The position numbers and the translations under genes are program-made. This document shows, piece by piece, positions 1 to 64,000 of a DNA stretch of 64,000 nt. The notes beneath the pieces are model-generated. The model saw nothing but the letters and a program-made list of their open reading frames with translations. It was not told the origin of the DNA and did no database searches. Positions within the stretch are counted from its first letter, which is position 1. Every line of letters starts with the position of its first letter. The stretch is from Zoogloea oleivorans (lineage in GTDB: Bacteria > Pseudomonadota > Gammaproteobacteria > Burkholderiales > Rhodocyclaceae). The DNA lies in assembly GCA_030157785.1 (NCBI GenBank), contig JAOAUC010000022.1:1-64000 (forward strand), read 5' to 3'.

Positions 1-79
1 CACTATGGTTAGCGAGCTAAGAGGCCGGGGGAAGATGGGTTGGCCGGGTGCTTACAGATTATTTCACCAATTCTGAGAA

Positions 80-2587
<2,508 letters not shown>

Positions 2588-2641
2588 TTAGGCTTGCAGC
2601 CTGGTGGGTCGCCTTAACAGAAACGACCCGGGTTCGAGTTT

Positions 2642-2751
2642 GTGGAGAAAGCGCTGCGAGCAGGCCCGAGGTCGCAATGAGGAGCGGAGCTGTACTGTTG
2701 TACAGCGAGCACCGGAGTTGCGGGATCGGGACGCGCAGTAGCTTTGTCCAC
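2642..2751. repeat. ~110-bp imperfect palindrome between dnaN and gyrB
   Basis: Six pairs of complementary blocks nest in order around a 4-nt loop at 2696-2699: GTGGA 2642/TCCAC 2747, AAAGC 2648/GCTTT 2741, CTGCG 2654/CGCAG 2734, CCCGA 2665/TCGGG 2726, CGCAA 2673/TTGCG 2718 and GCTGTAC 2689/GTACAGC 2700. A hairpin or cruciform is therefore likely. It fills most of the dnaN-gyrB gap and could shape the transcript between the two genes or be a REP/MITE-like dispersed repeat. Its copy number cannot be judged from this window. Confidence 0.7.
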
Positions 2752-2758
2752 GAACTCC

Positions 2759-3865
2759 TCAAATCCGCATCGGCATCACGACGTACTTGAAGTCGGCGTT
2801 GTCGGCGAGGCCGAACAGGGCGCTGGCGTTGCCGTCGTTGAAGCGGATTTCGATCTCGTTGGCGGACACGTTGGTCAGCACGTCGAGCAGATAGGTGACG
2901 TTGAAGCCGATGTCGAGCGAATCGCCGCTGTAATCGACTTCGAGTTCTTCGAGGGCTTCTTCCTGCTCGGCGTTGGTGGACACCAGCTTGAGGCTGCCCT
3001 CCGAGAGCATCAGGCGCACGCCGCGGAACTTCTCGTTGGTGAGAATGGCGGCGCGCTGCAGCGATTGCAGCAGGGCCAGGCGGCTGGCCTTGACCAGCTT
3101 GGGGTGGCCTTGCGGAATGACGCGCTCGTAGTCGGGGAACTTGCCGTCGATGAGCTTGGAGATGAGTTCGATGTGGCCGAAGCGGAACACGATCTGGTTG
3201 CCGACCAGGGTGACTTCGAGGGCGTCGTCGGAATCGGCGAGCTGGCGGGCCAGTTCGACCACGGTTTTGCGCGGCAGGATCACGTCGGTGCGGGCGTAGT
3301 CGCCCACCAGCGGGGACGCGGCGTAGGCCAGGCGGTGGCCGTCGGTAGCCACCATGCGCAGGGTGTCGCCGGCGACGACGAGCAGCAGGCCGTTGAGGTA
3401 GTAGCGGATGTCCTGCTGGGCCATGGCGTACTGGACCAGCGCGAGCTGCTTCTTGAAGGCCTTTTGCGTGGTGGTGAAGTGCACCCCTTCGCCTTCCGGC
3501 GGGGCCAGGCGCGGGTAGTCGGCGGCGGGCAGGGTCTGCAGCTGGAAGCGGCTCTTGCCGGCCTTGAGGGTGATGCGCTTGTCGTCAAGGGTGAGGCTGA
3601 CGTCGGCGGTGTCGGGCAGGGCGCGCAGGATGTCCTGCAGCTTGCGGGCGCCGACGGTGATGGCGACATCTTCGGCGCCCAGCGCGGCGGGGGCGCTGTT
3701 GCGGATCTGGATCTCGATGTCGGTGGCGAGCAGGGTGAGCAGATCGCCCTTTTTCTCGATCAGCACATTGGAGAGAATCGGCAGGGTATGGCGTTTCTCG
3801 ACGATGCCGGACACCGATTGCAGCGGGGCGAGAAGGGCGTCGCGGGGCGCAGTGAAGAGCAGCAT
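2759..3865 (-). CDS. dnaN: DNA polymerase III sliding clamp (beta subunit)
   Basis: This is the ring-shaped processivity factor of the replicative polymerase. The 368-residue protein (366 in E. coli) has the typical DnaN opening (LLFTAPRDALLAPLQSVSGI, then KRHTLPILSNVL). It ends in the conserved clamp C-terminus FKYVVMPMRI, whose VMPMR stretch contributes to the clamp-partner pocket. It lies between dnaA and gyrB on the same strand, in the usual dnaA-dnaN-gyrB order without recF. The 77-bp gap to dnaA suggests co-transcription. Confidence 0.98.
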   Translation of the reverse strand: MLLFTAPRDALLAPLQSVSGIVEKRHTLPILSNVLIEKKGDLLTLLATDIEIQIRNSAPAALGAEDVAITVGARKLQDILRALPDTADVSLTLDDKRITLKAGKSRFQLQTLPAADYPRLAPPEGEGVHFTTTQKAFKKQLALVQYAMAQQDIRYYLNGLLLVVAGDTLRMVATDGHRLAYAASPLVGDYARTDVILPRKTVVELARQLADSDDALEVTLVGNQIVFRFGHIELISKLIDGKFPDYERVIPQGHPKLVKASRLALLQSLQRAAILTNEKFRGVRLMLSEGSLKLVSTNAEQEEALEELEVDYSGDSLDIGFNVTYLLDVLTNVSANEIEIRFNDGNASALFGLADNADFKYVVMPMRI

Positions 3866-3942
3866 GAGATCAGGTCTCCGTATCGTTTTCTAGTGGGCAG
3901 GGCGTTTCAGGGCCCGGCCGGCAATCATGGGTTGTGCAGGTT

Positions 3943-5406
3943 TCAACCGCGCAGCACCTGGGTGAGCACGTGCAGGTCGTGGTTGAGCTGGGTGTCGCCG
4001 AGACGGAGTTCGGCGATGGTGCGGCAGGCGTGCAGCACGGTGGTGTGGTCGCGGCCGCCGAAGGCTTCGCCGATGGCCGGCAGGCTCATCGGGGTCAGAT
4101 CCTTGGCGAGGAACATGGCCACCTGGCGCGGCCGGGCGATCACCCGGGTGCGCTTCTTGGAGTGCATGTCCGCCACCTTGATCTTGTAATAGTCGGCCAC
4201 CGTTTTCTGGATGAACTCGGCGGTGAGCTGGCGGTTGTGGGCGTTGAGGAGATCCTTCAGCGCCTCCTTGGCCACTTCGAGGCTGACTTCCTTGCCGTGG
4301 AAGCGGGCGAAGGCGAGCACCTTTTTGAGTGCGCCTTCGAGCTCGCGCACATTGGAGCGCAGGTTTTTGGCGATCAGGAAGGCCACGTCCTCGTTCAGCG
4401 CAATGCGTTCGACTTCGGCTTTTTTCTTGAGGATGGCGACCCGCATTTCCAGCTCGGGCGGTTCGATCTGCACCGTCAAACCCCAGTCGAAGCGGGAGAT
4501 CAGGCGGTCTTCGAGGCCCTGGACATCCTTGGGGTAGGTGTCGCTGGTGATGATGATCTGCTTCTTGGCCTCGGTGAGGGCATTGAAGGCGTGGAAGAAT
4601 TCTTCCTGGGTCCGGTTCTTGTTATTGAAGAACTGGATGTCGTCGATGATCAGCACGTCGAGCGAGCGGTAGTAGCGCTTGAAGACGTCGAAGGACTTTT
4701 GCTGGTAGGCGCGCACCACGTCGGCGTAGTAGTCCTCGGCGTGCACGTAGCGGATGACCTTTTTGGGGTCGTGCTTGAAGACGTAGTTGCCGAGGGCGTG
4801 GATCAGGTGGGTCTTGCCCAGGCCGACGCCGCCATAGATGAAGAGCGGGTTGTACGAGACGCCCGGGTTCTGGGCCACCTGCAGCGCGGCGGCGCGGGCC
4901 AGGTCGTTGGCGCGGCCGGTGACCAGGGTGTCGAAGGTGAAATCGGGGTTGAGGCGCGACTTGTCGTAGCTGGCGGATTCGGCCGTTGCCGGGGTCTCGG
5001 GCGCCGGATGGCGCGGAGCCGGCGGGGCGGCATGAGCCGCGGCGCTCGTGGTGGCGCCGACCGGAGCCGCAGGCGTGGCGACCGCTGCGGGCTGCACGGA
5101 AGGCGGCGGGCTCGGGCGACGCAGGCCGCCAGCCGGCGCAAGGCTGACTTCGATGGTCGGAAGGCCGCCGAAGTAGTCCTCGCCGAGTTCTTCGATGCGC
5201 CGCAGGTAGCGGTCGCGCAGCCACTGGCGATGGAAATTGGACGGTGCCACCAGGCGCAGGCCGGCCTGATCCTCGCCTTGCAGTTCTTCAACGCGCAGGG
5301 GGAGGATCCAGGTTTTGAACTGCTGGGCCGGCAATTCCTGTTCCAGGCAGCTCAGGCAGTGCGTCCAGAATGCGGCGCATTGGGGCGAGGATGAGGCTTC
5401 GGGCAC
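3943..5406 (-). CDS. dnaA: Chromosomal replication initiator DnaA
   Basis: This AAA+ protein binds DnaA boxes and melts the origin. Of 487 residues, about 1-90 form domain I ([23 protein letters not shown]). About 95-145 are a Pro/Ala-rich domain II linker. The AAA+ module has Walker [11 protein letters not shown] near 191 and Walker [10 protein letters not shown] near 251. The C-terminal domain IV carries the DNA-binding signature [14 protein letters not shown]. The gene faces away from rpmH; a perfect DnaA box lies 130 bp upstream and could mediate autoregulation. The slightly longer length than E. coli (467) comes from the linker. Confidence 0.98.
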
Positions 5407-5535
5407 GATTCAGGGGCGGGTCTTTGTTTACAGCAGGATGGGCGCCGGTTCTCGTTCTTGGCTGAGCCCCGGGTGGGCCGGAAGTGCGCTCAGCGTCGTC
5501 CGGCCAAACGCGCATTGTACCCTTCCGGAGTGGAC

Positions 5536-5544
5536 TTATCCACA
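5536..5544 (+). promoter_or_regulatory. DnaA box in the dnaA-rpmH intergenic region
   Basis: TTATCCACA matches the consensus DnaA box exactly. It is the only strong box I can find in the 262-bp gap between divergent dnaA and rpmH. The gap is not notably AT-rich, so this is at least a DnaA autoregulatory site and possibly part of oriC. Confidence 0.7.
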
Positions 5545-5606
5545 GCTTGCAGCGACGGAAAACGGGTGGGCTGCGCGGCATCCAGTGGCAAATCCTCGAA
5601 ACCTAC

Positions 5607-5633
5607 TTGACAAACAGGGGCTTAAGGTATCAA
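5607..5633 (+). promoter_or_regulatory. Putative rpmH promoter
   Basis: A consensus -35 hexamer TTGACA (5607-5612) is followed after 15 bp by TATCAA, an imperfect -10 element. It stands 36 bp before the rpmH start codon and points toward the rpmH-rnpA-yidD-yidC-mnmE run. The spacing is short for a sigma-70 promoter, so the exact -10 is uncertain. Confidence 0.5.
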
Positions 5634-5668
5634 ATTGGGCGTTTGACTCAACTTTTCGGGCACGTAAA

Positions 5669-5803
5669 ATGAAACGTACTTACCAACCGTCCGTCGTCCG
5701 TCGCAAGCGCACCCACGGCTTCCTGGTCCGCATGGGCACCCGTGGCGGTCGCAAGGTCATCGCCGCTCGTCGCGCCAAGGGCCGTCATCGTCTCGCCGTC
5801 TAA
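5669..5803 (+). CDS. rpmH: 50S ribosomal protein L34
   Basis: This 44-residue, very basic ribosomal protein begins [20 protein letters not shown] and ends KGRHRLAV, which is diagnostic of bacterial L34. It packs against 23S rRNA in the large subunit. It is the first gene of the plus-strand run that continues into rnpA, the standard arrangement next to dnaA. It sits inside a longer open frame that begins upstream, but the L34 N-terminus fixes the true start. Confidence 0.98.
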
Positions 5804-5867
5804 GGTCTCTCCGGAGGCCCCTTCCGCTGCCGGCACCATGGATTGTTCGGCAGAGGAAGTTGTAGAC

Positions 5868-6212
5868 GTGGCAGGATTCGGCTTCGGCTCGTCCTTGCGA
5901 CTGCATAAAACGGATGAGTTCTCATCCGTTTTTGCTTTTCGGCGCGTGGTGCGCGGGAAGTATTTCGCCCTGCACTATTGCCCGAACAAGGTCGGCACGC
6001 CCCGCATCGGTCTCGTCGTCGCCAAGAAGCTCGCCAAGCGCGCGGTTGTCCGCAACCTGGTGAAGCGTCTTGGTCGCGACGTGTTTCGTCATGCCCAGGC
6101 AAGCCTGCCCCACTACGATCTGGTGTTACGATTGTCAGCCAAGGTTGGTGATGTGACGAAACGCACCATGCGCGAAGAGATGATCGGCCTGCTTGGGCGC
6201 CTGCCCAAATGA
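5868..6212 (+). CDS. rnpA: Ribonuclease P protein component
   Basis: RnpA is the protein subunit that binds RNase P RNA and helps process the 5' ends of precursor tRNAs. The RNR-type signature [13 protein letters not shown] and the following [10 protein letters not shown] are present. I chose the GTG at 5868 because the purine-rich AGAGGAAG lies 8-9 bases upstream and the resulting 114 residues fit the family. An ATG at 5838 would add 10 residues without a comparable ribosome-binding site. Its stop overlaps the yidD start by 4 bases (ATGA), which implies translational coupling. Confidence 0.95.
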
Positions 6213-6418
6213 AGGCTGTCGTCCTGGCGCTGCTGCGTGTCTATCGTTACGCCATCAGCCCCATGCTTGGACGCAACTGCCGTTTTGTTCCGTCCTGTTC
6301 CGAATACGCCGTGGAGGCCGTCGAGCGCCATGGCGCCCTGAAGGGCTCCTGGCTTGCAGCGCGCCGGGTGTGTCGCTGCCATCCGTTCAGCGGTGGCGGC
6401 TTCGATCCTGTGCCCTGA
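6209..6418 (+). CDS. yidD: Membrane protein insertion efficiency factor YidD
   Basis: This small protein of 69 residues associates with the inner membrane and aids YidC-dependent insertion. The family core is clear: [20 protein letters not shown] followed by [15 protein letters not shown], and the Cys/His-rich end [18 protein letters not shown]. It overlaps rnpA by four bases and precedes yidC by 54 bp, the canonical rnpA-yidD-yidC block. Confidence 0.96.
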
Positions 6419-6472
6419 TGCCATGCCCTTCCCCCGACTTCCCGCCCCAACTCCTTCCTGACACTGACTCCG

Positions 6473-8110
6473 ATGGATAACCGTCGCCTGCTCCTTCTTC
6501 TCGTCTTCTCGTTCTCCCTGGTAATGCTGTGGGACGGCTGGCAGAAGCACAACCAGCCCAAGGTGCCGGCATCCGCCGCAGCCGCCAACTCTACTGCCGG
6601 TGTACCGACGCCGACCGCAGGTACGCCAGGGGCCGTCGCGGTACCCGGCGCTGCCGTGGCCGCACCGGCCGTCGCCGCGCCCATGGCCACCATCCGCACC
6701 GATGTGCTGGTGGCCCAAGTTTCGGCCATCGGCGGCGACATCGTCCGGCTCGAGCTGACCAAGCACAAGTCGTCCGAAGACCAGACCCGCAACTACGTGC
6801 TCTTCGACAATGGCGAGAAGCACAATTACGCGGCCCAGACCGGCTTGATCGGCAACGACCTGCCCAACCACAAGACGCCCTTTACCCTCGCTGCCACGGC
6901 CGTCGAACTGAAGGATGGCGAAGAGGCGGTCACCCTGCGCCTCGACGCCGCGCCGACCGCCGACGGCGTCAAGGTCAGCAAACTGATCACCTTCCACCGC
7001 GGCAGCTACATGGCGGAAGTGAGCTACGAGATTGCCAACGGCAGTGCCGCAGCCCTTTCCCCCCACGCCTACTTCCAGTTCACCCGTGACGGCAAACCGG
7101 CCGAGCAGCCTGGCGGCTTCGGCGTGCAGACCTTTACCGGTCCGGCTTTCTACACGGAGGCCGAGAAGTACCAGAAGGTGAAGTTCGAGGACGTGGCCGA
7201 AAAGAAGGCCAAGTTTGTCACCAAGTCTTCCGACGGCTGGGCTGCCATGGTGCAGCACTACTTTGTCGCCGGCTGGGCCCCCAAGGAAGGCGAGCGCGAG
7301 TTCTTCGCCAACCAGGTTAGCTCCGACCTCTATTCCGCCGGCGTGATCCTGCCGGTGGCAGCCATCGCCCCGGGCCAGACCGGCAAGCTGTCCGTTCCGC
7401 TTTATGCCGGCCCGCAGGAACAGAGCCGTCTGGAGCAGTTCGCCAAGGGCTTCGACCTGGTGGTGGACTACGGCTTTCTGACCATCATCGCCGCCCCGCT
7501 GTTCTGGGTGCTGGAATGGTTCCACAAGCTCACCGGCAACTGGGGCTGGGCCATCATCCTGGTAACCGTCGCCCTGAAGGCGCTGTTCTTCCCGCTGTCC
7601 GCCGCCAGCTACAAGTCGATGGCCAAGATGAAGACTCTCGGCCCCCGCCTGCAGCGCATGAAAGAGCAGTACGGCGACGACAAGATGAAGCTGCAGCAGG
7701 CCATGATGGAGATGTACAAGCGCGAGAAGGTCAATCCGCTGGGCGGCTGCCTGCCCATCCTGATCCAGATCCCGGTGTTCATCTCCCTCTACTGGGTCCT
7801 GCTGGGTGTCGTCGAAATGCGCGGCGCACCGTGGCTGGGCTGGATCCAGGATCTGTCGGTGAAGGATCCGTACTACATCCTGCCACTGATCATGGGCGCC
7901 ACCAGCCTGATCCAGACCCGCCTCAACCCGGCCCCGCCCGATCCCATCCAGGCCAAGGTGATGATGATGATGCCCGTCCTCTTCACCGTCATGTTCCTGT
8001 GGTTCCCATCCGGCCTGGTGCTGTACTGGGTCGTGAACAACACCCTGTCGATTGCCCAGCAATGGCAGATCAACCGCATGATTGCAGCCGGTGGCAAACC
8101 CGCCGAGTGA
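6473..8110 (+). CDS. yidC: Membrane protein insertase YidC
   Basis: YidC inserts and folds inner-membrane proteins, alone or with SecYEG. The 545 residues (548 in E. coli) start with [20 protein letters not shown], the first transmembrane helix. A low-complexity Ala/Pro linker follows (about residues 35-75), then the large periplasmic P1 domain. The conserved C-terminal 60KD_IMP core runs from about residue 350 ([56 protein letters not shown]). The last bases overlap the mnmE start region. Confidence 0.97.
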
Positions 8111-9449
8111 CGTCATTGCGGCGATTGCCACTGCGCCCGGGCGTGGTGGCATCGGCGTGGTCCGGATCTCCGGGCCGAATCTCTCTGCGCTCGCGGCCGA
8201 CTTCAGCGGTCGCGAGCCGCAAGCCAGGCTCGCCCAGTTCGCCCGCTTCCGTGACGGCAGCGGCGAACTGATCGACGAAGGCCTCCTCCTCTACTTCCCG
8301 GCGCCCCATTCCTTCACCGGCGAAGACGTCATCGAATTGCAGGGCCATGGCGGCCCGGTGGTCATGCAGATGCTGCTGGCCCGCTGCCTCGAACTTGGCG
8401 CCCGCCTCGCCGAACCCGGCGAATTCACCCGCCGTGCCTTCCTCAACGGCAAGCTCGACCTGGCCCAGGCCGAAAGCGTCGCCGACCTCATAGAAGCCTC
8501 TACTGCTGCCGCGGCACGCTCCGCAGTGCGCTCCCTCACCGGCAGCTTCTCGAAGGAAGTGCACGCCCTCTGCGAGCGTCTGATCGACCTGCGCATGCTC
8601 GTCGAGGCGACCCTCGACTTCCCCGATGAAGACGTGGATTTCCTCATCGAGGCCAAGGCCTTCGAGCGCATCGAAGTCGTCGCCAGCGAACTGCGCGCCA
8701 TCCTCGACCGGGCCCGCCAGGGCAGCTTGCTGCGCAACGGCCTCCACGTCGTCCTCGTCGGCCAGCCCAACGTCGGCAAATCGAGCCTCCTCAACCGCCT
8801 TGCCGGCGAAGAGCGGGCCATCGTCACCGACATCGCCGGCACCACCCGCGATGCCCTGCGCGAGACCATCCAGATCGAGGGCATCCCGCTCCACATCACC
8901 GACACCGCCGGCCTGCGCGACACCACCGACGAAGTCGAGAAAATCGGCATCGCCCGCACTTGGCAGGAAATCGAACGAGCCGACGTCGTCGTGCGCCTGG
9001 TGGACGTGCGTGCCGGCCTCACCGCTGCCGACGCCGACATTGACGCCCGCCTGCCGGCCGGCGTCGAGCGCATCACCGTATTCAACAAAGTGGACCTGGC
9101 CGGCCGCGCTCCTGAACGCGTCGAAACCAGTATCGATGGCAACAGCGGCGTCAGCCTCTACCTCTCCGCCAAGGCCGGCCAGGGCATTGACCTGCTGCGC
9201 GCCGAGCTTCTCCGCGTGGCCGGCTGGCACCGCCACGGCGAGGACGTGATTCTCGCCCGCGAGCGCCACCTGATCGCCCTGCGCGAAGCCCTCTCCCGCG
9301 TCGAAGCCGCCCTCGAAGCCCGCCAGGCCCTCGAATTGATGGCCGAGGAACTCCGCCTCGCCCAGGAAGCCATCAACGCCCTCACCGGCGAGTTCACGCC
9401 GGACGACCTTCTCGGGGTGATTTTTTCGCGGTTTTGCATCGGAAAGTAA
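8091..9449 (+). CDS. mnmE: tRNA modification GTPase MnmE
   Basis: With MnmG, MnmE makes the cmnm5 modification on wobble U34 of certain tRNAs. The N-terminal formyl-THF-binding domain starts [20 protein letters not shown]. The inserted G domain has [23 protein letters not shown] and DTAGLRDT. The protein ends FCIGK, the invariant MnmE tail with its catalytic Cys. The start is uncertain: GTG 8091 gives 452 residues, close to the 454 of E. coli, and TTG 8082 is an in-frame alternative. Either start overlaps the 3' end of yidC. Confidence 0.96.
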
Positions 9450-9547
9450 CGAGCTGCGCAATGCGCCTTTACAAATAAGGCCTAATGTTCCGCTCTCCCC
9501 ATGCCGTTTACCGGAAAGTTCATCGGCCCAAACGAAGGGGGAGTTTT

Positions 9548-9754
9548 ATGAGCATCGGTTCTGTCGGTGGCGCCTCAAGCGCCGCCTATACACAAACGGT
9601 ACAGCGTCAACCTGAAGCAGCTGAAGTCAAGAAGTCGGGTCCTGACGGCGATGGTGACAAGGACGATGGGGCGAGCAAGGTTCAGCCCGACCCTGCACCG
9701 AGCGTCAACGCCAGTGGTCAGGTCGTGGGACAGGTCATCAACACCACCGCTTGA
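9548..9754 (+). CDS. Small hydrophilic protein of unknown function
   Basis: The protein has 68 residues. The ATG is preceded by a strong Shine-Dalgarno sequence (GAAGGGGGAG, 9534-9543), and a rho-independent terminator follows the gene, so it looks like a complete monocistronic unit. The pattern is a Ser/Gly-rich start, an acidic-basic middle (EAAEVKKSGPDGDGDKDDG) and an end VNASGQVVGQVINTTA. I believe similar short proteins of the form 'E-EVKxxGPDxDGDxDD ... VNxxGQxVG' are common uncharacterised proteins in beta- and gammaproteobacteria, but I cannot name a function. No signal peptide or membrane segment is visible. Confidence 0.75.
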   Translation: MSIGSVGGASSAAYTQTVQRQPEAAEVKKSGPDGDGDKDDGASKVQPDPAPSVNASGQVVGQVINTTA

Positions 9755-9777
9755 CGCCGTCGCAATCCTCACACTCG

Positions 9778-9801
9778 AACCCGGCCACGCGCCGGGTTTT
9801 G
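9778..9801 (+). terminator. Rho-independent terminator after the small ORF
   Basis: The 8-bp stem AACCCGGC/GCCGGGTT (9778-9785/9791-9798) with a 5-nt loop is followed by a T-rich tail. Confidence 0.8.
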
Positions 9802-9880
9802 TTTTCCGGGCTCGGCTGGCATCATTCAGGGAACGCCACCTGGGCGAACTCGGCACAACCGAACACAGGAGAGTCACGCC

Positions 9881-10642
9881 ATGGGCTGGGAGCCGGATCG
9901 ATACCTGCAGTTTTCCGATGAACGTCTGCAGCCTGCGGCAGATCTGCTGAACCGGATTCCCCTCGCGCGGCCCGTTCATGTGGTGGACCTGGGCTGCGGG
10001 GCCGGCAACGTGACCCGCCTGCTCGCCCAGCGCTGGCCGGAAGCAGACATCACAGGCCTCGATAGTTCTCCCGAGATGCTCGAACGTGCGCGCCGCGTGC
10101 TGCCGTCGGCACGCTTCGAACTCGCCGGGGTGGAGCACTGGGAGCCTGACGATGCACTCGACCTGCTTTTCTCGAATGCAGCACTGCACTGGGTCGACGA
10201 TCACGAGGCGCTATTCCCGCGCTTGCTCGACAGCCTGTCGGCTGGTGGCGTTCTCGCGGTGCAGATGCCTGGCAATTTCGATGCCCCGTCCCATCGCCTG
10301 ATCCGCGAGCTCGCCGGCACCACCGCCTGGGCCGACAGGATTGGCCCCAGGCGCATGGGTGCGGTTCTGCCGATGGCTGACTACCAGCGCATTCTTGCGC
10401 CCCGCTGCACTCGCCTGCACCTGTGGGAGACGACCTACTGGCAGGCGATGAGCGGCCCGGCGCCGGTGCTCGACTGGCTGCAGGGCACGACCCTGATCCC
10501 CTACCTTGCGCCATTGGACGATGCTGCCCGGGCAGACTTCCTCACCGAACTCGGCAGTCGCCTCACGGAAGCCTATCCTCCCGACTCCAGCGGAACCACT
10601 CTTTTCCCCTTCCGGCGCATCTTCATACTCGCCCAGCGATGA
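9881..10642 (+). CDS. tam: Trans-aconitate 2-methyltransferase-like SAM methyltransferase
   Basis: Tam methylates trans-aconitate, a by-product that inhibits aconitase, using S-adenosylmethionine. The 253-residue protein has the Tam opening GWEPDRYLQFSDERLQPAAD, SAM motif I VVDLGCGAGNVTRLL and an acidic ribose-binding turn GLDSSPEMLERAR. It continues with LLFSNAALHWVDDH and VQMPGNF, all typical of Tam. Its stop overlaps the start of the broken sirtuin gene (ATGA), so the two probably formed an operon. The substrate assignment rests on family resemblance only. Confidence 0.88.
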   Translation: MGWEPDRYLQFSDERLQPAADLLNRIPLARPVHVVDLGCGAGNVTRLLAQRWPEADITGLDSSPEMLERARRVLPSARFELAGVEHWEPDDALDLLFSNAALHWVDDHEALFPRLLDSLSAGGVLAVQMPGNFDAPSHRLIRELAGTTAWADRIGPRRMGAVLPMADYQRILAPRCTRLHLWETTYWQAMSGPAPVLDWLQGTTLIPYLAPLDDAARADFLTELGSRLTEAYPPDSSGTTLFPFRRIFILAQR

Positions 10643-11208
10643 ACGATTCGCACGACCTGTTCGCTGAGGCCGCCCGATTCATAAGGTCTGCGGACGGCCT
10701 GCTCATCACCGCCGGCGCGGGCATGGGCGTGGATTCGGGATTGCCCGACTTTCGCGGCAATGCCGGCCTGTGGCGGGCCTATCCGGCCCTTGCCGGCGCC
10801 CGCATCGCCTTCGAGGATATCGCCTGCCCCGATGCCTTCCTGCGCACGCCCAAGCTCGCCTGGGGCTTCTACGGGCATCGGCTGAACCTGTATCGGCGGA
10901 CCATCCCACACGTGGGTTTCACGATCCTGCAGCAGATCGGTGCGCGCCTGCCGCAGAGCAGCTTCGTGTTCACCTCCAACGTGGATGGCCAGTTTCAGCG
11001 GGCCGGTTTCGCAGAGACACGAGTTTGTGAGGTGCACGGTTCCCTGCACCACCTCCAGTGCATGGGCGGTTGCGGCGACGCGATAAGGCCGGCCGATGAC
11101 TTCACTCCGGACGTGGATGACGCCAACTGCCAGTTGCGCTCACCGCTACCGCGCTGCCCCAGTTGCAATGATCTGCTGCGCCCCAACGTGTTGATGTTTG
11201 CACTATAA
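10639..11208 (+). pseudogene. 5' part of a sirtuin gene, split by the integrative element
   Basis: This segment encodes the first two thirds of a Sir2-family NAD-dependent deacylase: the NAD loop GAGMGVDSGLPDFRG, the motif FTSNVDGQF, the catalytic His in CEVHGSLHHL and a Cys pattern fitting a zinc site (CMGGC and CPSC). The native reading continues to RPNVLM and then runs into the element, gaining only F-A-L before a TAA. The missing third (MFGDWGWLPR onward) lies at 22021-22308, on the far side of the element, in the same frame. Neither half contains a complete NAD pocket, so the sirtuin is presumably inactive while the element is integrated. Confidence 0.93.
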
Positions 11209-11214
11209 AATCTC
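11191..11214 (+). other. attL: left attachment junction of the integrative element
   Basis: Here the host gene (ending CCCAACGTG) meets the octamer TTGATGTT (11191-11198), followed by element DNA TGCACTATAAAATCTC. The same octamer occurs at 22021. The element arm GATGTTTGC (11193-11201) is the exact reverse complement of GCAAACATC at 22012-22020. Confidence 0.9.
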
Positions 11215-11251
11215 TAAAAAAAGGGGACTGACAGCGCACTGACGAGCGCAT

Positions 11252-11446
11252 TTACGTATCAAGAGGCCAGTCGGTACACGATGAGATGTCGTAACTGCTA
11301 TCCGTACCATAAGGATTGCCTTCAACATCAATGTTCGTCCCTTCGATCAGCGGCAGACCGTTGGCAGGGTTCATTCCTGCATCCAACACACCGGACATCG
11401 CATCATCAGAGCCAGGCGTACCAAATAAAAAGTGCCAGAAGTTCAT
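11252..11446 (-). CDS. Small acidic protein next to attL
   Basis: The protein has 64 residues, beginning MNFWHFLFGTPGSDDAMSG and containing DAGMNPANGLPLIEGTNIDV and GNPYGTD. The ATG at 11446 has a good Shine-Dalgarno sequence (GAAGGAAC on the minus strand, 11458-11451). The motif 'NPANGLPxxxG..D..GNPYG' resembles a group of short uncharacterised proteobacterial proteins I have seen before, but I cannot name a family. Its place at the element edge opposite the integrase would suit an accessory or excision factor; that is speculation. The frame extends upstream, but the RBS favours the short form. Confidence 0.65.
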   Translation of the reverse strand: MNFWHFLFGTPGSDDAMSGVLDAGMNPANGLPLIEGTNIDVEGNPYGTDSSYDISSCTDWPLDT

Positions 11447-12256
11447 ATGGGTTCCTTCATATACGACCGGATTCCAAGATTCAGAGCCGACTTGCAGCCG
11501 TTCCGGTCGGTCTGCAAAGCGGGGCGGGACAGTTGTCCGTTTTTCCTGAGTTCGTCGCCGTGCTGAACTGACCTCGAAGAAAAGCCGACGGCAAGGGTTC
11601 GCCAGAACGCCAGGGGCACTCGCCCTTGCCGCCGGCTGACTCGAGGTTTGATGGCCGGAAAACGACAACTCGGGAAAAGACCGACACCCTCGCGTGGCAG
11701 ACTGACCCGCAAGCGACAGCGCGCAGTCACCGAACACGGTGACGGAGGGGAGCCGAGGCCTTCAGGACACGGGGCAGCGGCGTCCAGCCGCCAGCCCCCG
11801 GTGCAACCTCCCACCCCAGGGGGAGTCAGCCGGGCCGGGGGAGCCGCCGGCCGTAAGCGCAGTCCTAGCGCGGATCCGGCCCCAGCCGGATTAGGTCGGC
11901 GGGGGCAACGCCCCGCCACCCCAGGGTCACAGCGTAGCGGCGGGGCAACCTCGTCGGAGGCATCGCCCAACGCGTCCAGCGTTGTTTCGAAACAGCCGAC
12001 GTGACAATGCCGCCAACGGCGGGCTTGTGACGTCAGTGAAGAAAGCCGAGGGGGTTGCCCCGCCGCGAAGCGGTGGTGGCGCCGCCCTTTTTAGCCGAGT
12101 GGCGCCCTAGCGCCAAAGCCCTGCGGCCCGCGTCCAGCGGGGAAAGCGGGGCGGTCGGCTTGTGCTGTCGGATCGACAGCACGGTGTTCTCATGGTGCGG
12201 TTGCTATACAAGGCATCGACACAAGGATGGTCTTGTGTCTTAACTGAGATAGACAC
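11447..12256. other. GC-rich, hairpin-dense non-coding region of the element
   Basis: I find no convincing gene in these 810 bp. Instead there are many inverted repeats. The strongest is a 14-bp stem with one mismatch at 11584-11597/11623-11636 around a 25-nt loop. Others are ATCCGG/CCGGAT (11874/11886), GGCGGGG/CCCCGCC (11898/11911), CAACGC/GCGTTG (11968/11979), CCGCC/GGCGG (12010/12018), TGGCGC/GCGCCA (12100/12110) and a perfect 9-bp GTGCTGTCG/CGACAGCAC (12162/12174). Candidates are a structured RNA, a replication or transfer origin, or a regulatory leader for the gene at 12257. The sequence alone cannot decide. Confidence 0.55.
12205..12256 (+). promoter_or_regulatory. Operator-like palindrome upstream of the replication-relaxation gene
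   Basis: A -10-like TATACA at 12205-12210 is followed by a perfect 8-bp inverted repeat GACACAAG (12218-12225)/CTTGTGTC (12232-12239) with a 6-bp spacer. A further GACAC half-site (12252-12256) directly abuts the ATG at 12257. This layout suggests autorepression or a replication control site. Confidence 0.55.
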
Positions 12257-13024
12257 ATGACCGCACTTGATAAACGCCTGATTGGCGAACAGAACACGCT
12301 GTCCATTCTGCTTTATTTGCATCGTTTCGGCTGGCTGACGAGCCGGATGCTAGCTGCCCTGAATTGGCCCCAAGCTAAACAGGGCACAGCTATGGCCCGA
12401 CGTATAGTGAAGTCCCTCACTGACCAAAAGCTCGTCATCAAACGTCCGCTCCCGGAGGGGGGCGATTGCTATGTCCTCTCTGCCGCCGGCGCTCGCTGGC
12501 TCAATGAGCGAGAGGAAACGGTTGCCACAAGCGGGGCCACCCTGCCGCTCGGCAATCCCGTCCATCGGGCGTGTTCGAATTGGTTTCTGATTGGTCGCCT
12601 GCTGGCCGGGGATGCCATCTGGACCGAATACGAAATCCAAACGGGCCGCGCACCGTTTGTCACAGTGGCCGGCAAAACCCCCGATGGCCTCGTCCTAACG
12701 CCCCTTGGCCTAATCTGGGTCGAGGTCGAAAACGCCTGGAAAAACCGCACTGAGCGGAACAAAGTTGTTCATTTTTGCCAACGCCTCCTGCTGCCCGGTG
12801 AACAAATGGCCGAACTGGCACCTGATGCCCATTTGTTTCGCGCTGCAATCGTCAGTGTCACGATGGACGCGTTGCGCTCAATGACGCAATCTCTGACTGC
12901 GGCTCATGCCAGCGGTGACTTGAGCGATGCCCAGGCAACCGAAATCGAGCTGATCCATTTGCCGATCTCCCCGAGCCTTACAGCAGGCACTCAACAACAG
13001 TGCCTGCTGTACGACCTGCTCTAG
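12257..13024 (+). CDS. Replication-relaxation-like winged-helix protein
   Basis: The protein has 255 residues. The N-terminal ~75 residues look like a winged helix (LIGEQNTLSILLYLHRFGWL, SRMLAALNW, RRIVKSLTDQKLVIKR). After a linker comes TPDGLVLTPLGLIWVEVENAWK. This order, wHTH then a 'PDG ... vEvE ... K' segment, is typical of the plasmid replication-relaxation (Replic_Relax, PF13814) family found on plasmids and integrative elements. I infer a role in replication or copy control together with the HUH initiator at 14998. A palindromic operator-like region overlaps its start. The family assignment is moderate because I could not run a profile search. Confidence 0.6.
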   Translation: MTALDKRLIGEQNTLSILLYLHRFGWLTSRMLAALNWPQAKQGTAMARRIVKSLTDQKLVIKRPLPEGGDCYVLSAAGARWLNEREETVATSGATLPLGNPVHRACSNWFLIGRLLAGDAIWTEYEIQTGRAPFVTVAGKTPDGLVLTPLGLIWVEVENAWKNRTERNKVVHFCQRLLLPGEQMAELAPDAHLFRAAIVSVTMDALRSMTQSLTAAHASGDLSDAQATEIELIHLPISPSLTAGTQQQCLLYDLL

Positions 13025-13071
13025 CGACTGTTCTTCAGCCTCAGAAGACAATCACCTCCTCAGCCGCGGTC

Positions 13072-13833
13072 TTACACTGGGGCCGCTGGCGCGGGCGGCG
13101 TTCGCATATCGTAGACCGACACCTCGGTCACACAGTCACGCTCATCGATAGACCACCAGGCGCCGCGCCAGGGCGTTTCGCCGATGCGCGCTGCTTCATC
13201 GGAGGCCGCATTCAGCACTTCCTCGGAATACAACCGATGGTGCTTGCTCATCACCCCACCAGCGAGCGAGTAATCCCAATAGGCATCAGCCCAAAATCCG
13301 CCGATAACCAGCGAATTACGCGTCAGCACAATCACCGGCACCACAATCGCTGGTGGCTCGTCATGCGAAGCGTTGCTGGCACGGCAGTCGCTGACGACAT
13401 GCCGCAGCACCTCTTCATCAACAATGAATCGGTGCCGGCTACCCGCCTGTGAAACTGACCAGCCACAATACCCGAGTGCCCCCATCAAGCTGATGGTCGG
13501 TAGCGAAAAGGCGCTGGGCTCTTGCGCCGCCAATAGCTCCAAATCAGCCTCGAACTCGTCAGGCACACGCAGCAACAGCGCCGAGCCCCGCGCATCGCAC
13601 CGACTATCGCTGTTCAATTGGCGATTATTGACGAGACAGCCATACGTGAGAGCAGAACAGCCTTGACGTCTGTTCAGACTGACTAGCTTTGCCACCACGT
13701 TGTTCAGCTCGGGAAATACCCGGCGTGCTGTCGCCAAATCGAGTCGGCGGGCAGCAATGGCCGGGCGATACAGGAAGTCCGGCTGCAAGTCGTGCTGCAC
13801 GGCAGAAACGTCGGCGTGATTCGTATTCATCAT
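13072..13833 (-). CDS. Element-encoded protein of unknown function
   Basis: The protein has 253 residues, beginning MMNTNHADVSAVQHDLQPDF. A Shine-Dalgarno GAGGAGAG lies just upstream of the paired ATGs at 13833/13830, which supports expression. I recognise no domain. The middle is hydrophobic and aromatic (LPTISLMGALGYCGWSV, VVPVIVLTRNSLVIGGFWAD), but the segments are too short or too polar for clear transmembrane helices. The C-terminus is Pro/Ala-rich. It is convergent with the gene at 12257 and divergent from that at 14136. Being carried beside replication functions, it may be an element maintenance protein, but nothing in the sequence shows a function. Confidence 0.65.
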   Translation of the reverse strand: MMNTNHADVSAVQHDLQPDFLYRPAIAARRLDLATARRVFPELNNVVAKLVSLNRRQGCSALTYGCLVNNRQLNSDSRCDARGSALLLRVPDEFEADLELLAAQEPSAFSLPTISLMGALGYCGWSVSQAGSRHRFIVDEEVLRHVVSDCRASNASHDEPPAIVVPVIVLTRNSLVIGGFWADAYWDYSLAGGVMSKHHRLYSEEVLNAASDEAARIGETPWRGAWWSIDERDCVTEVSVYDMRTPPAPAAPV

Positions 13834-14135
13834 CTCTCCTCAAAGGGTTCCGTGGGAATGTCCACGCAACCGTATAGTCAATGAAAAGTTTTTTTTCGCG
13901 CTAGTCGATAAAAGATTTGAACAGCCCCGCCAAAAATCGACAGAACGTTGGTGGCTCGGCATCATGGTCTTACGAAATGCAGCGGCGATCCTCTTGTGGT
14001 TCTGTCGTTCGTTGAAGACCAGCAGAAAAAGCTCTTTCGGCGTTCTCGTTAGCTGAGAAGCCCTTCGCCGCCCCTGATCAGCCTTATTGGCGAACCGCTT
14101 TTTTTACTCACTAACGCATTGACGAAAACGTAACC
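13834..14135. other. Intergenic region between divergent unknown genes
   Basis: These 302 bp hold no gene I can support. A T-run (13888-13896) lies near the left end. The region must contain the promoters of the two divergent flanking genes, but I see no convincing -35/-10 pair. Confidence 0.4.
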
Positions 14136-14825
14136 ATGACGAACATCACCACAACTCAGGACTCGATTCAAACTCAGCTTATGGATGAACAGGAGCTTGT
14201 TGAAAGCATGCACTACGCTTGCGCGGAAAGCGCCTTGGGCATCGGAATTTCCATCGTTCTGCCCCACTTGATGACTCCATTTGTACGGAACCTTCACTCT
14301 CCAAACCTCGCGAATGATTTCCCTGCAAAGGGTAATCTGCCAATCATGCATCTCGCGGCATCTCAAGACGCAATCGCGCTCTTCAAGGAGGGTAGTTCAA
14401 CCAAAACCCGCTCAACCGGACTCCTGATTCATCAGCAACTGCCTTTGTTTTTGCATACCGTGTGGCTCGGCGAAAAGGCCTTCACTTTTGGCTTCGATGC
14501 AGGACAACCGTCCATTATTAAAGCGCTCCGACGCTGGGCTCGCCTTGGTTTTATTCCTGTATTACAGAGCGGACTTGGTTCGTTTGCCATTGGGCGGTTC
14601 CCCTTTCAAACTACGAAGGCAGTGGACAGTTTCTTGCGGTGGGCAGAAAAATCTCCGAGACCGTTTTCAATGGACAGGTGGAATCTGCACAAGTCGGGGT
14701 TGGAAATGGCACACGGGATTCCTGAATTGGCTATTGGCGCAATCGTTCAGCCCGCTTTTAGCCTTGATAACCTAGTTGAAATGACCCGGTGGGTAACATC
14801 CGAGAATGAGTTTGTTATGAATTAA
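14136..14825 (+). CDS. Element-encoded protein of unknown function
   Basis: The protein has 229 residues, starting MTNITTTQDSIQTQLMDEQE. I recognise no family. Secondary structure looks alpha/beta with aromatic residues (LPLFLHTVWLGEKAFTFGFD, LGFIPVLQSGLG, FLRWAEKSPRPFSMDRW), and there is no signal peptide or obvious transmembrane helix. No good Shine-Dalgarno sequence precedes the ATG. A strong hairpin follows 28 bp after the stop, making this an independent unit ahead of the HUH initiator. A regulatory or defensive cargo role is possible but unsupported. Confidence 0.6.
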   Translation: MTNITTTQDSIQTQLMDEQELVESMHYACAESALGIGISIVLPHLMTPFVRNLHSPNLANDFPAKGNLPIMHLAASQDAIALFKEGSSTKTRSTGLLIHQQLPLFLHTVWLGEKAFTFGFDAGQPSIIKALRRWARLGFIPVLQSGLGSFAIGRFPFQTTKAVDSFLRWAEKSPRPFSMDRWNLHKSGLEMAHGIPELAIGAIVQPAFSLDNLVEMTRWVTSENEFVMN

Positions 14826-14853
14826 GCCCTCCTTTCGTTGGTCAGCCCCTTTG

Positions 14854-14890
14854 ACGCCTTGCCGTGAGATCGCCGGCAAGGCGTGTTTCA
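14854..14890 (+). terminator. Hairpin terminator after the unknown gene
   Basis: A perfect 11-bp stem ACGCCTTGCCG/CGGCAAGGCGT (14854-14864/14874-14884) with a 9-nt loop is followed by the T-rich GTTTCATTCT. Confidence 0.75.
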
Positions 14891-14909
14891 TTCTATCCCC
14901 GAGCGCGCA

Positions 14910-14997
14910 GGCGCTTTACGGGAGAAAAATTCGGCCAAAAATCGGCAATTAAAGCGCCATTACCTACACATCGCATCCCCTACTTTTTGGATGCGAT
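14910..14997 (+). promoter_or_regulatory. Paired inverted repeats upstream of the HUH initiator gene
   Basis: GGCGCTTT (14910-14917) and AAAGCGCC (14951-14958) enclose 33 bp containing the repeated TCGGC-caaaaa-TCGGC. A second, perfect 9-bp repeat ATCGCATCC (14970-14978)/GGATGCGAT (14989-14997) ends exactly at the ATG of the gpA-like gene. It would hide the only Shine-Dalgarno-like GGA. It may be a translational control hairpin, a rolling-circle nick-site hairpin, or both. Confidence 0.55.
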
Positions 14998-16950
14998 ATG
15001 TCTTCGTCCCCTTCTTCTCTTCGTCTGAATTCCCGTGCCGGTGTCACGGCACTGCTCGATGACGCCTGCCAGCGGCAAGAACGCCACCTCCTGGCCCTGG
15101 AGTTTTCGCCGCTGTTCCCCGAGGACTGCCCCTGGGCGTCTCTCGCCGATGTGCCCGCCGAGCGGCACAAACAGACCCAGCCTCAATTGACCCGCGTCAG
15201 TCAGGCGCTGGCTGACTATCGGGCCAGCCTGACCGCCACCGCCGGCGAACTGGCGGCATGGCTGGATGCGAGTGACCAGGACGTCCGCGAGGTGGCGCTG
15301 CGCTATGCCCAACTTCGCCTGCCAGGACAGCAGAAGTTGGCATGGGCTGAGCGGCGCTTGAGGACCAAGATTCCCGGTAAAACCGTCGAGGCGCAGTGGG
15401 CGCGTCTCAACGATGCCCGCTTCTGGCGGCGGGCCATCCGGGTGAGGCTGCTGCGCGAGCGCGAGCATTTCTATCTGCGTCTAAACCTCGTCGGTCGGGG
15501 GCGCGAAACGTATGTCTCTGACCAGCAACTCAACACGCGCGCGCGCCAGCTGCGGCAACAGACGCAATGGATGCAAGACACAGTGCTGGTGCCCCGCTAC
15601 CTCGAAGTGGGCGAAGGCACGGAGGGGCCATTGACCCTGGCGCAGGTTGCGTCATCTCCCATAACCCGCTTCGCGAAACTCTACACATTCATCAAGGCGA
15701 TGGACAAAATCGCCCAAGCCGAAGGGCTGGACTCCGCGATTTTGACGTTTACGCTTGAACCAGAATGGCACCCTAATCCGAGCCACGGAACAAACTCATG
15801 GAATGGCGCCTCTCCCCGCGAGGGGCATCGGCTGATGGCTCAGCGCTGGCAGTCCATCCTTCGCGATCTGGATCGCGCCGGAGTCGGGTTATCGGGATTG
15901 CGAGTCGTTGAACCCCATAAAGACGCTTGTGCTCACTGGCATCTCTGGCTGCTCTATCGGCCTGAGGTTGAATCCCGCTTGCTGACGACGGTCATGCAGT
16001 ATTTCCCCGTTAAACTCAGAATCCGCGCCCCAAGCGCTAAGGGGCAGATAGAGCATACGGACGACAGGATATATGCCACCTGTGCCGACTTTGTGGCCGG
16101 AACGGGCCGTGCTCCGACCCACGCAAAGGAAGGCGCGCAGGTCGAGCTGTCACGTATCGACCGCTCGATTTCCTCCGGTGCCAGCTACGCGATGAAGTAC
16201 TTGCTCAAGACCGTGGACGCCGGCGACAAGCTAAGTCAGGAGGTGGACCTGTTCGGCAACGTCATAGAGACAGAACCGCAGCAACGCCGGTCAGAACATC
16301 AAGCGACGGCAAAACGGGTCGATGCGTATCGCAGTCTGTGGGGCATCAACGCAGGCCAGCTGTTCGGTGTCGCCAAATGCTTGTCCGCCTGGGATGAACT
16401 GCGCCGGCTGACGCAACCGCCGGCCCATGCCGCGCTGCGCGAACTATGGGTCTTGGCCCGAGGCAGCGATAAACCGGGGCGGATTCCGAAGAATGCTGGC
16501 CAACGTGGCAACCCACGGGCTTTTCTCGAAGCGTTGGGGGGACTGGCGGCGTGCCGCCAAGGGAAGGCGAAAAAGCCGAAAGTCTCCATTGAGCGGCTGA
16601 CTGTGCCCGCGACCAATGGCTATGGCGAAGCCATCCGCCGCGCCAAGGGTCTTTCTCTGGTCCGCCGTGAGCAGGTTCGCGTCAAAAAGGGTGGGGTCGC
16701 CAATGACACGGGAGAAATCTTCCAGCGCTCTGGCCAACGCTCCGTCAAGACGGTCCTGGCGTCGGTGGTCACGCGCCTGACTGAATGGGTGCTCTCCCCC
16801 AAGGCGAGCTCCTCCTTTGCCATGAAGGCGGCGCAAGACCGAGCGTATCAACGGGATGCGGCACAGACGCCAACGGAACTCGGCCGGCGAGCCCGGCAAC
16901 ATTTCTGGTCAACACTGTGGTCCGCTTGGGAAGACCCGAGCTCCGAGTAA
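14998..16950 (+). CDS. Replication initiation endonuclease, P2 gpA-type HUH family
   Basis: The protein has 650 residues. The central block ARLNDARFWRRAIRVRLLRE followed by REHFYLRLNLVGRG is typical of the phage P2 replication protein A (Phage_GPA) family. It has the HUH metal-binding motif HWH near residues 313-315 (CAHWHLWLLYRP) and a paired-tyrosine helix SYAMKYLLK with Y397 and Y401, the YxxxY arrangement of gpA. These enzymes nick one strand at an origin, stay bound through a tyrosine and start rolling-circle replication. Inverted repeats lie directly upstream. Here it probably replicates the excised circle. No phage structural genes accompany it. Confidence 0.88.
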   Translation: MSSSPSSLRLNSRAGVTALLDDACQRQERHLLALEFSPLFPEDCPWASLADVPAERHKQTQPQLTRVSQALADYRASLTATAGELAAWLDASDQDVREVALRYAQLRLPGQQKLAWAERRLRTKIPGKTVEAQWARLNDARFWRRAIRVRLLREREHFYLRLNLVGRGRETYVSDQQLNTRARQLRQQTQWMQDTVLVPRYLEVGEGTEGPLTLAQVASSPITRFAKLYTFIKAMDKIAQAEGLDSAILTFTLEPEWHPNPSHGTNSWNGASPREGHRLMAQRWQSILRDLDRAGVGLSGLRVVEPHKDACAHWHLWLLYRPEVESRLLTTVMQYFPVKLRIRAPSAKGQIEHTDDRIYATCADFVAGTGRAPTHAKEGAQVELSRIDRSISSGASYAMKYLLKTVDAGDKLSQEVDLFGNVIETEPQQRRSEHQATAKRVDAYRSLWGINAGQLFGVAKCLSAWDELRRLTQPPAHAALRELWVLARGSDKPGRIPKNAGQRGNPRAFLEALGGLAACRQGKAKKPKVSIERLTVPATNGYGEAIRRAKGLSLVRREQVRVKKGGVANDTGEIFQRSGQRSVKTVLASVVTRLTEWVLSPKASSSFAMKAAQDRAYQRDAAQTPTELGRRARQHFWSTLWSAWEDPSSE

Positions 16951-17168
16951 CGATACCCGCTCACGGCCTGACATGCCCACCTTGAAGCGTCCATTATCCG
17001 CCCGGCGGAGGGTTAAGCACGCCGACAATCTCAAAATTGGCCATTTCCGTCGAAAAAAGCGGGAAAAAATCGGGATCACGGGCCAAGCTACGGCCAAAAC
17101 CGGGACTTTTGCGTTGATTGTGTGGGGAATACTGGCCAGCCTGTATTGCCCAGCGCGGAAAGTTTTAC

Positions 17169-17585
17169 TTAGTTATCCAAGAAGCCTCTGAGTCTCTTTG
17201 ATAGCTTTTCTTGCTCTTTAAGCTCGCACTCCCAAACCACGAGTATCTCCCAACCAAGGTTGGAAAGAGCTGTTTGGTTGGCAAAGTCTCTCTCCTTGTT
17301 TCGACTTATTTTTGATATCCAATAATCTTGATTTGAATGTGGCTTGCGAGATCCTTTCTTACATTCATGTCCGTGCCAAAAGCATCCGTTAACTATGATT
17401 GCTTTGCGGCGACCGATATAAGCAATATCTGGTCTTCCAGGCAATTCCTGTCTATGCAAACGATAACCAGGGAACCCTAATGATCGAAGGATCATTCGCA
17501 CAAGCATCTCGGGTTTCGTGTTCTCACCCTTTATGCGGCGCATATTTTCACTACGGCTTATCGTCATAAGCTTTACCTCTGACAT
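17169..17585 (-). CDS. vsr: Very-short-patch repair endonuclease (Vsr)
   Basis: Vsr nicks next to T:G mismatches created by deamination of 5-methylcytosine. The 138-residue protein has the family landmarks SENMRRIKGENTKPEMLVR, FPGYRLHRQELPGRPDIAYI (with the metal-binding Asp), VNGCFWHGHECKKG and LGWEILVVWECEL. It is divergent from the cytosine methyltransferase 183 bp away, the usual partnership that limits methylation-induced mutation. An internal ATG at 17567 is an alternative start. Base composition is noticeably AT-richer than the host, consistent with acquisition. Confidence 0.93.
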   Translation of the reverse strand: MSEVKLMTISRSENMRRIKGENTKPEMLVRMILRSLGFPGYRLHRQELPGRPDIAYIGRRKAIIVNGCFWHGHECKKGSRKPHSNQDYWISKISRNKERDFANQTALSNLGWEILVVWECELKEQEKLSKRLRGFLDN

Positions 17586-17768
17586 GTAGACGACAGGCTA
17601 CACGCCTCTAACCCGCTCTCGGAACACAGAGATACTGGACTGAGACAGAACCTCACACCAAAACTGTATATTTGTACAGAAAACTCTCTACATTCGACCA
17701 TTTTTGTGCTATGATACGGGTTGATACGGCTCGCCCGTTGCGCATTCCAACAAAAGATTGATACTCAT

Positions 17769-19013
17769 ATGAACTTGAACCAAGCCGCACAGGCCATCGG
17801 AGTGTCTGCAGTGACGCTCAAACGCTGGCTCATTAGCGGAAAAGTGAAAGACGTTGACCGCGACAGGAATAACTGGCGGGTTTTTACCCATGCTGACATT
17901 GAGCGAATCAAGCAGTATGTCTCTAAGGATTCCGACAACTCGGCACCTAGCACTAGTTCTGTACCGCTAGATCGTTCGATCTACTCCGCAGCATCATTCT
18001 TCACCGGGATCGGTGGGTTTGACATCGGCTTTGAATCAGCAGGCTTCTCAATCTCGATGCAGTGTGAGATTGAGCCTTTCTGTCAATCTCTTCTAAGAAA
18101 GCACTGGCCTAGTGTCCCCCTTCACTCTGACATTACGAAATTAAAAAATGACGACATCCCAAAATCCGACGTTTGGATCGGAGGCTTCCCGTGTCAAGAC
18201 CTCTCTCTTGCTCGAATGGGTAAAAGAGACGGACTTAGAGGGAGCAAGTCCGGACTGTTTTATGAGTTTGCTAGATTGGTTGGAGAAGGCAAGCCCAGAG
18301 TTATTCTTCTCGAAAACGTTGCGGGCTTACTCAGCTCCCACGGAGGAAAAGATTTTGGGGTCGTGCTCTCAACGCTGGCCGAGCTCGGGTATTCTGTCGG
18401 ATGGCGTACTTTTAACAGCAAACACTTCGGAGTTCCCCAATCACGGCAAAGGGTCTACGTTGTCGGATGTCGTGGAGACGGGCGAGGTCCAGGAGAAATA
18501 CTTTTTGAGCCCGAATGCAGCAAAGGGCATCATCCGAAGGGCGGATCGCATGGGAAGGAATCTGCGGCCTCATTTCAGGATGTCATTGGAGATCCTAGCG
18601 GCGAAGGCCCCGTAATTCAGGCTCTTGCTTATTGCCTCTACGCGACCTCTGCGCGGCATACGGGGACAGATTGGAGCCGCAATTATGTTTGCTATCCCAA
18701 GATTGGCAAAGTTCGTCGTCTGATTCCTTCTGAGTGCGAAGGAGTGATGGCCTTTCCAAAGGGCTGGACGATTCCGGCGCAAACAACTCTGAGTGCTGAT
18801 GACTTGGACTCAGCTAGGTATCATGCCCTTGGAAATGCCGTCACGCCCCCCGTTGCGGAGTGGCTTGCTCTGCGGATCAGGCAATATCTGGAGTCTCGTG
18901 ACTTTCCTGAAGCAGATCAGAGGTTCAATGCTTCGTTATATACCTTGAGGAACGAGGGGTTGGGCCAGTTGGAGCTGTCTTTCGGCAATAAAGAGGTTGA
19001 AACCACGCCTTGA
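17769..19013 (+). CDS. DNA (cytosine-5-)methyltransferase with N-terminal MerR-like HTH
   Basis: The protein has 414 residues. The C5-methyltransferase motifs are in order: FFTGIGGFDIGFESAGF (I), GGFPCQDLSLA (IV, catalytic Cys in PCQ), LLENVAG (VI), FGVPQSRQRVYVVG (VIII), RRLIPSECEGVMAFPKGW (IX) and ALGNAVTPPVAEWLALR (X). Residues 1-55 form an extra helix-turn-helix of MerR/excisionase type (LNQAAQAIGVSAVTLKRWL, then WRVFTHADIERIKQY), which could bind its own promoter. I chose ATG 17769 because it begins this HTH; the frame is open upstream. The target sequence cannot be read from the protein. Its 3' end overlaps the convergent HNH gene by 97 bp. Confidence 0.93.
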   Translation: MNLNQAAQAIGVSAVTLKRWLISGKVKDVDRDRNNWRVFTHADIERIKQYVSKDSDNSAPSTSSVPLDRSIYSAASFFTGIGGFDIGFESAGFSISMQCEIEPFCQSLLRKHWPSVPLHSDITKLKNDDIPKSDVWIGGFPCQDLSLARMGKRDGLRGSKSGLFYEFARLVGEGKPRVILLENVAGLLSSHGGKDFGVVLSTLAELGYSVGWRTFNSKHFGVPQSRQRVYVVGCRGDGRGPGEILFEPECSKGHHPKGGSHGKESAASFQDVIGDPSGEGPVIQALAYCLYATSARHTGTDWSRNYVCYPKIGKVRRLIPSECEGVMAFPKGWTIPAQTTLSADDLDSARYHALGNAVTPPVAEWLALRIRQYLESRDFPEADQRFNASLYTLRNEGLGQLELSFGNKEVETTP

Positions 19014-20095
19014 ATATCTTTGAGTCCGTTCAGTTTGAGAAGACCGGCGGACTCAGCAGCGAGGGCGGCCTCCGACAGGGCAATCTCATAGTTTGATGTC
19101 GAAGTACCATAGCTTAGCCGCAAGATGCCCGCATCAAATGCCCAGTGGCAGAGCTTGCTTAAGCAAAGTCCGTTGCTGACGGCGTTCAAGTTATACTCTG
19201 CCCACGGAAGAATATGGGCAGCATCTACGCCGGAACTTCCAGTCGCAGGAGTTTTGGGAAGCCGCATTCCAGAGAACAGACAGGTATGGTTGTATGCCTG
19301 ACGAACTTCGTTACTGAACCTAGCTCCCGCTGCACCACGCATTGCGACCTGCTGCCAAACCTTGATTCTGTTTCTTGCGGCCTCCTTCAGTTCTTCAAGA
19401 TTCTCTTCCCCAAGGGCCATCGCCTCTTCAATGTCAGTGGAGTGAACCCCAAGCCACATCAGCTCATCAAGATTGGGTAAGTTTAGAGCTTTGGTTATGT
19501 GACGAAGAGGGTCATCAGATTCTATATTAGATAGTCGTATTGATTCGGCTGCACCAATCACAGCTTTAACATCGCGAAGGTTAAAAGCATTCCTGTGTCG
19601 AAGGATCGCGCTGGCAAGAGCAGAACTATGCTTAGAAGCAGCCTCCCAACAAGCCATAACAATGCGCAAGCGTTCAATTACATCAAGTCGAACAGAGTCG
19701 AACGTTGAGTTAGAAAGAACCATCTGCGTTGGCGAAACAACTATCTCAGTGCTTGATAACTCCACCACATCAAACGGAATGGACGTCACGGAGAAGTTGT
19801 CTTTGTATATTTGAAGCTTGCCTCCCGGTGTTGCACCGATTTCTCTCTTAGGCTTAGGCAGCAAAAGAATTGCAGCTAAGATTAAATAGACATGGCAATC
19901 GGAGTGAGGATCATGAAGTCTGATACGAGGCTTGCCTTGGGTGTGGCGGACAAAGTTATTGGAGGGAAATCTGCACCCTGGAAGCAGTTCTAAAGCAATC
20001 TCACGGTCGAATACGTCATGAACACGTATAGCCTCATGGCTCCCTGCCACTTCGTACTCACCTCTGCCTCCACTTGTTCTCAAAGCGATTCGCAT
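18917..20095 (-). CDS. HNH nuclease, probable restriction partner of the C5 methyltransferase
   Basis: The protein has 392 residues. The C-terminal third carries an HNH_2-type nuclease: YNHTCLFSGMRLPK, VDAAHILPWAEYN and NGLCLSKLCHWAFDAGIL (His, Asn, His). The N-terminal ~250 residues (start MRIALRTSGGRGEYEVAGSH) show no domain I know and may bind DNA or hold the specificity. The gene is convergent and overlapping with the methyltransferase and next to Vsr, so a type II restriction role is the simplest inference. A modification-dependent nuclease cannot be excluded. Confidence 0.8.
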   Translation of the reverse strand: MRIALRTSGGRGEYEVAGSHEAIRVHDVFDREIALELLPGCRFPSNNFVRHTQGKPRIRLHDPHSDCHVYLILAAILLLPKPKREIGATPGGKLQIYKDNFSVTSIPFDVVELSSTEIVVSPTQMVLSNSTFDSVRLDVIERLRIVMACWEAASKHSSALASAILRHRNAFNLRDVKAVIGAAESIRLSNIESDDPLRHITKALNLPNLDELMWLGVHSTDIEEAMALGEENLEELKEAARNRIKVWQQVAMRGAAGARFSNEVRQAYNHTCLFSGMRLPKTPATGSSGVDAAHILPWAEYNLNAVSNGLCLSKLCHWAFDAGILRLSYGTSTSNYEIALSEAALAAESAGLLKLNGLKDIQGVVSTSLLPKDSSNWPNPSFLKVYNEALNL

Positions 20096-20381
20096 CCATC
20101 ACCACCGTATCAGTAAGATAGTTGTTCGCTGGTAATGGTACGACAACTGAGGTCACGGTCGATATTTTTTTGGGTTATGTAGCGCGCCAATTCACATCTT
20201 TGACATATGCCCCTACGGTCGACACTTTAGAAATGGGGTGCAATCGATCTCGGTTTCCTACGGCGTCGAGAACTGCTACCTCTGGACAGCTCATATTTTA
20301 CTGTGAGCTTAACTTCGGGAACTCCCGATACCTCGGGAAGTACCGAAGAACGCATTTCCGAAACCACTACAGGCACCACGA

Positions 20382-21977
20382 CTAGATTTCGCCCCCCCCT
20401 TCTTCAAAAACGCCCCTGAGAATCTGAGTGCCCGGGAAGTCGAGCGGCGTAAGCAAAAGCTTGAGATAACTATCCGCATCGAAATTTCCGCGGTGATCGG
20501 TTAATGGAAGAACCAGGGGGGCGCTAAGTCCATTAACTTGAGCAACTACGGCTACTTTGGGAAACAATAGCAATTTCGATACAAGCTGCTGCATACGCAA
20601 TCCGAACTCAGCTCGCAATGCTTCGTCTGTACTTCCTTTCTTAAACGCGCAGAGGATTGAGGTGGCATCCATGGTCACAGCCTGAGGTAGTGAGGCAATC
20701 CCTGCACGCAATGCAGCAACTTCAGTCTTCTTCGAGCGGTAATGGTCTTGAAGCTCGCGGAGGCGAGGAATAAAGGTGGTCGCCACATCCTCCCCTACCT
20801 CAATCGCTTCTTTGATATTCGCGATACGTCTCTCGGTCTCGATTAAGTCAGGTTCGACAACCTTTATTCTTGCGGTCATCCTGTCACGTTTTGCGCGGCT
20901 ATCAAAATGCTCTGACCATGATTCGATCAACTTGGGCAGCAATGCTCCAAGCAATAGACGCTGAGAAATTGCACCTGATTTGCAAATCCCCCTCACTCGC
21001 CCGCGGCACGAGTAATTGGAGTACTCCCCCGGATGAAATGCATACCCTGAACCGCAATTTCCGCAAAACAAAAGGCCACGGAACGGATTGGCAGCTCCTA
21101 TGGCGTGCTTCCCCTTTGCAAAGCTTCTGCTATCCATCGACGCATTGGCTCTAAGGTATAGCTCTTCATCAATGATCGTAGGATACCAATCCGTTACGAC
21201 ATCACCGGTCGGGATTCGCTTACGATTTTGTAGAAGGTGAAACTCATGCTCACCGAGCACCGCCCGAGACCGAATCAACCGACGCACCATTGATAGGTGC
21301 CATCCGGAGCCTTTGTTTCGCCTCTTTGACGGGACGGGCCAGCCTCCGGCATTTGCTCTTGCGGCTGCGCTTGTAGTTCCATGGCCTTCCGCAACAAATT
21401 CAAATACACGCCTCACCGACTCAACCATCTCAGGGATAGGCACAAACTGGCCATCTTTTTTTTCCAGCCATCCTGGCCAGGTGAACTGGGAACGGTTTCG
21501 AGAAGTCCTTGCAGCGCTGCGTGCGTTGCCCACCATCGTGGACTTGCGCTCGCTCTCTTCGCGAGCCCTACTTAGTTCAAGCGTCGCAGGTAATATAACC
21601 CTGAGGTCAGAAATGTTCTCTTCCGTATAGAGCTGGCCATCCTTCAGGTTGACGAGCGAGATCCCCTTAAACACCAAACCGAGCAACGTAAATAGACTGA
21701 TACCGACCTTTTCTCGGGAGAATCGGTCGAGGTCTTCAACGATGACTACCGAACCTCGGGACAGCAACCCATTCATGACCTCCAGTTGCAGATCGTCAAA
21801 TACTCCGAGGTTACGCCCGTAATAGGCCGACACGCCTTCATCAACAATTTCGCGCGTAATTGCGAGCCCGTGCTCAGCGCAGTATCGCTGTGCGGCTTCC
21901 CGTTGCCGGCGCAGACTGTCCCCGTCTGCTTGCCCAGCAGACGAGAAACGTGCATAAAGGATGACGTCTTTGACCAT
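20382..21977 (-). CDS. Large serine recombinase (integrase of the element)
   Basis: The protein has 531 residues. The N-terminal resolvase domain begins DVILYARFSSAGQADGDSLR, with the catalytic Ser at about residue 12, then EIVDEGVSAYYGR and VVIVEDLDRFSRE. The Recombinase domain follows (about 160-290), then a zinc ribbon (CGNCGSGYAFHPGE, YSCRGRVRGICKSG). The C-terminus has a coiled-coil stretch (about 370-430), which in this class governs integration versus excision. It ends 45 bp from attR, as expected for a unidirectional site-specific integrase. A TATAAT on its strand (22009 to 22004) lies inside the attachment site. Confidence 0.95.
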   Translation of the reverse strand: MVKDVILYARFSSAGQADGDSLRRQREAAQRYCAEHGLAITREIVDEGVSAYYGRNLGVFDDLQLEVMNGLLSRGSVVIVEDLDRFSREKVGISLFTLLGLVFKGISLVNLKDGQLYTEENISDLRVILPATLELSRAREESERKSTMVGNARSAARTSRNRSQFTWPGWLEKKDGQFVPIPEMVESVRRVFEFVAEGHGTTSAAARANAGGWPVPSKRRNKGSGWHLSMVRRLIRSRAVLGEHEFHLLQNRKRIPTGDVVTDWYPTIIDEELYLRANASMDSRSFAKGKHAIGAANPFRGLLFCGNCGSGYAFHPGEYSNYSCRGRVRGICKSGAISQRLLLGALLPKLIESWSEHFDSRAKRDRMTARIKVVEPDLIETERRIANIKEAIEVGEDVATTFIPRLRELQDHYRSKKTEVAALRAGIASLPQAVTMDATSILCAFKKGSTDEALRAEFGLRMQQLVSKLLLFPKVAVVAQVNGLSAPLVLPLTDHRGNFDADSYLKLLLTPLDFPGTQILRGVFEEGGGEI

Positions 21978-22000
21978 GTAAGCCCCTACTTAAAGCGATA

Positions 22001-22034
22001 GAGATTATATGGCAAACATCTTGATGTTCGGCGA
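22001..22034 (+). other. attR: right attachment junction, with recombinase promoter element
   Basis: The element arm GAGATTATATGGCAAACATC ends at 22020, followed by the shared TTGATGTT (22021-22028) and host sirtuin DNA CGGCGACTGG. On the minus strand the arm contains a perfect TATAAT 27 bp upstream of the recombinase start. The matching -35 would fall in host DNA when integrated and in element DNA when circular. Confidence 0.88.
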
Positions 22035-22308
22035 CTGGGGCTGGCTACCCCGACGTACGGCGGTCCAGCGTCAGCGCCTGGAAAGCTGGCTGCAATCCAC
22101 CGCACGCCCGGTCGTCATCGAAATCGGCGCCGGCACACACGTCCCCACCGTACGCTGGTTCAGCGAGACGCTCGGCGAACCACTCATCCGTATCAACCCC
22201 ACCGAGCCCGACATACCCGGACGCGGCGTCAGCCTGCCCATCGGCGGCCTTGCAGCGCTGACGGGGATCCACGACGCCCTTTCCAGAACCAGTTTTTTCG
22301 CTGACTGA
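22021..22308 (+). pseudogene. 3' part of the split sirtuin gene
   Basis: This segment encodes the last ~95 residues of the sirtuin: LMFGDWGWLPRRTAVQRQRL, VVIEIGAGTHVPTVRWFSE (NAD-binding region) and LIRINPTEPDIPG. It continues exactly in frame from the fragment ending at 11198. The element arm supplies an in-frame ATG at 22009 (M-A-N-I-L-M-F), so a 99-residue stub might be translated, but it would lack the catalytic His and the NAD loop. The rejoined gene would encode about 279 residues, a normal sirtuin size. Confidence 0.92.
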
Positions 22309-22317
22309 GCGCCCGCT

Positions 22318-22333
22318 TGTTTCACGTGAAACA
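22318..22333. promoter_or_regulatory. parS: parS centromere site (perfect consensus)
   Basis: TGTTTCACGTGAAACA is the exact 16-bp ParB-binding palindrome used for chromosome segregation in most bacteria. It lies between the sirtuin 3' fragment and the TSUP gene, about 17 kb from dnaA and immediately outside the integrative element. Confidence 0.93.
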
Positions 22334-22339
22334 TACCTG

Positions 22340-23104
22340 ATGGATTTACCTCTTCTGTTTCTTGCCGTGGGTGCGTTCTCCGCCGGCGTGGTGGACGCCG
22401 TCGTTGGTGGCGGCGGACTCATCCAGATTCCGATGTTGTTCTCCACCTATCCACAGGCATTGCCCGCCACCCTGTTCGGCACCAACAAGCTGGCCAGCGT
22501 ATTCGGTACAAGCAGTGCAGCGATCCAGTATGGCCGCCGGCTGGCAATACCCTGGCGAATTGCAGGGCCAGCAGCCATCGCCGCCGCACTGGGTTCATGG
22601 CTGGGAGCCCGGGCGGTGGTCCTGTTTCCGCCTGCAGCCCTGCGCCCGCTCATCCTGACGCTACTGATTCTCGTCGCCATCTACACCTTCCTGCGCAAGG
22701 ACTTCGGCGTCATCCAGCGACCATTCACCGACCGCTCCCGCGAGGGGCAACTGGCCGTCCTGATCGGTATCGTCATCGGCTTTTACGATGGTTTCTTCGG
22801 CCCCGGCACCGGCAGCTTCCTGATCTTTTTGTTCATCCGCTTTCTCGGCATGGACTTCCTGCATGCGTCCGTGTCGGCCAAGATCGTCAATGTGAGCACC
22901 AACATTGCCGCCATCGCAGTCTTCGTCTCCCACGGCGAGATACTCTGGAAGGTGGCCGCCATCATGGCATGCTGCAACCTGATGGGCTCCCGGGTCGGCA
23001 CCACTCTCGCCTTACGTCACGGTGCCGTTTTCATCCGCAAGGCCTTTCTCGTCGTCGTAGTCGTGCTGATCCTGCGCTTCTCCGCCGACACCTTCTTGCG
23101 TTGA
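22340..23104 (+). CDS. TSUP (TauE/SafE) family membrane permease
   Basis: This is a 254-residue integral membrane protein with about eight predicted helices. It has the typical duplicated TSUP motifs: GAFSAGVVDAVVGGGGLIQI near the N-terminus and GFYDGFFGPGTGSFLIFLF in the second half. Family members export sulfite, sulfoacetate or related anions; the substrate cannot be told here. It is flanked by two parS sites. Its stop comes just before the second site. Confidence 0.9.
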   Translation: MDLPLLFLAVGAFSAGVVDAVVGGGGLIQIPMLFSTYPQALPATLFGTNKLASVFGTSSAAIQYGRRLAIPWRIAGPAAIAAALGSWLGARAVVLFPPAALRPLILTLLILVAIYTFLRKDFGVIQRPFTDRSREGQLAVLIGIVIGFYDGFFGPGTGSFLIFLFIRFLGMDFLHASVSAKIVNVSTNIAAIAVFVSHGEILWKVAAIMACCNLMGSRVGTTLALRHGAVFIRKAFLVVVVVLILRFSADTFLR

Positions 23105-23110
23105 AGAGAG

Positions 23111-23126
23111 TGTTCCACGTGAAACA
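23111..23126. promoter_or_regulatory. parS: Second parS site (one mismatch)
   Basis: TGTTCCACGTGAAACA differs from the parS consensus at one position (T to C), a variant known to be bound by ParB in several species. It overlaps the start region of the spermidine-synthase-like gene and lies 793 bp from the perfect site. Confidence 0.85.
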
Positions 23127-23985
23127 ATCCGGCACTTTCAGCCTCCCGCTCGCCGACGACGCCCGCCTCAGCGTGACTCGTCGCAGCCCTGCCGCGGAGA
23201 CCGTCATCAGCCCCGTCCAGCATATCGACGTGGAAGACAGTGCCAGCTTCGGCCGCCTGTATCGCCTCGATGGCAATGCGATGGCCGCCGAGGCCGACGA
23301 GTTCATGCTCCACGAAAGCCTGGCGCACATCCCCGCCCTCAGCCACCCGGCGCCGACAACGGCACTGATCCTGGGTGGTGGCGATGGCGCCTCGGCCCGT
23401 GAGCTGCTCAAGCACCCCAGCCTGACCCGCATCCTGGTCGCCGAACTCGACCCGGAAGTCGTTCGCGTGGTGAGCGACAAGATTCCGACCTTGCCCGCCG
23501 GCGCGCTCACCAACTCCCGCGTCACGCTGCGCATCGGCGACGCCGCCCATACCCTGAGCACGGCGCAACAGGCTGGCGAACGCTTCGACCTGATCCTGTT
23601 CGACCTCACCGAAACCGACGACCCCGCCTGCGCCCACCTCCATGGAGACGATTTTCTGCACCTGTGCGCGGCCAGCCTGACGCCCCGGGGTATGATCCAC
23701 GTCCAGCTCGGTTCGCCCTTCTATCAGCCGCACAAGACCGCCGCCCTGCACCAGCGTCTGCGCACCGTGTTTCCCTCGGTGCGCACCAGCCTGATCAGCG
23801 TGCCCCTTTATGGCGGCCCCTGGCTCTTGGCCTGCGCCAGCGCCCTTGATCCGCAGGACGACTGCGAGGCTAGCCTCGCCATCCGCCTGGCCGAACGGCG
23901 AATCACCGGCCTGCGCTACTACAACCCGGCCCTGCACCACGCCAGCCAGGCCCTGCCCAACTACATTCGCGAACTCCTCGCCTGA
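23119..23985 (+). CDS. Spermidine synthase-like methyltransferase-fold protein
   Basis: The protein is about 288 residues with a Rossmann methyltransferase fold of the polyamine aminopropyltransferase type: DEFMLHESLAHIPAL, ALILGGGDGASARELLKHP, AELDPEVVRVV and FDLILFDLTETDDP, then HGDDFLHLCAASLTPRGM. I place the start at GTG 23119 because GAAGAGAG lies about 10 bases upstream; GTG 23110 is the alternative. A parS site overlaps this region, so ParB binding might affect expression. No decarboxylase partner is nearby, so the real substrate is uncertain. Confidence 0.82.
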   Translation: MKQSGTFSLPLADDARLSVTRRSPAAETVISPVQHIDVEDSASFGRLYRLDGNAMAAEADEFMLHESLAHIPALSHPAPTTALILGGGDGASARELLKHPSLTRILVAELDPEVVRVVSDKIPTLPAGALTNSRVTLRIGDAAHTLSTAQQAGERFDLILFDLTETDDPACAHLHGDDFLHLCAASLTPRGMIHVQLGSPFYQPHKTAALHQRLRTVFPSVRTSLISVPLYGGPWLLACASALDPQDDCEASLAIRLAERRITGLRYYNPALHHASQALPNYIRELLA

Positions 23986-23990
23986 AGCCC

Positions 23991-25313
23991 ATGCACAACC
24001 GTACCCGCACCAAGCCCGACACACCCGCCGCCCTGCCCGAGGACAGCCTCGCCTACGCCCAGTTGACCGCGGCCCAACTCGTCGCCGACGTAGTCGCCGG
24101 TGGCACCCTGACCGAGGCCCTGGCCAAACTGTGGATTGCCCGTCCGGCCACCCCGCCGGGAGTGCGTGGTGCCATTCTCGATCTCGCCTACGGCACCCTG
24201 CGCGACTTCGGGCGCCAGGATTTTGTCCTCGACAAACTGCTCCAGAAGCCCCTGCAGGAACCCGTCCAATCGTTGCTGCGGGTAGCCCTGCACCGCCTCG
24301 ACACCCGTCCTGACACCGCCCATACCACCGTCGACCAAGCTGTCGGCGCCGCGGCAACCGTCCTCGGCGGCAACTTCAAGGGCGTCGCCAACGGCGTCCT
24401 GCGCAACGCCCTGCGCCAGGCTGCCGACCTCAACAAAGCCGCCGATGCCGACATGGTTTCCGAGTTCCGGCACCCGGCCTGGTGGATCCGCCGTATCCGC
24501 ACGCAGTACCCGGACAACTGGCGGAGCATCCTCGCCGCCGGCAACACTCACCCGCCAATGGCCCTGCGCATCAACCCCCTGCGCGCCACCCGCGACGAAA
24601 CCCTGGAGAGCTTCGCCGAAGCCGAACTGCCGGTTCGCGTGTTGCCCAACGGCGCCCTGCTGCTCGACCGCCCGGTGCCCGTGGCGCGCATCCCCGGCTT
24701 TGCCGAAGGCTGCGTCAGCGTGCAGGACGCCGGCGCCCAGTACGCCGCCCTGCACCTGGATCTGGCCGATGGCCAGCGCGTCCTCGATGCCTGCTCTGCC
24801 CCCGGCGGCAAGACAGCCCACATTCTCGAAAGCGCCGACGTCATGCTGACGGCCCTCGACACCGATCCGGCCCGGGCCCGCCGTGTCAGCGAGAACCTCG
24901 ACCGCCTCGGCCTCCAGGCCACGGTGAAAGCCGCCGACTGCCGCGATCTGAACCGCTGGTGGAACGGCCGCCCCTTCGATCGCATCCTGGCCGACGTTCC
25001 CTGCTCCGCCTCCGGTGTCGTCCGCCGCAACCCGGACATCAAGTGGCTGCGCCGCTCCGACGATATCGCCCGTTTTGCAGCACAACAAAAAGAGATCCTC
25101 GAAGCCCTGTGGCAGGTCCTCGCGCCGGGTGGCAAAATGCTCTATGTCACCTGCTCCGTGTTTGCCGAAGAAAACCGGGACCAAATTGCCGCTTTCGCAG
25201 CGCGTCACCCCGACTGCCGCTGCCTGCCCATTGCGGAGCAACCCGACTGCCAGTACCTGCCTTGCGCCGAACATGACGGATTTTTCTACTCCCTGCTCGA
25301 GAAAGCTCCCTGA
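23991..25313 (+). CDS. rsmB: 16S rRNA (cytosine(967)-C(5))-methyltransferase RsmB
   Basis: RsmB methylates C967 of 16S rRNA. The 440-residue protein has an N-terminal NusB-like RNA-binding domain (LTEALAKLW to about 165) and a C-terminal SAM domain. Key motifs are QDAGAQYAAL, VLDACSAPGGKTAHILE, DVPCSASGVVRRNPDIKWLR (PC motif) and MLYVTCSVFAEENRDQI (TC motif with the catalytic Cys). It starts 5 bp after the preceding stop and overlaps the next gene by 41 bp, heading the rsmB-DUF4390-ntrYX-trkAH run. Confidence 0.95.
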   Translation: MHNRTRTKPDTPAALPEDSLAYAQLTAAQLVADVVAGGTLTEALAKLWIARPATPPGVRGAILDLAYGTLRDFGRQDFVLDKLLQKPLQEPVQSLLRVALHRLDTRPDTAHTTVDQAVGAAATVLGGNFKGVANGVLRNALRQAADLNKAADADMVSEFRHPAWWIRRIRTQYPDNWRSILAAGNTHPPMALRINPLRATRDETLESFAEAELPVRVLPNGALLLDRPVPVARIPGFAEGCVSVQDAGAQYAALHLDLADGQRVLDACSAPGGKTAHILESADVMLTALDTDPARARRVSENLDRLGLQATVKAADCRDLNRWWNGRPFDRILADVPCSASGVVRRNPDIKWLRRSDDIARFAAQQKEILEALWQVLAPGGKMLYVTCSVFAEENRDQIAAFAARHPDCRCLPIAEQPDCQYLPCAEHDGFFYSLLEKAP

Positions 25314-25890
25314 GCGCCGCCGCTTTCTGCAGCAGGCTGCCGGCCTCGCTGCGGGAACCTGGCTCGCTCTCGGTGCCGCGCCGGCCCATGCCGCCGAGGC
25401 GGAGATCCGCGCGGCCGCCATCATCCAGAGCGACGACCAGTACATCCTCAACGTGGACATCGCCGCCGAGCTCACCCCGCTGCTGGCCGATGTGGTGGCC
25501 CGCGGCGTGTCGCTCTACTTCGTCACCGAATTCGAACTGAGCGCCCCCCGCTGGTACTGGCTTGACGAAGAAGTCGTCACCAAAACGCTGACCTACCGTC
25601 TCTCCTACCAGTCCCTCACACGCCAGTACCGCCTCACCACCGGCGCCCTGCACCAGAACTTCGGCAGCGCCGAAGAAGCCATGCGCACCATGCTGCGCAT
25701 CCGCAACTGGGGCATTGCCGACCGCAACGCCCTGCGCGTCGGGCGCAGCTATAACGCCGCCCTGCGCTTCCGGCTGGACGTGGGCGAGCTGCCCAAACCA
25801 CTGCAGGTCAGCGCCTTCGGACGCAAGGACTGGAACCTCAGCAGCGACTGGTACCGCTGGACTTTCCTCGCGGCCCGGGAATCCAAATGA
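25273..25890 (+). CDS. DUF4390 exported protein
   Basis: The protein has 205 residues from ATG 25273, which lies inside the 3' end of rsmB. The N-terminus is an export signal with a twin-arginine look: ERRRFLQQAAGLAAGTWLAL and a cleavage-like APAHA. The mature part is the beta-rich DUF4390 domain (RYWLDE-like RWYWLDEEVV, LTYRLSYQSLTRQYRLTTGA, FGRKDWNLSSDWYRWTF). In betaproteobacteria this gene regularly sits between rsmB and an NtrY-type kinase, overlapping both, as here. Its function is unknown; it may sense or signal to the kinase. Confidence 0.85.
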   Translation: MTDFSTPCSRKLPERRRFLQQAAGLAAGTWLALGAAPAHAAEAEIRAAAIIQSDDQYILNVDIAAELTPLLADVVARGVSLYFVTEFELSAPRWYWLDEEVVTKTLTYRLSYQSLTRQYRLTTGALHQNFGSAEEAMRTMLRIRNWGIADRNALRVGRSYNAALRFRLDVGELPKPLQVSAFGRKDWNLSSDWYRWTFLAARESK

Positions 25891-28013
25891 GACCCACCGC
25901 ACTCGTCGTTGCCGCCGCCATCGCCGGCATCCTGCTCTTCCTGCTCGCCACCGCCAGCGCCAACACGCCCTTGTTTGCCCGCAACTACACGCTGTTGCTG
26001 GGCCTCAACGGCATCATTGCGGTCGGCCTCGCCAGCCTGGTTTTCGTACAGCTGCGCGGCCTGTGGCGCGAATACCGGGCCCGTCGTTTCGGCTCCCGCC
26101 TCAAGCTGCGCCTGATGGCGATCTTCGCTGCCATGGCCGTGGTGCCCGGGGTGCTGGTGTACGCGGTATCCCTTCAGTTTGCGGTCAAGAGCATCGAGTC
26201 GTGGTTCAACGTGCGGGTCGATGCGGCCCTCGAAAGCGGCCTCCAGCTCGGTCGTACCAGCCTCGACATTCTGCTCACCGAGCTCGCCGCCAAGGCCGAC
26301 CAGATCGCCCTTGAACTCGAAGTTGCCCCGCAGATCCGCTCTCCGCAACTCAACCAGTTGCGCGAGCGCAGCAGCGTCGAATCGGCCACCGTCTTCTCGC
26401 CGGCCGGCAAGATCATCGCCACCGCCGACGCCCAGCTCGACACCCTGATGCCCGAGCAACCCACCGGCACCCAGCTCCGCCAGGCTCGTCAGGCCCATGG
26501 CTACCGGGCGGTCGAAGGCAATGCCAGTGATGGTCTGGTGCTGCGCGTCATCGTGCCGATTCCTGCCCGCCGGCTTGGCGAACCCCAGTTGCTTCAGCTC
26601 ACCCAGGGCGTCCCGCGCTCCTTCTCGATGCACGCCGCCAGCGTCGAGGCTGTGCACCGGGACTACCAGGAACTGTCCCTGGCGCGCAACGGCCTGAAGC
26701 GCATCTACACCCTCACGCTCACCCTCACACTGCTCCTGGCACTGTTCGCTGCGGTCGCCGTCGCCTTCGTCCTCACCCAGCGCCTGGCCGCCCCGCTGTT
26801 CATCCTGGCCGAGGGCACCCAGGCCGTCGCCGCCGGCGACTTCAGCCCCCGCCAGGCCCTCCCCGCCCGCGACGAGCTCGGCGTGTTGACCCAGTCCTTC
26901 AACCAGATGACCCGTCAGCTCGAAGATGCCCGCGCCCAGGCCGAGAGCAATCGCGCCGCCGTCGAACGCAACCGCGCCTACCTGGAAGGCGTACTCGCCA
27001 ACCTTTCCGCCGGCGTGCTGGCCTTCTCGCCGGACGGCCATCTGCGGGCCGCCAACCACGGGGCGATGACCATCCTCAACGATCAGCTCGACGGCTACGA
27101 GCGAGTCCGCCTGAACGACTGGGAAGACCACATGATCTTCCGCGACGCCCTCGTTGAAGGCTTCGAGGCACCGGAGGCGGACTGGAACCGGCAGATCGAA
27201 TTCTCCAATCCGGACGGCAGCGCCCAGACCCTGCTGCTCCACGGCACCCGCCTGCCAGACGACACCGGCGGCGGTTGGGTGGTGGTCTTCGACGACATCA
27301 CCCACCTCATCGCCGCCCAGCGCACCGCCGCCTGGGCCGAAGTTGCCCGTCGCCTCGCCCACGAGATCAAGAATCCGCTGACGCCCATCCAGCTGTCCGC
27401 CGAGCGCCTCCAGTTCAAGCTCGCCGACAAGCTCGACAAGGAAGGGCGCGAGATGCTCGAGCGCTCCACGACGACCATCGTCAACCAGGTCGAGGCAATG
27501 AAGAACCTGGTCAATGCCTTCCGCGACTACGCCCGCATGCCGACTCCGGTGATGGCGCCCCTCGAACTCAATGCCCTGGTGCGCGAAGTCCTGGTGCTCT
27601 ACGAAGGCTCCCCGGTCATGATCCACGCCGAGCTGGCCGTCGATCTGCCCCCGGTACTGGGCGACGCTACCCAGATCCGCCAGGTCATCCACAACCTGCT
27701 GCAGAACGCCGAAGACTCCCTGGCCGATCGGGATGATGCCGAGATCCAGCTGTTAACCCGATCCGACGCCCGCCGGGTAGACTTGATCCTGCGCGACAAC
27801 GGGCCCGGCTTTCCGCCCGAGATCCTGTCCCGAGCCTTTGAACCCTACGTGACCACCAAGGCCCGCGGCACCGGCCTTGGCCTTGCCATCGTCAAAAAGA
27901 TCATCGACGAACACGAGGGCGAGATCCGTCTCGCCAACCGCGAAGCCGGCGGTGCGGAAATCCGCATCCGTCTGCGCAGTGCCCCTCACTTAGAGTCCAG
28001 TGCCCATGGCTAA
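25887..28013 (+). CDS. NtrY-like membrane sensor histidine kinase
   Basis: The protein has 708 residues. Two N-terminal transmembrane helices, a third near residue 85 and a fourth near 280 flank a periplasmic sensor region. HAMP (FILAEGTQAVAAGDFSPRQA), PAS (ANLSAGVLAFSPDGHLRAAN), HisKA with H-box RRLAHEIKNPLTPIQLSAER, and HATPase (NLLQNAEDS, DNGPGFP, GTGLGLAIVKKI) follow. This is the NtrY architecture, usually tied to nitrogen or redox sensing. The start overlaps the DUF4390 stop and the end overlaps the regulator gene by 8 bp, so the three are translationally coupled. Confidence 0.92.
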   Translation: MRPTALVVAAAIAGILLFLLATASANTPLFARNYTLLLGLNGIIAVGLASLVFVQLRGLWREYRARRFGSRLKLRLMAIFAAMAVVPGVLVYAVSLQFAVKSIESWFNVRVDAALESGLQLGRTSLDILLTELAAKADQIALELEVAPQIRSPQLNQLRERSSVESATVFSPAGKIIATADAQLDTLMPEQPTGTQLRQARQAHGYRAVEGNASDGLVLRVIVPIPARRLGEPQLLQLTQGVPRSFSMHAASVEAVHRDYQELSLARNGLKRIYTLTLTLTLLLALFAAVAVAFVLTQRLAAPLFILAEGTQAVAAGDFSPRQALPARDELGVLTQSFNQMTRQLEDARAQAESNRAAVERNRAYLEGVLANLSAGVLAFSPDGHLRAANHGAMTILNDQLDGYERVRLNDWEDHMIFRDALVEGFEAPEADWNRQIEFSNPDGSAQTLLLHGTRLPDDTGGGWVVVFDDITHLIAAQRTAAWAEVARRLAHEIKNPLTPIQLSAERLQFKLADKLDKEGREMLERSTTTIVNQVEAMKNLVNAFRDYARMPTPVMAPLELNALVREVLVLYEGSPVMIHAELAVDLPPVLGDATQIRQVIHNLLQNAEDSLADRDDAEIQLLTRSDARRVDLILRDNGPGFPPEILSRAFEPYVTTKARGTGLGLAIVKKIIDEHEGEIRLANREAGGAEIRIRLRSAPHLESSAHG

Positions 28014-29256
28014 AATTCTCATTGTTGACGACGAAGTCGGCATCCGCGAACTCCTCTCCGAGATCCTGCGCGACGAGGGCCACGACATCATCCTCGCCGA
28101 GAACGCCGCCGCCGCCCGCGCCGCCCGCAACGCTGCCCGGCCCGACCTCGTCCTGCTCGACATCTGGATGCCCGACACCGACGGCGTCAGCCTGCTCAAG
28201 GAATGGTCGGCCAACGGCCAGCTCACCATGCCGGTGGTGATGATGTCCGGCCACGGCACCATCGACACCGCCGTCGAGGCCACCCGCATCGGCGCGATGG
28301 AGTTCCTCGAAAAGCCCATCGCCCTGCAAAAGCTCCTCGCCGCCGTCAAGCGTGGGCTGTCCCGCATCAAGCCGGCCCATGCCCCGAGCCCCCTCGGCCT
28401 CGGCGCCTTCGCGCGCTCGGCACCGCTGCGCGACCTGCGCAAGCGTCTCGAACAAATGGCCGAGAAGTCCCGCATCATCCTGCTGCGGGTCGGCCCCGGC
28501 AGCCTCGCCGAACTGTGCGCACGCACCCTCCAGCGGGTCGGCACCCCGTGGCTGGATCTGTCCGTGTCGTCCATGCCGCTCGAACTCAACACCCTCGAAA
28601 GTGCCCGCAACGGGGTGCTCTACGTCCCCGAGCTGATCTACCTGTCGCGCCCCCAGCAGAAGAACCTGGTCTTCGCCATGGACCGCCTGGAGCGCCATGC
28701 CCAGACCCTCGTGGTGGCCACCGAGCATCGTCCGGAAGAGCTGATCGAGCACGGCTGGGACGAACGCGCGCTGGCCCGCCTGTTCGAAGTCTCGCTCGCC
28801 CCGCCGGCGCTCGGCGAGATCCGCGACGAGATCCCCGAGATCGCCAGCCAGATCCTGCTGCATTACGTCGAAGGCGGCGAGGTACCACCGCGCCGCCTGT
28901 CGTCTGCGGCCCTCAATGCCCTGCGCAACCAGGCCTGGCCGGGTGGTTATGCCGAGCTGAAAGCCGCCATCAAGTCACTTTCGCTGGGCACCCTCGAAGA
29001 CGAAATCGGCATGGACGACGTCGCCCACCTGCTGGTCAAGAGCCCCTCGGTTGCCCTTGGCTTACCCCTCGACCTGCCCCTGCGCGAAGCGCGGGAAATC
29101 TTCGAGCGCCTGTACTTTGAGCACCACCTGCAGATCGACGGCGGCAACATGACCCGCCTCGCCGAGAAGACCGGACTCGAACGCACGCACCTCTACCGCA
29201 AGCTCAAGCAGCTCGGCATCAGCGTCGGCCGGCGCCACGAAGAAACAAACTCCTGA
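28006..29256 (+). CDS. NtrX-like response regulator with degenerate AAA+ domain
   Basis: The protein has 416 residues. The receiver domain is complete (VDDE, phosphorylated Asp in LVLLDIWMPDTDGVS, MMSGHG, Lys in EKPIAL). A Fis-type HTH is at the C-terminus (MTRLAEKTGLERTHLYRKLK). The central sigma-54 AAA+ domain has decayed: the Walker A position reads RVGPGSLAELCAR with no GKE, the GAFTGA loop is absent and the Walker B position reads NGVLYVPELIYL. It therefore probably cannot drive sigma-54 open-complex formation and must act as a conventional DNA-binding regulator. It starts at ATG 28006, overlapping the kinase gene. Confidence 0.9.
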   Translation: MAKILIVDDEVGIRELLSEILRDEGHDIILAENAAAARAARNAARPDLVLLDIWMPDTDGVSLLKEWSANGQLTMPVVMMSGHGTIDTAVEATRIGAMEFLEKPIALQKLLAAVKRGLSRIKPAHAPSPLGLGAFARSAPLRDLRKRLEQMAEKSRIILLRVGPGSLAELCARTLQRVGTPWLDLSVSSMPLELNTLESARNGVLYVPELIYLSRPQQKNLVFAMDRLERHAQTLVVATEHRPEELIEHGWDERALARLFEVSLAPPALGEIRDEIPEIASQILLHYVEGGEVPPRRLSSAALNALRNQAWPGGYAELKAAIKSLSLGTLEDEIGMDDVAHLLVKSPSVALGLPLDLPLREAREIFERLYFEHHLQIDGGNMTRLAEKTGLERTHLYRKLKQLGISVGRRHEETNS

Positions 29257-29331
29257 CACGCCGCCCCCGCGGCACTCACCACAAACCCAAGACAAGGCGG
29301 CTCCGGTGTCTCGCCCGGGCTGGACGACACC

Positions 29332-30759
29332 GTGAAGATCATCATTCTGGGCGCAGGACAGGTCGGGACCTCGGTAGCCGAGAGCCTCGTTTCCGAGGCC
29401 AACGACATCACCATCGTGGACAACGACGTGGAGCGCCTCAACGCCCTGCAGGAACGTCTCGACTTGCGGGTGGTTGCCGGCAATGCGGCCTCCCCGTCCA
29501 TCCTCAATGCTGCCGGCGCCCAGGACGCCGACCTGCTCATCGCCGTCACCCAGTCGGACCAGACCAACCTGTGCGCCTGCCGGGTCGCCAAGACCCTGTT
29601 CAATGTGCCGACCCGCATCGCCCGCCTGCGTGCCGCCGATTACGTCGACTACCCGGAACTGCTCAACGACACCAACTTCGCGGTGGATCATTCCATCTGC
29701 CCCGAGCAGATCGTCACCGACTACATCCGCAAACTCATCGAATTCCCCGAAGCCCTGCAGGTCCTCGAGTTCGCTGACGGCATGGTGACCATGATCGCCG
29801 TGAAGGCTTTTGAAGGTGGCCTGCTGGTCGGCAAGCCTCTCAAAACCATCCCGCTGCGTCTGCCCCATATCGATGCCCGGGTCGTCGCGATTTTCCGCCG
29901 CGATCAATCCATCTCCCCCACCGGCGACACCGTCATCGAGAGCGGCGACGAAGTCTTCATCCTCGCCGCCACCTCGCACATCCGCCGGGTCATGACCGAG
30001 TTGCGCCGCATGGACAAACCGATCCGACGGATCATCATCGCCGGCGGTGGCAACATCGGCCTCCGCCTCGCCAAGGCCGTCGAGGGCAGCGTGAACGTGA
30101 AGCTCATCGAACACGACCGACGCCGCGCCGAACACCTCGCCAGCCAGCTCGGGAAGGCCCTGGTGCTGCGCGGCGATGCCACCGACGAAGCCCTCCTCGA
30201 CGCCGAGAGCATTGAGGAGACCGACATGTTCCTGGCCCTCACCAACGACGAGGAGGACAACATCATGTCGGCCTCGTTGGCCAAGCAGATGGGCGCCCGC
30301 CGGGCCCTCGCTCTGATCAACCGCAAATCCTATGTAGACCTGGTCCAGGGCGGCCGCATCGACATCGCCATCTCGCCGGCCCAGACCTCCATCGGCCAGC
30401 TGCTCGCCCGTGTGCGGCGCGGCGATGTGGCTGCCGTGCACAGCCTGCGCCGGGGCGCTGCCGAAGCCCTCGAAGTGGTCGCCCACGGCGACGCCAAGCA
30501 CTGCAAGGTGATCGGCCGCAAGATCGAGGAGATCGACCTGCCCGACGGCGCCACCATCGCCGCCATCGTCCGCAACACCGGCCAGAGCCGCACCGAGTAC
30601 AAGGAACTGATCCCCTACGAGGTGCCGATCTTCGAAGTCATCATGGCCCACCACGACACGGTGATCCGCGCCGAAGACCACGTGATCGTTTTCTGCACCA
30701 GCAAAAAGCTGGTCGGAAAAGTGGAAAAGCTGTTTCAGGTGGGCTGGGGGTTCTTCTGA
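29332..30759 (+). CDS. trkA: Trk potassium uptake regulatory subunit TrkA
   Basis: TrkA is the NAD-binding peripheral subunit that gates the TrkH potassium channel. The 475 residues contain two RCK units, each with a Rossmann glycine motif (IIILGAGQVGTSVAESL and IIIAGGGNIGLRLAKAV). The start is GTG 29332, directly before the first Rossmann strand. The stop shares one base with the trkH start (TGATG), giving tight coupling. Confidence 0.96.
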   Translation: MKIIILGAGQVGTSVAESLVSEANDITIVDNDVERLNALQERLDLRVVAGNAASPSILNAAGAQDADLLIAVTQSDQTNLCACRVAKTLFNVPTRIARLRAADYVDYPELLNDTNFAVDHSICPEQIVTDYIRKLIEFPEALQVLEFADGMVTMIAVKAFEGGLLVGKPLKTIPLRLPHIDARVVAIFRRDQSISPTGDTVIESGDEVFILAATSHIRRVMTELRRMDKPIRRIIIAGGGNIGLRLAKAVEGSVNVKLIEHDRRRAEHLASQLGKALVLRGDATDEALLDAESIEETDMFLALTNDEEDNIMSASLAKQMGARRALALINRKSYVDLVQGGRIDIAISPAQTSIGQLLARVRRGDVAAVHSLRRGAAEALEVVAHGDAKHCKVIGRKIEEIDLPDGATIAAIVRNTGQSRTEYKELIPYEVPIFEVIMAHHDTVIRAEDHVIVFCTSKKLVGKVEKLFQVGWGFF

Positions 30760-32216
30760 TGGACGCCCTGCTTCCCGTTGCCAACGTGCTCGGCAGGCTG
30801 CTGTCGATCTTCAGCCTGGCCTACCTGATGCCCATCGCGGCGGCCATCATCTACAACGACGGCACCACCGCGGATTTCGTTGCGGCGATGGCCATATCGC
30901 TGGGCAGCGGCCTCACCCTTTACGCGGTGACCCGCTCCAGCTACCGCGAGCTCAAGCCCCGCGACGGCTTCCTGCTGGTGTCCACGGTGTGGGCGCTGAT
31001 GGCGGCCATCGCCACGATTCCGCTGCTGCTGGTCTATGACAGCATGAGCTTCACCGACGCCTTCTTCGAAACCATGTCGGGTCTCACCACCACCGGCTCG
31101 ACGATCATGACCGATCTCGATCATGCCCCGGAGGCCATCAATCTGTGGCGCCACGAACTCAACTGGCTCGGCGGCATGGGCATCATCGTGCTGGCGGTGG
31201 CCGTGCTGCCGCTGCTGGGGGTTGGCGGCATGCAGCTCTACAAGGCCGAAACCCCGGGCCCCATGAAGGACTCCAAGCTCACCGCGCGCATCGCCGATAC
31301 CGCCAAGGCCTTGTGGCTGGTGTACTTCCTGATTACCGTGGCCTGCATCCTGCTGCTCAACCAGGCCGGGCTGTCGTGGCTGGATTCCATCTGCCACGCC
31401 TTCGCCGCGCTGGGCCTTGGCGGCTTTTCGACCCGCGACGCCAGCGTTGGGGCTTTCGACAACCCGATGGTCGAATTCATCCTGATCGTCTTCATGGTCA
31501 TTGCCGCGATGAACTTCGCCACCCACTTCATGGCCATGCGCGGGCGTAACCTGCGCGTGTACTGGCAGGACGTGGAAGCCCGCGGCGTGGTCGGGCTGAT
31601 CGTCACCTCGTGCTTCGGCGTCGCGCTTTACGTGTGGCTGGAGGGCACCTACGAGGACTACCCGACCGCGCTCCGCCACGTCAGCTTCAATCTCGTCTCG
31701 ATGGCCACCGACTGCGGCTTCGCCAGCCAGGATTTCGACAAGTGGCCGATCTTCGCGCCGCTGTGGATGCTCTTCCTGTCGTGCATCACCGCCAGCTCCG
31801 GCTCCACCGGCGGTGGCATCAAGATGATTCGAACCCTGATCCTCGCCAAGCAGGCCAACCGCGAACTCACCCGCCTGGTTCACCCGGCGGTGGTCAATCC
31901 GGTCAAGATCGGCGGCGGCGCGATTCCCAACAGCGTGGTCATCGCGGTGCTGGGCTTCATCTTCCTGTACTTCATGAGCATCGTGATGCTCACCTTCCTG
32001 ATGATCCTGTCGGGGCTCGATTTCATGACCGCCCTGGGCGCCATCGTCGCCAGCATCAACAACGCCGGCCCCGGCCTCAACAAGGTCGGCCCGGCCTCCA
32101 ACTACGCCGTGCTCACCGACTTCCAGACCTGGGTGTGCAGCTTCACCATGCTCCTCGGGCGCCTGGAGGTGCTGTCCCTCGCAGTGGTGTTCACGCCCCA
32201 GTTCTGGCGCAAGTAA
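30759..32216 (+). CDS. trkH: Trk potassium uptake protein TrkH
   Basis: TrkH is the ion-conducting membrane subunit for K+ uptake. The 485-residue polytopic protein (483 in E. coli) shows the pore-loop selectivity segments ([38 protein letters not shown] and [12 protein letters not shown]) and [14 protein letters not shown]. It is the last gene of the rsmB-DUF4390-ntrYX-trkAH block; the kinase-regulator pair may control potassium or envelope homeostasis, an inference from this neighbourhood. Confidence 0.96.
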
Positions 32217-32310
32217 GCCGCCCTTGATCTGCTTCATCCACGCCCCGGCGGCAAATGGCGGATAATCCCGCCTTTGCCGCCCTGCGCGGCCCTGCCTGTC
32301 GAGGAATCCT

Positions 32311-33384
32311 GTGAGCCGTCCGAAGAACGACACCTTCCTGCGCGCCCTGCTGCGCCAGCCCACCGATTACACCCCCATCTGGCTGATGCGCCAGGCAGGC
32401 CGCTACCTGCCCGAATACCGGGAAAGCCGCAAACGCGCCGGCAGCTTCCTCGACCTGTGCAAGAACCCCGGCCTCGCCTGCGAAGTCACCCTGCAGCCGC
32501 TGGCCCGCTACAACCTCGACGCGGCGATCCTGTTCTCCGACATCCTCACCGTGCCCGACGCCATGGGCCTCGGCCTGTACTTTGCCGAAGGCGAAGGCCC
32601 CAAGTTCGAGCGCCCGCTGAAGGAAGAATGGGAGATCCGCAACCTGGCCGTACCCGATCCCCACATCGAGCTCGGCTACGTGATGGACGCCGTCGCCGAG
32701 ATCCGTCGCGCCCTCGACAACTCCGTACCGCTGATCGGCTTCTCCGGCAGCCCCTGGACCCTCGCCTGCTACATGGTTGAAGGCGGCGGCTCCGACGACT
32801 ACCGCAAGGTCAAGGGCCTGCTCTACAGCCGCCCGGACCTGATGCACCACATCCTTGAAGTGACCGCCCAGTCGGTCATCGCCTACCTCAACGCGCAGAT
32901 CGAAGCCGGCGCCCAGGCGGTGATGATTTTCGACTCGTGGGGTGGCGTGCTGGCCCACGATGCCTACAAGGAATTCTCCCTCGCCTACATCCGCAAGATC
33001 GTCGCCGGCCTGACCCGTGAGAAGGATGGCGAGAAAGTGCCGTGCATCGTGTTCACCAAGGGCGGCGGCCTGTGGCTGGCCGACATCGCCGACAGCTGCG
33101 CCGATGCCGTCGGCCTCGACTGGACCGTGGATATCGGCGCAGCCCGTCGCCTGGTGGGCGATCGTGTGGCGCTACAGGGCAACCTGGACCCGTCAGTGCT
33201 CTTCGGCAGCCCCGAAGCCGTCGCCGCCGAAGCAAAGAAGGTCCTGGACGCCTACGGCCCCCACGCCGGCCACGTCTTCAACCTCGGACATGGCATTTCC
33301 CAGTTCTCGCCGCCCGACAACGTCACCGTGCTGGTCGATACCGTCCACGAATACAGCCGCGCACTGAAGAAGCAGCCCGCCTGA
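32311..33384 (+). CDS. hemE: Uroporphyrinogen decarboxylase
   Basis: HemE converts uroporphyrinogen III to coproporphyrinogen III in haem synthesis. The 357-residue protein (354 in E. coli) has the signature [16 protein letters not shown] with its catalytic-site Arg residues, the active-site [37 protein letters not shown] and [15 protein letters not shown]. The start is GTG 32311, preceded by GAGGAAT. A terminator follows. The hemE-priA gap holds an origin-like region. Confidence 0.97.
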
Positions 33385-33405
33385 ACCTGTTTGCAGTAAT
33401 ACCGG

Positions 33406-33431
33406 AAAGGCCGGCCCGCGCCGGCCTTTTT
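33406..33431 (+). terminator. Rho-independent terminator after hemE
   Basis: The 9-bp stem AAAGGCCGG/CCGGCCTTT (33406-33414/33421-33429) with a 6-nt loop continues into a T-run. Confidence 0.88.
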
Positions 33432-33821
33432 GTTTCCTGCCCCCGTCAAACCCTCCCGCAAAAACGCCCCCGTCAAGCACTTAATTTGCGCTAAAGGGCT
33501 TGACTTGTGCACAGCACCACGGATTTTGTCAGTTTTGTTACCAAAATCCGGAACAGAATTTTACATTCGCATAAACAACTGTTTTTAAAAGGAATATTAT
33601 TTGTGCGGGATTTAGGCAAGGTAAGGAAAAGGCTTACAGGAGGCGGGTTTACAGCGACTTCACCCAGCTTTCCCACAAAGTTATCCACAGATTTTGTGGA
33701 CAAGGGAAAATACCCTCGTCAGCCCAATGGCTTCAGCAGTGTTTCCCACGCATCGCCTCACAAACATCCTGCAACACGCTGATTTCATACTCTTTTTACT
33801 GAACCGTAAAAACTCCAGGTC
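33430..33821. other. AT-rich hemE-priA intergenic region with DnaA boxes (origin-like)
   Basis: This gene-free stretch stands out in a GC-rich chromosome. It holds a 9-bp inverted repeat CGGATTTTG/CAAAATCCG (33520-33528/33542-33550), a strongly AT-rich segment (about 33551-33612), a perfect DnaA box TTATCCACA (33681-33689), a one-mismatch box on the minus strand (33695-33703) and a two-mismatch box (33669-33677). A 7-bp inverted repeat CCACAAA/TTTGTGG (33673/33693) frames the perfect box. It could be oriC, a secondary DnaA-binding locus or a DnaA-regulated priA promoter. A 70-codon minus-strand frame here is not convincing as a gene. Confidence 0.6.
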
Positions 33822-36002
33822 ATGAGCACAGCCATCGTCCGCGTCGCGCTTCCCATACCACTGCCGCAATCCTTTGATTACACGGCAGAAAACGTTTCTG
33901 CCGGGGATCTCGGCCGGTGCGTGCGGGTACCTTTCGGACGCGGCGAGAAGACCGGGCTGATCGTCGCCCTGCCCGATTGTGCCGATCTGCCTGTGGACAG
34001 GCTCAAGCCGGTCATCGCCATCCAGCGCGAAGCACCGGCCCTGCCCGCCGACTGGCTGGCCATGGTCGAATTCACCGCCCGCTACTACCAGCACCCACTG
34101 GGCGAAGTCGTCGCCATGGCGCTGCCGCCGCGCCTGCGCAAGGCCGATGCAGTAGCCGGCGCCGAAGCCGATCCACTCCTCGACCTGACCGACACGGGCC
34201 GCGACGCCCTCACCGCCAGCAAACGCGAAAGCCGCGCGCTGGCCCTGCTGCGCAAGCTCGCAGAAGGCGGTCCGCGCCGGCGCTCCCTGCTGCGCGACGA
34301 GGACAGCGCCAACCCCGCCGTCGCCGATGCGCTCAAACGTGGCTGGATCGCCCCCTGCATGGCTGCCGAACCGGCCGCCATGGCCGGCGCGCCCACGCTC
34401 ACCGACGAACAGCAGGCTGCCGTCGAAATCATCGGTGCCGAGGCCGGCAAGTTCCAACCCTTCCTGCTGGCCGGCGTCACCGGCAGCGGCAAGACCGAGG
34501 TCTACCTGCGCCTCGTCGCCCAGGCCATCGCCCGCGGCGAACAGGCCCTCATGTTGGTCCCCGAAATCGCCCTCACGCCGCAGCTCGAAACCCGCGTCGC
34601 CAGCCGCTTCCCGGCTGCCCGCGTGGTCAGCCTGCATTCAGCCCTTGGCGAGGCGGCTCGCTCCCAGGGTTTCGTGCAGGCCATGGAAGGCCGCGCGGAG
34701 ATTGTTCTTGGCACACGCCTGTCGGTATTCACGCCGCTGCCCCGCCTCGGCCTGATCGTCGTCGATGAAGAGCACGACGCCAGCTACAAGCAGCACGAAG
34801 GCGTGCGCTACAACGCCCGCGACCTGGCCATCTGGCGCGCCCGCCAGCGCGGTGTGCCGATCGTCCTCGGCTCGGCCACGCCGTCCCTCGAGAGCTGGCA
34901 CGCCGCCGACACCGGCCGCTATCGCCGGGTCGAACTGGCCAACCGGGCGGTGGCGATCACGCTGCCCAAGGTGCGACCGGTGGATGTACGCCGCGAAAAG
35001 CTGCAGCACGGTGTCTCCGAGCACCTCCTGCGGGCCATCGAGGCCCGCCTGCAGCGCGGCGAGCAAAGCCTGGTATTCCTCAACCGGCGTGGCTATGCCC
35101 CGGTGCTGTCGTGCCCGTCCTGCGGCTGGGTCAGCCGTTGCCCGCACTGCACCGCCAACATGGTCCTGCATCTGGCCGACAAGCGCCTGCGCTGCCACCA
35201 CTGCAGCTTCGACACCAGCATTCCCCTCGCCTGCCCCGACTGCGGCGACCAGGACATCCAGCCCTTCGGCCGCGGCACCCAGCGCCTCGAAGAAACCCTC
35301 GGCGAACGTTTCCCCGACGCCCGAGTGCTGCGCGTAGACCGGGACGCCGCGCGCACCCGCAGCCAGTGGGAGGCGCTGCTCGACAAGATCGGCAAGGGCG
35401 AAGCCGACATCCTGGTCGGCACCCAGATGATGGCCAAGGGCCACGACTTCCCCCGGCTCACCTTCGTCGGCGTGCTCAACGCCGATTCATCGCTGTTTGC
35501 CGCCGATTTCCGCGCCCCGGAACGGCTGTTCCAGCAATTGATGCAGGTGGGAGGCCGGGCCGGGCGCGGCGAGCTGCCCGGCGAGGTGATGGTGCAGACC
35601 CAGTATCCCGACCATCCCCTCTACAAGTGCCTGGAAAAGCACGATTTCGCCCGTTACGCCGCCCTCCAGCTGGAGGAGCGCAAACAAGCCCGCTTCCCGC
35701 CCTACGCGGCCAACGCCCTGCTGTGCGCCAATGCGCCCGAAGTGGCCACCTCGATCGCCTGGCTGAAGGACGCCCGCGCCGCCGCCATGCCCCTCGCCCA
35801 GGCCTACGGCGTGCAGGTTTTTGATCCAGTACCGATGCGCATGGTCCGCCTGGCCCGCCGGGAGCGCGCCCAGCTTCTCGTCGAAGCCCCCGGCCGCCCG
35901 GCCCTGCAGGCCTTCCTCACCGACTGGAGCCGCCACCTGTGGGCGCTCAAGCCCCCGCGGGAACTGCGCTGGCACCTGGACGTGGATCCGGCGGAAGTCT
36001 GA
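33822..36002 (+). CDS. priA: Primosomal protein N' (replication restart helicase PriA)
   Basis: PriA reloads the replisome at collapsed forks. The 726 residues (732 in E. coli) include the N-terminal 3'-DNA-binding domain (VRVALPIPLPQSFDYT, RVPFGRGEKTGLIV), helicase motifs LLAGVTGSGKTEVYLRL (Walker A), VDEEHDASYKQHEGVRYNAR (DEEH) and GSATPSLES, and a paired zinc cluster (CPSCGWVSRCPHC, CHHC, CPDCGDQD). Motifs GTQMMAKGHDFP and QVGGRAGRG follow. Its last 56 bp overlap the convergent CHRD gene. Confidence 0.97.
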   Translation: MSTAIVRVALPIPLPQSFDYTAENVSAGDLGRCVRVPFGRGEKTGLIVALPDCADLPVDRLKPVIAIQREAPALPADWLAMVEFTARYYQHPLGEVVAMALPPRLRKADAVAGAEADPLLDLTDTGRDALTASKRESRALALLRKLAEGGPRRRSLLRDEDSANPAVADALKRGWIAPCMAAEPAAMAGAPTLTDEQQAAVEIIGAEAGKFQPFLLAGVTGSGKTEVYLRLVAQAIARGEQALMLVPEIALTPQLETRVASRFPAARVVSLHSALGEAARSQGFVQAMEGRAEIVLGTRLSVFTPLPRLGLIVVDEEHDASYKQHEGVRYNARDLAIWRARQRGVPIVLGSATPSLESWHAADTGRYRRVELANRAVAITLPKVRPVDVRREKLQHGVSEHLLRAIEARLQRGEQSLVFLNRRGYAPVLSCPSCGWVSRCPHCTANMVLHLADKRLRCHHCSFDTSIPLACPDCGDQDIQPFGRGTQRLEETLGERFPDARVLRVDRDAARTRSQWEALLDKIGKGEADILVGTQMMAKGHDFPRLTFVGVLNADSSLFAADFRAPERLFQQLMQVGGRAGRGELPGEVMVQTQYPDHPLYKCLEKHDFARYAALQLEERKQARFPPYAANALLCANAPEVATSIAWLKDARAAAMPLAQAYGVQVFDPVPMRMVRLARRERAQLLVEAPGRPALQAFLTDWSRHLWALKPPRELRWHLDVDPAEV

Positions 36003-36594
36003 GCCGCCGCCGGGCATGCATCAAACCGCCAACAGCCAGCCCCACCAGCGCCAGGGAGCCCGGCTCGGCGACCTCGCGGACCAGAAAACCGCGAATCTCT
36101 CCGCCGGGGAACAGGTTCGTGTGAATGTTCAGATAGGCCTGCTCGCCGGCCAGCCCCGTCATCAAGTCAAGCTCCGCCAGGGCCGGTGTACCGCCATGGT
36201 TGGTAATGAAAGTCGGGTTCCAGCTGCTCGCCAGGGTGAGATCGAAGGTGTTGCTGTAGGTGCCGCTGGTCACACCCAGCGGAAAACCGGAGAAATTCGG
36301 TACCTGGGTCGCCACCCCCGCCGTGCTTGTGTTGGGCACCGGGGTGCAGCAGTGAATATGAGACGCCGTCGTGTTCCCCAGGAGCCCGCCGAAGATCACG
36401 TCCACCAGCATGGAATGCGCCAGGGTATCGATCGTTACCCTGGCCGTACCAAACCCGGTGGAAGCATTGGGGGAAGCCTCGGCGGCACCGCTCAGGGTGG
36501 CTGAATAGATCACCAGTTCAGCCTGTGCCAAGGGCGCAGACAGCGCAAGCATACCGGCCACAACCCACTGAAAACCTGCTTGTCGATGCATCAT
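35947..36594 (-). CDS. CHRD-domain exported protein with PEP-CTERM-like sorting signal
   Basis: The protein has 215 residues from ATG 36594, preceded by AAGGAG. A signal peptide is present (VVAGMLALSAPLAQA, cleavage before ELVIYS). The CHRD domain spans about 26-165 (YSATLSGAAEASPNASTGFG, SHIHCC, GGEIRGFLV). The end VAEPGSLALVGLAVGGLMHARRR is a PEP-CTERM-type signal (PEP-like EPG, hydrophobic helix, Arg cluster) recognised by exosortase systems linked to exopolysaccharide. It continues for about 18 further residues, rich in Pro, Arg and Ala, overlapping priA; such signals normally end at the Arg cluster. Confidence 0.82.
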   Translation of the reverse strand: MMHRQAGFQWVVAGMLALSAPLAQAELVIYSATLSGAAEASPNASTGFGTARVTIDTLAHSMLVDVIFGGLLGNTTASHIHCCTPVPNTSTAGVATQVPNFSGFPLGVTSGTYSNTFDLTLASSWNPTFITNHGGTPALAELDLMTGLAGEQAYLNIHTNLFPGGEIRGFLVREVAEPGSLALVGLAVGGLMHARRRLRLPPDPRPGASAVPAGA

Positions 36595-36872
36595 CGGAGT
36601 CTCCTTCGTCATTGCGCATGGGGGAACTTGCTCGGCGGACGGCACCCGCTCCGATGCTGCCAGCAGACGGGGCCATTCACTGTTTGTAGCAGACACCGCA
36701 GAGACTCCCAAGGTGACGCCCCCGGAAGGTCGGCGTCTTTCCCGCCTGTTACACATGAACATGGACTTACATTTCCCCTGACAACCCGCGGTGGGTGATG
36801 GCGTTATTCGCGGCAAGGGCTGGCAATCACGCCAACCCGGAACGAACAACCTTCCCTTTCAGGAGAACGAAA

Positions 36873-37166
36873 ATGCTGAACAAGATCATCGCCCTCGCCA
36901 TTGCCGCCGGTTTCGCTTCCGCCTCCTTCGCCCAGGCCCCCGCCGCGGTGCCGGCCGCCGCCCCCGCCGTCAAGCCGGCTGCCGCTGCCGCCGCCATGGT
37001 GGAAAAGAAGGTCGAAGCACCGAAGGCTGAAGCGACCAAGGCAGCCGAGCCGGTGAAGACCGAAGCCGCCAAGGTCGAGAAGAAAGCCAAGAAAGTGAAG
37101 AAGTCCGCCAAGGCGGCCGCCGTGAAGGCTGAAGCCGCTCCGGCCGCAGCAGCCGCCACCAAGTAA
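36873..37166 (+). CDS. Exported Ala/Lys-rich low-complexity protein
   Basis: The protein has 97 residues. A Sec signal (MLNKIIALAIAAGFASASFA, cleaved before QAPAAV) precedes a mature chain made almost only of Ala, Lys, Glu, Pro and Val (EKKVEAPKAEATKAAEPVK, KKAKKVKKSAKAA). The ATG has an AGGAGA ribosome-binding site. It resembles histone-tail-like or periplasmic repetitive proteins seen in betaproteobacteria; I cannot assign a function. A strong hairpin follows the stop. Confidence 0.75.
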   Translation: MLNKIIALAIAAGFASASFAQAPAAVPAAAPAVKPAAAAAAMVEKKVEAPKAEATKAAEPVKTEAAKVEKKAKKVKKSAKAAAVKAEAAPAAAAATK

Positions 37167-37176
37167 TCAGTGCAAG

Positions 37177-37214
37177 AGCAGGGCGTGTTCCGGAAAGCGG
37201 GAACACGCCCTGCT
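37177..37214. terminator. Strong hairpin after the Ala/Lys-rich gene
   Basis: A perfect 15-bp stem AGCAGGGCGTGTTCC/GGAACACGCCCTGCT (37177-37191/37200-37214) encloses an 8-nt loop. No T-run follows, so it may act as an mRNA-stabilising hairpin or a weak terminator. Confidence 0.65.
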
Positions 37215-37367
37215 GCACAAATAGAATCCATGAGCTGCATCAAGATCCGATACGCATCGAAGGAGTCCAGTCCGTCTGCGGTTTAGACAGATTCCAAAAA
37301 AACACCCGTCATCCTCCAGAGAAGCCTTGCCCGATTTCTATCGTCAGCACGTATGGAGGATGTCCCC

Positions 37368-37970
37368 ATGAAACTTTCCCACCTGGCCCTGGCTACGCTG
37401 CTTGCCTGTGGTGGTCTCAGCACGCGCGGCTGGGCTGCCAAGTCAGGTGAGCCGGTCAGCCCGATCCAGCCCGCCAAGCTCACGAATCCGAAACTCGTCG
37501 AACTGGGCAAGAAGCTCTACTTCGATCCACGCCTCTCCAAGTCCGGCTTTATCTCCTGCAACTCCTGTCACAACCTGTCGATGGGTGGCACCGACAACCT
37601 CCACAACGGCCCCGCCTTCGGCGGCACCTCCTTCCAGAAAATGGGCGTTGTTGAAGCCTACAAGGCCACCAGCCCGGCAGAAGGGCGCTCGGCCGTAACC
37701 GGCAAGGACGCCGACCGCCTCAACTTCAAGGTCCCGACCTTGCGTAACGTGGAACTCACCTATCCGTACTTCCACGACGGCGAAGCCACCACCCTTGAAC
37801 AGGCCGTGGACACCATGGGCCGCCTGCAGCTCGGCAAGCAGTTCACCATCTACGAGAACGCCAGCATCGTGGCCTTCCTGAAAACCCTGACCGGCGACCA
37901 GCCCGCCTTCAAGCTGCCGCAACTGCCGCCCTCCACCAACACCACCCCGCGTCCGAAGCCCTTCGAATAA
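37368..37970 (+). CDS. Monoheme c-type cytochrome, shortened cytochrome c peroxidase homologue
   Basis: The protein has 200 residues from ATG 37368 (GGAGG 8 bases upstream), with a signal peptide (LALATLLACGGLSTRGWAAK). It opens like a dihaem cytochrome c peroxidase (LVELGKKLYFDPRLSKSGFI, then SCNSCHNLSMGGTDN). It then passes directly into sequence that in full-length enzymes follows the second haem motif (HNGPAFGGTSFQKMGVVEAY) and ends normally (KVPTLRNVELTYPYFHDGE, AFLKTLTGDQP). Only one CxxCH is left, and the roughly 130-residue middle is missing. Peroxidase activity is doubtful; it may be an electron-transfer protein or a remnant. The next gene is a Fur-family regulator. Confidence 0.82.
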   Translation: MKLSHLALATLLACGGLSTRGWAAKSGEPVSPIQPAKLTNPKLVELGKKLYFDPRLSKSGFISCNSCHNLSMGGTDNLHNGPAFGGTSFQKMGVVEAYKATSPAEGRSAVTGKDADRLNFKVPTLRNVELTYPYFHDGEATTLEQAVDTMGRLQLGKQFTIYENASIVAFLKTLTGDQPAFKLPQLPPSTNTTPRPKPFE

Positions 37971-38026
37971 GCGCGGCATGGAGCCGGCGCCCGTCGTGGC
38001 CGGCTCCGTCAGGAAAGGCGCCAAGC

Positions 38027-38443
38027 ATGGAAACCATGAGCATCACGCAGGCCACCGAGCGCCTGCGCACATCAGGCATCCCGGTAACCCTGCAACGGGT
38101 CGAAATTGCCCGGGTGGTGCTGTCGTTTCCAACCCATCTGTCGGCCGACCAGGTTTTTGCCAAGGTGCGCGAGCGCATCCCCGAAACCTCCCGGGCCACC
38201 GTCTACAACACGCTGAAACTGTTCAGAGAGAAGAAATTGGTACGAGAGCTCATCGTGGATCCCGAGCGGCGGGTCTATGACTCCAACACCAGCCCCCACT
38301 ACCACCTCTACAACGCCGAAAACGGGCAGCTCACCGACGTCTGTGCCGATGAACTGCAGGTAATCGGCATGCCCAGCCTGCCACCGGGGCTGCAGCTGGA
38401 AGAAGTCGACGTGATCATCCGCGTGCGCACCCGCCGCGAGTAA
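38027..38443 (+). CDS. Fur-family transcriptional regulator
   Basis: The protein has 138 residues. A winged-helix DNA-binding half (TLQRVEIARVVLSFPTHLSA, TSRATVYNTLKLFREKKLV) is followed by a metal-binding dimerisation half (SPHYHLYNAENGQLTDV). The CxxC pairs that hold structural zinc in Fur and PerR are absent, which makes it closer to Irr- or short PerR-like members. AGGAAAGG lies 8 bases before the ATG. It sits between the cytochrome gene and a Fur-box-bearing promoter, so control of peroxide or iron genes nearby is likely. Confidence 0.88.
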   Translation: METMSITQATERLRTSGIPVTLQRVEIARVVLSFPTHLSADQVFAKVRERIPETSRATVYNTLKLFREKKLVRELIVDPERRVYDSNTSPHYHLYNAENGQLTDVCADELQVIGMPSLPPGLQLEEVDVIIRVRTRRE

Positions 38444-38463
38444 AGCCCTGAACACCCCCACTT

Positions 38464-38522
38464 ATTGATAACGGTTCTCGTTTACACGCCAAACCAATCG
38501 GACTATATTGCGAATCATTCTC
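38464..38522 (+). promoter_or_regulatory. Tandem Fur-box-like sites
   Basis: ATTGATAACGGTTCTC (38464-38479) matches 11 of 16 and ATTGCGAATCATTCTC (38507-38522) matches 12 of 16 positions of the classical Fur core AATGATAATCATTATC. They lie 24 bp upstream of the small ORF that heads the DUF2325 unit, so iron repression of that unit is likely. Confidence 0.6.
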
Positions 38523-38545
38523 ATCTTTCAGATCGAGTGATTCGC

Positions 38546-38794
38546 ATGGACCACGTTTCCGGGCACCTGCCCACCTTCTTTCCCCACACCGACGCCAGTC
38601 TGTGGGCCGGCGCCCTGAGCCAGGTCCTGAGCTACGGCGAAACCGGCTGCCCGCACTCTGCCCAGCGGGCAGCCGACCTGCTGGCCCGGCTCGCCGACAA
38701 ACCGGAGCTCGACCGGGAGCTGCGCGACCTGTGCGAACGGGCCAGCGAGCGACTGGAACAGAACAGCCAGGGAGGCCGCCATGTGCTTCGCTGA
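38546..38794 (+). CDS. Small protein preceding the DUF2325 gene
   Basis: The protein has 82 residues and begins MDHVSGHLPTFFPHTDASLW. It is mostly helical and has GCPHSAQRAADLLARLADKP and RELRDLCERASERLE, with a single Cys-Pro-His. It overlaps the DUF2325 gene by 14 bp and follows two Fur-box-like sites, so the two form one iron-responsive unit. I do not recognise a named family. Confidence 0.7.
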   Translation: MDHVSGHLPTFFPHTDASLWAGALSQVLSYGETGCPHSAQRAADLLARLADKPELDRELRDLCERASERLEQNSQGGRHVLR

Positions 38795-40076
38795 GCCCAA
38801 GCCCACCGACCTGCAGACCCTGATCCGCAGCGAATACGCCAACGCCCTGGTCGCCATCGACATGCCCCCGACCAACACCCGCACACCCATCCGCCGCCCC
38901 AGACTGTGGGATCTGGACGACAAGCATCACTGCCCGATCATCGGCACCTGCCTTGCCATGGACGAGCTGCTGCGCATTGCCCGGCGCTTTCACTTCGCCG
39001 CCCCGCTGAACGATGAGTTCGCCCTGCACGTCGAAGCCGTCGGCCTGTGCCGCCGCCGCAACCCGGCCTCCGAAGCCATCCAGCGCCACCTCGACCGCAA
39101 GTATCAAACCTGGCTTGATCGCCTCGGCAAGCTCAAGACCGACACCGAACTGCGCCAGGGCTGGCGCGACAGCATGGCCCGGGGCGACGTCGCCGGCCCG
39201 CTGTGGGCCCTGTGCACCCACCGGGCCGCCTCCGCCGCGACGCTGCAACAGGCCTACGCCGACATCCACATGTTGTCGCATCAGGTGGGTGCCGGCCAGG
39301 CTGCCGATGCACGCCGCCTGATGCACCTGGAAAAGGAAAACCTGGAACTGAAAAGCGGCCTCAAACGCGAACTCGCCGCCCTGCGCCGCCAGCTCGCCGC
39401 CGCCGAAGCCGGCCTTGCCGAGCAGGAGAACCTGCGCACTGAAACCGCCACGCTGCAAAAACGCCTGCAGCGCTTCGAGTCCGGACAGGTGATTGTCGAA
39501 ATGGGCCAGCGCCTGATGGAACTGCAAAGCTCCCACGACAAACTGGTGGCCGCCTCCGGGCGGGTGTGGGAGCTCGAGCGCAACCTGAAGGACATCCGCG
39601 AAGACACCACCCGCATCGCCGCCGAACGGGATGCCGCCCTCGGCGAGCGCGATGCACTGGAACAACTGCTGCGGGCGATGGAGCCGGCCGGCTGCGACAA
39701 GCCGGGCAGCGATGACTGCGCCGGCTGCGAACACGCCCTCAGCGAGCGCTGCATCCTCTACGTGGGCGGCCGTGCCTCCCTGCTCGCCCAGTACCGCCAG
39801 CTCGCCGGGCGCCTCGGCATCACCCTGATCCACCACGACGGCGGCCAGCAGGAATCCCTGTCACGCCTGCCGGAACTGATCCGCGGCGCCGATGCCGTGG
39901 TGTGCCCCACCGACCACATCAGCCACAACGCCTACTACCACGTCAAAGCCCACTGCAAACGGGTCGGCAAGCCCTGCCTGTTCTACAAGGGCGGTGGCGT
40001 GTCGGGCTTCGCGGTAGCCATGGCCCGCCTCGGCCGTGGCGAATACAGCCTGGCCGGCAGCGAAACCGACAACTGA
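38781..40076 (+). CDS. DUF2325 domain protein
   Basis: The protein has 431 residues. The N-terminal ~150 residues contain a HHCPIIGTCLAMDELLRIAR motif, a Cys/His pattern common in this group. A long coiled coil spans about 170-300 (LEKENLELKSGLKRELAALR). A Cys cluster CDKPGSDDCAGCEHALSERC leads into the C-terminal DUF2325 domain (ILYVGGRASLLAQYRQLAGR, PTDHISHNAYYHVKAHCKR). Function is unknown; related genes often lie near iron-uptake or ferritin genes under Fur, which fits the upstream boxes. Confidence 0.85.
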   Translation: MCFAEPKPTDLQTLIRSEYANALVAIDMPPTNTRTPIRRPRLWDLDDKHHCPIIGTCLAMDELLRIARRFHFAAPLNDEFALHVEAVGLCRRRNPASEAIQRHLDRKYQTWLDRLGKLKTDTELRQGWRDSMARGDVAGPLWALCTHRAASAATLQQAYADIHMLSHQVGAGQAADARRLMHLEKENLELKSGLKRELAALRRQLAAAEAGLAEQENLRTETATLQKRLQRFESGQVIVEMGQRLMELQSSHDKLVAASGRVWELERNLKDIREDTTRIAAERDAALGERDALEQLLRAMEPAGCDKPGSDDCAGCEHALSERCILYVGGRASLLAQYRQLAGRLGITLIHHDGGQQESLSRLPELIRGADAVVCPTDHISHNAYYHVKAHCKRVGKPCLFYKGGGVSGFAVAMARLGRGEYSLAGSETDN

Positions 40077-40080
40077 AACC

Positions 40081-41319
40081 TCAAAACGCCCCGTGAGGTT
40101 TGAAGCGGCCCGCGCGCGACAGGGGCACGAAGCTCGCGACTTGCGCCGCCAGCAGGATCAGGAAAGCCACGCGCAGGGAGTCGGCGCCGCCCATGCCGCC
40201 ACCGCGCAAGCCGTCGAGGAGGCCGCCAAGGCCCCACTGCACCGCAAAGGCACCGATAAAGGCCATCAGATTGATGCTGGTGGTGACGCGGCCGGACAAG
40301 TGCAGCGGAAACAGCCCGGCCACCACGCCGTACATCTGCGCACCGGTAGCCGAGACGATACCCAGCGCGCACCACAGCGGGATTGTCGGCCCCAGCTCGG
40401 CAATGATCAAGGCCTCCACCACCATGGTCAGAAAGAGCCCGATCTGCATCAGGCGCAGCGGCGTGACGCCCCGCGCCGCCAGCCTGGTCGCCCACGCGCC
40501 AATCGACAGCTGGCCGGCCAGCATGCCGATATTGAGCCAGAACAGATGATCCGCCGCCAGCGCCCGGCTGTAGCCATTCACCTGCATCAACCAGGGCACC
40601 GCCCACAGGCCCTGAAGGGCCATGAAACCGCCGGTGAAAAAGGCCGCCTGGCCGGAATAGCTCCAGAAGCGCCCCGCCGACAACACCTCCTTCACCCCGC
40701 GCATGGCGTGCTGCAGATCGCCCCCGCCGGTGCTGCCTTCCTTTTCGGGCATGGCAAAGAAGATCAGCGCCGCGATAGCGGCGGCCAGTGCCGCCACCAT
40801 CCAGAAGGCCCCACGCCAACCGATGAAGGGCAGTGCAGCCTCCAGCGGCGCCGAGGCCGTCACGGCCCCCAGGGCTCCACTGGCCATGATGTAGCCGGTC
40901 ATCGACGCCAGTTTTTCCCGCGGAAACCACAAGGTGAAGCCCTTCAGCCCGGCCATCAGGCAAGCCGCCACCCCGAGGCCAATCAGGCCGCGGGCACCGG
41001 CCAGCGTCGGCAAGCTCTCGCCAGTGGCAAACAGCACGCCACCAAGGGCCGTGATCAGCAGCAAGGCCGCTTCCACCCGTCGCGGGCCGTAGCGGTCCAG
41101 CGCAATGCCGACAGGAATCTGGGCCAGCCCGAAGGCGAAGAAATAGGTACTGGTCAGCAGGCCCAGATCGGCCGCCGTCAGGCCCAGCTCGCCGGTCAGG
41201 TCCGGCGAAATCACCGCATTGACGGTGCGCAGCAGGTAGGACAGGTAGTAGCCCAGCGCAAAGGGCAGGAAGACACGGCTGAGCAAAAAGATCGGCGAGG
41301 GCGCAGGACGGGATGACAT
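40081..41319 (-). CDS. Major facilitator superfamily transporter
   Basis: The protein has 412 residues from ATG 41319 (an upstream in-frame start at 41370 gives an unlikely polar leader). Twelve transmembrane segments are apparent. The MFS loop-2/3 motif is present (GIALDRYGPRRVEAALL), as is the early SYLLRTVNAVISPDLTGELG found in the nitrate/nitrite-porter and hexuronate-like groups. The substrate is not evident. The gene is convergent with the DUF2325 gene; stop codons lie 4 bp apart. Confidence 0.88.
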   Translation of the reverse strand: MSSRPAPSPIFLLSRVFLPFALGYYLSYLLRTVNAVISPDLTGELGLTAADLGLLTSTYFFAFGLAQIPVGIALDRYGPRRVEAALLLITALGGVLFATGESLPTLAGARGLIGLGVAACLMAGLKGFTLWFPREKLASMTGYIMASGALGAVTASAPLEAALPFIGWRGAFWMVAALAAAIAALIFFAMPEKEGSTGGGDLQHAMRGVKEVLSAGRFWSYSGQAAFFTGGFMALQGLWAVPWLMQVNGYSRALAADHLFWLNIGMLAGQLSIGAWATRLAARGVTPLRLMQIGLFLTMVVEALIIAELGPTIPLWCALGIVSATGAQMYGVVAGLFPLHLSGRVTTSINLMAFIGAFAVQWGLGGLLDGLRGGGMGGADSLRVAFLILLAAQVASFVPLSRAGRFKPHGAF

Positions 41320-41477
41320 GACCGGGACACAGACAATTGGGCGAGCCCGGAGCTTACCGGCCCCCGGCACCGGCGTGTCGGAAGATCAGGGAAAGCCCCA
41401 AGTCGCGGGTAAGCTCCCCCCATGAAAAGAGGCCACGGAAACGCCGGAGCGCACTCACCCCTTGTGCATAAATTCAC

Positions 41478-41504
41478 TAAAGTTTGCAAAACCATCGCCG
41501 TAAG
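41478..41504 (+). promoter_or_regulatory. Sigma-28 (FliA)-type promoter
   Basis: TAAAGTTT (41478-41485), an 11-bp spacer and GCCGTAAG (41497-41504) match the FliA consensus TAAAGTTT-N11-GCCGATAA at 13 of 16 positions. It stands 35 bp before the response-regulator gene, linking this operon to the flagellar-chemotaxis regulon. Confidence 0.72.
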
Positions 41505-41538
41505 CAGAATGGTCGATTATCCCTATGGAACGCTCACC

Positions 41539-41904
41539 ATGCCCACTTCCGCCACCGTCCTGCTTGTGGATGACAGTCGCGCCTCCCGGATGCTGTGCTG
41601 CTCCGTCATCCGGAGCATGCGACCCAGGCTGCAGTTGCTTGAGGCCGGCGACGGCGAAGCCGCCCTCGCCCTGCTGGTCGACGCAAAACCCGCCCTGGCC
41701 GTACTGGACATGAACATGCCGGGCATGTCGGGCCTCGATCTGGCCGAAAAAATCCGCCAGCAGCACCCCGACATGAAACTCGCCCTGCTCACCGCCAACG
41801 TGCAGGACGCCATCCAGCAGCGGGCTGCCGGGCTGGGCGTGCACTTCTTCCGCAAACCCATTGGCGAAGCGGTCATTGGTGACATCCTGAAACTCCTGGA
41901 CTAA
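41539..41904 (+). CDS. Single-domain response regulator (CheY-like)
   Basis: The protein has 121 residues and is a receiver domain only: LLVDDSRASRMLC (acidic pocket), phospho-acceptor Asp in ALAVLDMNMPGMSGLD, LLTANVQ (switch Thr) and RKPIGE (Lys). The ATG at 41539 is favoured because the sigma-28 promoter would start transcription only just before 41510, excluding the upstream ATG at 41509. It is followed 4 bp later by cheC. Confidence 0.9.
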   Translation: MPTSATVLLVDDSRASRMLCCSVIRSMRPRLQLLEAGDGEAALALLVDAKPALAVLDMNMPGMSGLDLAEKIRQQHPDMKLALLTANVQDAIQQRAAGLGVHFFRKPIGEAVIGDILKLLD

Positions 41905-41908
41905 ACCC

Positions 41909-42552
41909 ATGCGTACCTTTTCCGAACTGGAACTGGACGCCCTTACCGAGGCCTTCAACCTGTCCCTGGGTGAAGCCGCGGCAACCTTCTCGAGCATCGT
42001 GCGGGAAGAGATCGAACTTTCCGTTCCGACCATCGAGATCCTCTCCCGGGACGAGCTTATCGAGCGCCTGGAAAGCGGCCGGCCCGCCGGCGCCGATGAG
42101 CGCCTGTGCCGCATCAACCAGCATTTCAACGCTGCCGGTGGCTTCCAGACCGACGCCCTGCTGCTCTTCCCGGAACACGGCAGCCTGGAGATCGTGCGCC
42201 GCATGCTTGGCGACGACACCCCCATCCAGCACATCACCGAACTCGAACAGGACGCCCTCGCCGAAATCGGCAACATCGTCATCAACAGCTGCATGAGCAG
42301 CCTGGCCAACCTCTTCGGCACCGAGATGATCGGCTCGCTGCCCCGCGTCCAGTCCCGTACGGCCGCCACCCTGCTCGACGACAAGAACGCCAGCGACGTG
42401 ATCCTCGTCGCCCGCATCGGCATGACCATGGCAGCCTACAACCTGTCCGGCTTCGTACTGTTCATCATGAATGTGCCGTCCATTGAGAGCTTCATGGCCC
42501 AGGTAAGCCGCCTGTTCAACCTGCCGGAACACGACGGAAGCCAGGCACGGCC

Positions 42553-42556
<4 letters not shown>
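41909..42556 (+). CDS. cheC: CheC-family chemotaxis phosphatase
   Basis: The protein has 215 residues. Two copies of the CheC helical motif are visible: LTEAFNLSLGEAAATFSSIV near the start and QDALAEIGNIVINSCMSSLA near residue 112. The second keeps the ExxxN pair needed to dephosphorylate CheY-P. It probably acts on the receiver protein encoded just upstream. The stop overlaps the GGDEF gene start. Confidence 0.87.
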
Positions 42557-43886
<1,330 letters not shown>

Positions 43887-43890
<4 letters not shown>

Positions 43891-44858
43891 GCCTTTAGCG
43901 CCGGGCTCGGCGGAATGCCACAAGCGGCCCGGTACTCCTCTGCCAGCCGATCGCACAGCATGCGCACCGGCGGCGCATCGTGGATGGTCGCCACGCCATG
44001 GCCGGCGCTCCACACGTCACGCCAAGCCTTGGCTTCATCGGCCAGGGCCTTGAGCTTGCCCTTGCCAACGCCCTGCACCAGCTCGTCGCGCTGGTGGCCG
44101 AGCTTTTCCAGGCTGGGCCACAAGAAATTGGCGTTGGTACCGGAGATGGCGTCGGTGTAGACCACGTCGCCGGCATCCGAATCGACCACCATCTGCTTGT
44201 AGGCCTCCTTGGCCAGGGACTCGCGGGTGGCGATGAAACGGGTACCCATGTAGGCAAAGTCCGCCCCCAGCACTTCGGCCGCGCGCACCGCATAGCCATC
44301 CGAAATGGCACCGCCGAGGATCAGCGTGCCGTCCCAGAACTCGCGGATCTCGCGCACCAGGCTGAAGGCGCTCTGGGTGCCGGCGTGGCCGCCAGCGCCG
44401 CTGGCCACGGCAATGATGCCGTCCACGCCGGCAGCAATGGCCTTCCTGGCGTGATATGCATGGATCACATCCGAAAACACCAGCCCGCCGTAAGCATGCA
44501 CGGCCTTCACCACCTCGCCCGGATGGCCGAGGCTGGTGATCACGAAAGGCACCTTGTGCTTGCAGATCAGCTCCAGGTCCGGCGCCACCCGCGGGTTGGA
44601 GGCGTGGAGGATCAGGTTGATGCCGTAGGGCGATACAGGCGCAAAAGGATCAGCCGCCTTCGCCGAGGCCAGGGCGGCGGTGATCTCACCGAGCCAGCCA
44701 TCGAGCTGTTCGGGCGTGCGTGCATTGAGGGCCGGAAAAGTGCCGGCCACGCCGGCCTTGCAGGTTTCGATCACCAGCTCGGGGCCGGATACGAGGAACA
44801 TCGGCGCGGCGATGGCGGGCAGGCGCATCGCGCCGCGGAAGGCGTTCGGTAGGGTCAT
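43887..44858 (-). CDS. Nitronate monooxygenase (FMN-dependent)
   Basis: This is a 323-residue TIM-barrel flavoenzyme of the 2-nitropropane dioxygenase family, which oxidises nitronates. Key segments are PIAAPMFLVSGPELVIETC, FVITSLGHPGEVVKAVHAYG, GVDGIIAVASGAGGHAGTQS (FMN phosphate and active-site region) and LILGGAISDGYAV. The gene is convergent with the GGDEF gene; the stops overlap by 4 bp. Confidence 0.9.
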
Positions 44859-44936
44859 GCTGTCTCCTGGGCTATTTTTTGATTTGGGTGCTGCGACCGG
44901 AAATCTAGCACGCCGCCCAGGAAAACAAACGTACGT

Positions 44937-47246
44937 TTACTCGCTGGGTTCTGCTGCCGGCCTGGGTGGCGGAGCTGGCGGCGTAGGTGCTGCCTGCGCC
45001 GGAGCCGCCTTGGGAATCACCTTCGGAGGCGGCTTCGGCGTCACCTTCGGCATCGCCTTGACGACGCTGCGAACCACCGCCTGCCCCGCATTGACGAGCC
45101 CTGTCACCAGGGGCGCACCCGGTACGCCGGGCTCCAGATGCCACTCCGGCTCGGCAAGGGGCCCCTTCACGCGAATCGGCACCGTGACGCCACGCAGGCT
45201 CGCCAGCAAACCACTGTCCGGCCCGAACGGCACCACCATCAAGGTCACCCGCGACAGGTAATCGATCCGTGCCGCGACGATGTCGATGTCGCCCGCCCCA
45301 GTGACGCGGAAGAGCCCGCTCCTGGCCTGCAGATCGGTGTTGCGAGCCAGGCCCTTGCCGATCTGGAAGCTCGCCGTCACTTCATCGAAGCTCGTCGTTT
45401 CGGCATGCCGATTGGGGCGACGGGCGGTCTGGCGGCCGGCAATCAGGCTGCGCCACTCCTTCAGGGCCGCATTCACGTCGATCCCGTGCACCACCCCGTT
45501 ACGGAAACGCACGCGGGCCAAGCCCTGCAAACCGGAGCGCAGTTCAGCCCCTGTTGCACCTGCCCCCGTCACGTCCACGAACAGATTGGCGACACCGGCG
45601 AAATGCTCCTTGCCGATGGCGTCCCGCAACAAGGGGGCCACGTTGGCATTCTGCAGATAGCTGCGATAGGCCAGCTTGTTGCCGTCCGCCTCCAGGGTGA
45701 GGCTGCCTTCAACGCTGCCACCGTACAGACTGGCGCTGTGCGCGCTGGAGACCAGCCGCCCGCCATGCACGCTGAGGGGAATGCGCGCGCGCTCCAGGTG
45801 CAGCCCCGCCACCTGCAGGCTGCCGACGCGGACGACACCGTCGAGCTCATAGCCCCGCAGGGCCGAAAAATCGATCGGGCCGGCCGGCTCGTCGGCCTTC
45901 TTGCCCGCCGTGTCGCCCGGGTGGGTATCGAGCTTGAAGCGGTCCACATCCACATCGAAACCCAGCGCCAGCGGCGACAGGCGCGGCAAGCTCCAGTTGC
46001 CTTGCAGATGGCTGCCGTCAGCTTGCAGGTCGAGCTTGCCGGCGGCGCTTTTACGGTTCAGGTCGGCCCGGCCACTGCCCTGTACGGCGATCTTCAACGG
46101 GGTTGCACCGGCGCGGGACGCCGCATAGTTGAGCTGGCCGGTGATCGCAGGTGCGTCCAGCACCTGCGGCCCACCCTGCCAGCTGGCCGCACTGGCCAGG
46201 CTGCCGGTAAGGCGCCCGTTCGCCAGACGCCAGTCCACGTCGGCCGTCAGCTTGTCGATATCCAGCCCGCGGCCGGTACTGCGCAAGCCCGTCAGGCGGG
46301 TACGCAGGGAGCCGTTGCGGGTCTTGCCATCCACCCGCAGCGTGGCATCGACCGCGTCGGCCTCGGGGCCCGCCGCCGCGACGATGAGACGCGGCGACGT
46401 GGCCTTGAGTTCGACCGCCTCCCCGTCGGCCTTGCCCTTCGCGAGCAGACTGACCCCGGCCAGACGCGGCGGCCCATCGGCCGGGAACAGCAGTTCCCCC
46501 AGCGTTGCATCCAGCTCCACACCCTGCTGCCCGGCCAGGTCGCCCTTGAGGCTCAGGTGCAGGTTGCGCGCCTGCTGGTCCTGGCCATCGACGTCGATGC
46601 GGTAGGCGCTTTGCATCTGCACATGCGCATCGACGGCCGGCATCGCCTGGGTCAGGCGGGCATCCAGATCCATTTGCCCGTCGGCCTGACGGCCCAGCCG
46701 GCCGGTACTCAGGGCCATCTGGGCCAAGGCCAGCTTGCGGCCGGTGAGTTCGTCCGTCCAGTTCAGCGTCCCGCCGCGCACCACCAGGCTTGTCAGGTCC
46801 AGCGCGACGGGCTGGTTGTCGGTGTCGGCGCCGTTGAGCAGGTCCATCCCGCTCACCTTGCCATCCTTGCCGCGCAGCAGCGCCAGGCGCAGGCCGTCGA
46901 GCTCGACCCGGTCGACCACTACCCGGCGGGCCAGCAGCGGCAGCAGGCGCACGCTCACGGCCGCCTGCCCGATGCCCATGAACTCGCCTTCGCCGTTCTT
47001 CCCGGAAAGCGTCGAGGCCGGCAGCCTGAGCTGCAGGCGGGGGAACATGGAGAGTTCCACCGGACCATCGAGCTTCAGCACGCGCTGGTAGCGCTGCTTG
47101 GTGAAATGGGTCAGCTCGGCAGCCAGCCGCACGCCGTCGAAGGTGGCGTAGAGATACAGGGCACCGGTGGCGATCGCCGTGCTCAGGCCACCCAATACGA
47201 AGGCCAGATATTTGAGGTATTTGAAACGCATGTCCGGAGAACCCAC
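44937..47246 (-). CDS. AsmA-family protein
   Basis: This is a 769-residue protein with one N-terminal membrane helix (FKYLKYLAFVLGGLSTAIAT) and a long beta-rich periplasmic body. The AsmA C-terminal part is recognisable (GLARVRFRNGVVHGIDVNAA, TSFDEVTASFQIGKGLARN, ARSGLFRVTGAGDIDI). AsmA-like proteins bridge the periplasm and affect lipid transport and outer-membrane assembly. The last ~60 residues are a Pro/Ala/Lys-rich tail (PKVTPKPPPKVIPKAAPAQA), probably disordered. Confidence 0.88.
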   Translation of the reverse strand: MGSPDMRFKYLKYLAFVLGGLSTAIATGALYLYATFDGVRLAAELTHFTKQRYQRVLKLDGPVELSMFPRLQLRLPASTLSGKNGEGEFMGIGQAAVSVRLLPLLARRVVVDRVELDGLRLALLRGKDGKVSGMDLLNGADTDNQPVALDLTSLVVRGGTLNWTDELTGRKLALAQMALSTGRLGRQADGQMDLDARLTQAMPAVDAHVQMQSAYRIDVDGQDQQARNLHLSLKGDLAGQQGVELDATLGELLFPADGPPRLAGVSLLAKGKADGEAVELKATSPRLIVAAAGPEADAVDATLRVDGKTRNGSLRTRLTGLRSTGRGLDIDKLTADVDWRLANGRLTGSLASAASWQGGPQVLDAPAITGQLNYAASRAGATPLKIAVQGSGRADLNRKSAAGKLDLQADGSHLQGNWSLPRLSPLALGFDVDVDRFKLDTHPGDTAGKKADEPAGPIDFSALRGYELDGVVRVGSLQVAGLHLERARIPLSVHGGRLVSSAHSASLYGGSVEGSLTLEADGNKLAYRSYLQNANVAPLLRDAIGKEHFAGVANLFVDVTGAGATGAELRSGLQGLARVRFRNGVVHGIDVNAALKEWRSLIAGRQTARRPNRHAETTSFDEVTASFQIGKGLARNTDLQARSGLFRVTGAGDIDIVAARIDYLSRVTLMVVPFGPDSGLLASLRGVTVPIRVKGPLAEPEWHLEPGVPGAPLVTGLVNAGQAVVRSVVKAMPKVTPKPPPKVIPKAAPAQAAPTPPAPPPRPAAEPSE

Positions 47247-47278
47247 AGTGCCGTCGCCCCGATAGTAACCCGGGCGCC

Positions 47279-49614
47279 TCAGGCGGCCACGGACGGCACC
47301 GCATGGGTGCGCAGCGGAAGGCGCAGTTCGAACATGCTGCCCTGGCCGATTTCGCTCTCCACCGTGACGCTGCCACCATGCCGCTCGGCCACGGTCTTCA
47401 CGATGACCAGCCCGAGGCCAACGCCGGAAGGCTTGTCGCGCCCCTCACCGACAATGCGGCTGAAGCGCTTGAAAAGCCGCGGCAACGCGTCGGCCGCCAT
47501 CCCCTCGCCCTGGTCGCGGACGCGGATCACCCAGTCCGGACCTTCCGCACACAGGCGCACCGACACCATGCTGTTGGCGGCGCCGTACTTGATGGCATTG
47601 GTCAGCAGGTTGATCACCGCCCGGCGCAGCAGCGAGAAGTCGCCGCGCACGATGGCCTCTTCCCGCTCCGCATCGCGGGTATCCACCTCGACACGGATGC
47701 CGCGGGCGTGGGCCTGGGGCCACACCTCGTCGGCGGCGGAATCGACCAGGCCGGCCAGATCCAGCTCGACGAAGTCCTTCGGGTCCGAGCCCTCGGCACG
47801 CACCAGGCGGAACAGGCCGTCGGCCAGATCGAGGGCCGAGCGGGCATAGCGGGCAATGCGCGGAATCTGCTCCAGCTGCAGAGCCTGATCGCCCTTGTAA
47901 CCCTCGATCAGGGTCAGGATGGACGCCAGCGGCGCGCGCAGATCATGGGACAGGAATGCATGGTGTCCTCGCGGCTGCGCTGGGCCTCGTGCATGGCGGT
48001 GACATCGGCGAGGCCGATAACGCGCCCGGGGCGGCCGCTCGATTCGGAGAACAGGTCGGCCACCGACACCAGCAGGTGGCGTTTCTTGTCGGGCGACAGC
48101 TCGAACTGGCGGGTACCGGAAAAGCCGCTCACATCCGGCAGCCCGTCGCGCATCGGCAGGTAGCCCGGCCATGGCAGCTCGCGCAGGGACACCAGCAGGG
48201 CATCGCTGCGGAAGGCCCGCAGCAGGTGCCGGGCCCGCTCGTTGTGCAGGATCACCCGGTCCAGCTGGTCGATCACCACCACACCGATGGGCAGATGTTC
48301 GAGCGTATCGGCGATGAAGCGGCGCACATCGCGCTGATGCTGCGCCGCCTGCCGCACGATGCGGATGCGCTGCTCCAACGGGTCGGCCGCCGAATGCCCG
48401 GGTTCATTGATCGGCAGTCCGAGGGGCGTCCCTTCCCGCTCGAGGGCGATCAGTTCGGCATCCAGGTAACGATGGGCGGACTCCAGGCGCCGCCAGCTCC
48501 ACAAGGGATAAGCCAGCATGCAGCCAAGTACAGCCGGAGCCGGGCCAAACCACCAGCCGCCGAGGTGCAGACCGAAGGCCGCCAGCAGCAAGGCCAGCCC
48601 CCCCAGAACGAAGGACGCGACCAGCCCGGTGCGCGGCGAGGCATACAACAGCGACAGCATCAGCCCGACCACCAGGACACCCGCCACGGCCGCCGACACC
48701 CATGGTGCCAGGGGCATCACCGCCACACCGCGGCGCAAGGCATCGAAGACATTGGCCTGCACTTCCACGCCCGGCATCGGCCGGGACAGTCCGGAGGTTG
48801 GCGTGGGGACCGCGTCGGCCATGCCGGCCGCCGTTGCACCAACCAGCAACACCTTGCCGCGCAAGGCTTCGGGCGGCACCTCGCCGTTCAGGACGGCGCG
48901 GTAGGAGTAATAGGTGTAAGTGCCCGGCGGGCCGGAAAAAGGCATGCGCAACCAGTCGGCACGCTGCCATTGCTGGTGGTCGATGCCCGCGCCGACCGGC
49001 GGCGCCGGGTAGCGCCGGGCCAGCTCGGGTGCCACAGTCTGGAGCAAGGCCAGGGCCAGCTGGGGATGCCGGGCGGCACCGAAGCCCTCCCACAGATAGA
49101 CGCTGCGCGCGATACCGTCAGGATCGAACTCGACCTGACCATGCCCGAGGGTCGCCGCCGCATTGGTAAAGGCTTCCAGCGGCAACACCTCGCCGGTGAG
49201 GGTCGAGCCGGTGGTGGCCTGGGTCAGGGGCAGGACGACCCGGCCGTAGGTGCGCATCGACAGCGCCAGGGCGGCATCGGCCTCCGGGTCATCCCGGCTC
49301 GGCGCATCCAGCAGCAGATCGATGACAACCGCCGCCGCATCCACTTCCCGCGCCCGATCGATCAGCGCCGCATGGATGCGCCGCGACCAGGGCCAGCGAC
49401 CGATGCTCGCCAGGCTGGCATCGTCGATGGCGATGATCACCACGTCTTCGCTCGGCGGCCGCGTCCAGGACGACAGCACCCCATCGTAGATGGTCTGATC
49501 GATCCGCCACAGCCAGCCCTCCGTCGCCGACAGCACGGCGAGCAGCGAACACAGGAGCGTTACCGCGAACCATTCGAAAGTGGGGCGGCGGACGGTTGCC
49601 GAAAGAGACTTCAC
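47279..49614 (-). pseudogene. CHASE2-PAS sensor histidine kinase, frameshifted at the H-box
   Basis: The GTG at 49614 overlaps the upstream stop (GTGA). The first frame encodes a membrane helix, a CHASE2 domain (YDGVLSSWTRPPSEDVVIIA to about 310), three helices (about 320-390) and a PAS domain (TLEHLPIGVVVIDQLDRVIL), reaching SREDTM at 47959. It then goes out of phase (HSCPMICARRWRPS) and stops at 47914. The kinase half continues in another frame from 47959: AFLSHDLRAPLASILTLIEG (H-box), NLLTNAIKYG, RDQGEGM, GVGLGLVIVKTV, ending at 47279. One missing base (ATGGCA reduced to ATGCA) explains the break. The intact protein would be about 780 residues. A sequencing error is possible. Confidence 0.88.
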
Positions 49615-51185
49615 GGACTTGTGGCGGTGGGCGCAGACAGAGACCACACGGGCATGAAGAAGGTCGAGCGGAAGGTCTGGACGGCCGACCAAGGGCCAGC
49701 AACGCCGTCCGGATCCGTCGCCCGGAGACGCAGGTAGTAGCTCCCGGACGACGGCAGCGGCACGGTGACTGCCGGCTCGCCGATACGCTGTTCGGCCAGC
49801 AAGTCCTTGAAGCCCGCATCCCGCGCCAGCTGGAAGTCGTAGATCCGGCCAGGCTCGCCGGACCAGGCAAAGCGCGCCCGCCCGTTATACACGGTGAGCG
49901 CCGCGGCACCCGGCGCCTTGCGGACGCTGAGCAGGACCGGATCGCTCCAGGGGCCGAGCGTGCCGCCGGCACGCCGACTGGCGATCCGCCACTGGTAGTC
50001 ACCCGCCGGCAGGGCCGGTTCGACGGAGAGGGCATCCGTATCGTGCTCTGCCACCAGCGTCGTGAAGGCCCTGTCGCGGGCGAGCTGCAGACGGTAGCCG
50101 TTAGCCTCGGCAGCCGGCTGCCAGGCCAGTGATCCGCTACCGGGCATCAGTGCAACAGGTGGTTCGGGCCGGGCGCGCAGCTCAAATGCCTGGCTCGCAT
50201 CGAAACCTTCCAGCCCCGCATCGTCGATGGCCCGCACGCGCAGCCAGTAGGCGCCGTCGGGCAGACCGGAAAAACGGGCCGAGGCGGCCGGGAAGACCCC
50301 GGTCATCAGCACATCGGAAAACAGTCGGTCGCGGGCGATCTGCGCCCGGTAGGCCACCGCCTTGTCCACCGGCGGGAACGCGAGGCGCAATTCGACCCGT
50401 TCAAAAACTGTCGGCACATCCTTGAGCTGCGGGGCCGGCAAAAGGGCACGCGGGGCCGGAATAGTCTGGCCGGACCTGGCGACAAGGCCATAGCCGGCCG
50501 GCAAGGCCGTCGCCGCCCCGCCAGCGCCGCTCATGCGCACCTCGCCACCGGTCACCTCGGCCTGGGCGGCCTGGGAAACGGCGTCCGAACCCACCCGGAA
50601 CTCGGTACCACGCACGCCGATGAGCGCTGTCGGGGTACGGATCTGGTAACGCGCAGCCGGCCCGCGCTGGGCCGCCACACTGGTCTCGACCCGTCCCCGC
50701 TCGAGGTGAAGCTGGGTATTCTGGCCCTCGAAGCCGCGGAAGCCCTGCACCTTGTCGAGGCGGGCTTCGCTGCCCGGCTGCACCGTCAGACGCGACTCGT
50801 CCGGCATCACCAGGGTCACAAAGGCATCTGCGCTGGTGCGCAGCACGGAACCCGCCGGCACCTTGGCGTCCACCAGGAGCGGCCGACCATCCATCGTCAC
50901 ATCACCGCGCACGCTCACCACCCGGGCCGTCCGGGGCTCGACCCGCAACCAGCTTTCGGGAATCCGCAAGGGCGCGCCCACCGGCATGTGCATCGGGCTG
51001 CCGATCCGGTTGTGGGTCTTGAGGCCCTTCCAGCCAAAAGGGTTGGCAAGGAACTGTCTCTCCAGACCGATCAGGGTATCTCCGGCGCGGGTCGTGTAGA
51101 TGACCTCCAGATCTCCAGCAACGGCGCTGAAACCGGAAAGCATGCCGACGACGACACTCAGGATGCGAAAGGAAGGAAAGGCCAC
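49611..51185 (-). CDS. Exported LysM-FecR domain protein with Ig-like repeats
   Basis: The protein has 524 residues. It has a signal peptide (ILSVVVGMLSGFSAVAG), a LysM-like peptidoglycan-binding segment (YTTRAGDTLIGLERQFLANP to about 80), a FecR domain (about 90-225: VRGDVTMDGRPL, VPAGSVLRTSADAFVTL, RTPTALIGVRGTEF), and three fibronectin/Ig-like repeats. FecR-LysM proteins commonly pair with CHASE2 kinases. Here the kinase gene starts in the overlapping GTGA, so the periplasmic protein probably feeds the sensor. Confidence 0.9.
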   Translation of the reverse strand: MAFPSFRILSVVVGMLSGFSAVAGDLEVIYTTRAGDTLIGLERQFLANPFGWKGLKTHNRIGSPMHMPVGAPLRIPESWLRVEPRTARVVSVRGDVTMDGRPLLVDAKVPAGSVLRTSADAFVTLVMPDESRLTVQPGSEARLDKVQGFRGFEGQNTQLHLERGRVETSVAAQRGPAARYQIRTPTALIGVRGTEFRVGSDAVSQAAQAEVTGGEVRMSGAGGAATALPAGYGLVARSGQTIPAPRALLPAPQLKDVPTVFERVELRLAFPPVDKAVAYRAQIARDRLFSDVLMTGVFPAASARFSGLPDGAYWLRVRAIDDAGLEGFDASQAFELRARPEPPVALMPGSGSLAWQPAAEANGYRLQLARDRAFTTLVAEHDTDALSVEPALPAGDYQWRIASRRAGGTLGPWSDPVLLSVRKAPGAAALTVYNGRARFAWSGEPGRIYDFQLARDAGFKDLLAEQRIGEPAVTVPLPSSGSYYLRLRATDPDGVAGPWSAVQTFRSTFFMPVWSLSAPTATSP

Positions 51186-51418
51186 GGCAGAAATCTCTCA
51201 GTCGAATTGGAGGACTATAGTAGTTCCATGCTCCATGCAGGGTGCAAAACTTCGCAAACTCACGCATGTATGCAGGCTGACGTGTTAAATACCGCGTTGG
51301 GCCGGCCTGCAAGGCACCTATGATCAGTCAGGAACCCCTCCAGGTTTGTCAGGCAAGCGCCAAATATGCGTTTCTCGGCACCCTACCCAAGCTTTATCCA
51401 CTTTTACAGGAGTAACCC

Positions 51419-51838
51419 ATGAGTCTTGTCCAGGAATTCAAAGAATTTGCCATGAAGGGCAACGTCGTCGACTTGGCAGTCGGCGTCATCATCGGCGGTG
51501 CATTCGGCAAAATCGTCGACTCCCTCGTCAAGGACATGATCATGCCGGTTGTCGGCAAGCTCATGGGCGGCGTGGATTTCAAGCATCTCTACATCAATCT
51601 TGGCGACAAGACCTTCGAAACCATGGAAGCTGCCGAGAAGGCCGGCGCCCCCCTGTTCAAGTACGGCGTGTTCATCAACTCGGTCATGGATTTCCTGATC
51701 GTCGCGATGGCCATCTTCATGGCGATCAAAGCCATGAACAAGCTCAAGCGCGACGAACCGGCGCCGGCTCCTGAAGTGCCGGCGGAACCGGAAGATGTGA
51801 AGTTGCTGCGGGAAATCCGCGACGCGCTGAAGAAGTAA
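51419..51838 (+). CDS. mscL: Large-conductance mechanosensitive channel MscL
   Basis: MscL is a pentameric emergency valve against osmotic downshock. The 139 residues (136 in E. coli) start [20 protein letters not shown] and [20 protein letters not shown] (pore helix 1), then the periplasmic loop, [20 protein letters not shown] (helix 2) and the cytoplasmic helix [15 protein letters not shown] precedes the ATG. It stands alone between the minus-strand FecR and response-regulator genes. Confidence 0.97.
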
Positions 51839-51849
51839 GCGCGCTGGAA

Positions 51850-51874
51850 CGGGGTTCCCTCCCCGGGAACCCCG
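51850..51874. terminator. Bidirectional hairpin between mscL and the response regulator
   Basis: A perfect 10-bp stem CGGGGTTCCC/GGGAACCCCG (51850-51859/51865-51874) with a 5-nt loop separates convergent genes. The T-run is weak. Confidence 0.7.
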
Positions 51875-51880
51875 CAGGCC

Positions 51881-52612
51881 TCAGGCGGCCGGCGACAGCG
51901 CCGCCTCGCCGATGGCGGGCGACTCGGACGGGTCGATCTTCTCCAGCCGGTAGCCGAAGTTGTAGGTCGGCGTCAGCCGGAAACCGTTTTCAGGACGCAG
52001 ATTCAGCTTGCTGCGCACACGGCTGATGTGGGTATCCACAGTCCGCGTAGCCAGATCGGGATTGCGCCCCCACACGGCTTCAAGCAAGTGTCCGCGCGAC
52101 AGCAGACGACCCAGGTTGCGGAACAGGAAAGCCGCCAGCTCGAATTCCTTGTCGGTCATCTCCACCACCACTCCGTCGATGCTCAGCTCCTTCTTGAGCA
52201 GATCGAAGTGATAGGGTGCCACCGTCAGGGTCTGGCTGGTGTTCTTCGGCTGGGCCCGGCGCAACACGGCCTCGATGCGCGACAGCAACTCGATCCGGCG
52301 CGGGGGCTTGATCAGGTAATCATCGGCACCGGCGCTGAATGCGTTGGCAATATCTTCCTCGGCATCGCGGGAAGTAATGAAAATAGCCGGCGTTTCGTTG
52401 CCACGCTCCACCCGCAGCCAGCGCAGCACCTGCTCGCCGGTCAGATCCGGCAATACCCAGTCCACCAGGAACAAATCAAAGCTTTCGCGGCTCGCAACCC
52501 GCATCAGCTCACGGGCCAGTCCAAAGCCATGCACGTCGTGCCCGGCTTCCCTCAGCCAGCCCGTCAATACTTCCATCTGGGCCGGATCGTCTTCGAGAAT
52601 AGCGAATCGCAC
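51881..52612 (-). CDS. OmpR/PhoB-type response regulator
   Basis: The protein has 243 residues. The receiver domain has FAILEDDPAQMEVLTGWL, phospho-Asp in FDLFLVDWVLPDLTGE, FITSRDAEEDI and Lys in YLIKPPRR. The C-terminal winged helix has VVEMTDKEFELAAFLFRNLG and RTVDTHISRVRSKLN. It lies across mscL from the LysM-FecR/CHASE2 pair and on the same strand, so it may be the partner of the (now frameshifted) kinase; this is inference from position. Confidence 0.92.
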   Translation of the reverse strand: MRFAILEDDPAQMEVLTGWLREAGHDVHGFGLARELMRVASRESFDLFLVDWVLPDLTGEQVLRWLRVERGNETPAIFITSRDAEEDIANAFSAGADDYLIKPPRRIELLSRIEAVLRRAQPKNTSQTLTVAPYHFDLLKKELSIDGVVVEMTDKEFELAAFLFRNLGRLLSRGHLLEAVWGRNPDLATRTVDTHISRVRSKLNLRPENGFRLTPTYNFGYRLEKIDPSESPAIGEAALSPAA

Positions 52613-52699
52613 GCTGGTTCACCTTTATCGAGAAATTAAGTACGCAAACTCAAGACCACACATCGAACCTGCCGGCCGGAATCAAATCCGTACGGCATT

Positions 52700-53341
52700 T
52701 CATGCATAGTCACCCACATAAGGATTGCTTTCACGCTCCTCGCCAAAATTCGACATCGGCCCATGGCCGGGAATGAAGGCTACATCGTTGCCCAATGGCC
52801 ACAGCTTGTGGCGAATCGAATTGACCAGCGCAGCATGGTTGCCCCGCGGGAAATCGGTACGCCCGATGGAGCCGGCAAAAAGCACGTCCCCCACTGCCGC
52901 CAGCCGGGCACTGGCACTGAACAGAACCACGTGGCCCGGCGTATGTCCGGGGCAATGGAGCACCTCCAGAACCTCCTCGCCCACGCTCACGGTATCGCCA
53001 TCGACCAGCCAGCGGTCGGGCGCAAACGCCTCGACCTGCGGGAAGCCGAACATCTTGCTCTGCTGCGGCAGGGCATCAATCCAGAAACTGTCCTCGCGCT
53101 CCGGCCCTTCGATCGGGATGGACAGCCGGCGGGCCAGCTCGGCGGTACCGCCGGCATGATCGATATGGCCGTGAGTCAGCACGATCTTCTCCACGGTCAG
53201 CCCCAGCTCCTGCGCCGCGGCAAGGATGCGGTCTACATCGCCGCCAGGGTCTACGACAGCCGCCTTGCGGGTCACGTCGCACCACAACAGGGAACAATTC
53301 TGCTCAAAGGGAGTAACGGGAACGATCTTGTATCGAAGCAT
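52700..53341 (-). CDS. MBL-fold hydrolase, glyoxalase II-like
   Basis: The protein has 213 residues from ATG 53341 (the frame is open upstream but that part is unconvincing). The zinc-binding motifs are all present: THGHIDHAGG (HxHxDH), HCPGHTPGH, GDVLFAGSIGR (bridging Asp) and FIPGHGP. It matches the short YcbL/GloB-like group that hydrolyses thioesters such as S-lactoylglutathione. Confidence 0.9.
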   Translation of the reverse strand: MLRYKIVPVTPFEQNCSLLWCDVTRKAAVVDPGGDVDRILAAAQELGLTVEKIVLTHGHIDHAGGTAELARRLSIPIEGPEREDSFWIDALPQQSKMFGFPQVEAFAPDRWLVDGDTVSVGEEVLEVLHCPGHTPGHVVLFSASARLAAVGDVLFAGSIGRTDFPRGNHAALVNSIRHKLWPLGNDVAFIPGHGPMSNFGEERESNPYVGDYA

Positions 53342-53766
53342 GATGAAAAAGCCTGCCGGACCAATCTTGATTAAGAGATGTACTGAATACGCCTTGATTG
53401 CCAATTATTCAATACCGGCATCCGGACTCCTTGCATGCAGCAAAGTTTATCACGCACCAAATCGGTCACCACAAACCCTATCGCCTCCCAAACGCCTGAC
53501 GAGCCCACCTGACACCCTTGTTTTCATTCCAAACCCATTTGCGATGATGCAAATGTCAGAATCTCATTCCAAATACCTCAGAGGCGTATCGCGCATCAAT
53601 GCAAGACGCCGGCTAATAGGGCCTCAGAGACACGCGCAGCCACAAAGCCTAATTGCACCTTAATTACTGGGGCATACATGGCAAAGCCTGCGGCCGACTT
53701 CTCCGCACACCAAGACACAGTCAAGGGACGATGCCCGCCAGAGGAAACCGGCAGGAAAAAAGACGC
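53342..53766. other. Intergenic region, nothing identified
   Basis: These 425 bp between two minus-strand genes are less GC-rich than the surroundings. I find no gene, repeat or RNA I can support; they must include the promoter of the MBL-fold gene. Confidence 0.4.
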
Positions 53767-54402
53767 TCAGCGCGGCGCAGGGTAGCCCGGCGGCCGGGAC
53801 TCCGTGAGCGTGATGTAACGGCTGCGATCCTGCTCGTAGCGGGTACGGATGGCCTCGATGTCGCGCCGCTTGGCATCGATCACCGAACTGTGGGAGGCCA
53901 GTTCGCTGTCCGACTCCCGCACCGCCGCCGCAAGGGTCGGCGGCATGGCGCGTTTCTGATAGAACTCCGCCTCACGATTCAGCGCATCACGCTTTTTCAT
54001 GAGCTGGGCCTGGCGTGACTCGGCCTGCTTGAGCTCGAGCTCCACCCCTTCGATGGCCCGATCGCGACGGGCATCGATGTCGGCAACGCTGGAATAGGTT
54101 TCGAGCAGCGACTGGTTGCGCCGCATCTCTGCCCGCTGGCGGGTCAGTTCGGCGCGCCGGGCGCGCTCGTCGGCTTCCCGGCGAGCCAGTTGCTCCGGCG
54201 TCAGAGGCGCCTCCACCAGCCGGCGGACGGTGCCCTGGGGGCTCATCTCCCGGTAGCTCTTGCCGAAACACTGGGGCGGCAGGACATCGCCACACACCTG
54301 GTGCCCGTTATCCATGCAGCAAAAGACGCCTCCCCGCGAGGCCGTCTGGGCCCCCGCCGGCAAAGCAGCCAAAAGTGCACACAACAGGACCAGGTGGCGC
54401 AT
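53767..54402 (-). CDS. Exported coiled-coil protein of unknown function
   Basis: The protein has 211 residues. A Sec signal (LVLLCALLAALPAGAQ) is followed by a short N-terminal segment with four Cys (VFCCMDNGHQVCGDVLPPQC), similar to the 'DUF4124-like' exported proteins of betaproteobacteria. About 130 residues of charged helix follow (RREADERARRAELTRQRAEM) and a Pro-rich end. It overlaps no neighbour but ends 3 bp before the pyrE strand region, suggesting co-transcription after pyrE. Confidence 0.75.
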   Translation of the reverse strand: MRHLVLLCALLAALPAGAQTASRGGVFCCMDNGHQVCGDVLPPQCFGKSYREMSPQGTVRRLVEAPLTPEQLARREADERARRAELTRQRAEMRRNQSLLETYSSVADIDARRDRAIEGVELELKQAESRQAQLMKKRDALNREAEFYQKRAMPPTLAAAVRESDSELASHSSVIDAKRRDIEAIRTRYEQDRSRYITLTESRPPGYPAPR

Positions 54403-54405
54403 GGC

Positions 54406-55053
54406 TCAGGCGACTCCCGCCACACCGTAGGCTTCGCGGTAACGCTCGACCGCGCCCAGGTTGGCCTGGAGTGCCGGGCTGTCGGCCAGGTAGCCGATCA
54501 GATCCTTGAGACTTGCAACGGCCAGCACCGGAATTCCGTAGGCGTCGCGCACTTCCTGCACCGCCGACAGGCTGCCGGTACCGCGCTCCATGCGGTCGAG
54601 GGCGATCACCACCACCGACGGCGTGGCGCCATGGGCACGGATGATCTCCACGGATTCACGCACCGAAGTGCCGGCGGAAATCACGTCGTCGAGAATCGCC
54701 ACCCGGCCGGCCAGCGGCGCGCCAACCAGGGTGCCGCCTTCGCCGTGATCCTTGGCTTCCTTGCGGTTGAAACAGAAGGGCAGGTTATGTCCCCGTTCAG
54801 CCAGGCGCATGGACGTACCGGCGACGAGGGGAATCCCCTTGTAGGCCGGGCCGAACAACATGTCGCAGGGCAGATCGGCGGCCAGCAGCGTGCGTGCGTA
54901 GAAATCGCACAGCGTGCCGAAGGAAGCGCCATCGTTGAAGAGGCCCGCATTGAAAAAGTAGGGAGAGAGACGCCCCGCCTTGGTGACGAACTCTCCAAAC
55001 CTCAGTACGCCCTTGTCGCAGGAAAGGGCGATGAAATCACGGCTAAAATCCAC
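54406..55053 (-). CDS. pyrE: Orotate phosphoribosyltransferase
   Basis: PyrE joins orotate to PRPP in pyrimidine synthesis. The 215 residues (213 in E. coli) contain LRFGEFVTKAGRLSPYFFNA, MLFGPAYKGIPLV, FNRKEAKDHGEGG and the PRPP loop RVAILDDVISAGTSV. It is divergent from xth with a 36-bp gap. Confidence 0.97.
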   Translation of the reverse strand: MDFSRDFIALSCDKGVLRFGEFVTKAGRLSPYFFNAGLFNDGASFGTLCDFYARTLLAADLPCDMLFGPAYKGIPLVAGTSMRLAERGHNLPFCFNRKEAKDHGEGGTLVGAPLAGRVAILDDVISAGTSVRESVEIIRAHGATPSVVVIALDRMERGTGSLSAVQEVRDAYGIPVLAVASLKDLIGYLADSPALQANLGAVERYREAYGVAGVA

Positions 55054-55089
55054 GTTGCTCCCAACAAAAAACGGTCCTGATTGATCAAA

Positions 55090-55878
55090 ATGTTACGCGT
55101 CGTTACCGCCAACCTCAACGGCATCCGCTCCGCAAGCGTGAAAGGCTTCCTGTCCTGGCTCAACAACCAGAATGCCGATGTAGTGTGTTTACAGGAACTG
55201 AAGGCCCAGATCCCGGATCTGACGCCGGAAATGCGCGACCCCGGCCACTTCAGGGGCTATTTTCACTGCGCCGCCAAAAAAGGCTACAGCGGAGTCGGCA
55301 TATACGCCAGAAAAAGCCCGGACCGCATTATCGAAGGTATCGGCAACGAAGAGTTCGACCTTGAGGGCCGCTACCTGCAGGCCGACTTCGGCAATCTCTC
55401 GGTCATCTCCCTGTACCTCCCGTCAGGCTCCAGTTCAGAGGAACGCCAGGCCGCAAAGTTCCGCTTCATGGAACTCTTCCTGCCGCGCATGGCCGAGCTG
55501 CGGGCCAGCGGCCGGGATGTAGTGGTGTGCGGCGACTGGAACATCGCCCACAAGGAAATCGACCTGAAAAACTGGAAGTCCAACCAGAAAAACTCCGGCT
55601 TCCTGCCCGAAGAGCGTGTCTGGCTGACCCGCCTGTTCGACGAACAGGGCTGGGTGGACGCCTACCGCCGGCTCCATCCCGAGGCCACCGACGCCTGCTA
55701 CACCTGGTGGTCCAACCGGGGTCAGGCCTGGGCCAAGAATGTCGGCTGGCGCCTCGACTACCAGCTGGCCACACCGGAACTCGCCGCCCGCGGCCTGCGC
55801 GCCACCGTTTACAAGGACGAGCGCTTCAGCGATCACTCGCCGCTGACCGTCGACTACGACCTGCCCTTTATCGACTGA
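55090..55878 (+). CDS. xth: Exodeoxyribonuclease III
   Basis: This is an AP endonuclease/3'-exonuclease for base-excision repair. The 262-residue protein has the EEP-fold motifs LRVVTANLNGIRSA, DVVCLQELKAQ (catalytic Glu), VVVCGDWNIAHKEIDLKNWK, GWRLDYQLAT and ERFSDHSPLTVDYDL (catalytic His). I prefer ATG 55090 over the TTG at 55081. A hairpin follows. Confidence 0.95.
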   Translation: MLRVVTANLNGIRSASVKGFLSWLNNQNADVVCLQELKAQIPDLTPEMRDPGHFRGYFHCAAKKGYSGVGIYARKSPDRIIEGIGNEEFDLEGRYLQADFGNLSVISLYLPSGSSSEERQAAKFRFMELFLPRMAELRASGRDVVVCGDWNIAHKEIDLKNWKSNQKNSGFLPEERVWLTRLFDEQGWVDAYRRLHPEATDACYTWWSNRGQAWAKNVGWRLDYQLATPELAARGLRATVYKDERFSDHSPLTVDYDLPFID

Positions 55879-55885
55879 AACCTCA

Positions 55886-55914
55886 CCGACGATCTGCCCC
55901 AGGCAGGTCGTCGG
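55886..55914 (+). terminator. Hairpin after xth
   Basis: A 13-bp stem with one G-U pair (CCGACGATCTGCC/GGCAGGTCGTCGG, 55886-55898/55902-55914) and a 3-nt loop lies just after the xth stop. Confidence 0.72.
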
Positions 55915-55927
55915 TGCATCATAGTAT

Positions 55928-55943
55928 TTGGCAATCATTATAG
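55928..55943 (+). promoter_or_regulatory. Fur/PerR-box-like half upstream of rubrerythrin
   Basis: TTGGCAATCATTATAG shares the AATCATTAT core of Fur/PerR sites (about 11 of 16). It lies in an AT-rich stretch about 90 bp before the rubrerythrin gene. The evidence is weak. Confidence 0.35.
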
Positions 55944-56032
55944 TTTAATCAATCAATTTCCCACATCAACGACCAAGCCGTACGATGAACTCCATCGAAT
56001 CCAAACGCACACTGACTTCAAGGAGAAACATC

Positions 56033-56518
56033 ATGGCAAACCCCTTCCACGATCCCGCCTCGGCCACCATCCAGAACCTCGAATCCGCCTTCGCCGGCGA
56101 ATCGATGGCCCACATCAAGTACCGCTATTTCGCCAAGCTCTGCCGCGAGATGGGCGACGAAGAAACTGCCAAAGCCTTCGAAGCCACCGCTGACCAGGAA
56201 GTCATGCACGCCTTCGGCCACCTCGACTTGCTCTACCCGAAGGCGAAGATGAGCCCGGCCCGCGCCCTCCAGTTCGCCATCGACGGCGAAACCTACGAAT
56301 ACACCGAGATGTACCCGTCCTTCCGCCACGCCGCCGTCGCCGAAGGCCATGACGCAGCGGTAAAGGAGATCGACGAGCAGATCGCCGAATCGAAGGAACA
56401 CGCCGAACAGTTCAAGGCCGTGCTCGAAAAGGCCGCCAAGCGTTTCGCCGCCCTCGCCAAGGTCGAAGAGCGCCACGCCGCCCACTACCAGGCCGCCCTC
56501 GACAAGATCAGCGCCTGA
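56033..56518 (+). CDS. Rubrerythrin-type diiron protein (no rubredoxin domain)
   Basis: The protein has 161 residues from ATG 56033 (AAGGAG upstream). The ferritin-like four-helix bundle carries two ExxH-type iron motifs ([35 protein letters not shown]) and a further [11 protein letters not shown] near the end. The C-terminal rubredoxin domain of classical rubrerythrins is missing, but a separate rubredoxin gene follows 43 bp later and a reductase after that. Together they can pass NAD(P)H electrons to reduce peroxide. Confidence 0.92.
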
Positions 56519-56561
56519 ACCAAGTCATCTATCAAACAGATTGAATAAAGGAAAAATCATC

Positions 56562-56726
56562 ATGAAAAGCTTCCAGTGCATCGTATGCGGCTTCATCTAC
56601 GACGAAACCGCCGGTCTTCCCGCCGAGGGCATCGCCCCCGGCACCCGCTGGGCCGACATCCCCGAAGACTGGGCCTGCCCGGACTGCGGCGTGGCCAAGT
56701 CCGACTTCGAAATGGTCGAGATCTGA
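56562..56726 (+). CDS. Rubredoxin
   Basis: This is a 54-residue Fe(Cys)4 electron carrier: [10 protein letters not shown] and [12 protein letters not shown] give the two CxxCG knuckles. It starts at ATG 56562. It lies between the rubrerythrin and reductase genes and is the likely electron donor to the diiron protein. Confidence 0.96.
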
Positions 56727-56733
56727 GCCTTCC

Positions 56734-57882
56734 ATGAACGCCCCCATCCTCATCCTCGGTACCGGCCTCGCGGGCTACAACCTGGCCCGCGAGATCCGCA
56801 AGCTCGACAAGGCCACGCCCATCGTGCTGGTCAGTCGCGATGCAGCGCCCTTCTACTCCAAGCCCATGCTCTCCAACGCCCTGGCCGGCGGCAAGACAGC
56901 CCAATCGCTGGTGATGAAACCGGCAGAGAGAATGGCCGAAGAGCTGGACGCCCGCATCCTGGCCCACCGGCAGGTTGAGGCCATCGACCCGGCGGCCCGC
57001 CGCGTGACGCTGGACGGGGGCGAAAGCCTCGCCTACCGCGATCTGGTGCTGGCCCTCGGCGCCGACCCGATCCGCCTGCCGCTCGGCGGTGACGCGGCAG
57101 ACGAAGTGCTGTCGGTGAATGATCTGGACGACTTTGCCCGCTTCAGTGCCCGTCTCGACGGGGTGACGCGCATCGCCATCCTCGGCGCCGGCCTGATCGG
57201 CTGCGAATTTGCCAACGACCTGCTCGCCCGCGGCATTGCCCCGACGGTGCTCGACCCGGCCCCGTGGCCCCTCGGCCGCCTGCTGCCCGCAGCTGCCGGC
57301 GCCTTCTTCCGGGCCCGCCTGGAAGCCGCTGGTACGACTTTCCGCATGGGTCTCGCCGCCAGTGCGGTGAATAAGAGCGAAAGCGGCTACCGCCTCGAAC
57401 TCAACGACGGCAGCACGCTGGATACCGATCTGGTGCTGTCGGCCGTCGGCCTGCGTGCCCGCACCGGCCTTGCAGCGGCGACCGGACTGGCCGTCAATCG
57501 GGGCGTGGTGGTGAACCGCCAGCTCGCCAGCAGCGATCCGCACATCTTCGCGGTCGGCGACTGCGCCGAAGTGGAAGGCCTCAGCCTGCCCTTCGTGATG
57601 CCGATCATGCAGCAGGTGCGGGCGCTCGCCAAAACCCTCGGCGGCACGCCTACCGACGTCATCTACCCGCCCATGCCGGTGCTGGTGAAGACGCCGGCGA
57701 TCCCGACGGTGGTCGCCCCGCCCGCCCCCGGTCAGGTCGGGGAATGGACAGTCAGCGTGACGGAAGACGGACTCGAAGCCCTCTTCAAGTCCGCCAACGA
57801 CAGCCTCAAGGGTTTCGCCCTGCTCGGCAGCGCCACCGCCCGCAAGCAGGCGCTGACGCCGCAACTGCCCGCCCAGCTGTAA
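56734..57882 (+). CDS. FAD-dependent rubredoxin reductase-like oxidoreductase
   Basis: The protein has 382 residues. The FAD Rossmann motif LILGTGLAGYNLAREIRKLD is at the N-terminus, SRDAAPFYSKPMLSNALAGG follows, a second NAD(P) Rossmann motif (IAILGAGLIGCEFANDL) is near 150, and HIFAVGDCAEVEG is near 270. The C-terminal domain resembles rubredoxin:NAD reductases. It follows the rubredoxin gene by 7 bp, so the three genes form a complete peroxide-reducing chain. Confidence 0.92.
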   Translation: MNAPILILGTGLAGYNLAREIRKLDKATPIVLVSRDAAPFYSKPMLSNALAGGKTAQSLVMKPAERMAEELDARILAHRQVEAIDPAARRVTLDGGESLAYRDLVLALGADPIRLPLGGDAADEVLSVNDLDDFARFSARLDGVTRIAILGAGLIGCEFANDLLARGIAPTVLDPAPWPLGRLLPAAAGAFFRARLEAAGTTFRMGLAASAVNKSESGYRLELNDGSTLDTDLVLSAVGLRARTGLAAATGLAVNRGVVVNRQLASSDPHIFAVGDCAEVEGLSLPFVMPIMQQVRALAKTLGGTPTDVIYPPMPVLVKTPAIPTVVAPPAPGQVGEWTVSVTEDGLEALFKSANDSLKGFALLGSATARKQALTPQLPAQL

Positions 57883-57971
57883 CCGGGGCTGCGGCCCCCA
57901 TGGCATACCCGTGGCGCGTAAAAGCGTCTCGGGTATAGTTTCTTTCGCTGCCCTTAACCGAAAGAAACGCC

Positions 57972-59549
57972 ATGCCCCGAGCCCTCCTGCCGCTACTCCT
58001 CGGCCTGTTCCTCCTCATCGGTCCAGCCCGGGGCGAAGACGCCGCGCCCGCCGGCCACGCAGTACTTTTGGGTGAGCAGAAGGTCGTCGAGATCCGCGCC
58101 GGCTTCAAGGGCTTCAGCGCCGAAAGCCGGGCCCGCAACATATCCCGCCGCCTCTCCGAACTCGTCCGCGAATCGCCCCTTCCGCCGATCACCGTCGAGG
58201 AGACCGACATCTCCAGCGACATCATGGCCGGCGAGCAGGTCCTGACCTCGGTCTTCGACGCCGACGCCAGTGCCGCCGGCAAACCCCGCGCGGCGCTGGC
58301 CGCCGACATGGCCGCCGCCTTTTCGGCAGCCCTCGCCCACCATCAGCAAGAACATGGCCGCGAAGCCCTGCTCGCCGCTGCCGCCAAGGCCGCCGGCACC
58401 CTGCTCGCCGCCCTGGCCCTGCTGGCCCTCTTCGAGCGCCTCTACCGGCGCCTGCGCGAAACCGTGCTGCGCAAGGCCGACGAGAAAATCGCCGATGTCG
58501 AACGCAAGAGCTTCAGCCTCGTGCAGGGCAACTACCTGCGCGTGCCGCTGGCGGCATTGCTCCACGGCATCCGCGTCGGCGTGTGGGCCCTGCTGGTGTA
58601 CGGTGCCCTCAGCCTGTCCCTGTCCTACTTCCCGCAGACCCGGCGCTTCGCCGCCAACCTGTCCAGCCTCGTGCTGACGCCCCTGGGCGGGCTCGGCAGC
58701 AGCGTACTGGCCGCCATTCCCGGCCTGCTGGTGATCGCCATCATCGTCCTCATCACCCGCTGGCTGACGCGCAGCAGCGCCTTCATCTTCGACCGGGTCG
58801 CCGACGGACGCATCCAGCTCGAAGGCTTCTTCCCCGAATGGGCCAACCCCACCCGGCGCATCATCAACCTGCTGCTCGTCGTTGGCGCCGTGATGATCGC
58901 CTACCCCTACATCCCCGGCTCCGACTCCGCCGCCTTCAAGGGGGTGTCGATCTTTCTCGGCGTGCTGTTTTCACTGGGCTCCAGCGGCGTGATTTCCAAC
59001 GTCGTCACCGGCTTCATGATCACCTACATGCGCGCCTTCAAGGTCGGCGACGTGGTCAAGATCGGCGACACCACCGGCGTCGTGGTCGAAAGCTCGCTGC
59101 TCGTCACCCGCCTGCGCACCATCCGCAACATCGAGATCACCGTTCCCAACTCGCAGATACTCAACGGCCAGGTCACCAACTTCAGCGTCACCGGCAACCC
59201 CACTGTGTCCACCCAGCTCACCATCGGCTACGACACCCCGTGGCGCCAGGTGCACGCCATGCTGCTGGGCGCGGCGGCCCGCACGCCGGGCATCGTCGGC
59301 GAGCCGCCGGCCTTCGTGCTGCAAACCGCCCTCGAGGATTTCTACATCCGCTACGAACTCATGTGCGTGGTCGAAACGCCGGGGCGCATGCCGCACATCC
59401 TGTCGCAGCTCCACCAGAACATCCTCGACACCTTCAACGAGCACGGTATCCAGATCATGTCGCCGCACTTCATCGACAACCCCGACACCCCGGCGCTGGT
59501 GCCCAAGAGCCATTGGCACACCGCCCCCGCCAAGCCGCCCGAAAAATGA
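57972..59549 (+). CDS. MscS-family mechanosensitive channel
   Basis: The protein has 525 residues. After a signal peptide (LLPLLLGLFLLIGPARG) comes an ~130-residue periplasmic domain, four or five transmembrane helices, and the MscS core: SLGSSGVISNVVTGFMITYM (pore helix) and RAFKVGDVVKIGDTTGVVVE (beta domain), then RTIRNIEITVPNSQIL. It is longer than E. coli MscS (286) because of the N-terminal extension. It probably gives osmotic protection. Confidence 0.92.
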   Translation: MPRALLPLLLGLFLLIGPARGEDAAPAGHAVLLGEQKVVEIRAGFKGFSAESRARNISRRLSELVRESPLPPITVEETDISSDIMAGEQVLTSVFDADASAAGKPRAALAADMAAAFSAALAHHQQEHGREALLAAAAKAAGTLLAALALLALFERLYRRLRETVLRKADEKIADVERKSFSLVQGNYLRVPLAALLHGIRVGVWALLVYGALSLSLSYFPQTRRFAANLSSLVLTPLGGLGSSVLAAIPGLLVIAIIVLITRWLTRSSAFIFDRVADGRIQLEGFFPEWANPTRRIINLLLVVGAVMIAYPYIPGSDSAAFKGVSIFLGVLFSLGSSGVISNVVTGFMITYMRAFKVGDVVKIGDTTGVVVESSLLVTRLRTIRNIEITVPNSQILNGQVTNFSVTGNPTVSTQLTIGYDTPWRQVHAMLLGAAARTPGIVGEPPAFVLQTALEDFYIRYELMCVVETPGRMPHILSQLHQNILDTFNEHGIQIMSPHFIDNPDTPALVPKSHWHTAPAKPPEK

Positions 59550-59556
59550 TCTTGAC

Positions 59557-59604
59557 CGGATTCAGTCAATCGACTAACTTAAATCAGTCGATTGACTGAA
59601 TCCG
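59557..59604. promoter_or_regulatory. Perfect 19-bp inverted repeat: operator of the TetR/RND operon
   Basis: CGGATTCAGTCAATCGACT (59557-59575) and its exact reverse complement (59586-59604) flank a 10-bp spacer just before the TetR start at 59609. Each arm itself holds a smaller palindrome, AGTC-N4-GACT, so two repressor dimers could bind. Confidence 0.82.
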
Positions 59605-59608
59605 CTTC

Positions 59609-60310
59609 ATGAACGTTCCTGCACCCCATACCCCCGTCCGCGCCGACGGCACCCTGGCCCGCCAGCGTCTCCTCGACGCGGCCCTGCGCCTGTTCGCCGA
59701 AAACGGCTACCGGAAGACCTCGACCCGCGCCATCGCCGACACGGCCGGCGTCAACCTGGGCGCCATCTCCTACTATTTCGGTGACAAGGCCCGGCTCTAC
59801 CAGGCCGTCTTCTGCGAATCCTTCAGCGACGCGTCCACCTCGCCCGACATCACCACCGCCCGCGGATGCCTGCCCGACTTCGGCGCCCCCGGGCTCAACA
59901 GCGAGGCTGCCCTCGCCGGCTTCTTCCGCAACTTCCTGCAGCCCCTCAAGCTGGGTGAGCAGGTCCGCCTCGTCATGCGCCTGCACTTCCGCGAACTGGT
60001 CGAGCCCAGCGGGGCCCTCAACGAAGGCATGGACGAAGACATCGGCGCCCTCTACTTCGCGCTGGCCGAGCTCGCCGCCCGGCGCCTCGGCATAAACGCC
60101 ACCGACCCCGACGCCCGGCGCCTCGCCCACGCCATTCTCGGCCTGGCCTTCCACTTCTTCGTCACCCAGGACCTGGTCGGCCAGGTCTCGCCGGAACTCG
60201 TCGCCACACCGGACGCCATCGACACCCTGGCCGAACGCCTCGCCACCTACGCCGCCGGCATGCTCGACGCCGAAGTCCGGCGTCGCCAACCCACCGGAAG
60301 CCCCTCATGA
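59609..60310 (+). CDS. TetR-family regulator (CecR/DUF1956 type)
   Basis: The protein has 233 residues. The N-terminal TetR HTH is ARQRLLDAALRLFAENGYRK, TSTRAIADTAGVNLGAISYY and FGDKARLYQAVF. The C-terminal domain resembles DUF1956, as in CecR (YbiH), which controls efflux genes. A 48-bp palindromic operator lies immediately upstream, and the stop overlaps the efflux gene start by 4 bp, so it is an autoregulated local repressor of the RND system. Confidence 0.9.
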   Translation: MNVPAPHTPVRADGTLARQRLLDAALRLFAENGYRKTSTRAIADTAGVNLGAISYYFGDKARLYQAVFCESFSDASTSPDITTARGCLPDFGAPGLNSEAALAGFFRNFLQPLKLGEQVRLVMRLHFRELVEPSGALNEGMDEDIGALYFALAELAARRLGINATDPDARRLAHAILGLAFHFFVTQDLVGQVSPELVATPDAIDTLAERLATYAAGMLDAEVRRRQPTGSPS

Positions 60311-61758
60311 AGCGCAGCCTGCCCGCCCTGGCCCTGCTGGTCCTCCTGCCCGCCTGCTCCCTGTTGCCGCGGGTCGGCCCCGACTACCAGCAACCGGCCC
60401 TCAAAACCGCGCCCGCCTGGCAGAGCCCGCTGCCCCACGAAGGCAGCCTCGGCGCCCTCAGCGACTGGTGGCGCCAGCTCGACGACCCGCTGCTGAGCAC
60501 CCTCATCGACGCCGCCCAGCATGAAAGCGCCAGCCTTGCCCAGGCCCGCGCCCGCATCGTCCAGGCCCGTTCGGCGGCCGTTGGCGCCGGTGTCGCCGGC
60601 CTGCCGACCCTCGACGCCAGCCTCGCCGCCAAGCGCGCCGCCTTCACCTTCGGCAGCCCCACCACCTTCCAGACCACCCGCCAGGCCGGTCTGATGGCCA
60701 ACTGGGAGATCGACCTGTTCGGCGGCATCGCCCGCGACCAGGAAGGCGCCGAAGCCCGCCTCGCCGCCACCCAGGCGCGCTGGCACGAGGCCCGCGTCTC
60801 CGTCGCCGCCGAAACCGCCAACGCCTACCTGCAGCTGCGCTACCAGGAGCGCCGCGTCGCCCAGGCCGAAGCCGATGCCGCCTCGCGGGCCGAAACTGCA
60901 CGTCTCACCAGCGCCCTCGGCCGGGCCGGCTTCAGCGCCCCGGCGCAGGTCGCCCTGGCCACCGCCGGTGCCGCCGACGGGGCCAGCACCCTCACCGAAC
61001 TGCGCGCCGAGCGCGATCGCCAGATCAAGGCCCTGGTCGCCCTCACCGCCCTCGATGAAGCCGACCTGCGCCGCCAGCTCACCACCGCCAGCGGCCGCTT
61101 CCCCCGCCCCGCCCGCTTCGTCGTCGATGCCCTGCCGGCGCAGCTCCTCGCCCAGCGCCCCGACGTAGCCGCCGCAGAGCGCGATCTTGCCGCCGCCAGC
61201 GCCGCCATCGGCCGTGCCGCTGCGGCCCGCTACCCGCGCCTCAGCCTGGCCGGCAGCATCACCCCGCTGCGCCTCAACACCGACGGCAACCGCATGTCGG
61301 CCACCACCTGGTCCATCGGCCCGACGCTCTCCATGCCGCTCTTCGACGGCGGCCGCATCAGCGCCAACGTGGACGCCGCCCGTGCCGACTACGCCGCCGC
61401 CGAGGCCGCCTACCGGCAAAAGGCCCGCGAAGCAGTCAGCGAAGTCGAACAGGCGCTGGTCCGTCTCGACGCCGCCGCCGCCCGCGAAGCCAGCGTGCAG
61501 CAGGCTGCCACCGACTACCGCACCGCCTTCCTGGCCACCGAAGCCAGCCAGCGCGCCGGCTTTGCCACGCTGATCGAGCTCGAAGTCACCCGCCGCACCC
61601 TGCTCGCTGCCGACACCAACCTGGCCGCCTGGCAGCAGGAACAGGTCGCCGCCTGGATCGCCCTCTACCGGGCCGTCGGCGGCGGCTGGCCCCCCAGCGG
61701 CACGCCCCCCGACACCCCCATTGCCCCCCAGGCCGCCCTCGCCGGAGAAGCCCGATGA
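60307..61758 (+). CDS. RND efflux outer-membrane lipoprotein, NodT family
   Basis: The protein has 483 residues. A lipoprotein signal (ALLVLLPACSLL, lipobox Cys near residue 17) precedes the OprM/NodT fold: two OEP repeats (DDPLLSTLIDAAQHESASLA and QRPDVAAAERDLAAASAAIG), GPTLSMPLFDGGRI and YRTAFLATEASQRAGFATLI. It forms the exit duct of the tripartite pump with the next two genes. ATGA overlaps are present on both sides. Confidence 0.93.
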   Translation: MKRSLPALALLVLLPACSLLPRVGPDYQQPALKTAPAWQSPLPHEGSLGALSDWWRQLDDPLLSTLIDAAQHESASLAQARARIVQARSAAVGAGVAGLPTLDASLAAKRAAFTFGSPTTFQTTRQAGLMANWEIDLFGGIARDQEGAEARLAATQARWHEARVSVAAETANAYLQLRYQERRVAQAEADAASRAETARLTSALGRAGFSAPAQVALATAGAADGASTLTELRAERDRQIKALVALTALDEADLRRQLTTASGRFPRPARFVVDALPAQLLAQRPDVAAAERDLAAASAAIGRAAAARYPRLSLAGSITPLRLNTDGNRMSATTWSIGPTLSMPLFDGGRISANVDAARADYAAAEAAYRQKAREAVSEVEQALVRLDAAAAREASVQQAATDYRTAFLATEASQRAGFATLIELEVTRRTLLAADTNLAAWQQEQVAAWIALYRAVGGGWPPSGTPPDTPIAPQAALAGEAR

Positions 61759-62900
61759 TTTCCCCCCGCATGCCGCTTTTTGCCCTGCTCACCCTCGCCA
61801 GCCTGCTCGCCGGCTGCGCCGACAAATCCGATGCGCCCGCCACACCGGCGCCGGCCGCCACGGCCAGCCCGGCCAAGCCGGCCCTCGCGGTCGTCACCGT
61901 CCAGCCCGAAACCCGTGACATGGAACGTCGCCTGACCGCCAACGGCAGCGTCGCCGCCTGGCAGGAAGCCTCCCTCGGCACCGAAGCCAGCGGGTTGCGC
62001 CTGGTGGACATCAAGGTGAACGTCGGCGCCCGCGTCAAGAAGGGTGAAGTGCTGGCCGAATTCGCCACCGACATGCCCCTTGCCGAGCAGGCCCAGGCCC
62101 GCGCCAGCCTGGCCGAAGCCGACGCCACGCTGCAGGAAGCCCGCGCCAACGCCACCCGCGCCCGCAGCGCCGACGCCGCCATCGCCCTCAGCCCGCAGCA
62201 GATCCAGCAATACCTCAGCACCGAAGCCGCCGCCGAGGCCCGCAAGCTCGCCGCCAAGGCCAGCCTCAACGCCGCCGACCTGCGCCTGCGCCACACCCGC
62301 GTGCTGGCCAGCGACGACGGCGTGATCTCCTTCCGCGCCGCAGCCGCCACCGTCGGCGCCGTGGTACCGCAGGGCCAGGAACTGTTCCGCCTGATCCGCC
62401 AGAGCCGCCTCGAATGGCGCGCCGAAGTGCCCGCCGCCCAACTCGGCCAGGTACGCGCCGGCCAGGCCGTGCGCCTCACCGCCCCCGGCGGCGCAGTCGT
62501 GGCCGGCAAGGTGCGCACCGTCGCCCCCACCGTGGACGCTCAAACCCGCAACGCCCTCGTCTACGTGGATGTGCCGGCCAGCGCCGGCAACGGGCCCGAA
62601 GCCCCGCTCAAGGCCGGCATGTTTGCCCGCGGCGAGTTCGAGCTGGCGCGCAGCCGCGGCCTCACGGTGCCGCGCCAGGCCGTAGCCCTGCGCGACGGCT
62701 TCGACTACGTCTTCCTCCTCGGTGCCGACCAGCGCGTCACCCAGACCAAGGTCCAGGTCGGTTACCGCGACCAGGACCGGGTCGAGATCCTCTCCGGCCT
62801 CAAGCCCGACACCCGGGTCGTCGCCAGCGGCGCCGGCTTCCTGAACGACGGCGACCTGGTCAAGGTGGTCGAAGCGGGCAGCGCCCCGGCCGCCAAGTGA
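61755..62900 (+). CDS. RND efflux periplasmic adaptor (membrane fusion protein)
   Basis: The protein has 381 residues. A lipoprotein signal (LASLLAGCADKS) is followed by the barrel-sandwich/lipoyl domain (SLGTEASGLRLVDIKVNVGA), a short coiled-coil hairpin (about 95-160) and the beta-barrel and membrane-proximal parts (GVISFRAAAATVGAVVPQGQ; GLTVPRQAVALRDGFDYVFL). It links the outer-membrane duct to the RND pump. It is followed by the pump gene after 10 bp. Confidence 0.93.
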   Translation: MISPRMPLFALLTLASLLAGCADKSDAPATPAPAATASPAKPALAVVTVQPETRDMERRLTANGSVAAWQEASLGTEASGLRLVDIKVNVGARVKKGEVLAEFATDMPLAEQAQARASLAEADATLQEARANATRARSADAAIALSPQQIQQYLSTEAAAEARKLAAKASLNAADLRLRHTRVLASDDGVISFRAAAATVGAVVPQGQELFRLIRQSRLEWRAEVPAAQLGQVRAGQAVRLTAPGGAVVAGKVRTVAPTVDAQTRNALVYVDVPASAGNGPEAPLKAGMFARGEFELARSRGLTVPRQAVALRDGFDYVFLLGADQRVTQTKVQVGYRDQDRVEILSGLKPDTRVVASGAGFLNDGDLVKVVEAGSAPAAK

Positions 62901-62910
62901 GCCCCCGGCC

Positions 62911-64000
62911 ATGAATTTCTCCTCCCTCTCCATCCGCAACCCCATCCCGGCGATCCTGCTCTTCGCCCTGCTCACCCTGGCCGGCCTGCTGGCCTTTCAG
63001 GGTTCCGGCGTGCAGGACTTCCCGGACATCGAGCTGCCGGTGGTCACGGTCAGCGCCAGCCTGCCCGGCGCCGCCCCCGGCACGCTGGAAACCGAAGTCG
63101 CGCGCAAGCTCGAAAACAGCATCGCCACACTGGCCCGCATCAAGAAGATGTACACCACCATCCTCGATGGCGAGGTGACGATCTCCATCGAGTTCGAGCT
63201 CGAAAAGAACGCCAACGAGGCCGAGACCGAAGTGCGCGCCGCCGTCAGCCGGGTACGCTCCGACCTGCCCGCCGACGTGCGCGAGCCGGTGGTCGCCAAG
63301 ATCGCCACCGCCGGCCGGCCCCTCGGCGCGTGGACGCTGAGTTCCGACAGCCTCGACGAGGAATCCCTCAGCTGGATGGTGGACGACGCCGTCACCAAGC
63401 GCCTGCTCGCCGTCAAGGGCGTCGGCGCGGTCAAGCGCATGGGCGGCCTGACCCGCGAAGTGCGCGTCGAACTCGACGCCGAACGCATGGCCGCCCTCGG
63501 CGTCAGTGCCGCCGACGTCTCGCGTCAACTGCGTCGCAGCCAGATGGAAGCCCCCGGCGGCCGCGGCGACGTGGGCGGCGGCGAGCAAGCCGTGCGCACC
63601 ATCGCCACCGTGGCCAGCGCCAGCGCCCTGGCCCAGCTCGACATCCCCCTCGCCGACGGGCGCAGCGTGCGTCTCGAACGCATCGCCCACATCGCCGACA
63701 CCACCGCCGAGCGCCGCTCGGTGGCCCTGCTCGACGGCAAGCCGGTGGTCGGCTTCGAAGTCTCGCGCACCAAGGGCGCCAGCGAAATCAGCGTTGCCGC
63801 CGGTGTCGCCAAGGCCGTTGCCGACCTCTCCGCCGCCCATCCCGGCGTGCATTTCGCCCACGCCTACGACAACGTCGCCCCGGTGCAGGAGAACTTCGAC
63901 GGCTCCATGCACCTGCTCTACGAAGGCGCACTGCTGGCCGTGCTGGTGGTGTGGTGGTTCCTGCGCGACTGGCGGGCCACCATCGTCGCCGCGCTGGCCC
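62911..64000 (+). CDS. RND efflux pump permease, partial at the window edge
   Basis: The open frame starts at ATG 62911 and runs out of the window after about 363 codons. It begins MNFSSLSIRNPIPAILLFAL (first transmembrane helix), then GVQDFPDIELPVVTVSASLP with PGAAPGTLETEVARKLENSI, the hallmark start of AcrB/HAE-1 family pumps. The porter domain follows (VRSDLPADVREPVVAKI, VKGVGAVKRMGGLTREVRVE). A second helix (LLYEGALLAVLVVWWFLRDW) appears at the very end. Substrate range cannot be read. Confidence 0.93.
   Translation, partial: MNFSSLSIRNPIPAILLFALLTLAGLLAFQGSGVQDFPDIELPVVTVSASLPGAAPGTLETEVARKLENSIATLARIKKMYTTILDGEVTISIEFELEKNANEAETEVRAAVSRVRSDLPADVREPVVAKIATAGRPLGAWTLSSDSLDEESLSWMVDDAVTKRLLAVKGVGAVKRMGGLTREVRVELDAERMAALGVSAADVSRQLRRSQMEAPGGRGDVGGGEQAVRTIATVASASALAQLDIPLADGRSVRLERIAHIADTTAERRSVALLDGKPVVGFEVSRTKGASEISVAAGVAKAVADLSAAHPGVHFAHAYDNVAPVQENFDGSMHLLYEGALLAVLVVWWFLRDWRATIVAALA

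Follow-up and report, generated by a model that had tools for sequence, protein, structure and literature searches.

Serine integrases often take conserved genes as their attB sites (PMC10083194), and according to the same survey the magnesium chelatase gene is the target of 12.4% of the predicted site-specific integrases and competence genes are enriched among integrase targets. The known switches are described as elements which were repurposed after the loss of transfer (PMC8987985). Excision by serine integrases requires a directionality factor, and the two such factors named in PMC3783163 have no sequence resemblance to each other. The element analysed here lies in a window of 64,000 nucleotides (the whole stretch of DNA under study), and like the large-serine-recombinase elements of PMC10083194 it has a three-domain integrase beside the att site at one end and a conserved coding motif as attB; a TT core is also reported there for one multi-target integrase. 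The target differs, however, as it is a sirtuin gene: the main text of PMC10083194 contains none of the words 'sirtuin', 'Sir2' and 'deacetylase', and no report of such a target was found in the literature searched, in agreement with the earlier suggestion that it is an uncommon one. Exact restoration of the gene by excision would be shared with the split-gene elements described in PMC8987985 (Listeria comK prophage, sporulation and nitrogen-fixation elements), but in our case nothing indicated descent with the host, a signal, a directionality factor or a need for the gene.

We consider the locus to be an ordinary 10.8-kb serine-integrase element which entered the sirtuin gene of a Zoogloea-like bacterium through attP x attB recombination (probability about 0.88). 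Its exact boundaries, the empty site in relatives, the symmetry of attP and the gene content were observed directly. The recombination would insert the element at the Leu185-Met186 codons, the circular form might replicate via the rolling-circle initiator, and the element appears to carry restriction-modification-type cargo. The integrase is probably active, and the element presumably able to spread. The coordinates are collected in Table 1.

Table 1. Features of the split sirtuin gene and of the inserted element, in window coordinates.
Feature	Position	Strand	Basis or remark
Sirtuin N-terminal part, 189 aa	10639..11208	+	Pfam SIR2 1.1e-18 and in-frame join
Integrative element, 10,830 bp	11191..22020	.	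bounded by octamer and empty-site alignment
attL core octamer TTGATGTT	11191..11198	+	likely crossover dinucleotide TT at 11191-11192
G+C-rich left end, imperfect inverted repeats	11199..12256	.	candidate replication origin region
Protein without family match, 255 aa	12257..13024	+	ORF; Pfam, NCBIfam, PHROG, PADLOC negative
Protein without family match, 253 aa	13072..13833	-	ORF; Pfam, NCBIfam, PHROG, PADLOC negative
Protein without family match, 229 aa	14136..14825	+	ORF; Pfam, NCBIfam, PHROG, PADLOC negative
Rolling-circle-type replication initiator (Rep, GPA family), 650 aa	14998..16950	+	PF05840 9.4e-29
Vsr mismatch endonuclease, 138 aa	17169..17585	-	PF03852 3.7e-23, TIGR00632 2.2e-38, both above cut-off
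C5-cytosine DNA methyltransferase	17721..19013	+	PF00145 5.5e-58; PADLOC MTase_II 1.1e-71
HNH endonuclease, possible restriction enzyme, 392 aa	18917..20095	-	PF13391 1.1e-09; PADLOC HNH 1.4e-10
Large serine integrase, 531 aa	20382..21977	-	Resolvase, Recombinase and Zn_ribbon_recom, all above gathering scores
TATAAT	22004..22009	-	possible -10 of the integrase promoter, inside attP-derived arm
Sirtuin C-terminal part	22009..22308	+	99-aa ORF MANILMFGDWGW...; ATG at 22009 from element
attR core octamer TTGATGTT	22021..22028	+	octamer match

The preliminary description had proposed that a sirtuin frame is split with one octamer at both junctions, and that its halves rebuild an uninterrupted gene of about 279 codons. 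Both proposals held: the two copies of the octamer stand 10,830 bp apart and form the maximal direct repeat there (8 bp; the preceding base is G versus C, the next T versus C), and joining the halves gives 840 nt, that is 279 codons and a stop, with 0 internal stops. The in-frame join at the octamer also bears out the prediction that excision, removing 10,830 bp, would restore the sirtuin precisely. The site lies, as had been claimed, inside a conserved sirtuin motif, with R181, P182, N183, L185, M186, F187 and D189 invariant in 15 aligned sequences, the joined window gene included. The N-terminal part, the ATG of which (10639-10641) overlaps the stop of an upstream methyltransferase gene (9881-10642), covers positions 1-148 of the 180 in the SIR2 profile and ends with RPNVLMF-AL-stop, where the last residues are supplied by the element. 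The C-terminal part alone had no Pfam or NCBIfam match at E 0.001; an alignment with intact homologues places it in their C-terminal third, and the ATG supplied by the element puts MANILMF ahead of it. The joined protein matched best the sirtuin-5 entries in a search of solved structures (6.7e-26, residues 4-202). The HGS histidine and cysteines 141, 145, 173 and 176 are retained in the N-terminal fragment, which is without the invariant E218-x-GAG and INP residues; the insertion thus probably inactivates the sirtuin, and it may also have a polar effect on the sirtuin operon.

The short shared core of 8 bp is accompanied by a rebuilt attP which is near-palindromic around TT (18 of 25 pairs symmetric), unlike attB (11 of 25), attL (8) and attR (9), and among the 63,940 centres of the window 1 reaches the symmetry score of attP. 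Because of this symmetry TT is the likely crossover dinucleotide. No second copy of intact attB or attP was found in the assembly with up to 3 mismatches, which neither supports nor excludes activity. In 100 of the 112 relative loci with a readable codon (117 loci, 5 without such a codon dropped) the inferred crossover bases are CT and not TT, from which it is predicted that a silent change in this codon would prevent integration; the identical sites L017/L122, L007/L116, L009/L118 and L005/L117 probably belong to the same genomes, so that the 112 are not independent species.

The empty site was recognized in the nearest relative (G018, locus L076), where window positions 9467-11198 correspond to 5037-6786 and positions 22021-27000 to 6779-11756, the flanks being contiguous with an overlap of 8 nt which is exactly the octamer. 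Eight further loci (L115-L122; seven titled Zoogloea, one 'Proteobacteria bacterium') were contiguous at the site as well, where wobble in the alignment made the overlaps vary between 7 and 16 nt; in L120 window positions 22281-23215 remained unaligned. Neither two separate full genes nor an empty site joining elsewhere was seen in these 9 loci, hence the comparison with relatives suggested by the preliminary description came out in favour of insertion.

A sirtuin search of 297 family genomes, including that of the window (E<=1e-25), listed 107 matches, and in 104 of these the identity was at least 49%. When the two halves in the window are set aside, 99 of 102 matches (one of them a host paralogue) span the att position, and near the 3 which do not, neither an integrase nor a displaced C-terminal part was found. 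Additionally, in genome_contigs the match ran across the site in 80 of 80 kept loci, although one of the two search patterns itself spans the site and split genes are under-sampled in this count. The search for serine recombinases beside truncated sirtuins in other genomes, also suggested earlier, gave none at G040, G022, G221, G082, G296 and G218, where a displaced C-terminal part was likewise not seen, and the remaining hits near truncated sirtuins were weak (E 0.001 or more). The sirtuin match stops at residue 80-84 in G040 and G022 and the remainder diverges, G296 has a frameshift-like break at residue 206, and the stretches in G221 and G218 stop at contig ends. A 47-residue match to sirtuin residues 148-194 (E 0.001) lies about 8 kb from the G082 copy.

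The G+C content of the element is lower (0.47-0.54) in 14-15 kb and 17-22 kb, 7 inverted repeat pairs occur in 11150-12300, and Rfam gave no match at the gathering threshold in 9000-24000. The integrase combines resolvase, recombinase and zinc-ribbon domains in one long protein and matches the phrog_95 integrase family (2e-61), with one marginal solved-structure match (3guv, 9.4e-4). Rep matches phrog_91, 'nicking at origin of replication' (7.5e-50), and its residues 157-552 are 26% identical to P12 of phage PM2. The Rep family is thus common to the element and to GPA-type replicons and phages (P2-like phages, PM2), but in contrast to these phages no structural or packaging genes were recognised: PHROG searches of 9 proteins met integrase, invertase, transposase, methyltransferase, endonuclease, origin-nicking and unknown-function families, and no capsid, terminase, tail or packaging genes. 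The methyltransferase, which has a MerR-type helix-turn-helix at its N terminus (PF13411 7.9e-06, residues read from 17763), had primase, MerR-regulator and unknown-function families among its PHROG matches. A methyltransferase and a nuclease lie inside the exact att boundaries, which points to restriction-modification-type cargo with the HNH protein as the putative partner of the methyltransferase; the HNH protein had no solved-structure relative at E 0.1. Pfam and NCBIfam searches (E 0.001) of the 8 element proteins, 3 of which are without family match, detected neither relaxase nor secretion genes; Rep could act as a relaxase.

Relatives of the integrase were sought with one genome per species and at most 4 candidates scored per genome; no close relative of the element turned up, so that its description depends on a single genome, 87% complete. 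The best long matches in 296 other family genomes were 31-36% identical, and one match of 54% covered 52 residues only. The 253-aa protein had weak matches in 2 of the 296 genomes, and the 255-aa protein has a 29% homologue in the G222 element (tblastn to L078, 1.9e-11). No integrase relatives were found in genome_contigs and viral_contigs; viral_contigs likewise gave no match to Rep and two of the three family-less proteins, nor to the attP and attL patterns. The element DNA had no match among plasmids and phages in 'near' mode, and the integrase matched 30 plasmid records, all below 60% identity (about 24-30% among the 20 matches listed).

Distant integrase relatives adjoin broken conserved genes, with Pfam families RadC, Mg_chelatase, DUF4131 (twice), Exo_endo_phos and DUF455; the second half of the gene was examined for G221 only. 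Like the element of the window, that of G221 has a serine integrase (29-31%), a methyltransferase, Vsr and a near-palindromic attP, and it splits a host gene in frame. It differs in that one of its proteins hits DUF5906/Pox_D5 and that no counterpart of the window's Rep was matched. Its reconstructed attP is symmetric around TA (18 of 20) with a shared core, picked by eye, of GACTA only, and the ExoIII-like gene is restored in frame. This 9.4-kb element of the same family, which splits an ExoIII-like gene, carries a complete ExoIII-like gene itself. Methyltransferase and Vsr are also carried by the G222 element.

The preliminary description went further and proposed that the element controls the sirtuin as a reversible switch, conditional excision restoring the enzyme as in the sporulation, nitrogen-fixation and comK elements. 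The reading frame is indeed restored exactly on joining and the integrase gene is uninterrupted. Furthermore, both sirtuin halves are free of frameshifts, with values against G018 (dN 0.125 and dS 0.877 for the N half, dN 0.119 and dS 1.063 for the C half) which resemble those between intact relatives and would fit continued use. A recent insertion fits the low dN equally well, and these values cannot separate it from retained use. The switch is nevertheless very unlikely: the element was found in one genome, with no close relative in the other species searched (one genome per species), the host holds a second sirtuin as a 61% identical paralogue, and related integrases sit at other broken genes. 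Family searches of the element genes recognised no directionality factor, which excision would need (PMC3783163); this says little, because the two factors named there are unlike in sequence. Since conserved genes commonly serve as attB, a restorable gene is to be expected from integration and is no evidence of regulation. The restored sirtuin is most likely a by-product of site choice, and not a host regulatory circuit.

The undecayed coding sequence might also be explained by a two-piece sirtuin, in which the fragment ending NVLMFAL and the one starting MANILMF are both translated and assembled; both keep the strand N-[VI]-L-M-F, as attP resembles attB there. That resemblance is explained by integrase recognition, no clear ribosome-binding site was seen by eye before 22009, and the C fragment in G221 also has an ATG as its first codon, located at the att site, so that this feature recurs without need of function; we regard such an enzyme as extremely unlikely. 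A decaying remnant, with a redundant gene killed and the element no longer mobile, would agree with the persisting paralogue and with transfer genes not being recognised. It is unlikely too, as the reading frames of the integrase, Rep, methyltransferase, Vsr and HNH protein run without a break, both ends carry the exact octamer and neither sirtuin half has decayed. Integration of an ordinary serine-integrase element accounts best for the locus. Regulation of the deacylase by reversible excision, with the host sensing some cue through an unrecognised directionality factor of the element and with the synonymous Leu185 codon (TTN or CTN) deciding which Zoogloea-like lineages can be entered, would be a very improbable extension.

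With this locus a protein deacylase gene joins the conserved genes that serve serine integrases as attachment sites, and a fully defined attP/attB pair is obtained. If the codon prediction holds, synonymous sites may limit where the element can go; and regulated excision, if it occurred, would place protein deacylation beside sporulation, nitrogen fixation and competence among the processes gated by mobile elements.

The element carrying the large serine integrase interrupts the sirtuin gene where the preliminary description had placed the break: the octamer TTGATGTT stands at both junctions, the frame runs through RPNVLMF to a stop inside element sequence, and fusing the two parts at this octamer restores a reading frame of 279 codons and a stop. 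The N part was recognized as Pfam SIR2 (1.1e-18, profile positions 1-148 of 180).

The empty site expected in relatives without the element was found. Among the 80 genomes searched (the window's own included), the nearest relative, G018, has the closest sirtuin match, 81% identical and with an unbroken frame. In the DNA alignment window 9467-11198 corresponds to G018 5037-6786 and window 22021-27000 to G018 6779-11756, thus the flanks adjoin, with the octamer as their 8-base overlap. A sirtuin match at E<=0.001 was present in 46 of these 80 genomes (the window's own counted), many of them having a distant sirtuin alone (about 27-38% identity). The flanks are likewise contiguous at eight further loci (L115-L122, overlaps of 7 to 16 bases); at L120 no alignment was obtained for window 22281-23215. 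A scan of 297 genomes of the family (the window's own counted) at E<=1e-25 listed 107 sirtuin matches in 99 genomes, 104 of them at >=49% identity, including the two window halves. The attachment position is crossed by 99 of the other 102, one of the 102 being the host paralogue on contig C18. The three that stop short belong to G082, G221 and G040, in whose sirtuin surroundings (18, 7.5 and 20 kb read) there was neither an integrase nor a displaced C part. In the genome_contigs scan the best 80 of at least 588 related loci all match across the site, a result biased to intact genes because, of the two search patterns used, one extends over it. Two frames, in G040 and G022, match the sirtuin N-terminus at 70-72% identity over their first ~75 residues and then diverge; they are possibly chimeric or replaced sirtuins.

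Rejoining the element ends gives the attP ...GCAAACATC TT GATGTTTGC..., symmetric at 18 of 25 positions, a score reached at a single one of 63,940 window centres (a 22-pair palindrome at 59580); by the same measure attB scores 11, attL 8 and attR 9. Crossover therefore probably occurs at the TT dinucleotide, and the exchange would then fall on positions 1 and 2 of the Leu185 codon. Serine integrases are known to require matching central dinucleotides; at the 112 readable of 117 sirtuin loci this codon is TTG in 10, TTA in 2, CTG in 78, CTC in 20, CTA in 1 and CTT in 1. The attP of the related 9.4-kb G221 element is symmetric at 18 of 20 positions around TA, its five-base core having been picked by eye beforehand. 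Since a TATAAT noticed by eye upstream of the integrase start lies within an attP arm, the integrase promoter may straddle the attachment site. The palindrome at 59580, near-perfect over 52 bases (22 of 25 pairs around TA), is the strongest of such size in the window, and is possibly an operator or terminator.

Coordinates and annotation of the features discussed
Feature	Location	Remarks
Sirtuin frame, N part	window 10639-11208	ends at stop
Octamer copies	window 11191-11198, 22021-22028
Remaining sirtuin gene	window 22021-22308
Integrase start	window 21977
TATAAT	window 22009-22004	minus strand
Palindrome	window 59555-59606
Large serine integrase		in element
GPA-type replication initiator		in element; PF05840 9.4e-29; phrog_91; 26% to PM2 P12
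Cytosine methyltransferase		in element; MerR-type helix-turn-helix
Vsr		in element
HNH nuclease		in element
Three proteins, 255, 253, 229 aa		in element; no family match
G+C-rich left end		in element; imperfect inverted repeats
Full-length host sirtuin paralogue	C18:5179-5949	Pfam SIR2 6e-20
Locus of G221 element (L079)	G221:C79:8000-22000
Complete ExoIII-like frame, G221 element	L079 1668-2453	261 aa
Further stretches, G221 element and split gene	L079 1552-1671, 9426-11027, 11061-11732
Prophage-like region, G016	L082 2131-17169	same-genus genome
Diverging sirtuin-like frame, G040	L074 4663-4887
Diverging sirtuin-like frame, G022	L075 5198-5416

Family searches of the element proteins recognized no relaxase and nothing for secretion, capsid formation or packaging; for the HNH enzyme we infer a restriction role from its neighbouring genes. 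Cytosine methyltransferase and Vsr also accompany the related integrases in G221 and G222, which suggests that serine-integrase elements with such a cargo form a wider group, and the G222 locus (L078) encodes a homologue of the 255-aa protein. The host gene split in frame by the G221 element is ExoIII-like (restored reading ...GWRLDYQLATPAL...). This element also carries, at its end opposite the integrase and a few bases from the att core, a full ExoIII-like frame that shares 65% identity with the broken gene over 223 residues; the element thus seems to supply a substitute for what it disrupts. In the window element the joined sirtuin matches just the two halves at the ends.

In the genomes searched the integrase itself has distant kin. 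Of the family's 297 genomes (the window's own counted), 28 contain a match to it at E<=0.001, the best long matches being 31-36% identical and one of 54% spanning 52 residues, with at most four candidates scored per genome. At least 11 same-genus genomes are among those listed, and of these just one, G016, gave a match (25%); at class level 2 of 274 genomes pass E<=1e-20, one being the window's own. In a tree of 16 integrases no other shares its branch, which is 1.22 changes per column long. The G016 genome has a prophage-like region encoding a serine recombinase together with a GPA-type Rep; inspection by eye also showed a tape-measure-like protein and an integrase of the tyrosine type there.

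At seven loci the gene lying 5' of the integrase was read: by Pfam it is Exo_endo_phos (G221), RadC (G321), Mg_chelatase (G575), DUF4131 with a sub-threshold Competence match (G306), DUF4131 (G174) and DUF455 (G198), and in G222 a ComM-like N-terminus by eye with no Pfam match. We take the Pfam-identified genes to include ExoIII/xthA, ComM and ComEC. At two of eleven additional loci the integrase match at the cut-off was absent. Such assorted broken genes beside related integrases are a known pattern, since passages of a survey report that 12.4% of predicted site-specific integrases target a magnesium chelatase gene and that competence genes are enriched (PMC10083194). Sirtuin is not mentioned in the main text of that survey, in agreement with the earlier view that it is an uncommonly described serine-integrase target.

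It had also been proposed that the element is a reversible excision switch of the sirtuin. Passages of PMC8987985 describe elements that turned into excisable switches after transfer loss, in comK and in genes for sporulation, nitrogen fixation and DNA repair; the likeness of the window element to these is confined to anatomy. It was found in a single genome, various unrelated genes are broken by remote relatives of its integrase, and no directionality factor could be recognized in it; we consider this proposal very improbable.

The sirtuin start overlaps the stop of the upstream methyltransferase gene and a TauE-family gene (PF01925) starts 31 nt past the sirtuin stop, therefore the element probably cuts an operon. 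The N fragment retains H133 and cysteines 141, 145, 173 and 176 and lacks E218, G220-A221-G222 and I242-N243-P244; the lost residues are all invariant in 15 aligned sequences and serve NAD binding and catalysis. The host has the full-length paralogue, 61% identical, and a second, distant sirtuin (C78, 32%). Compared to G018 the N half has dN 0.125 and dS 0.877, and the C half dN 0.119 and dS 1.063. Because these values resemble those between intact relatives, the split gene has not decayed, which fits a recent insertion or continued use.
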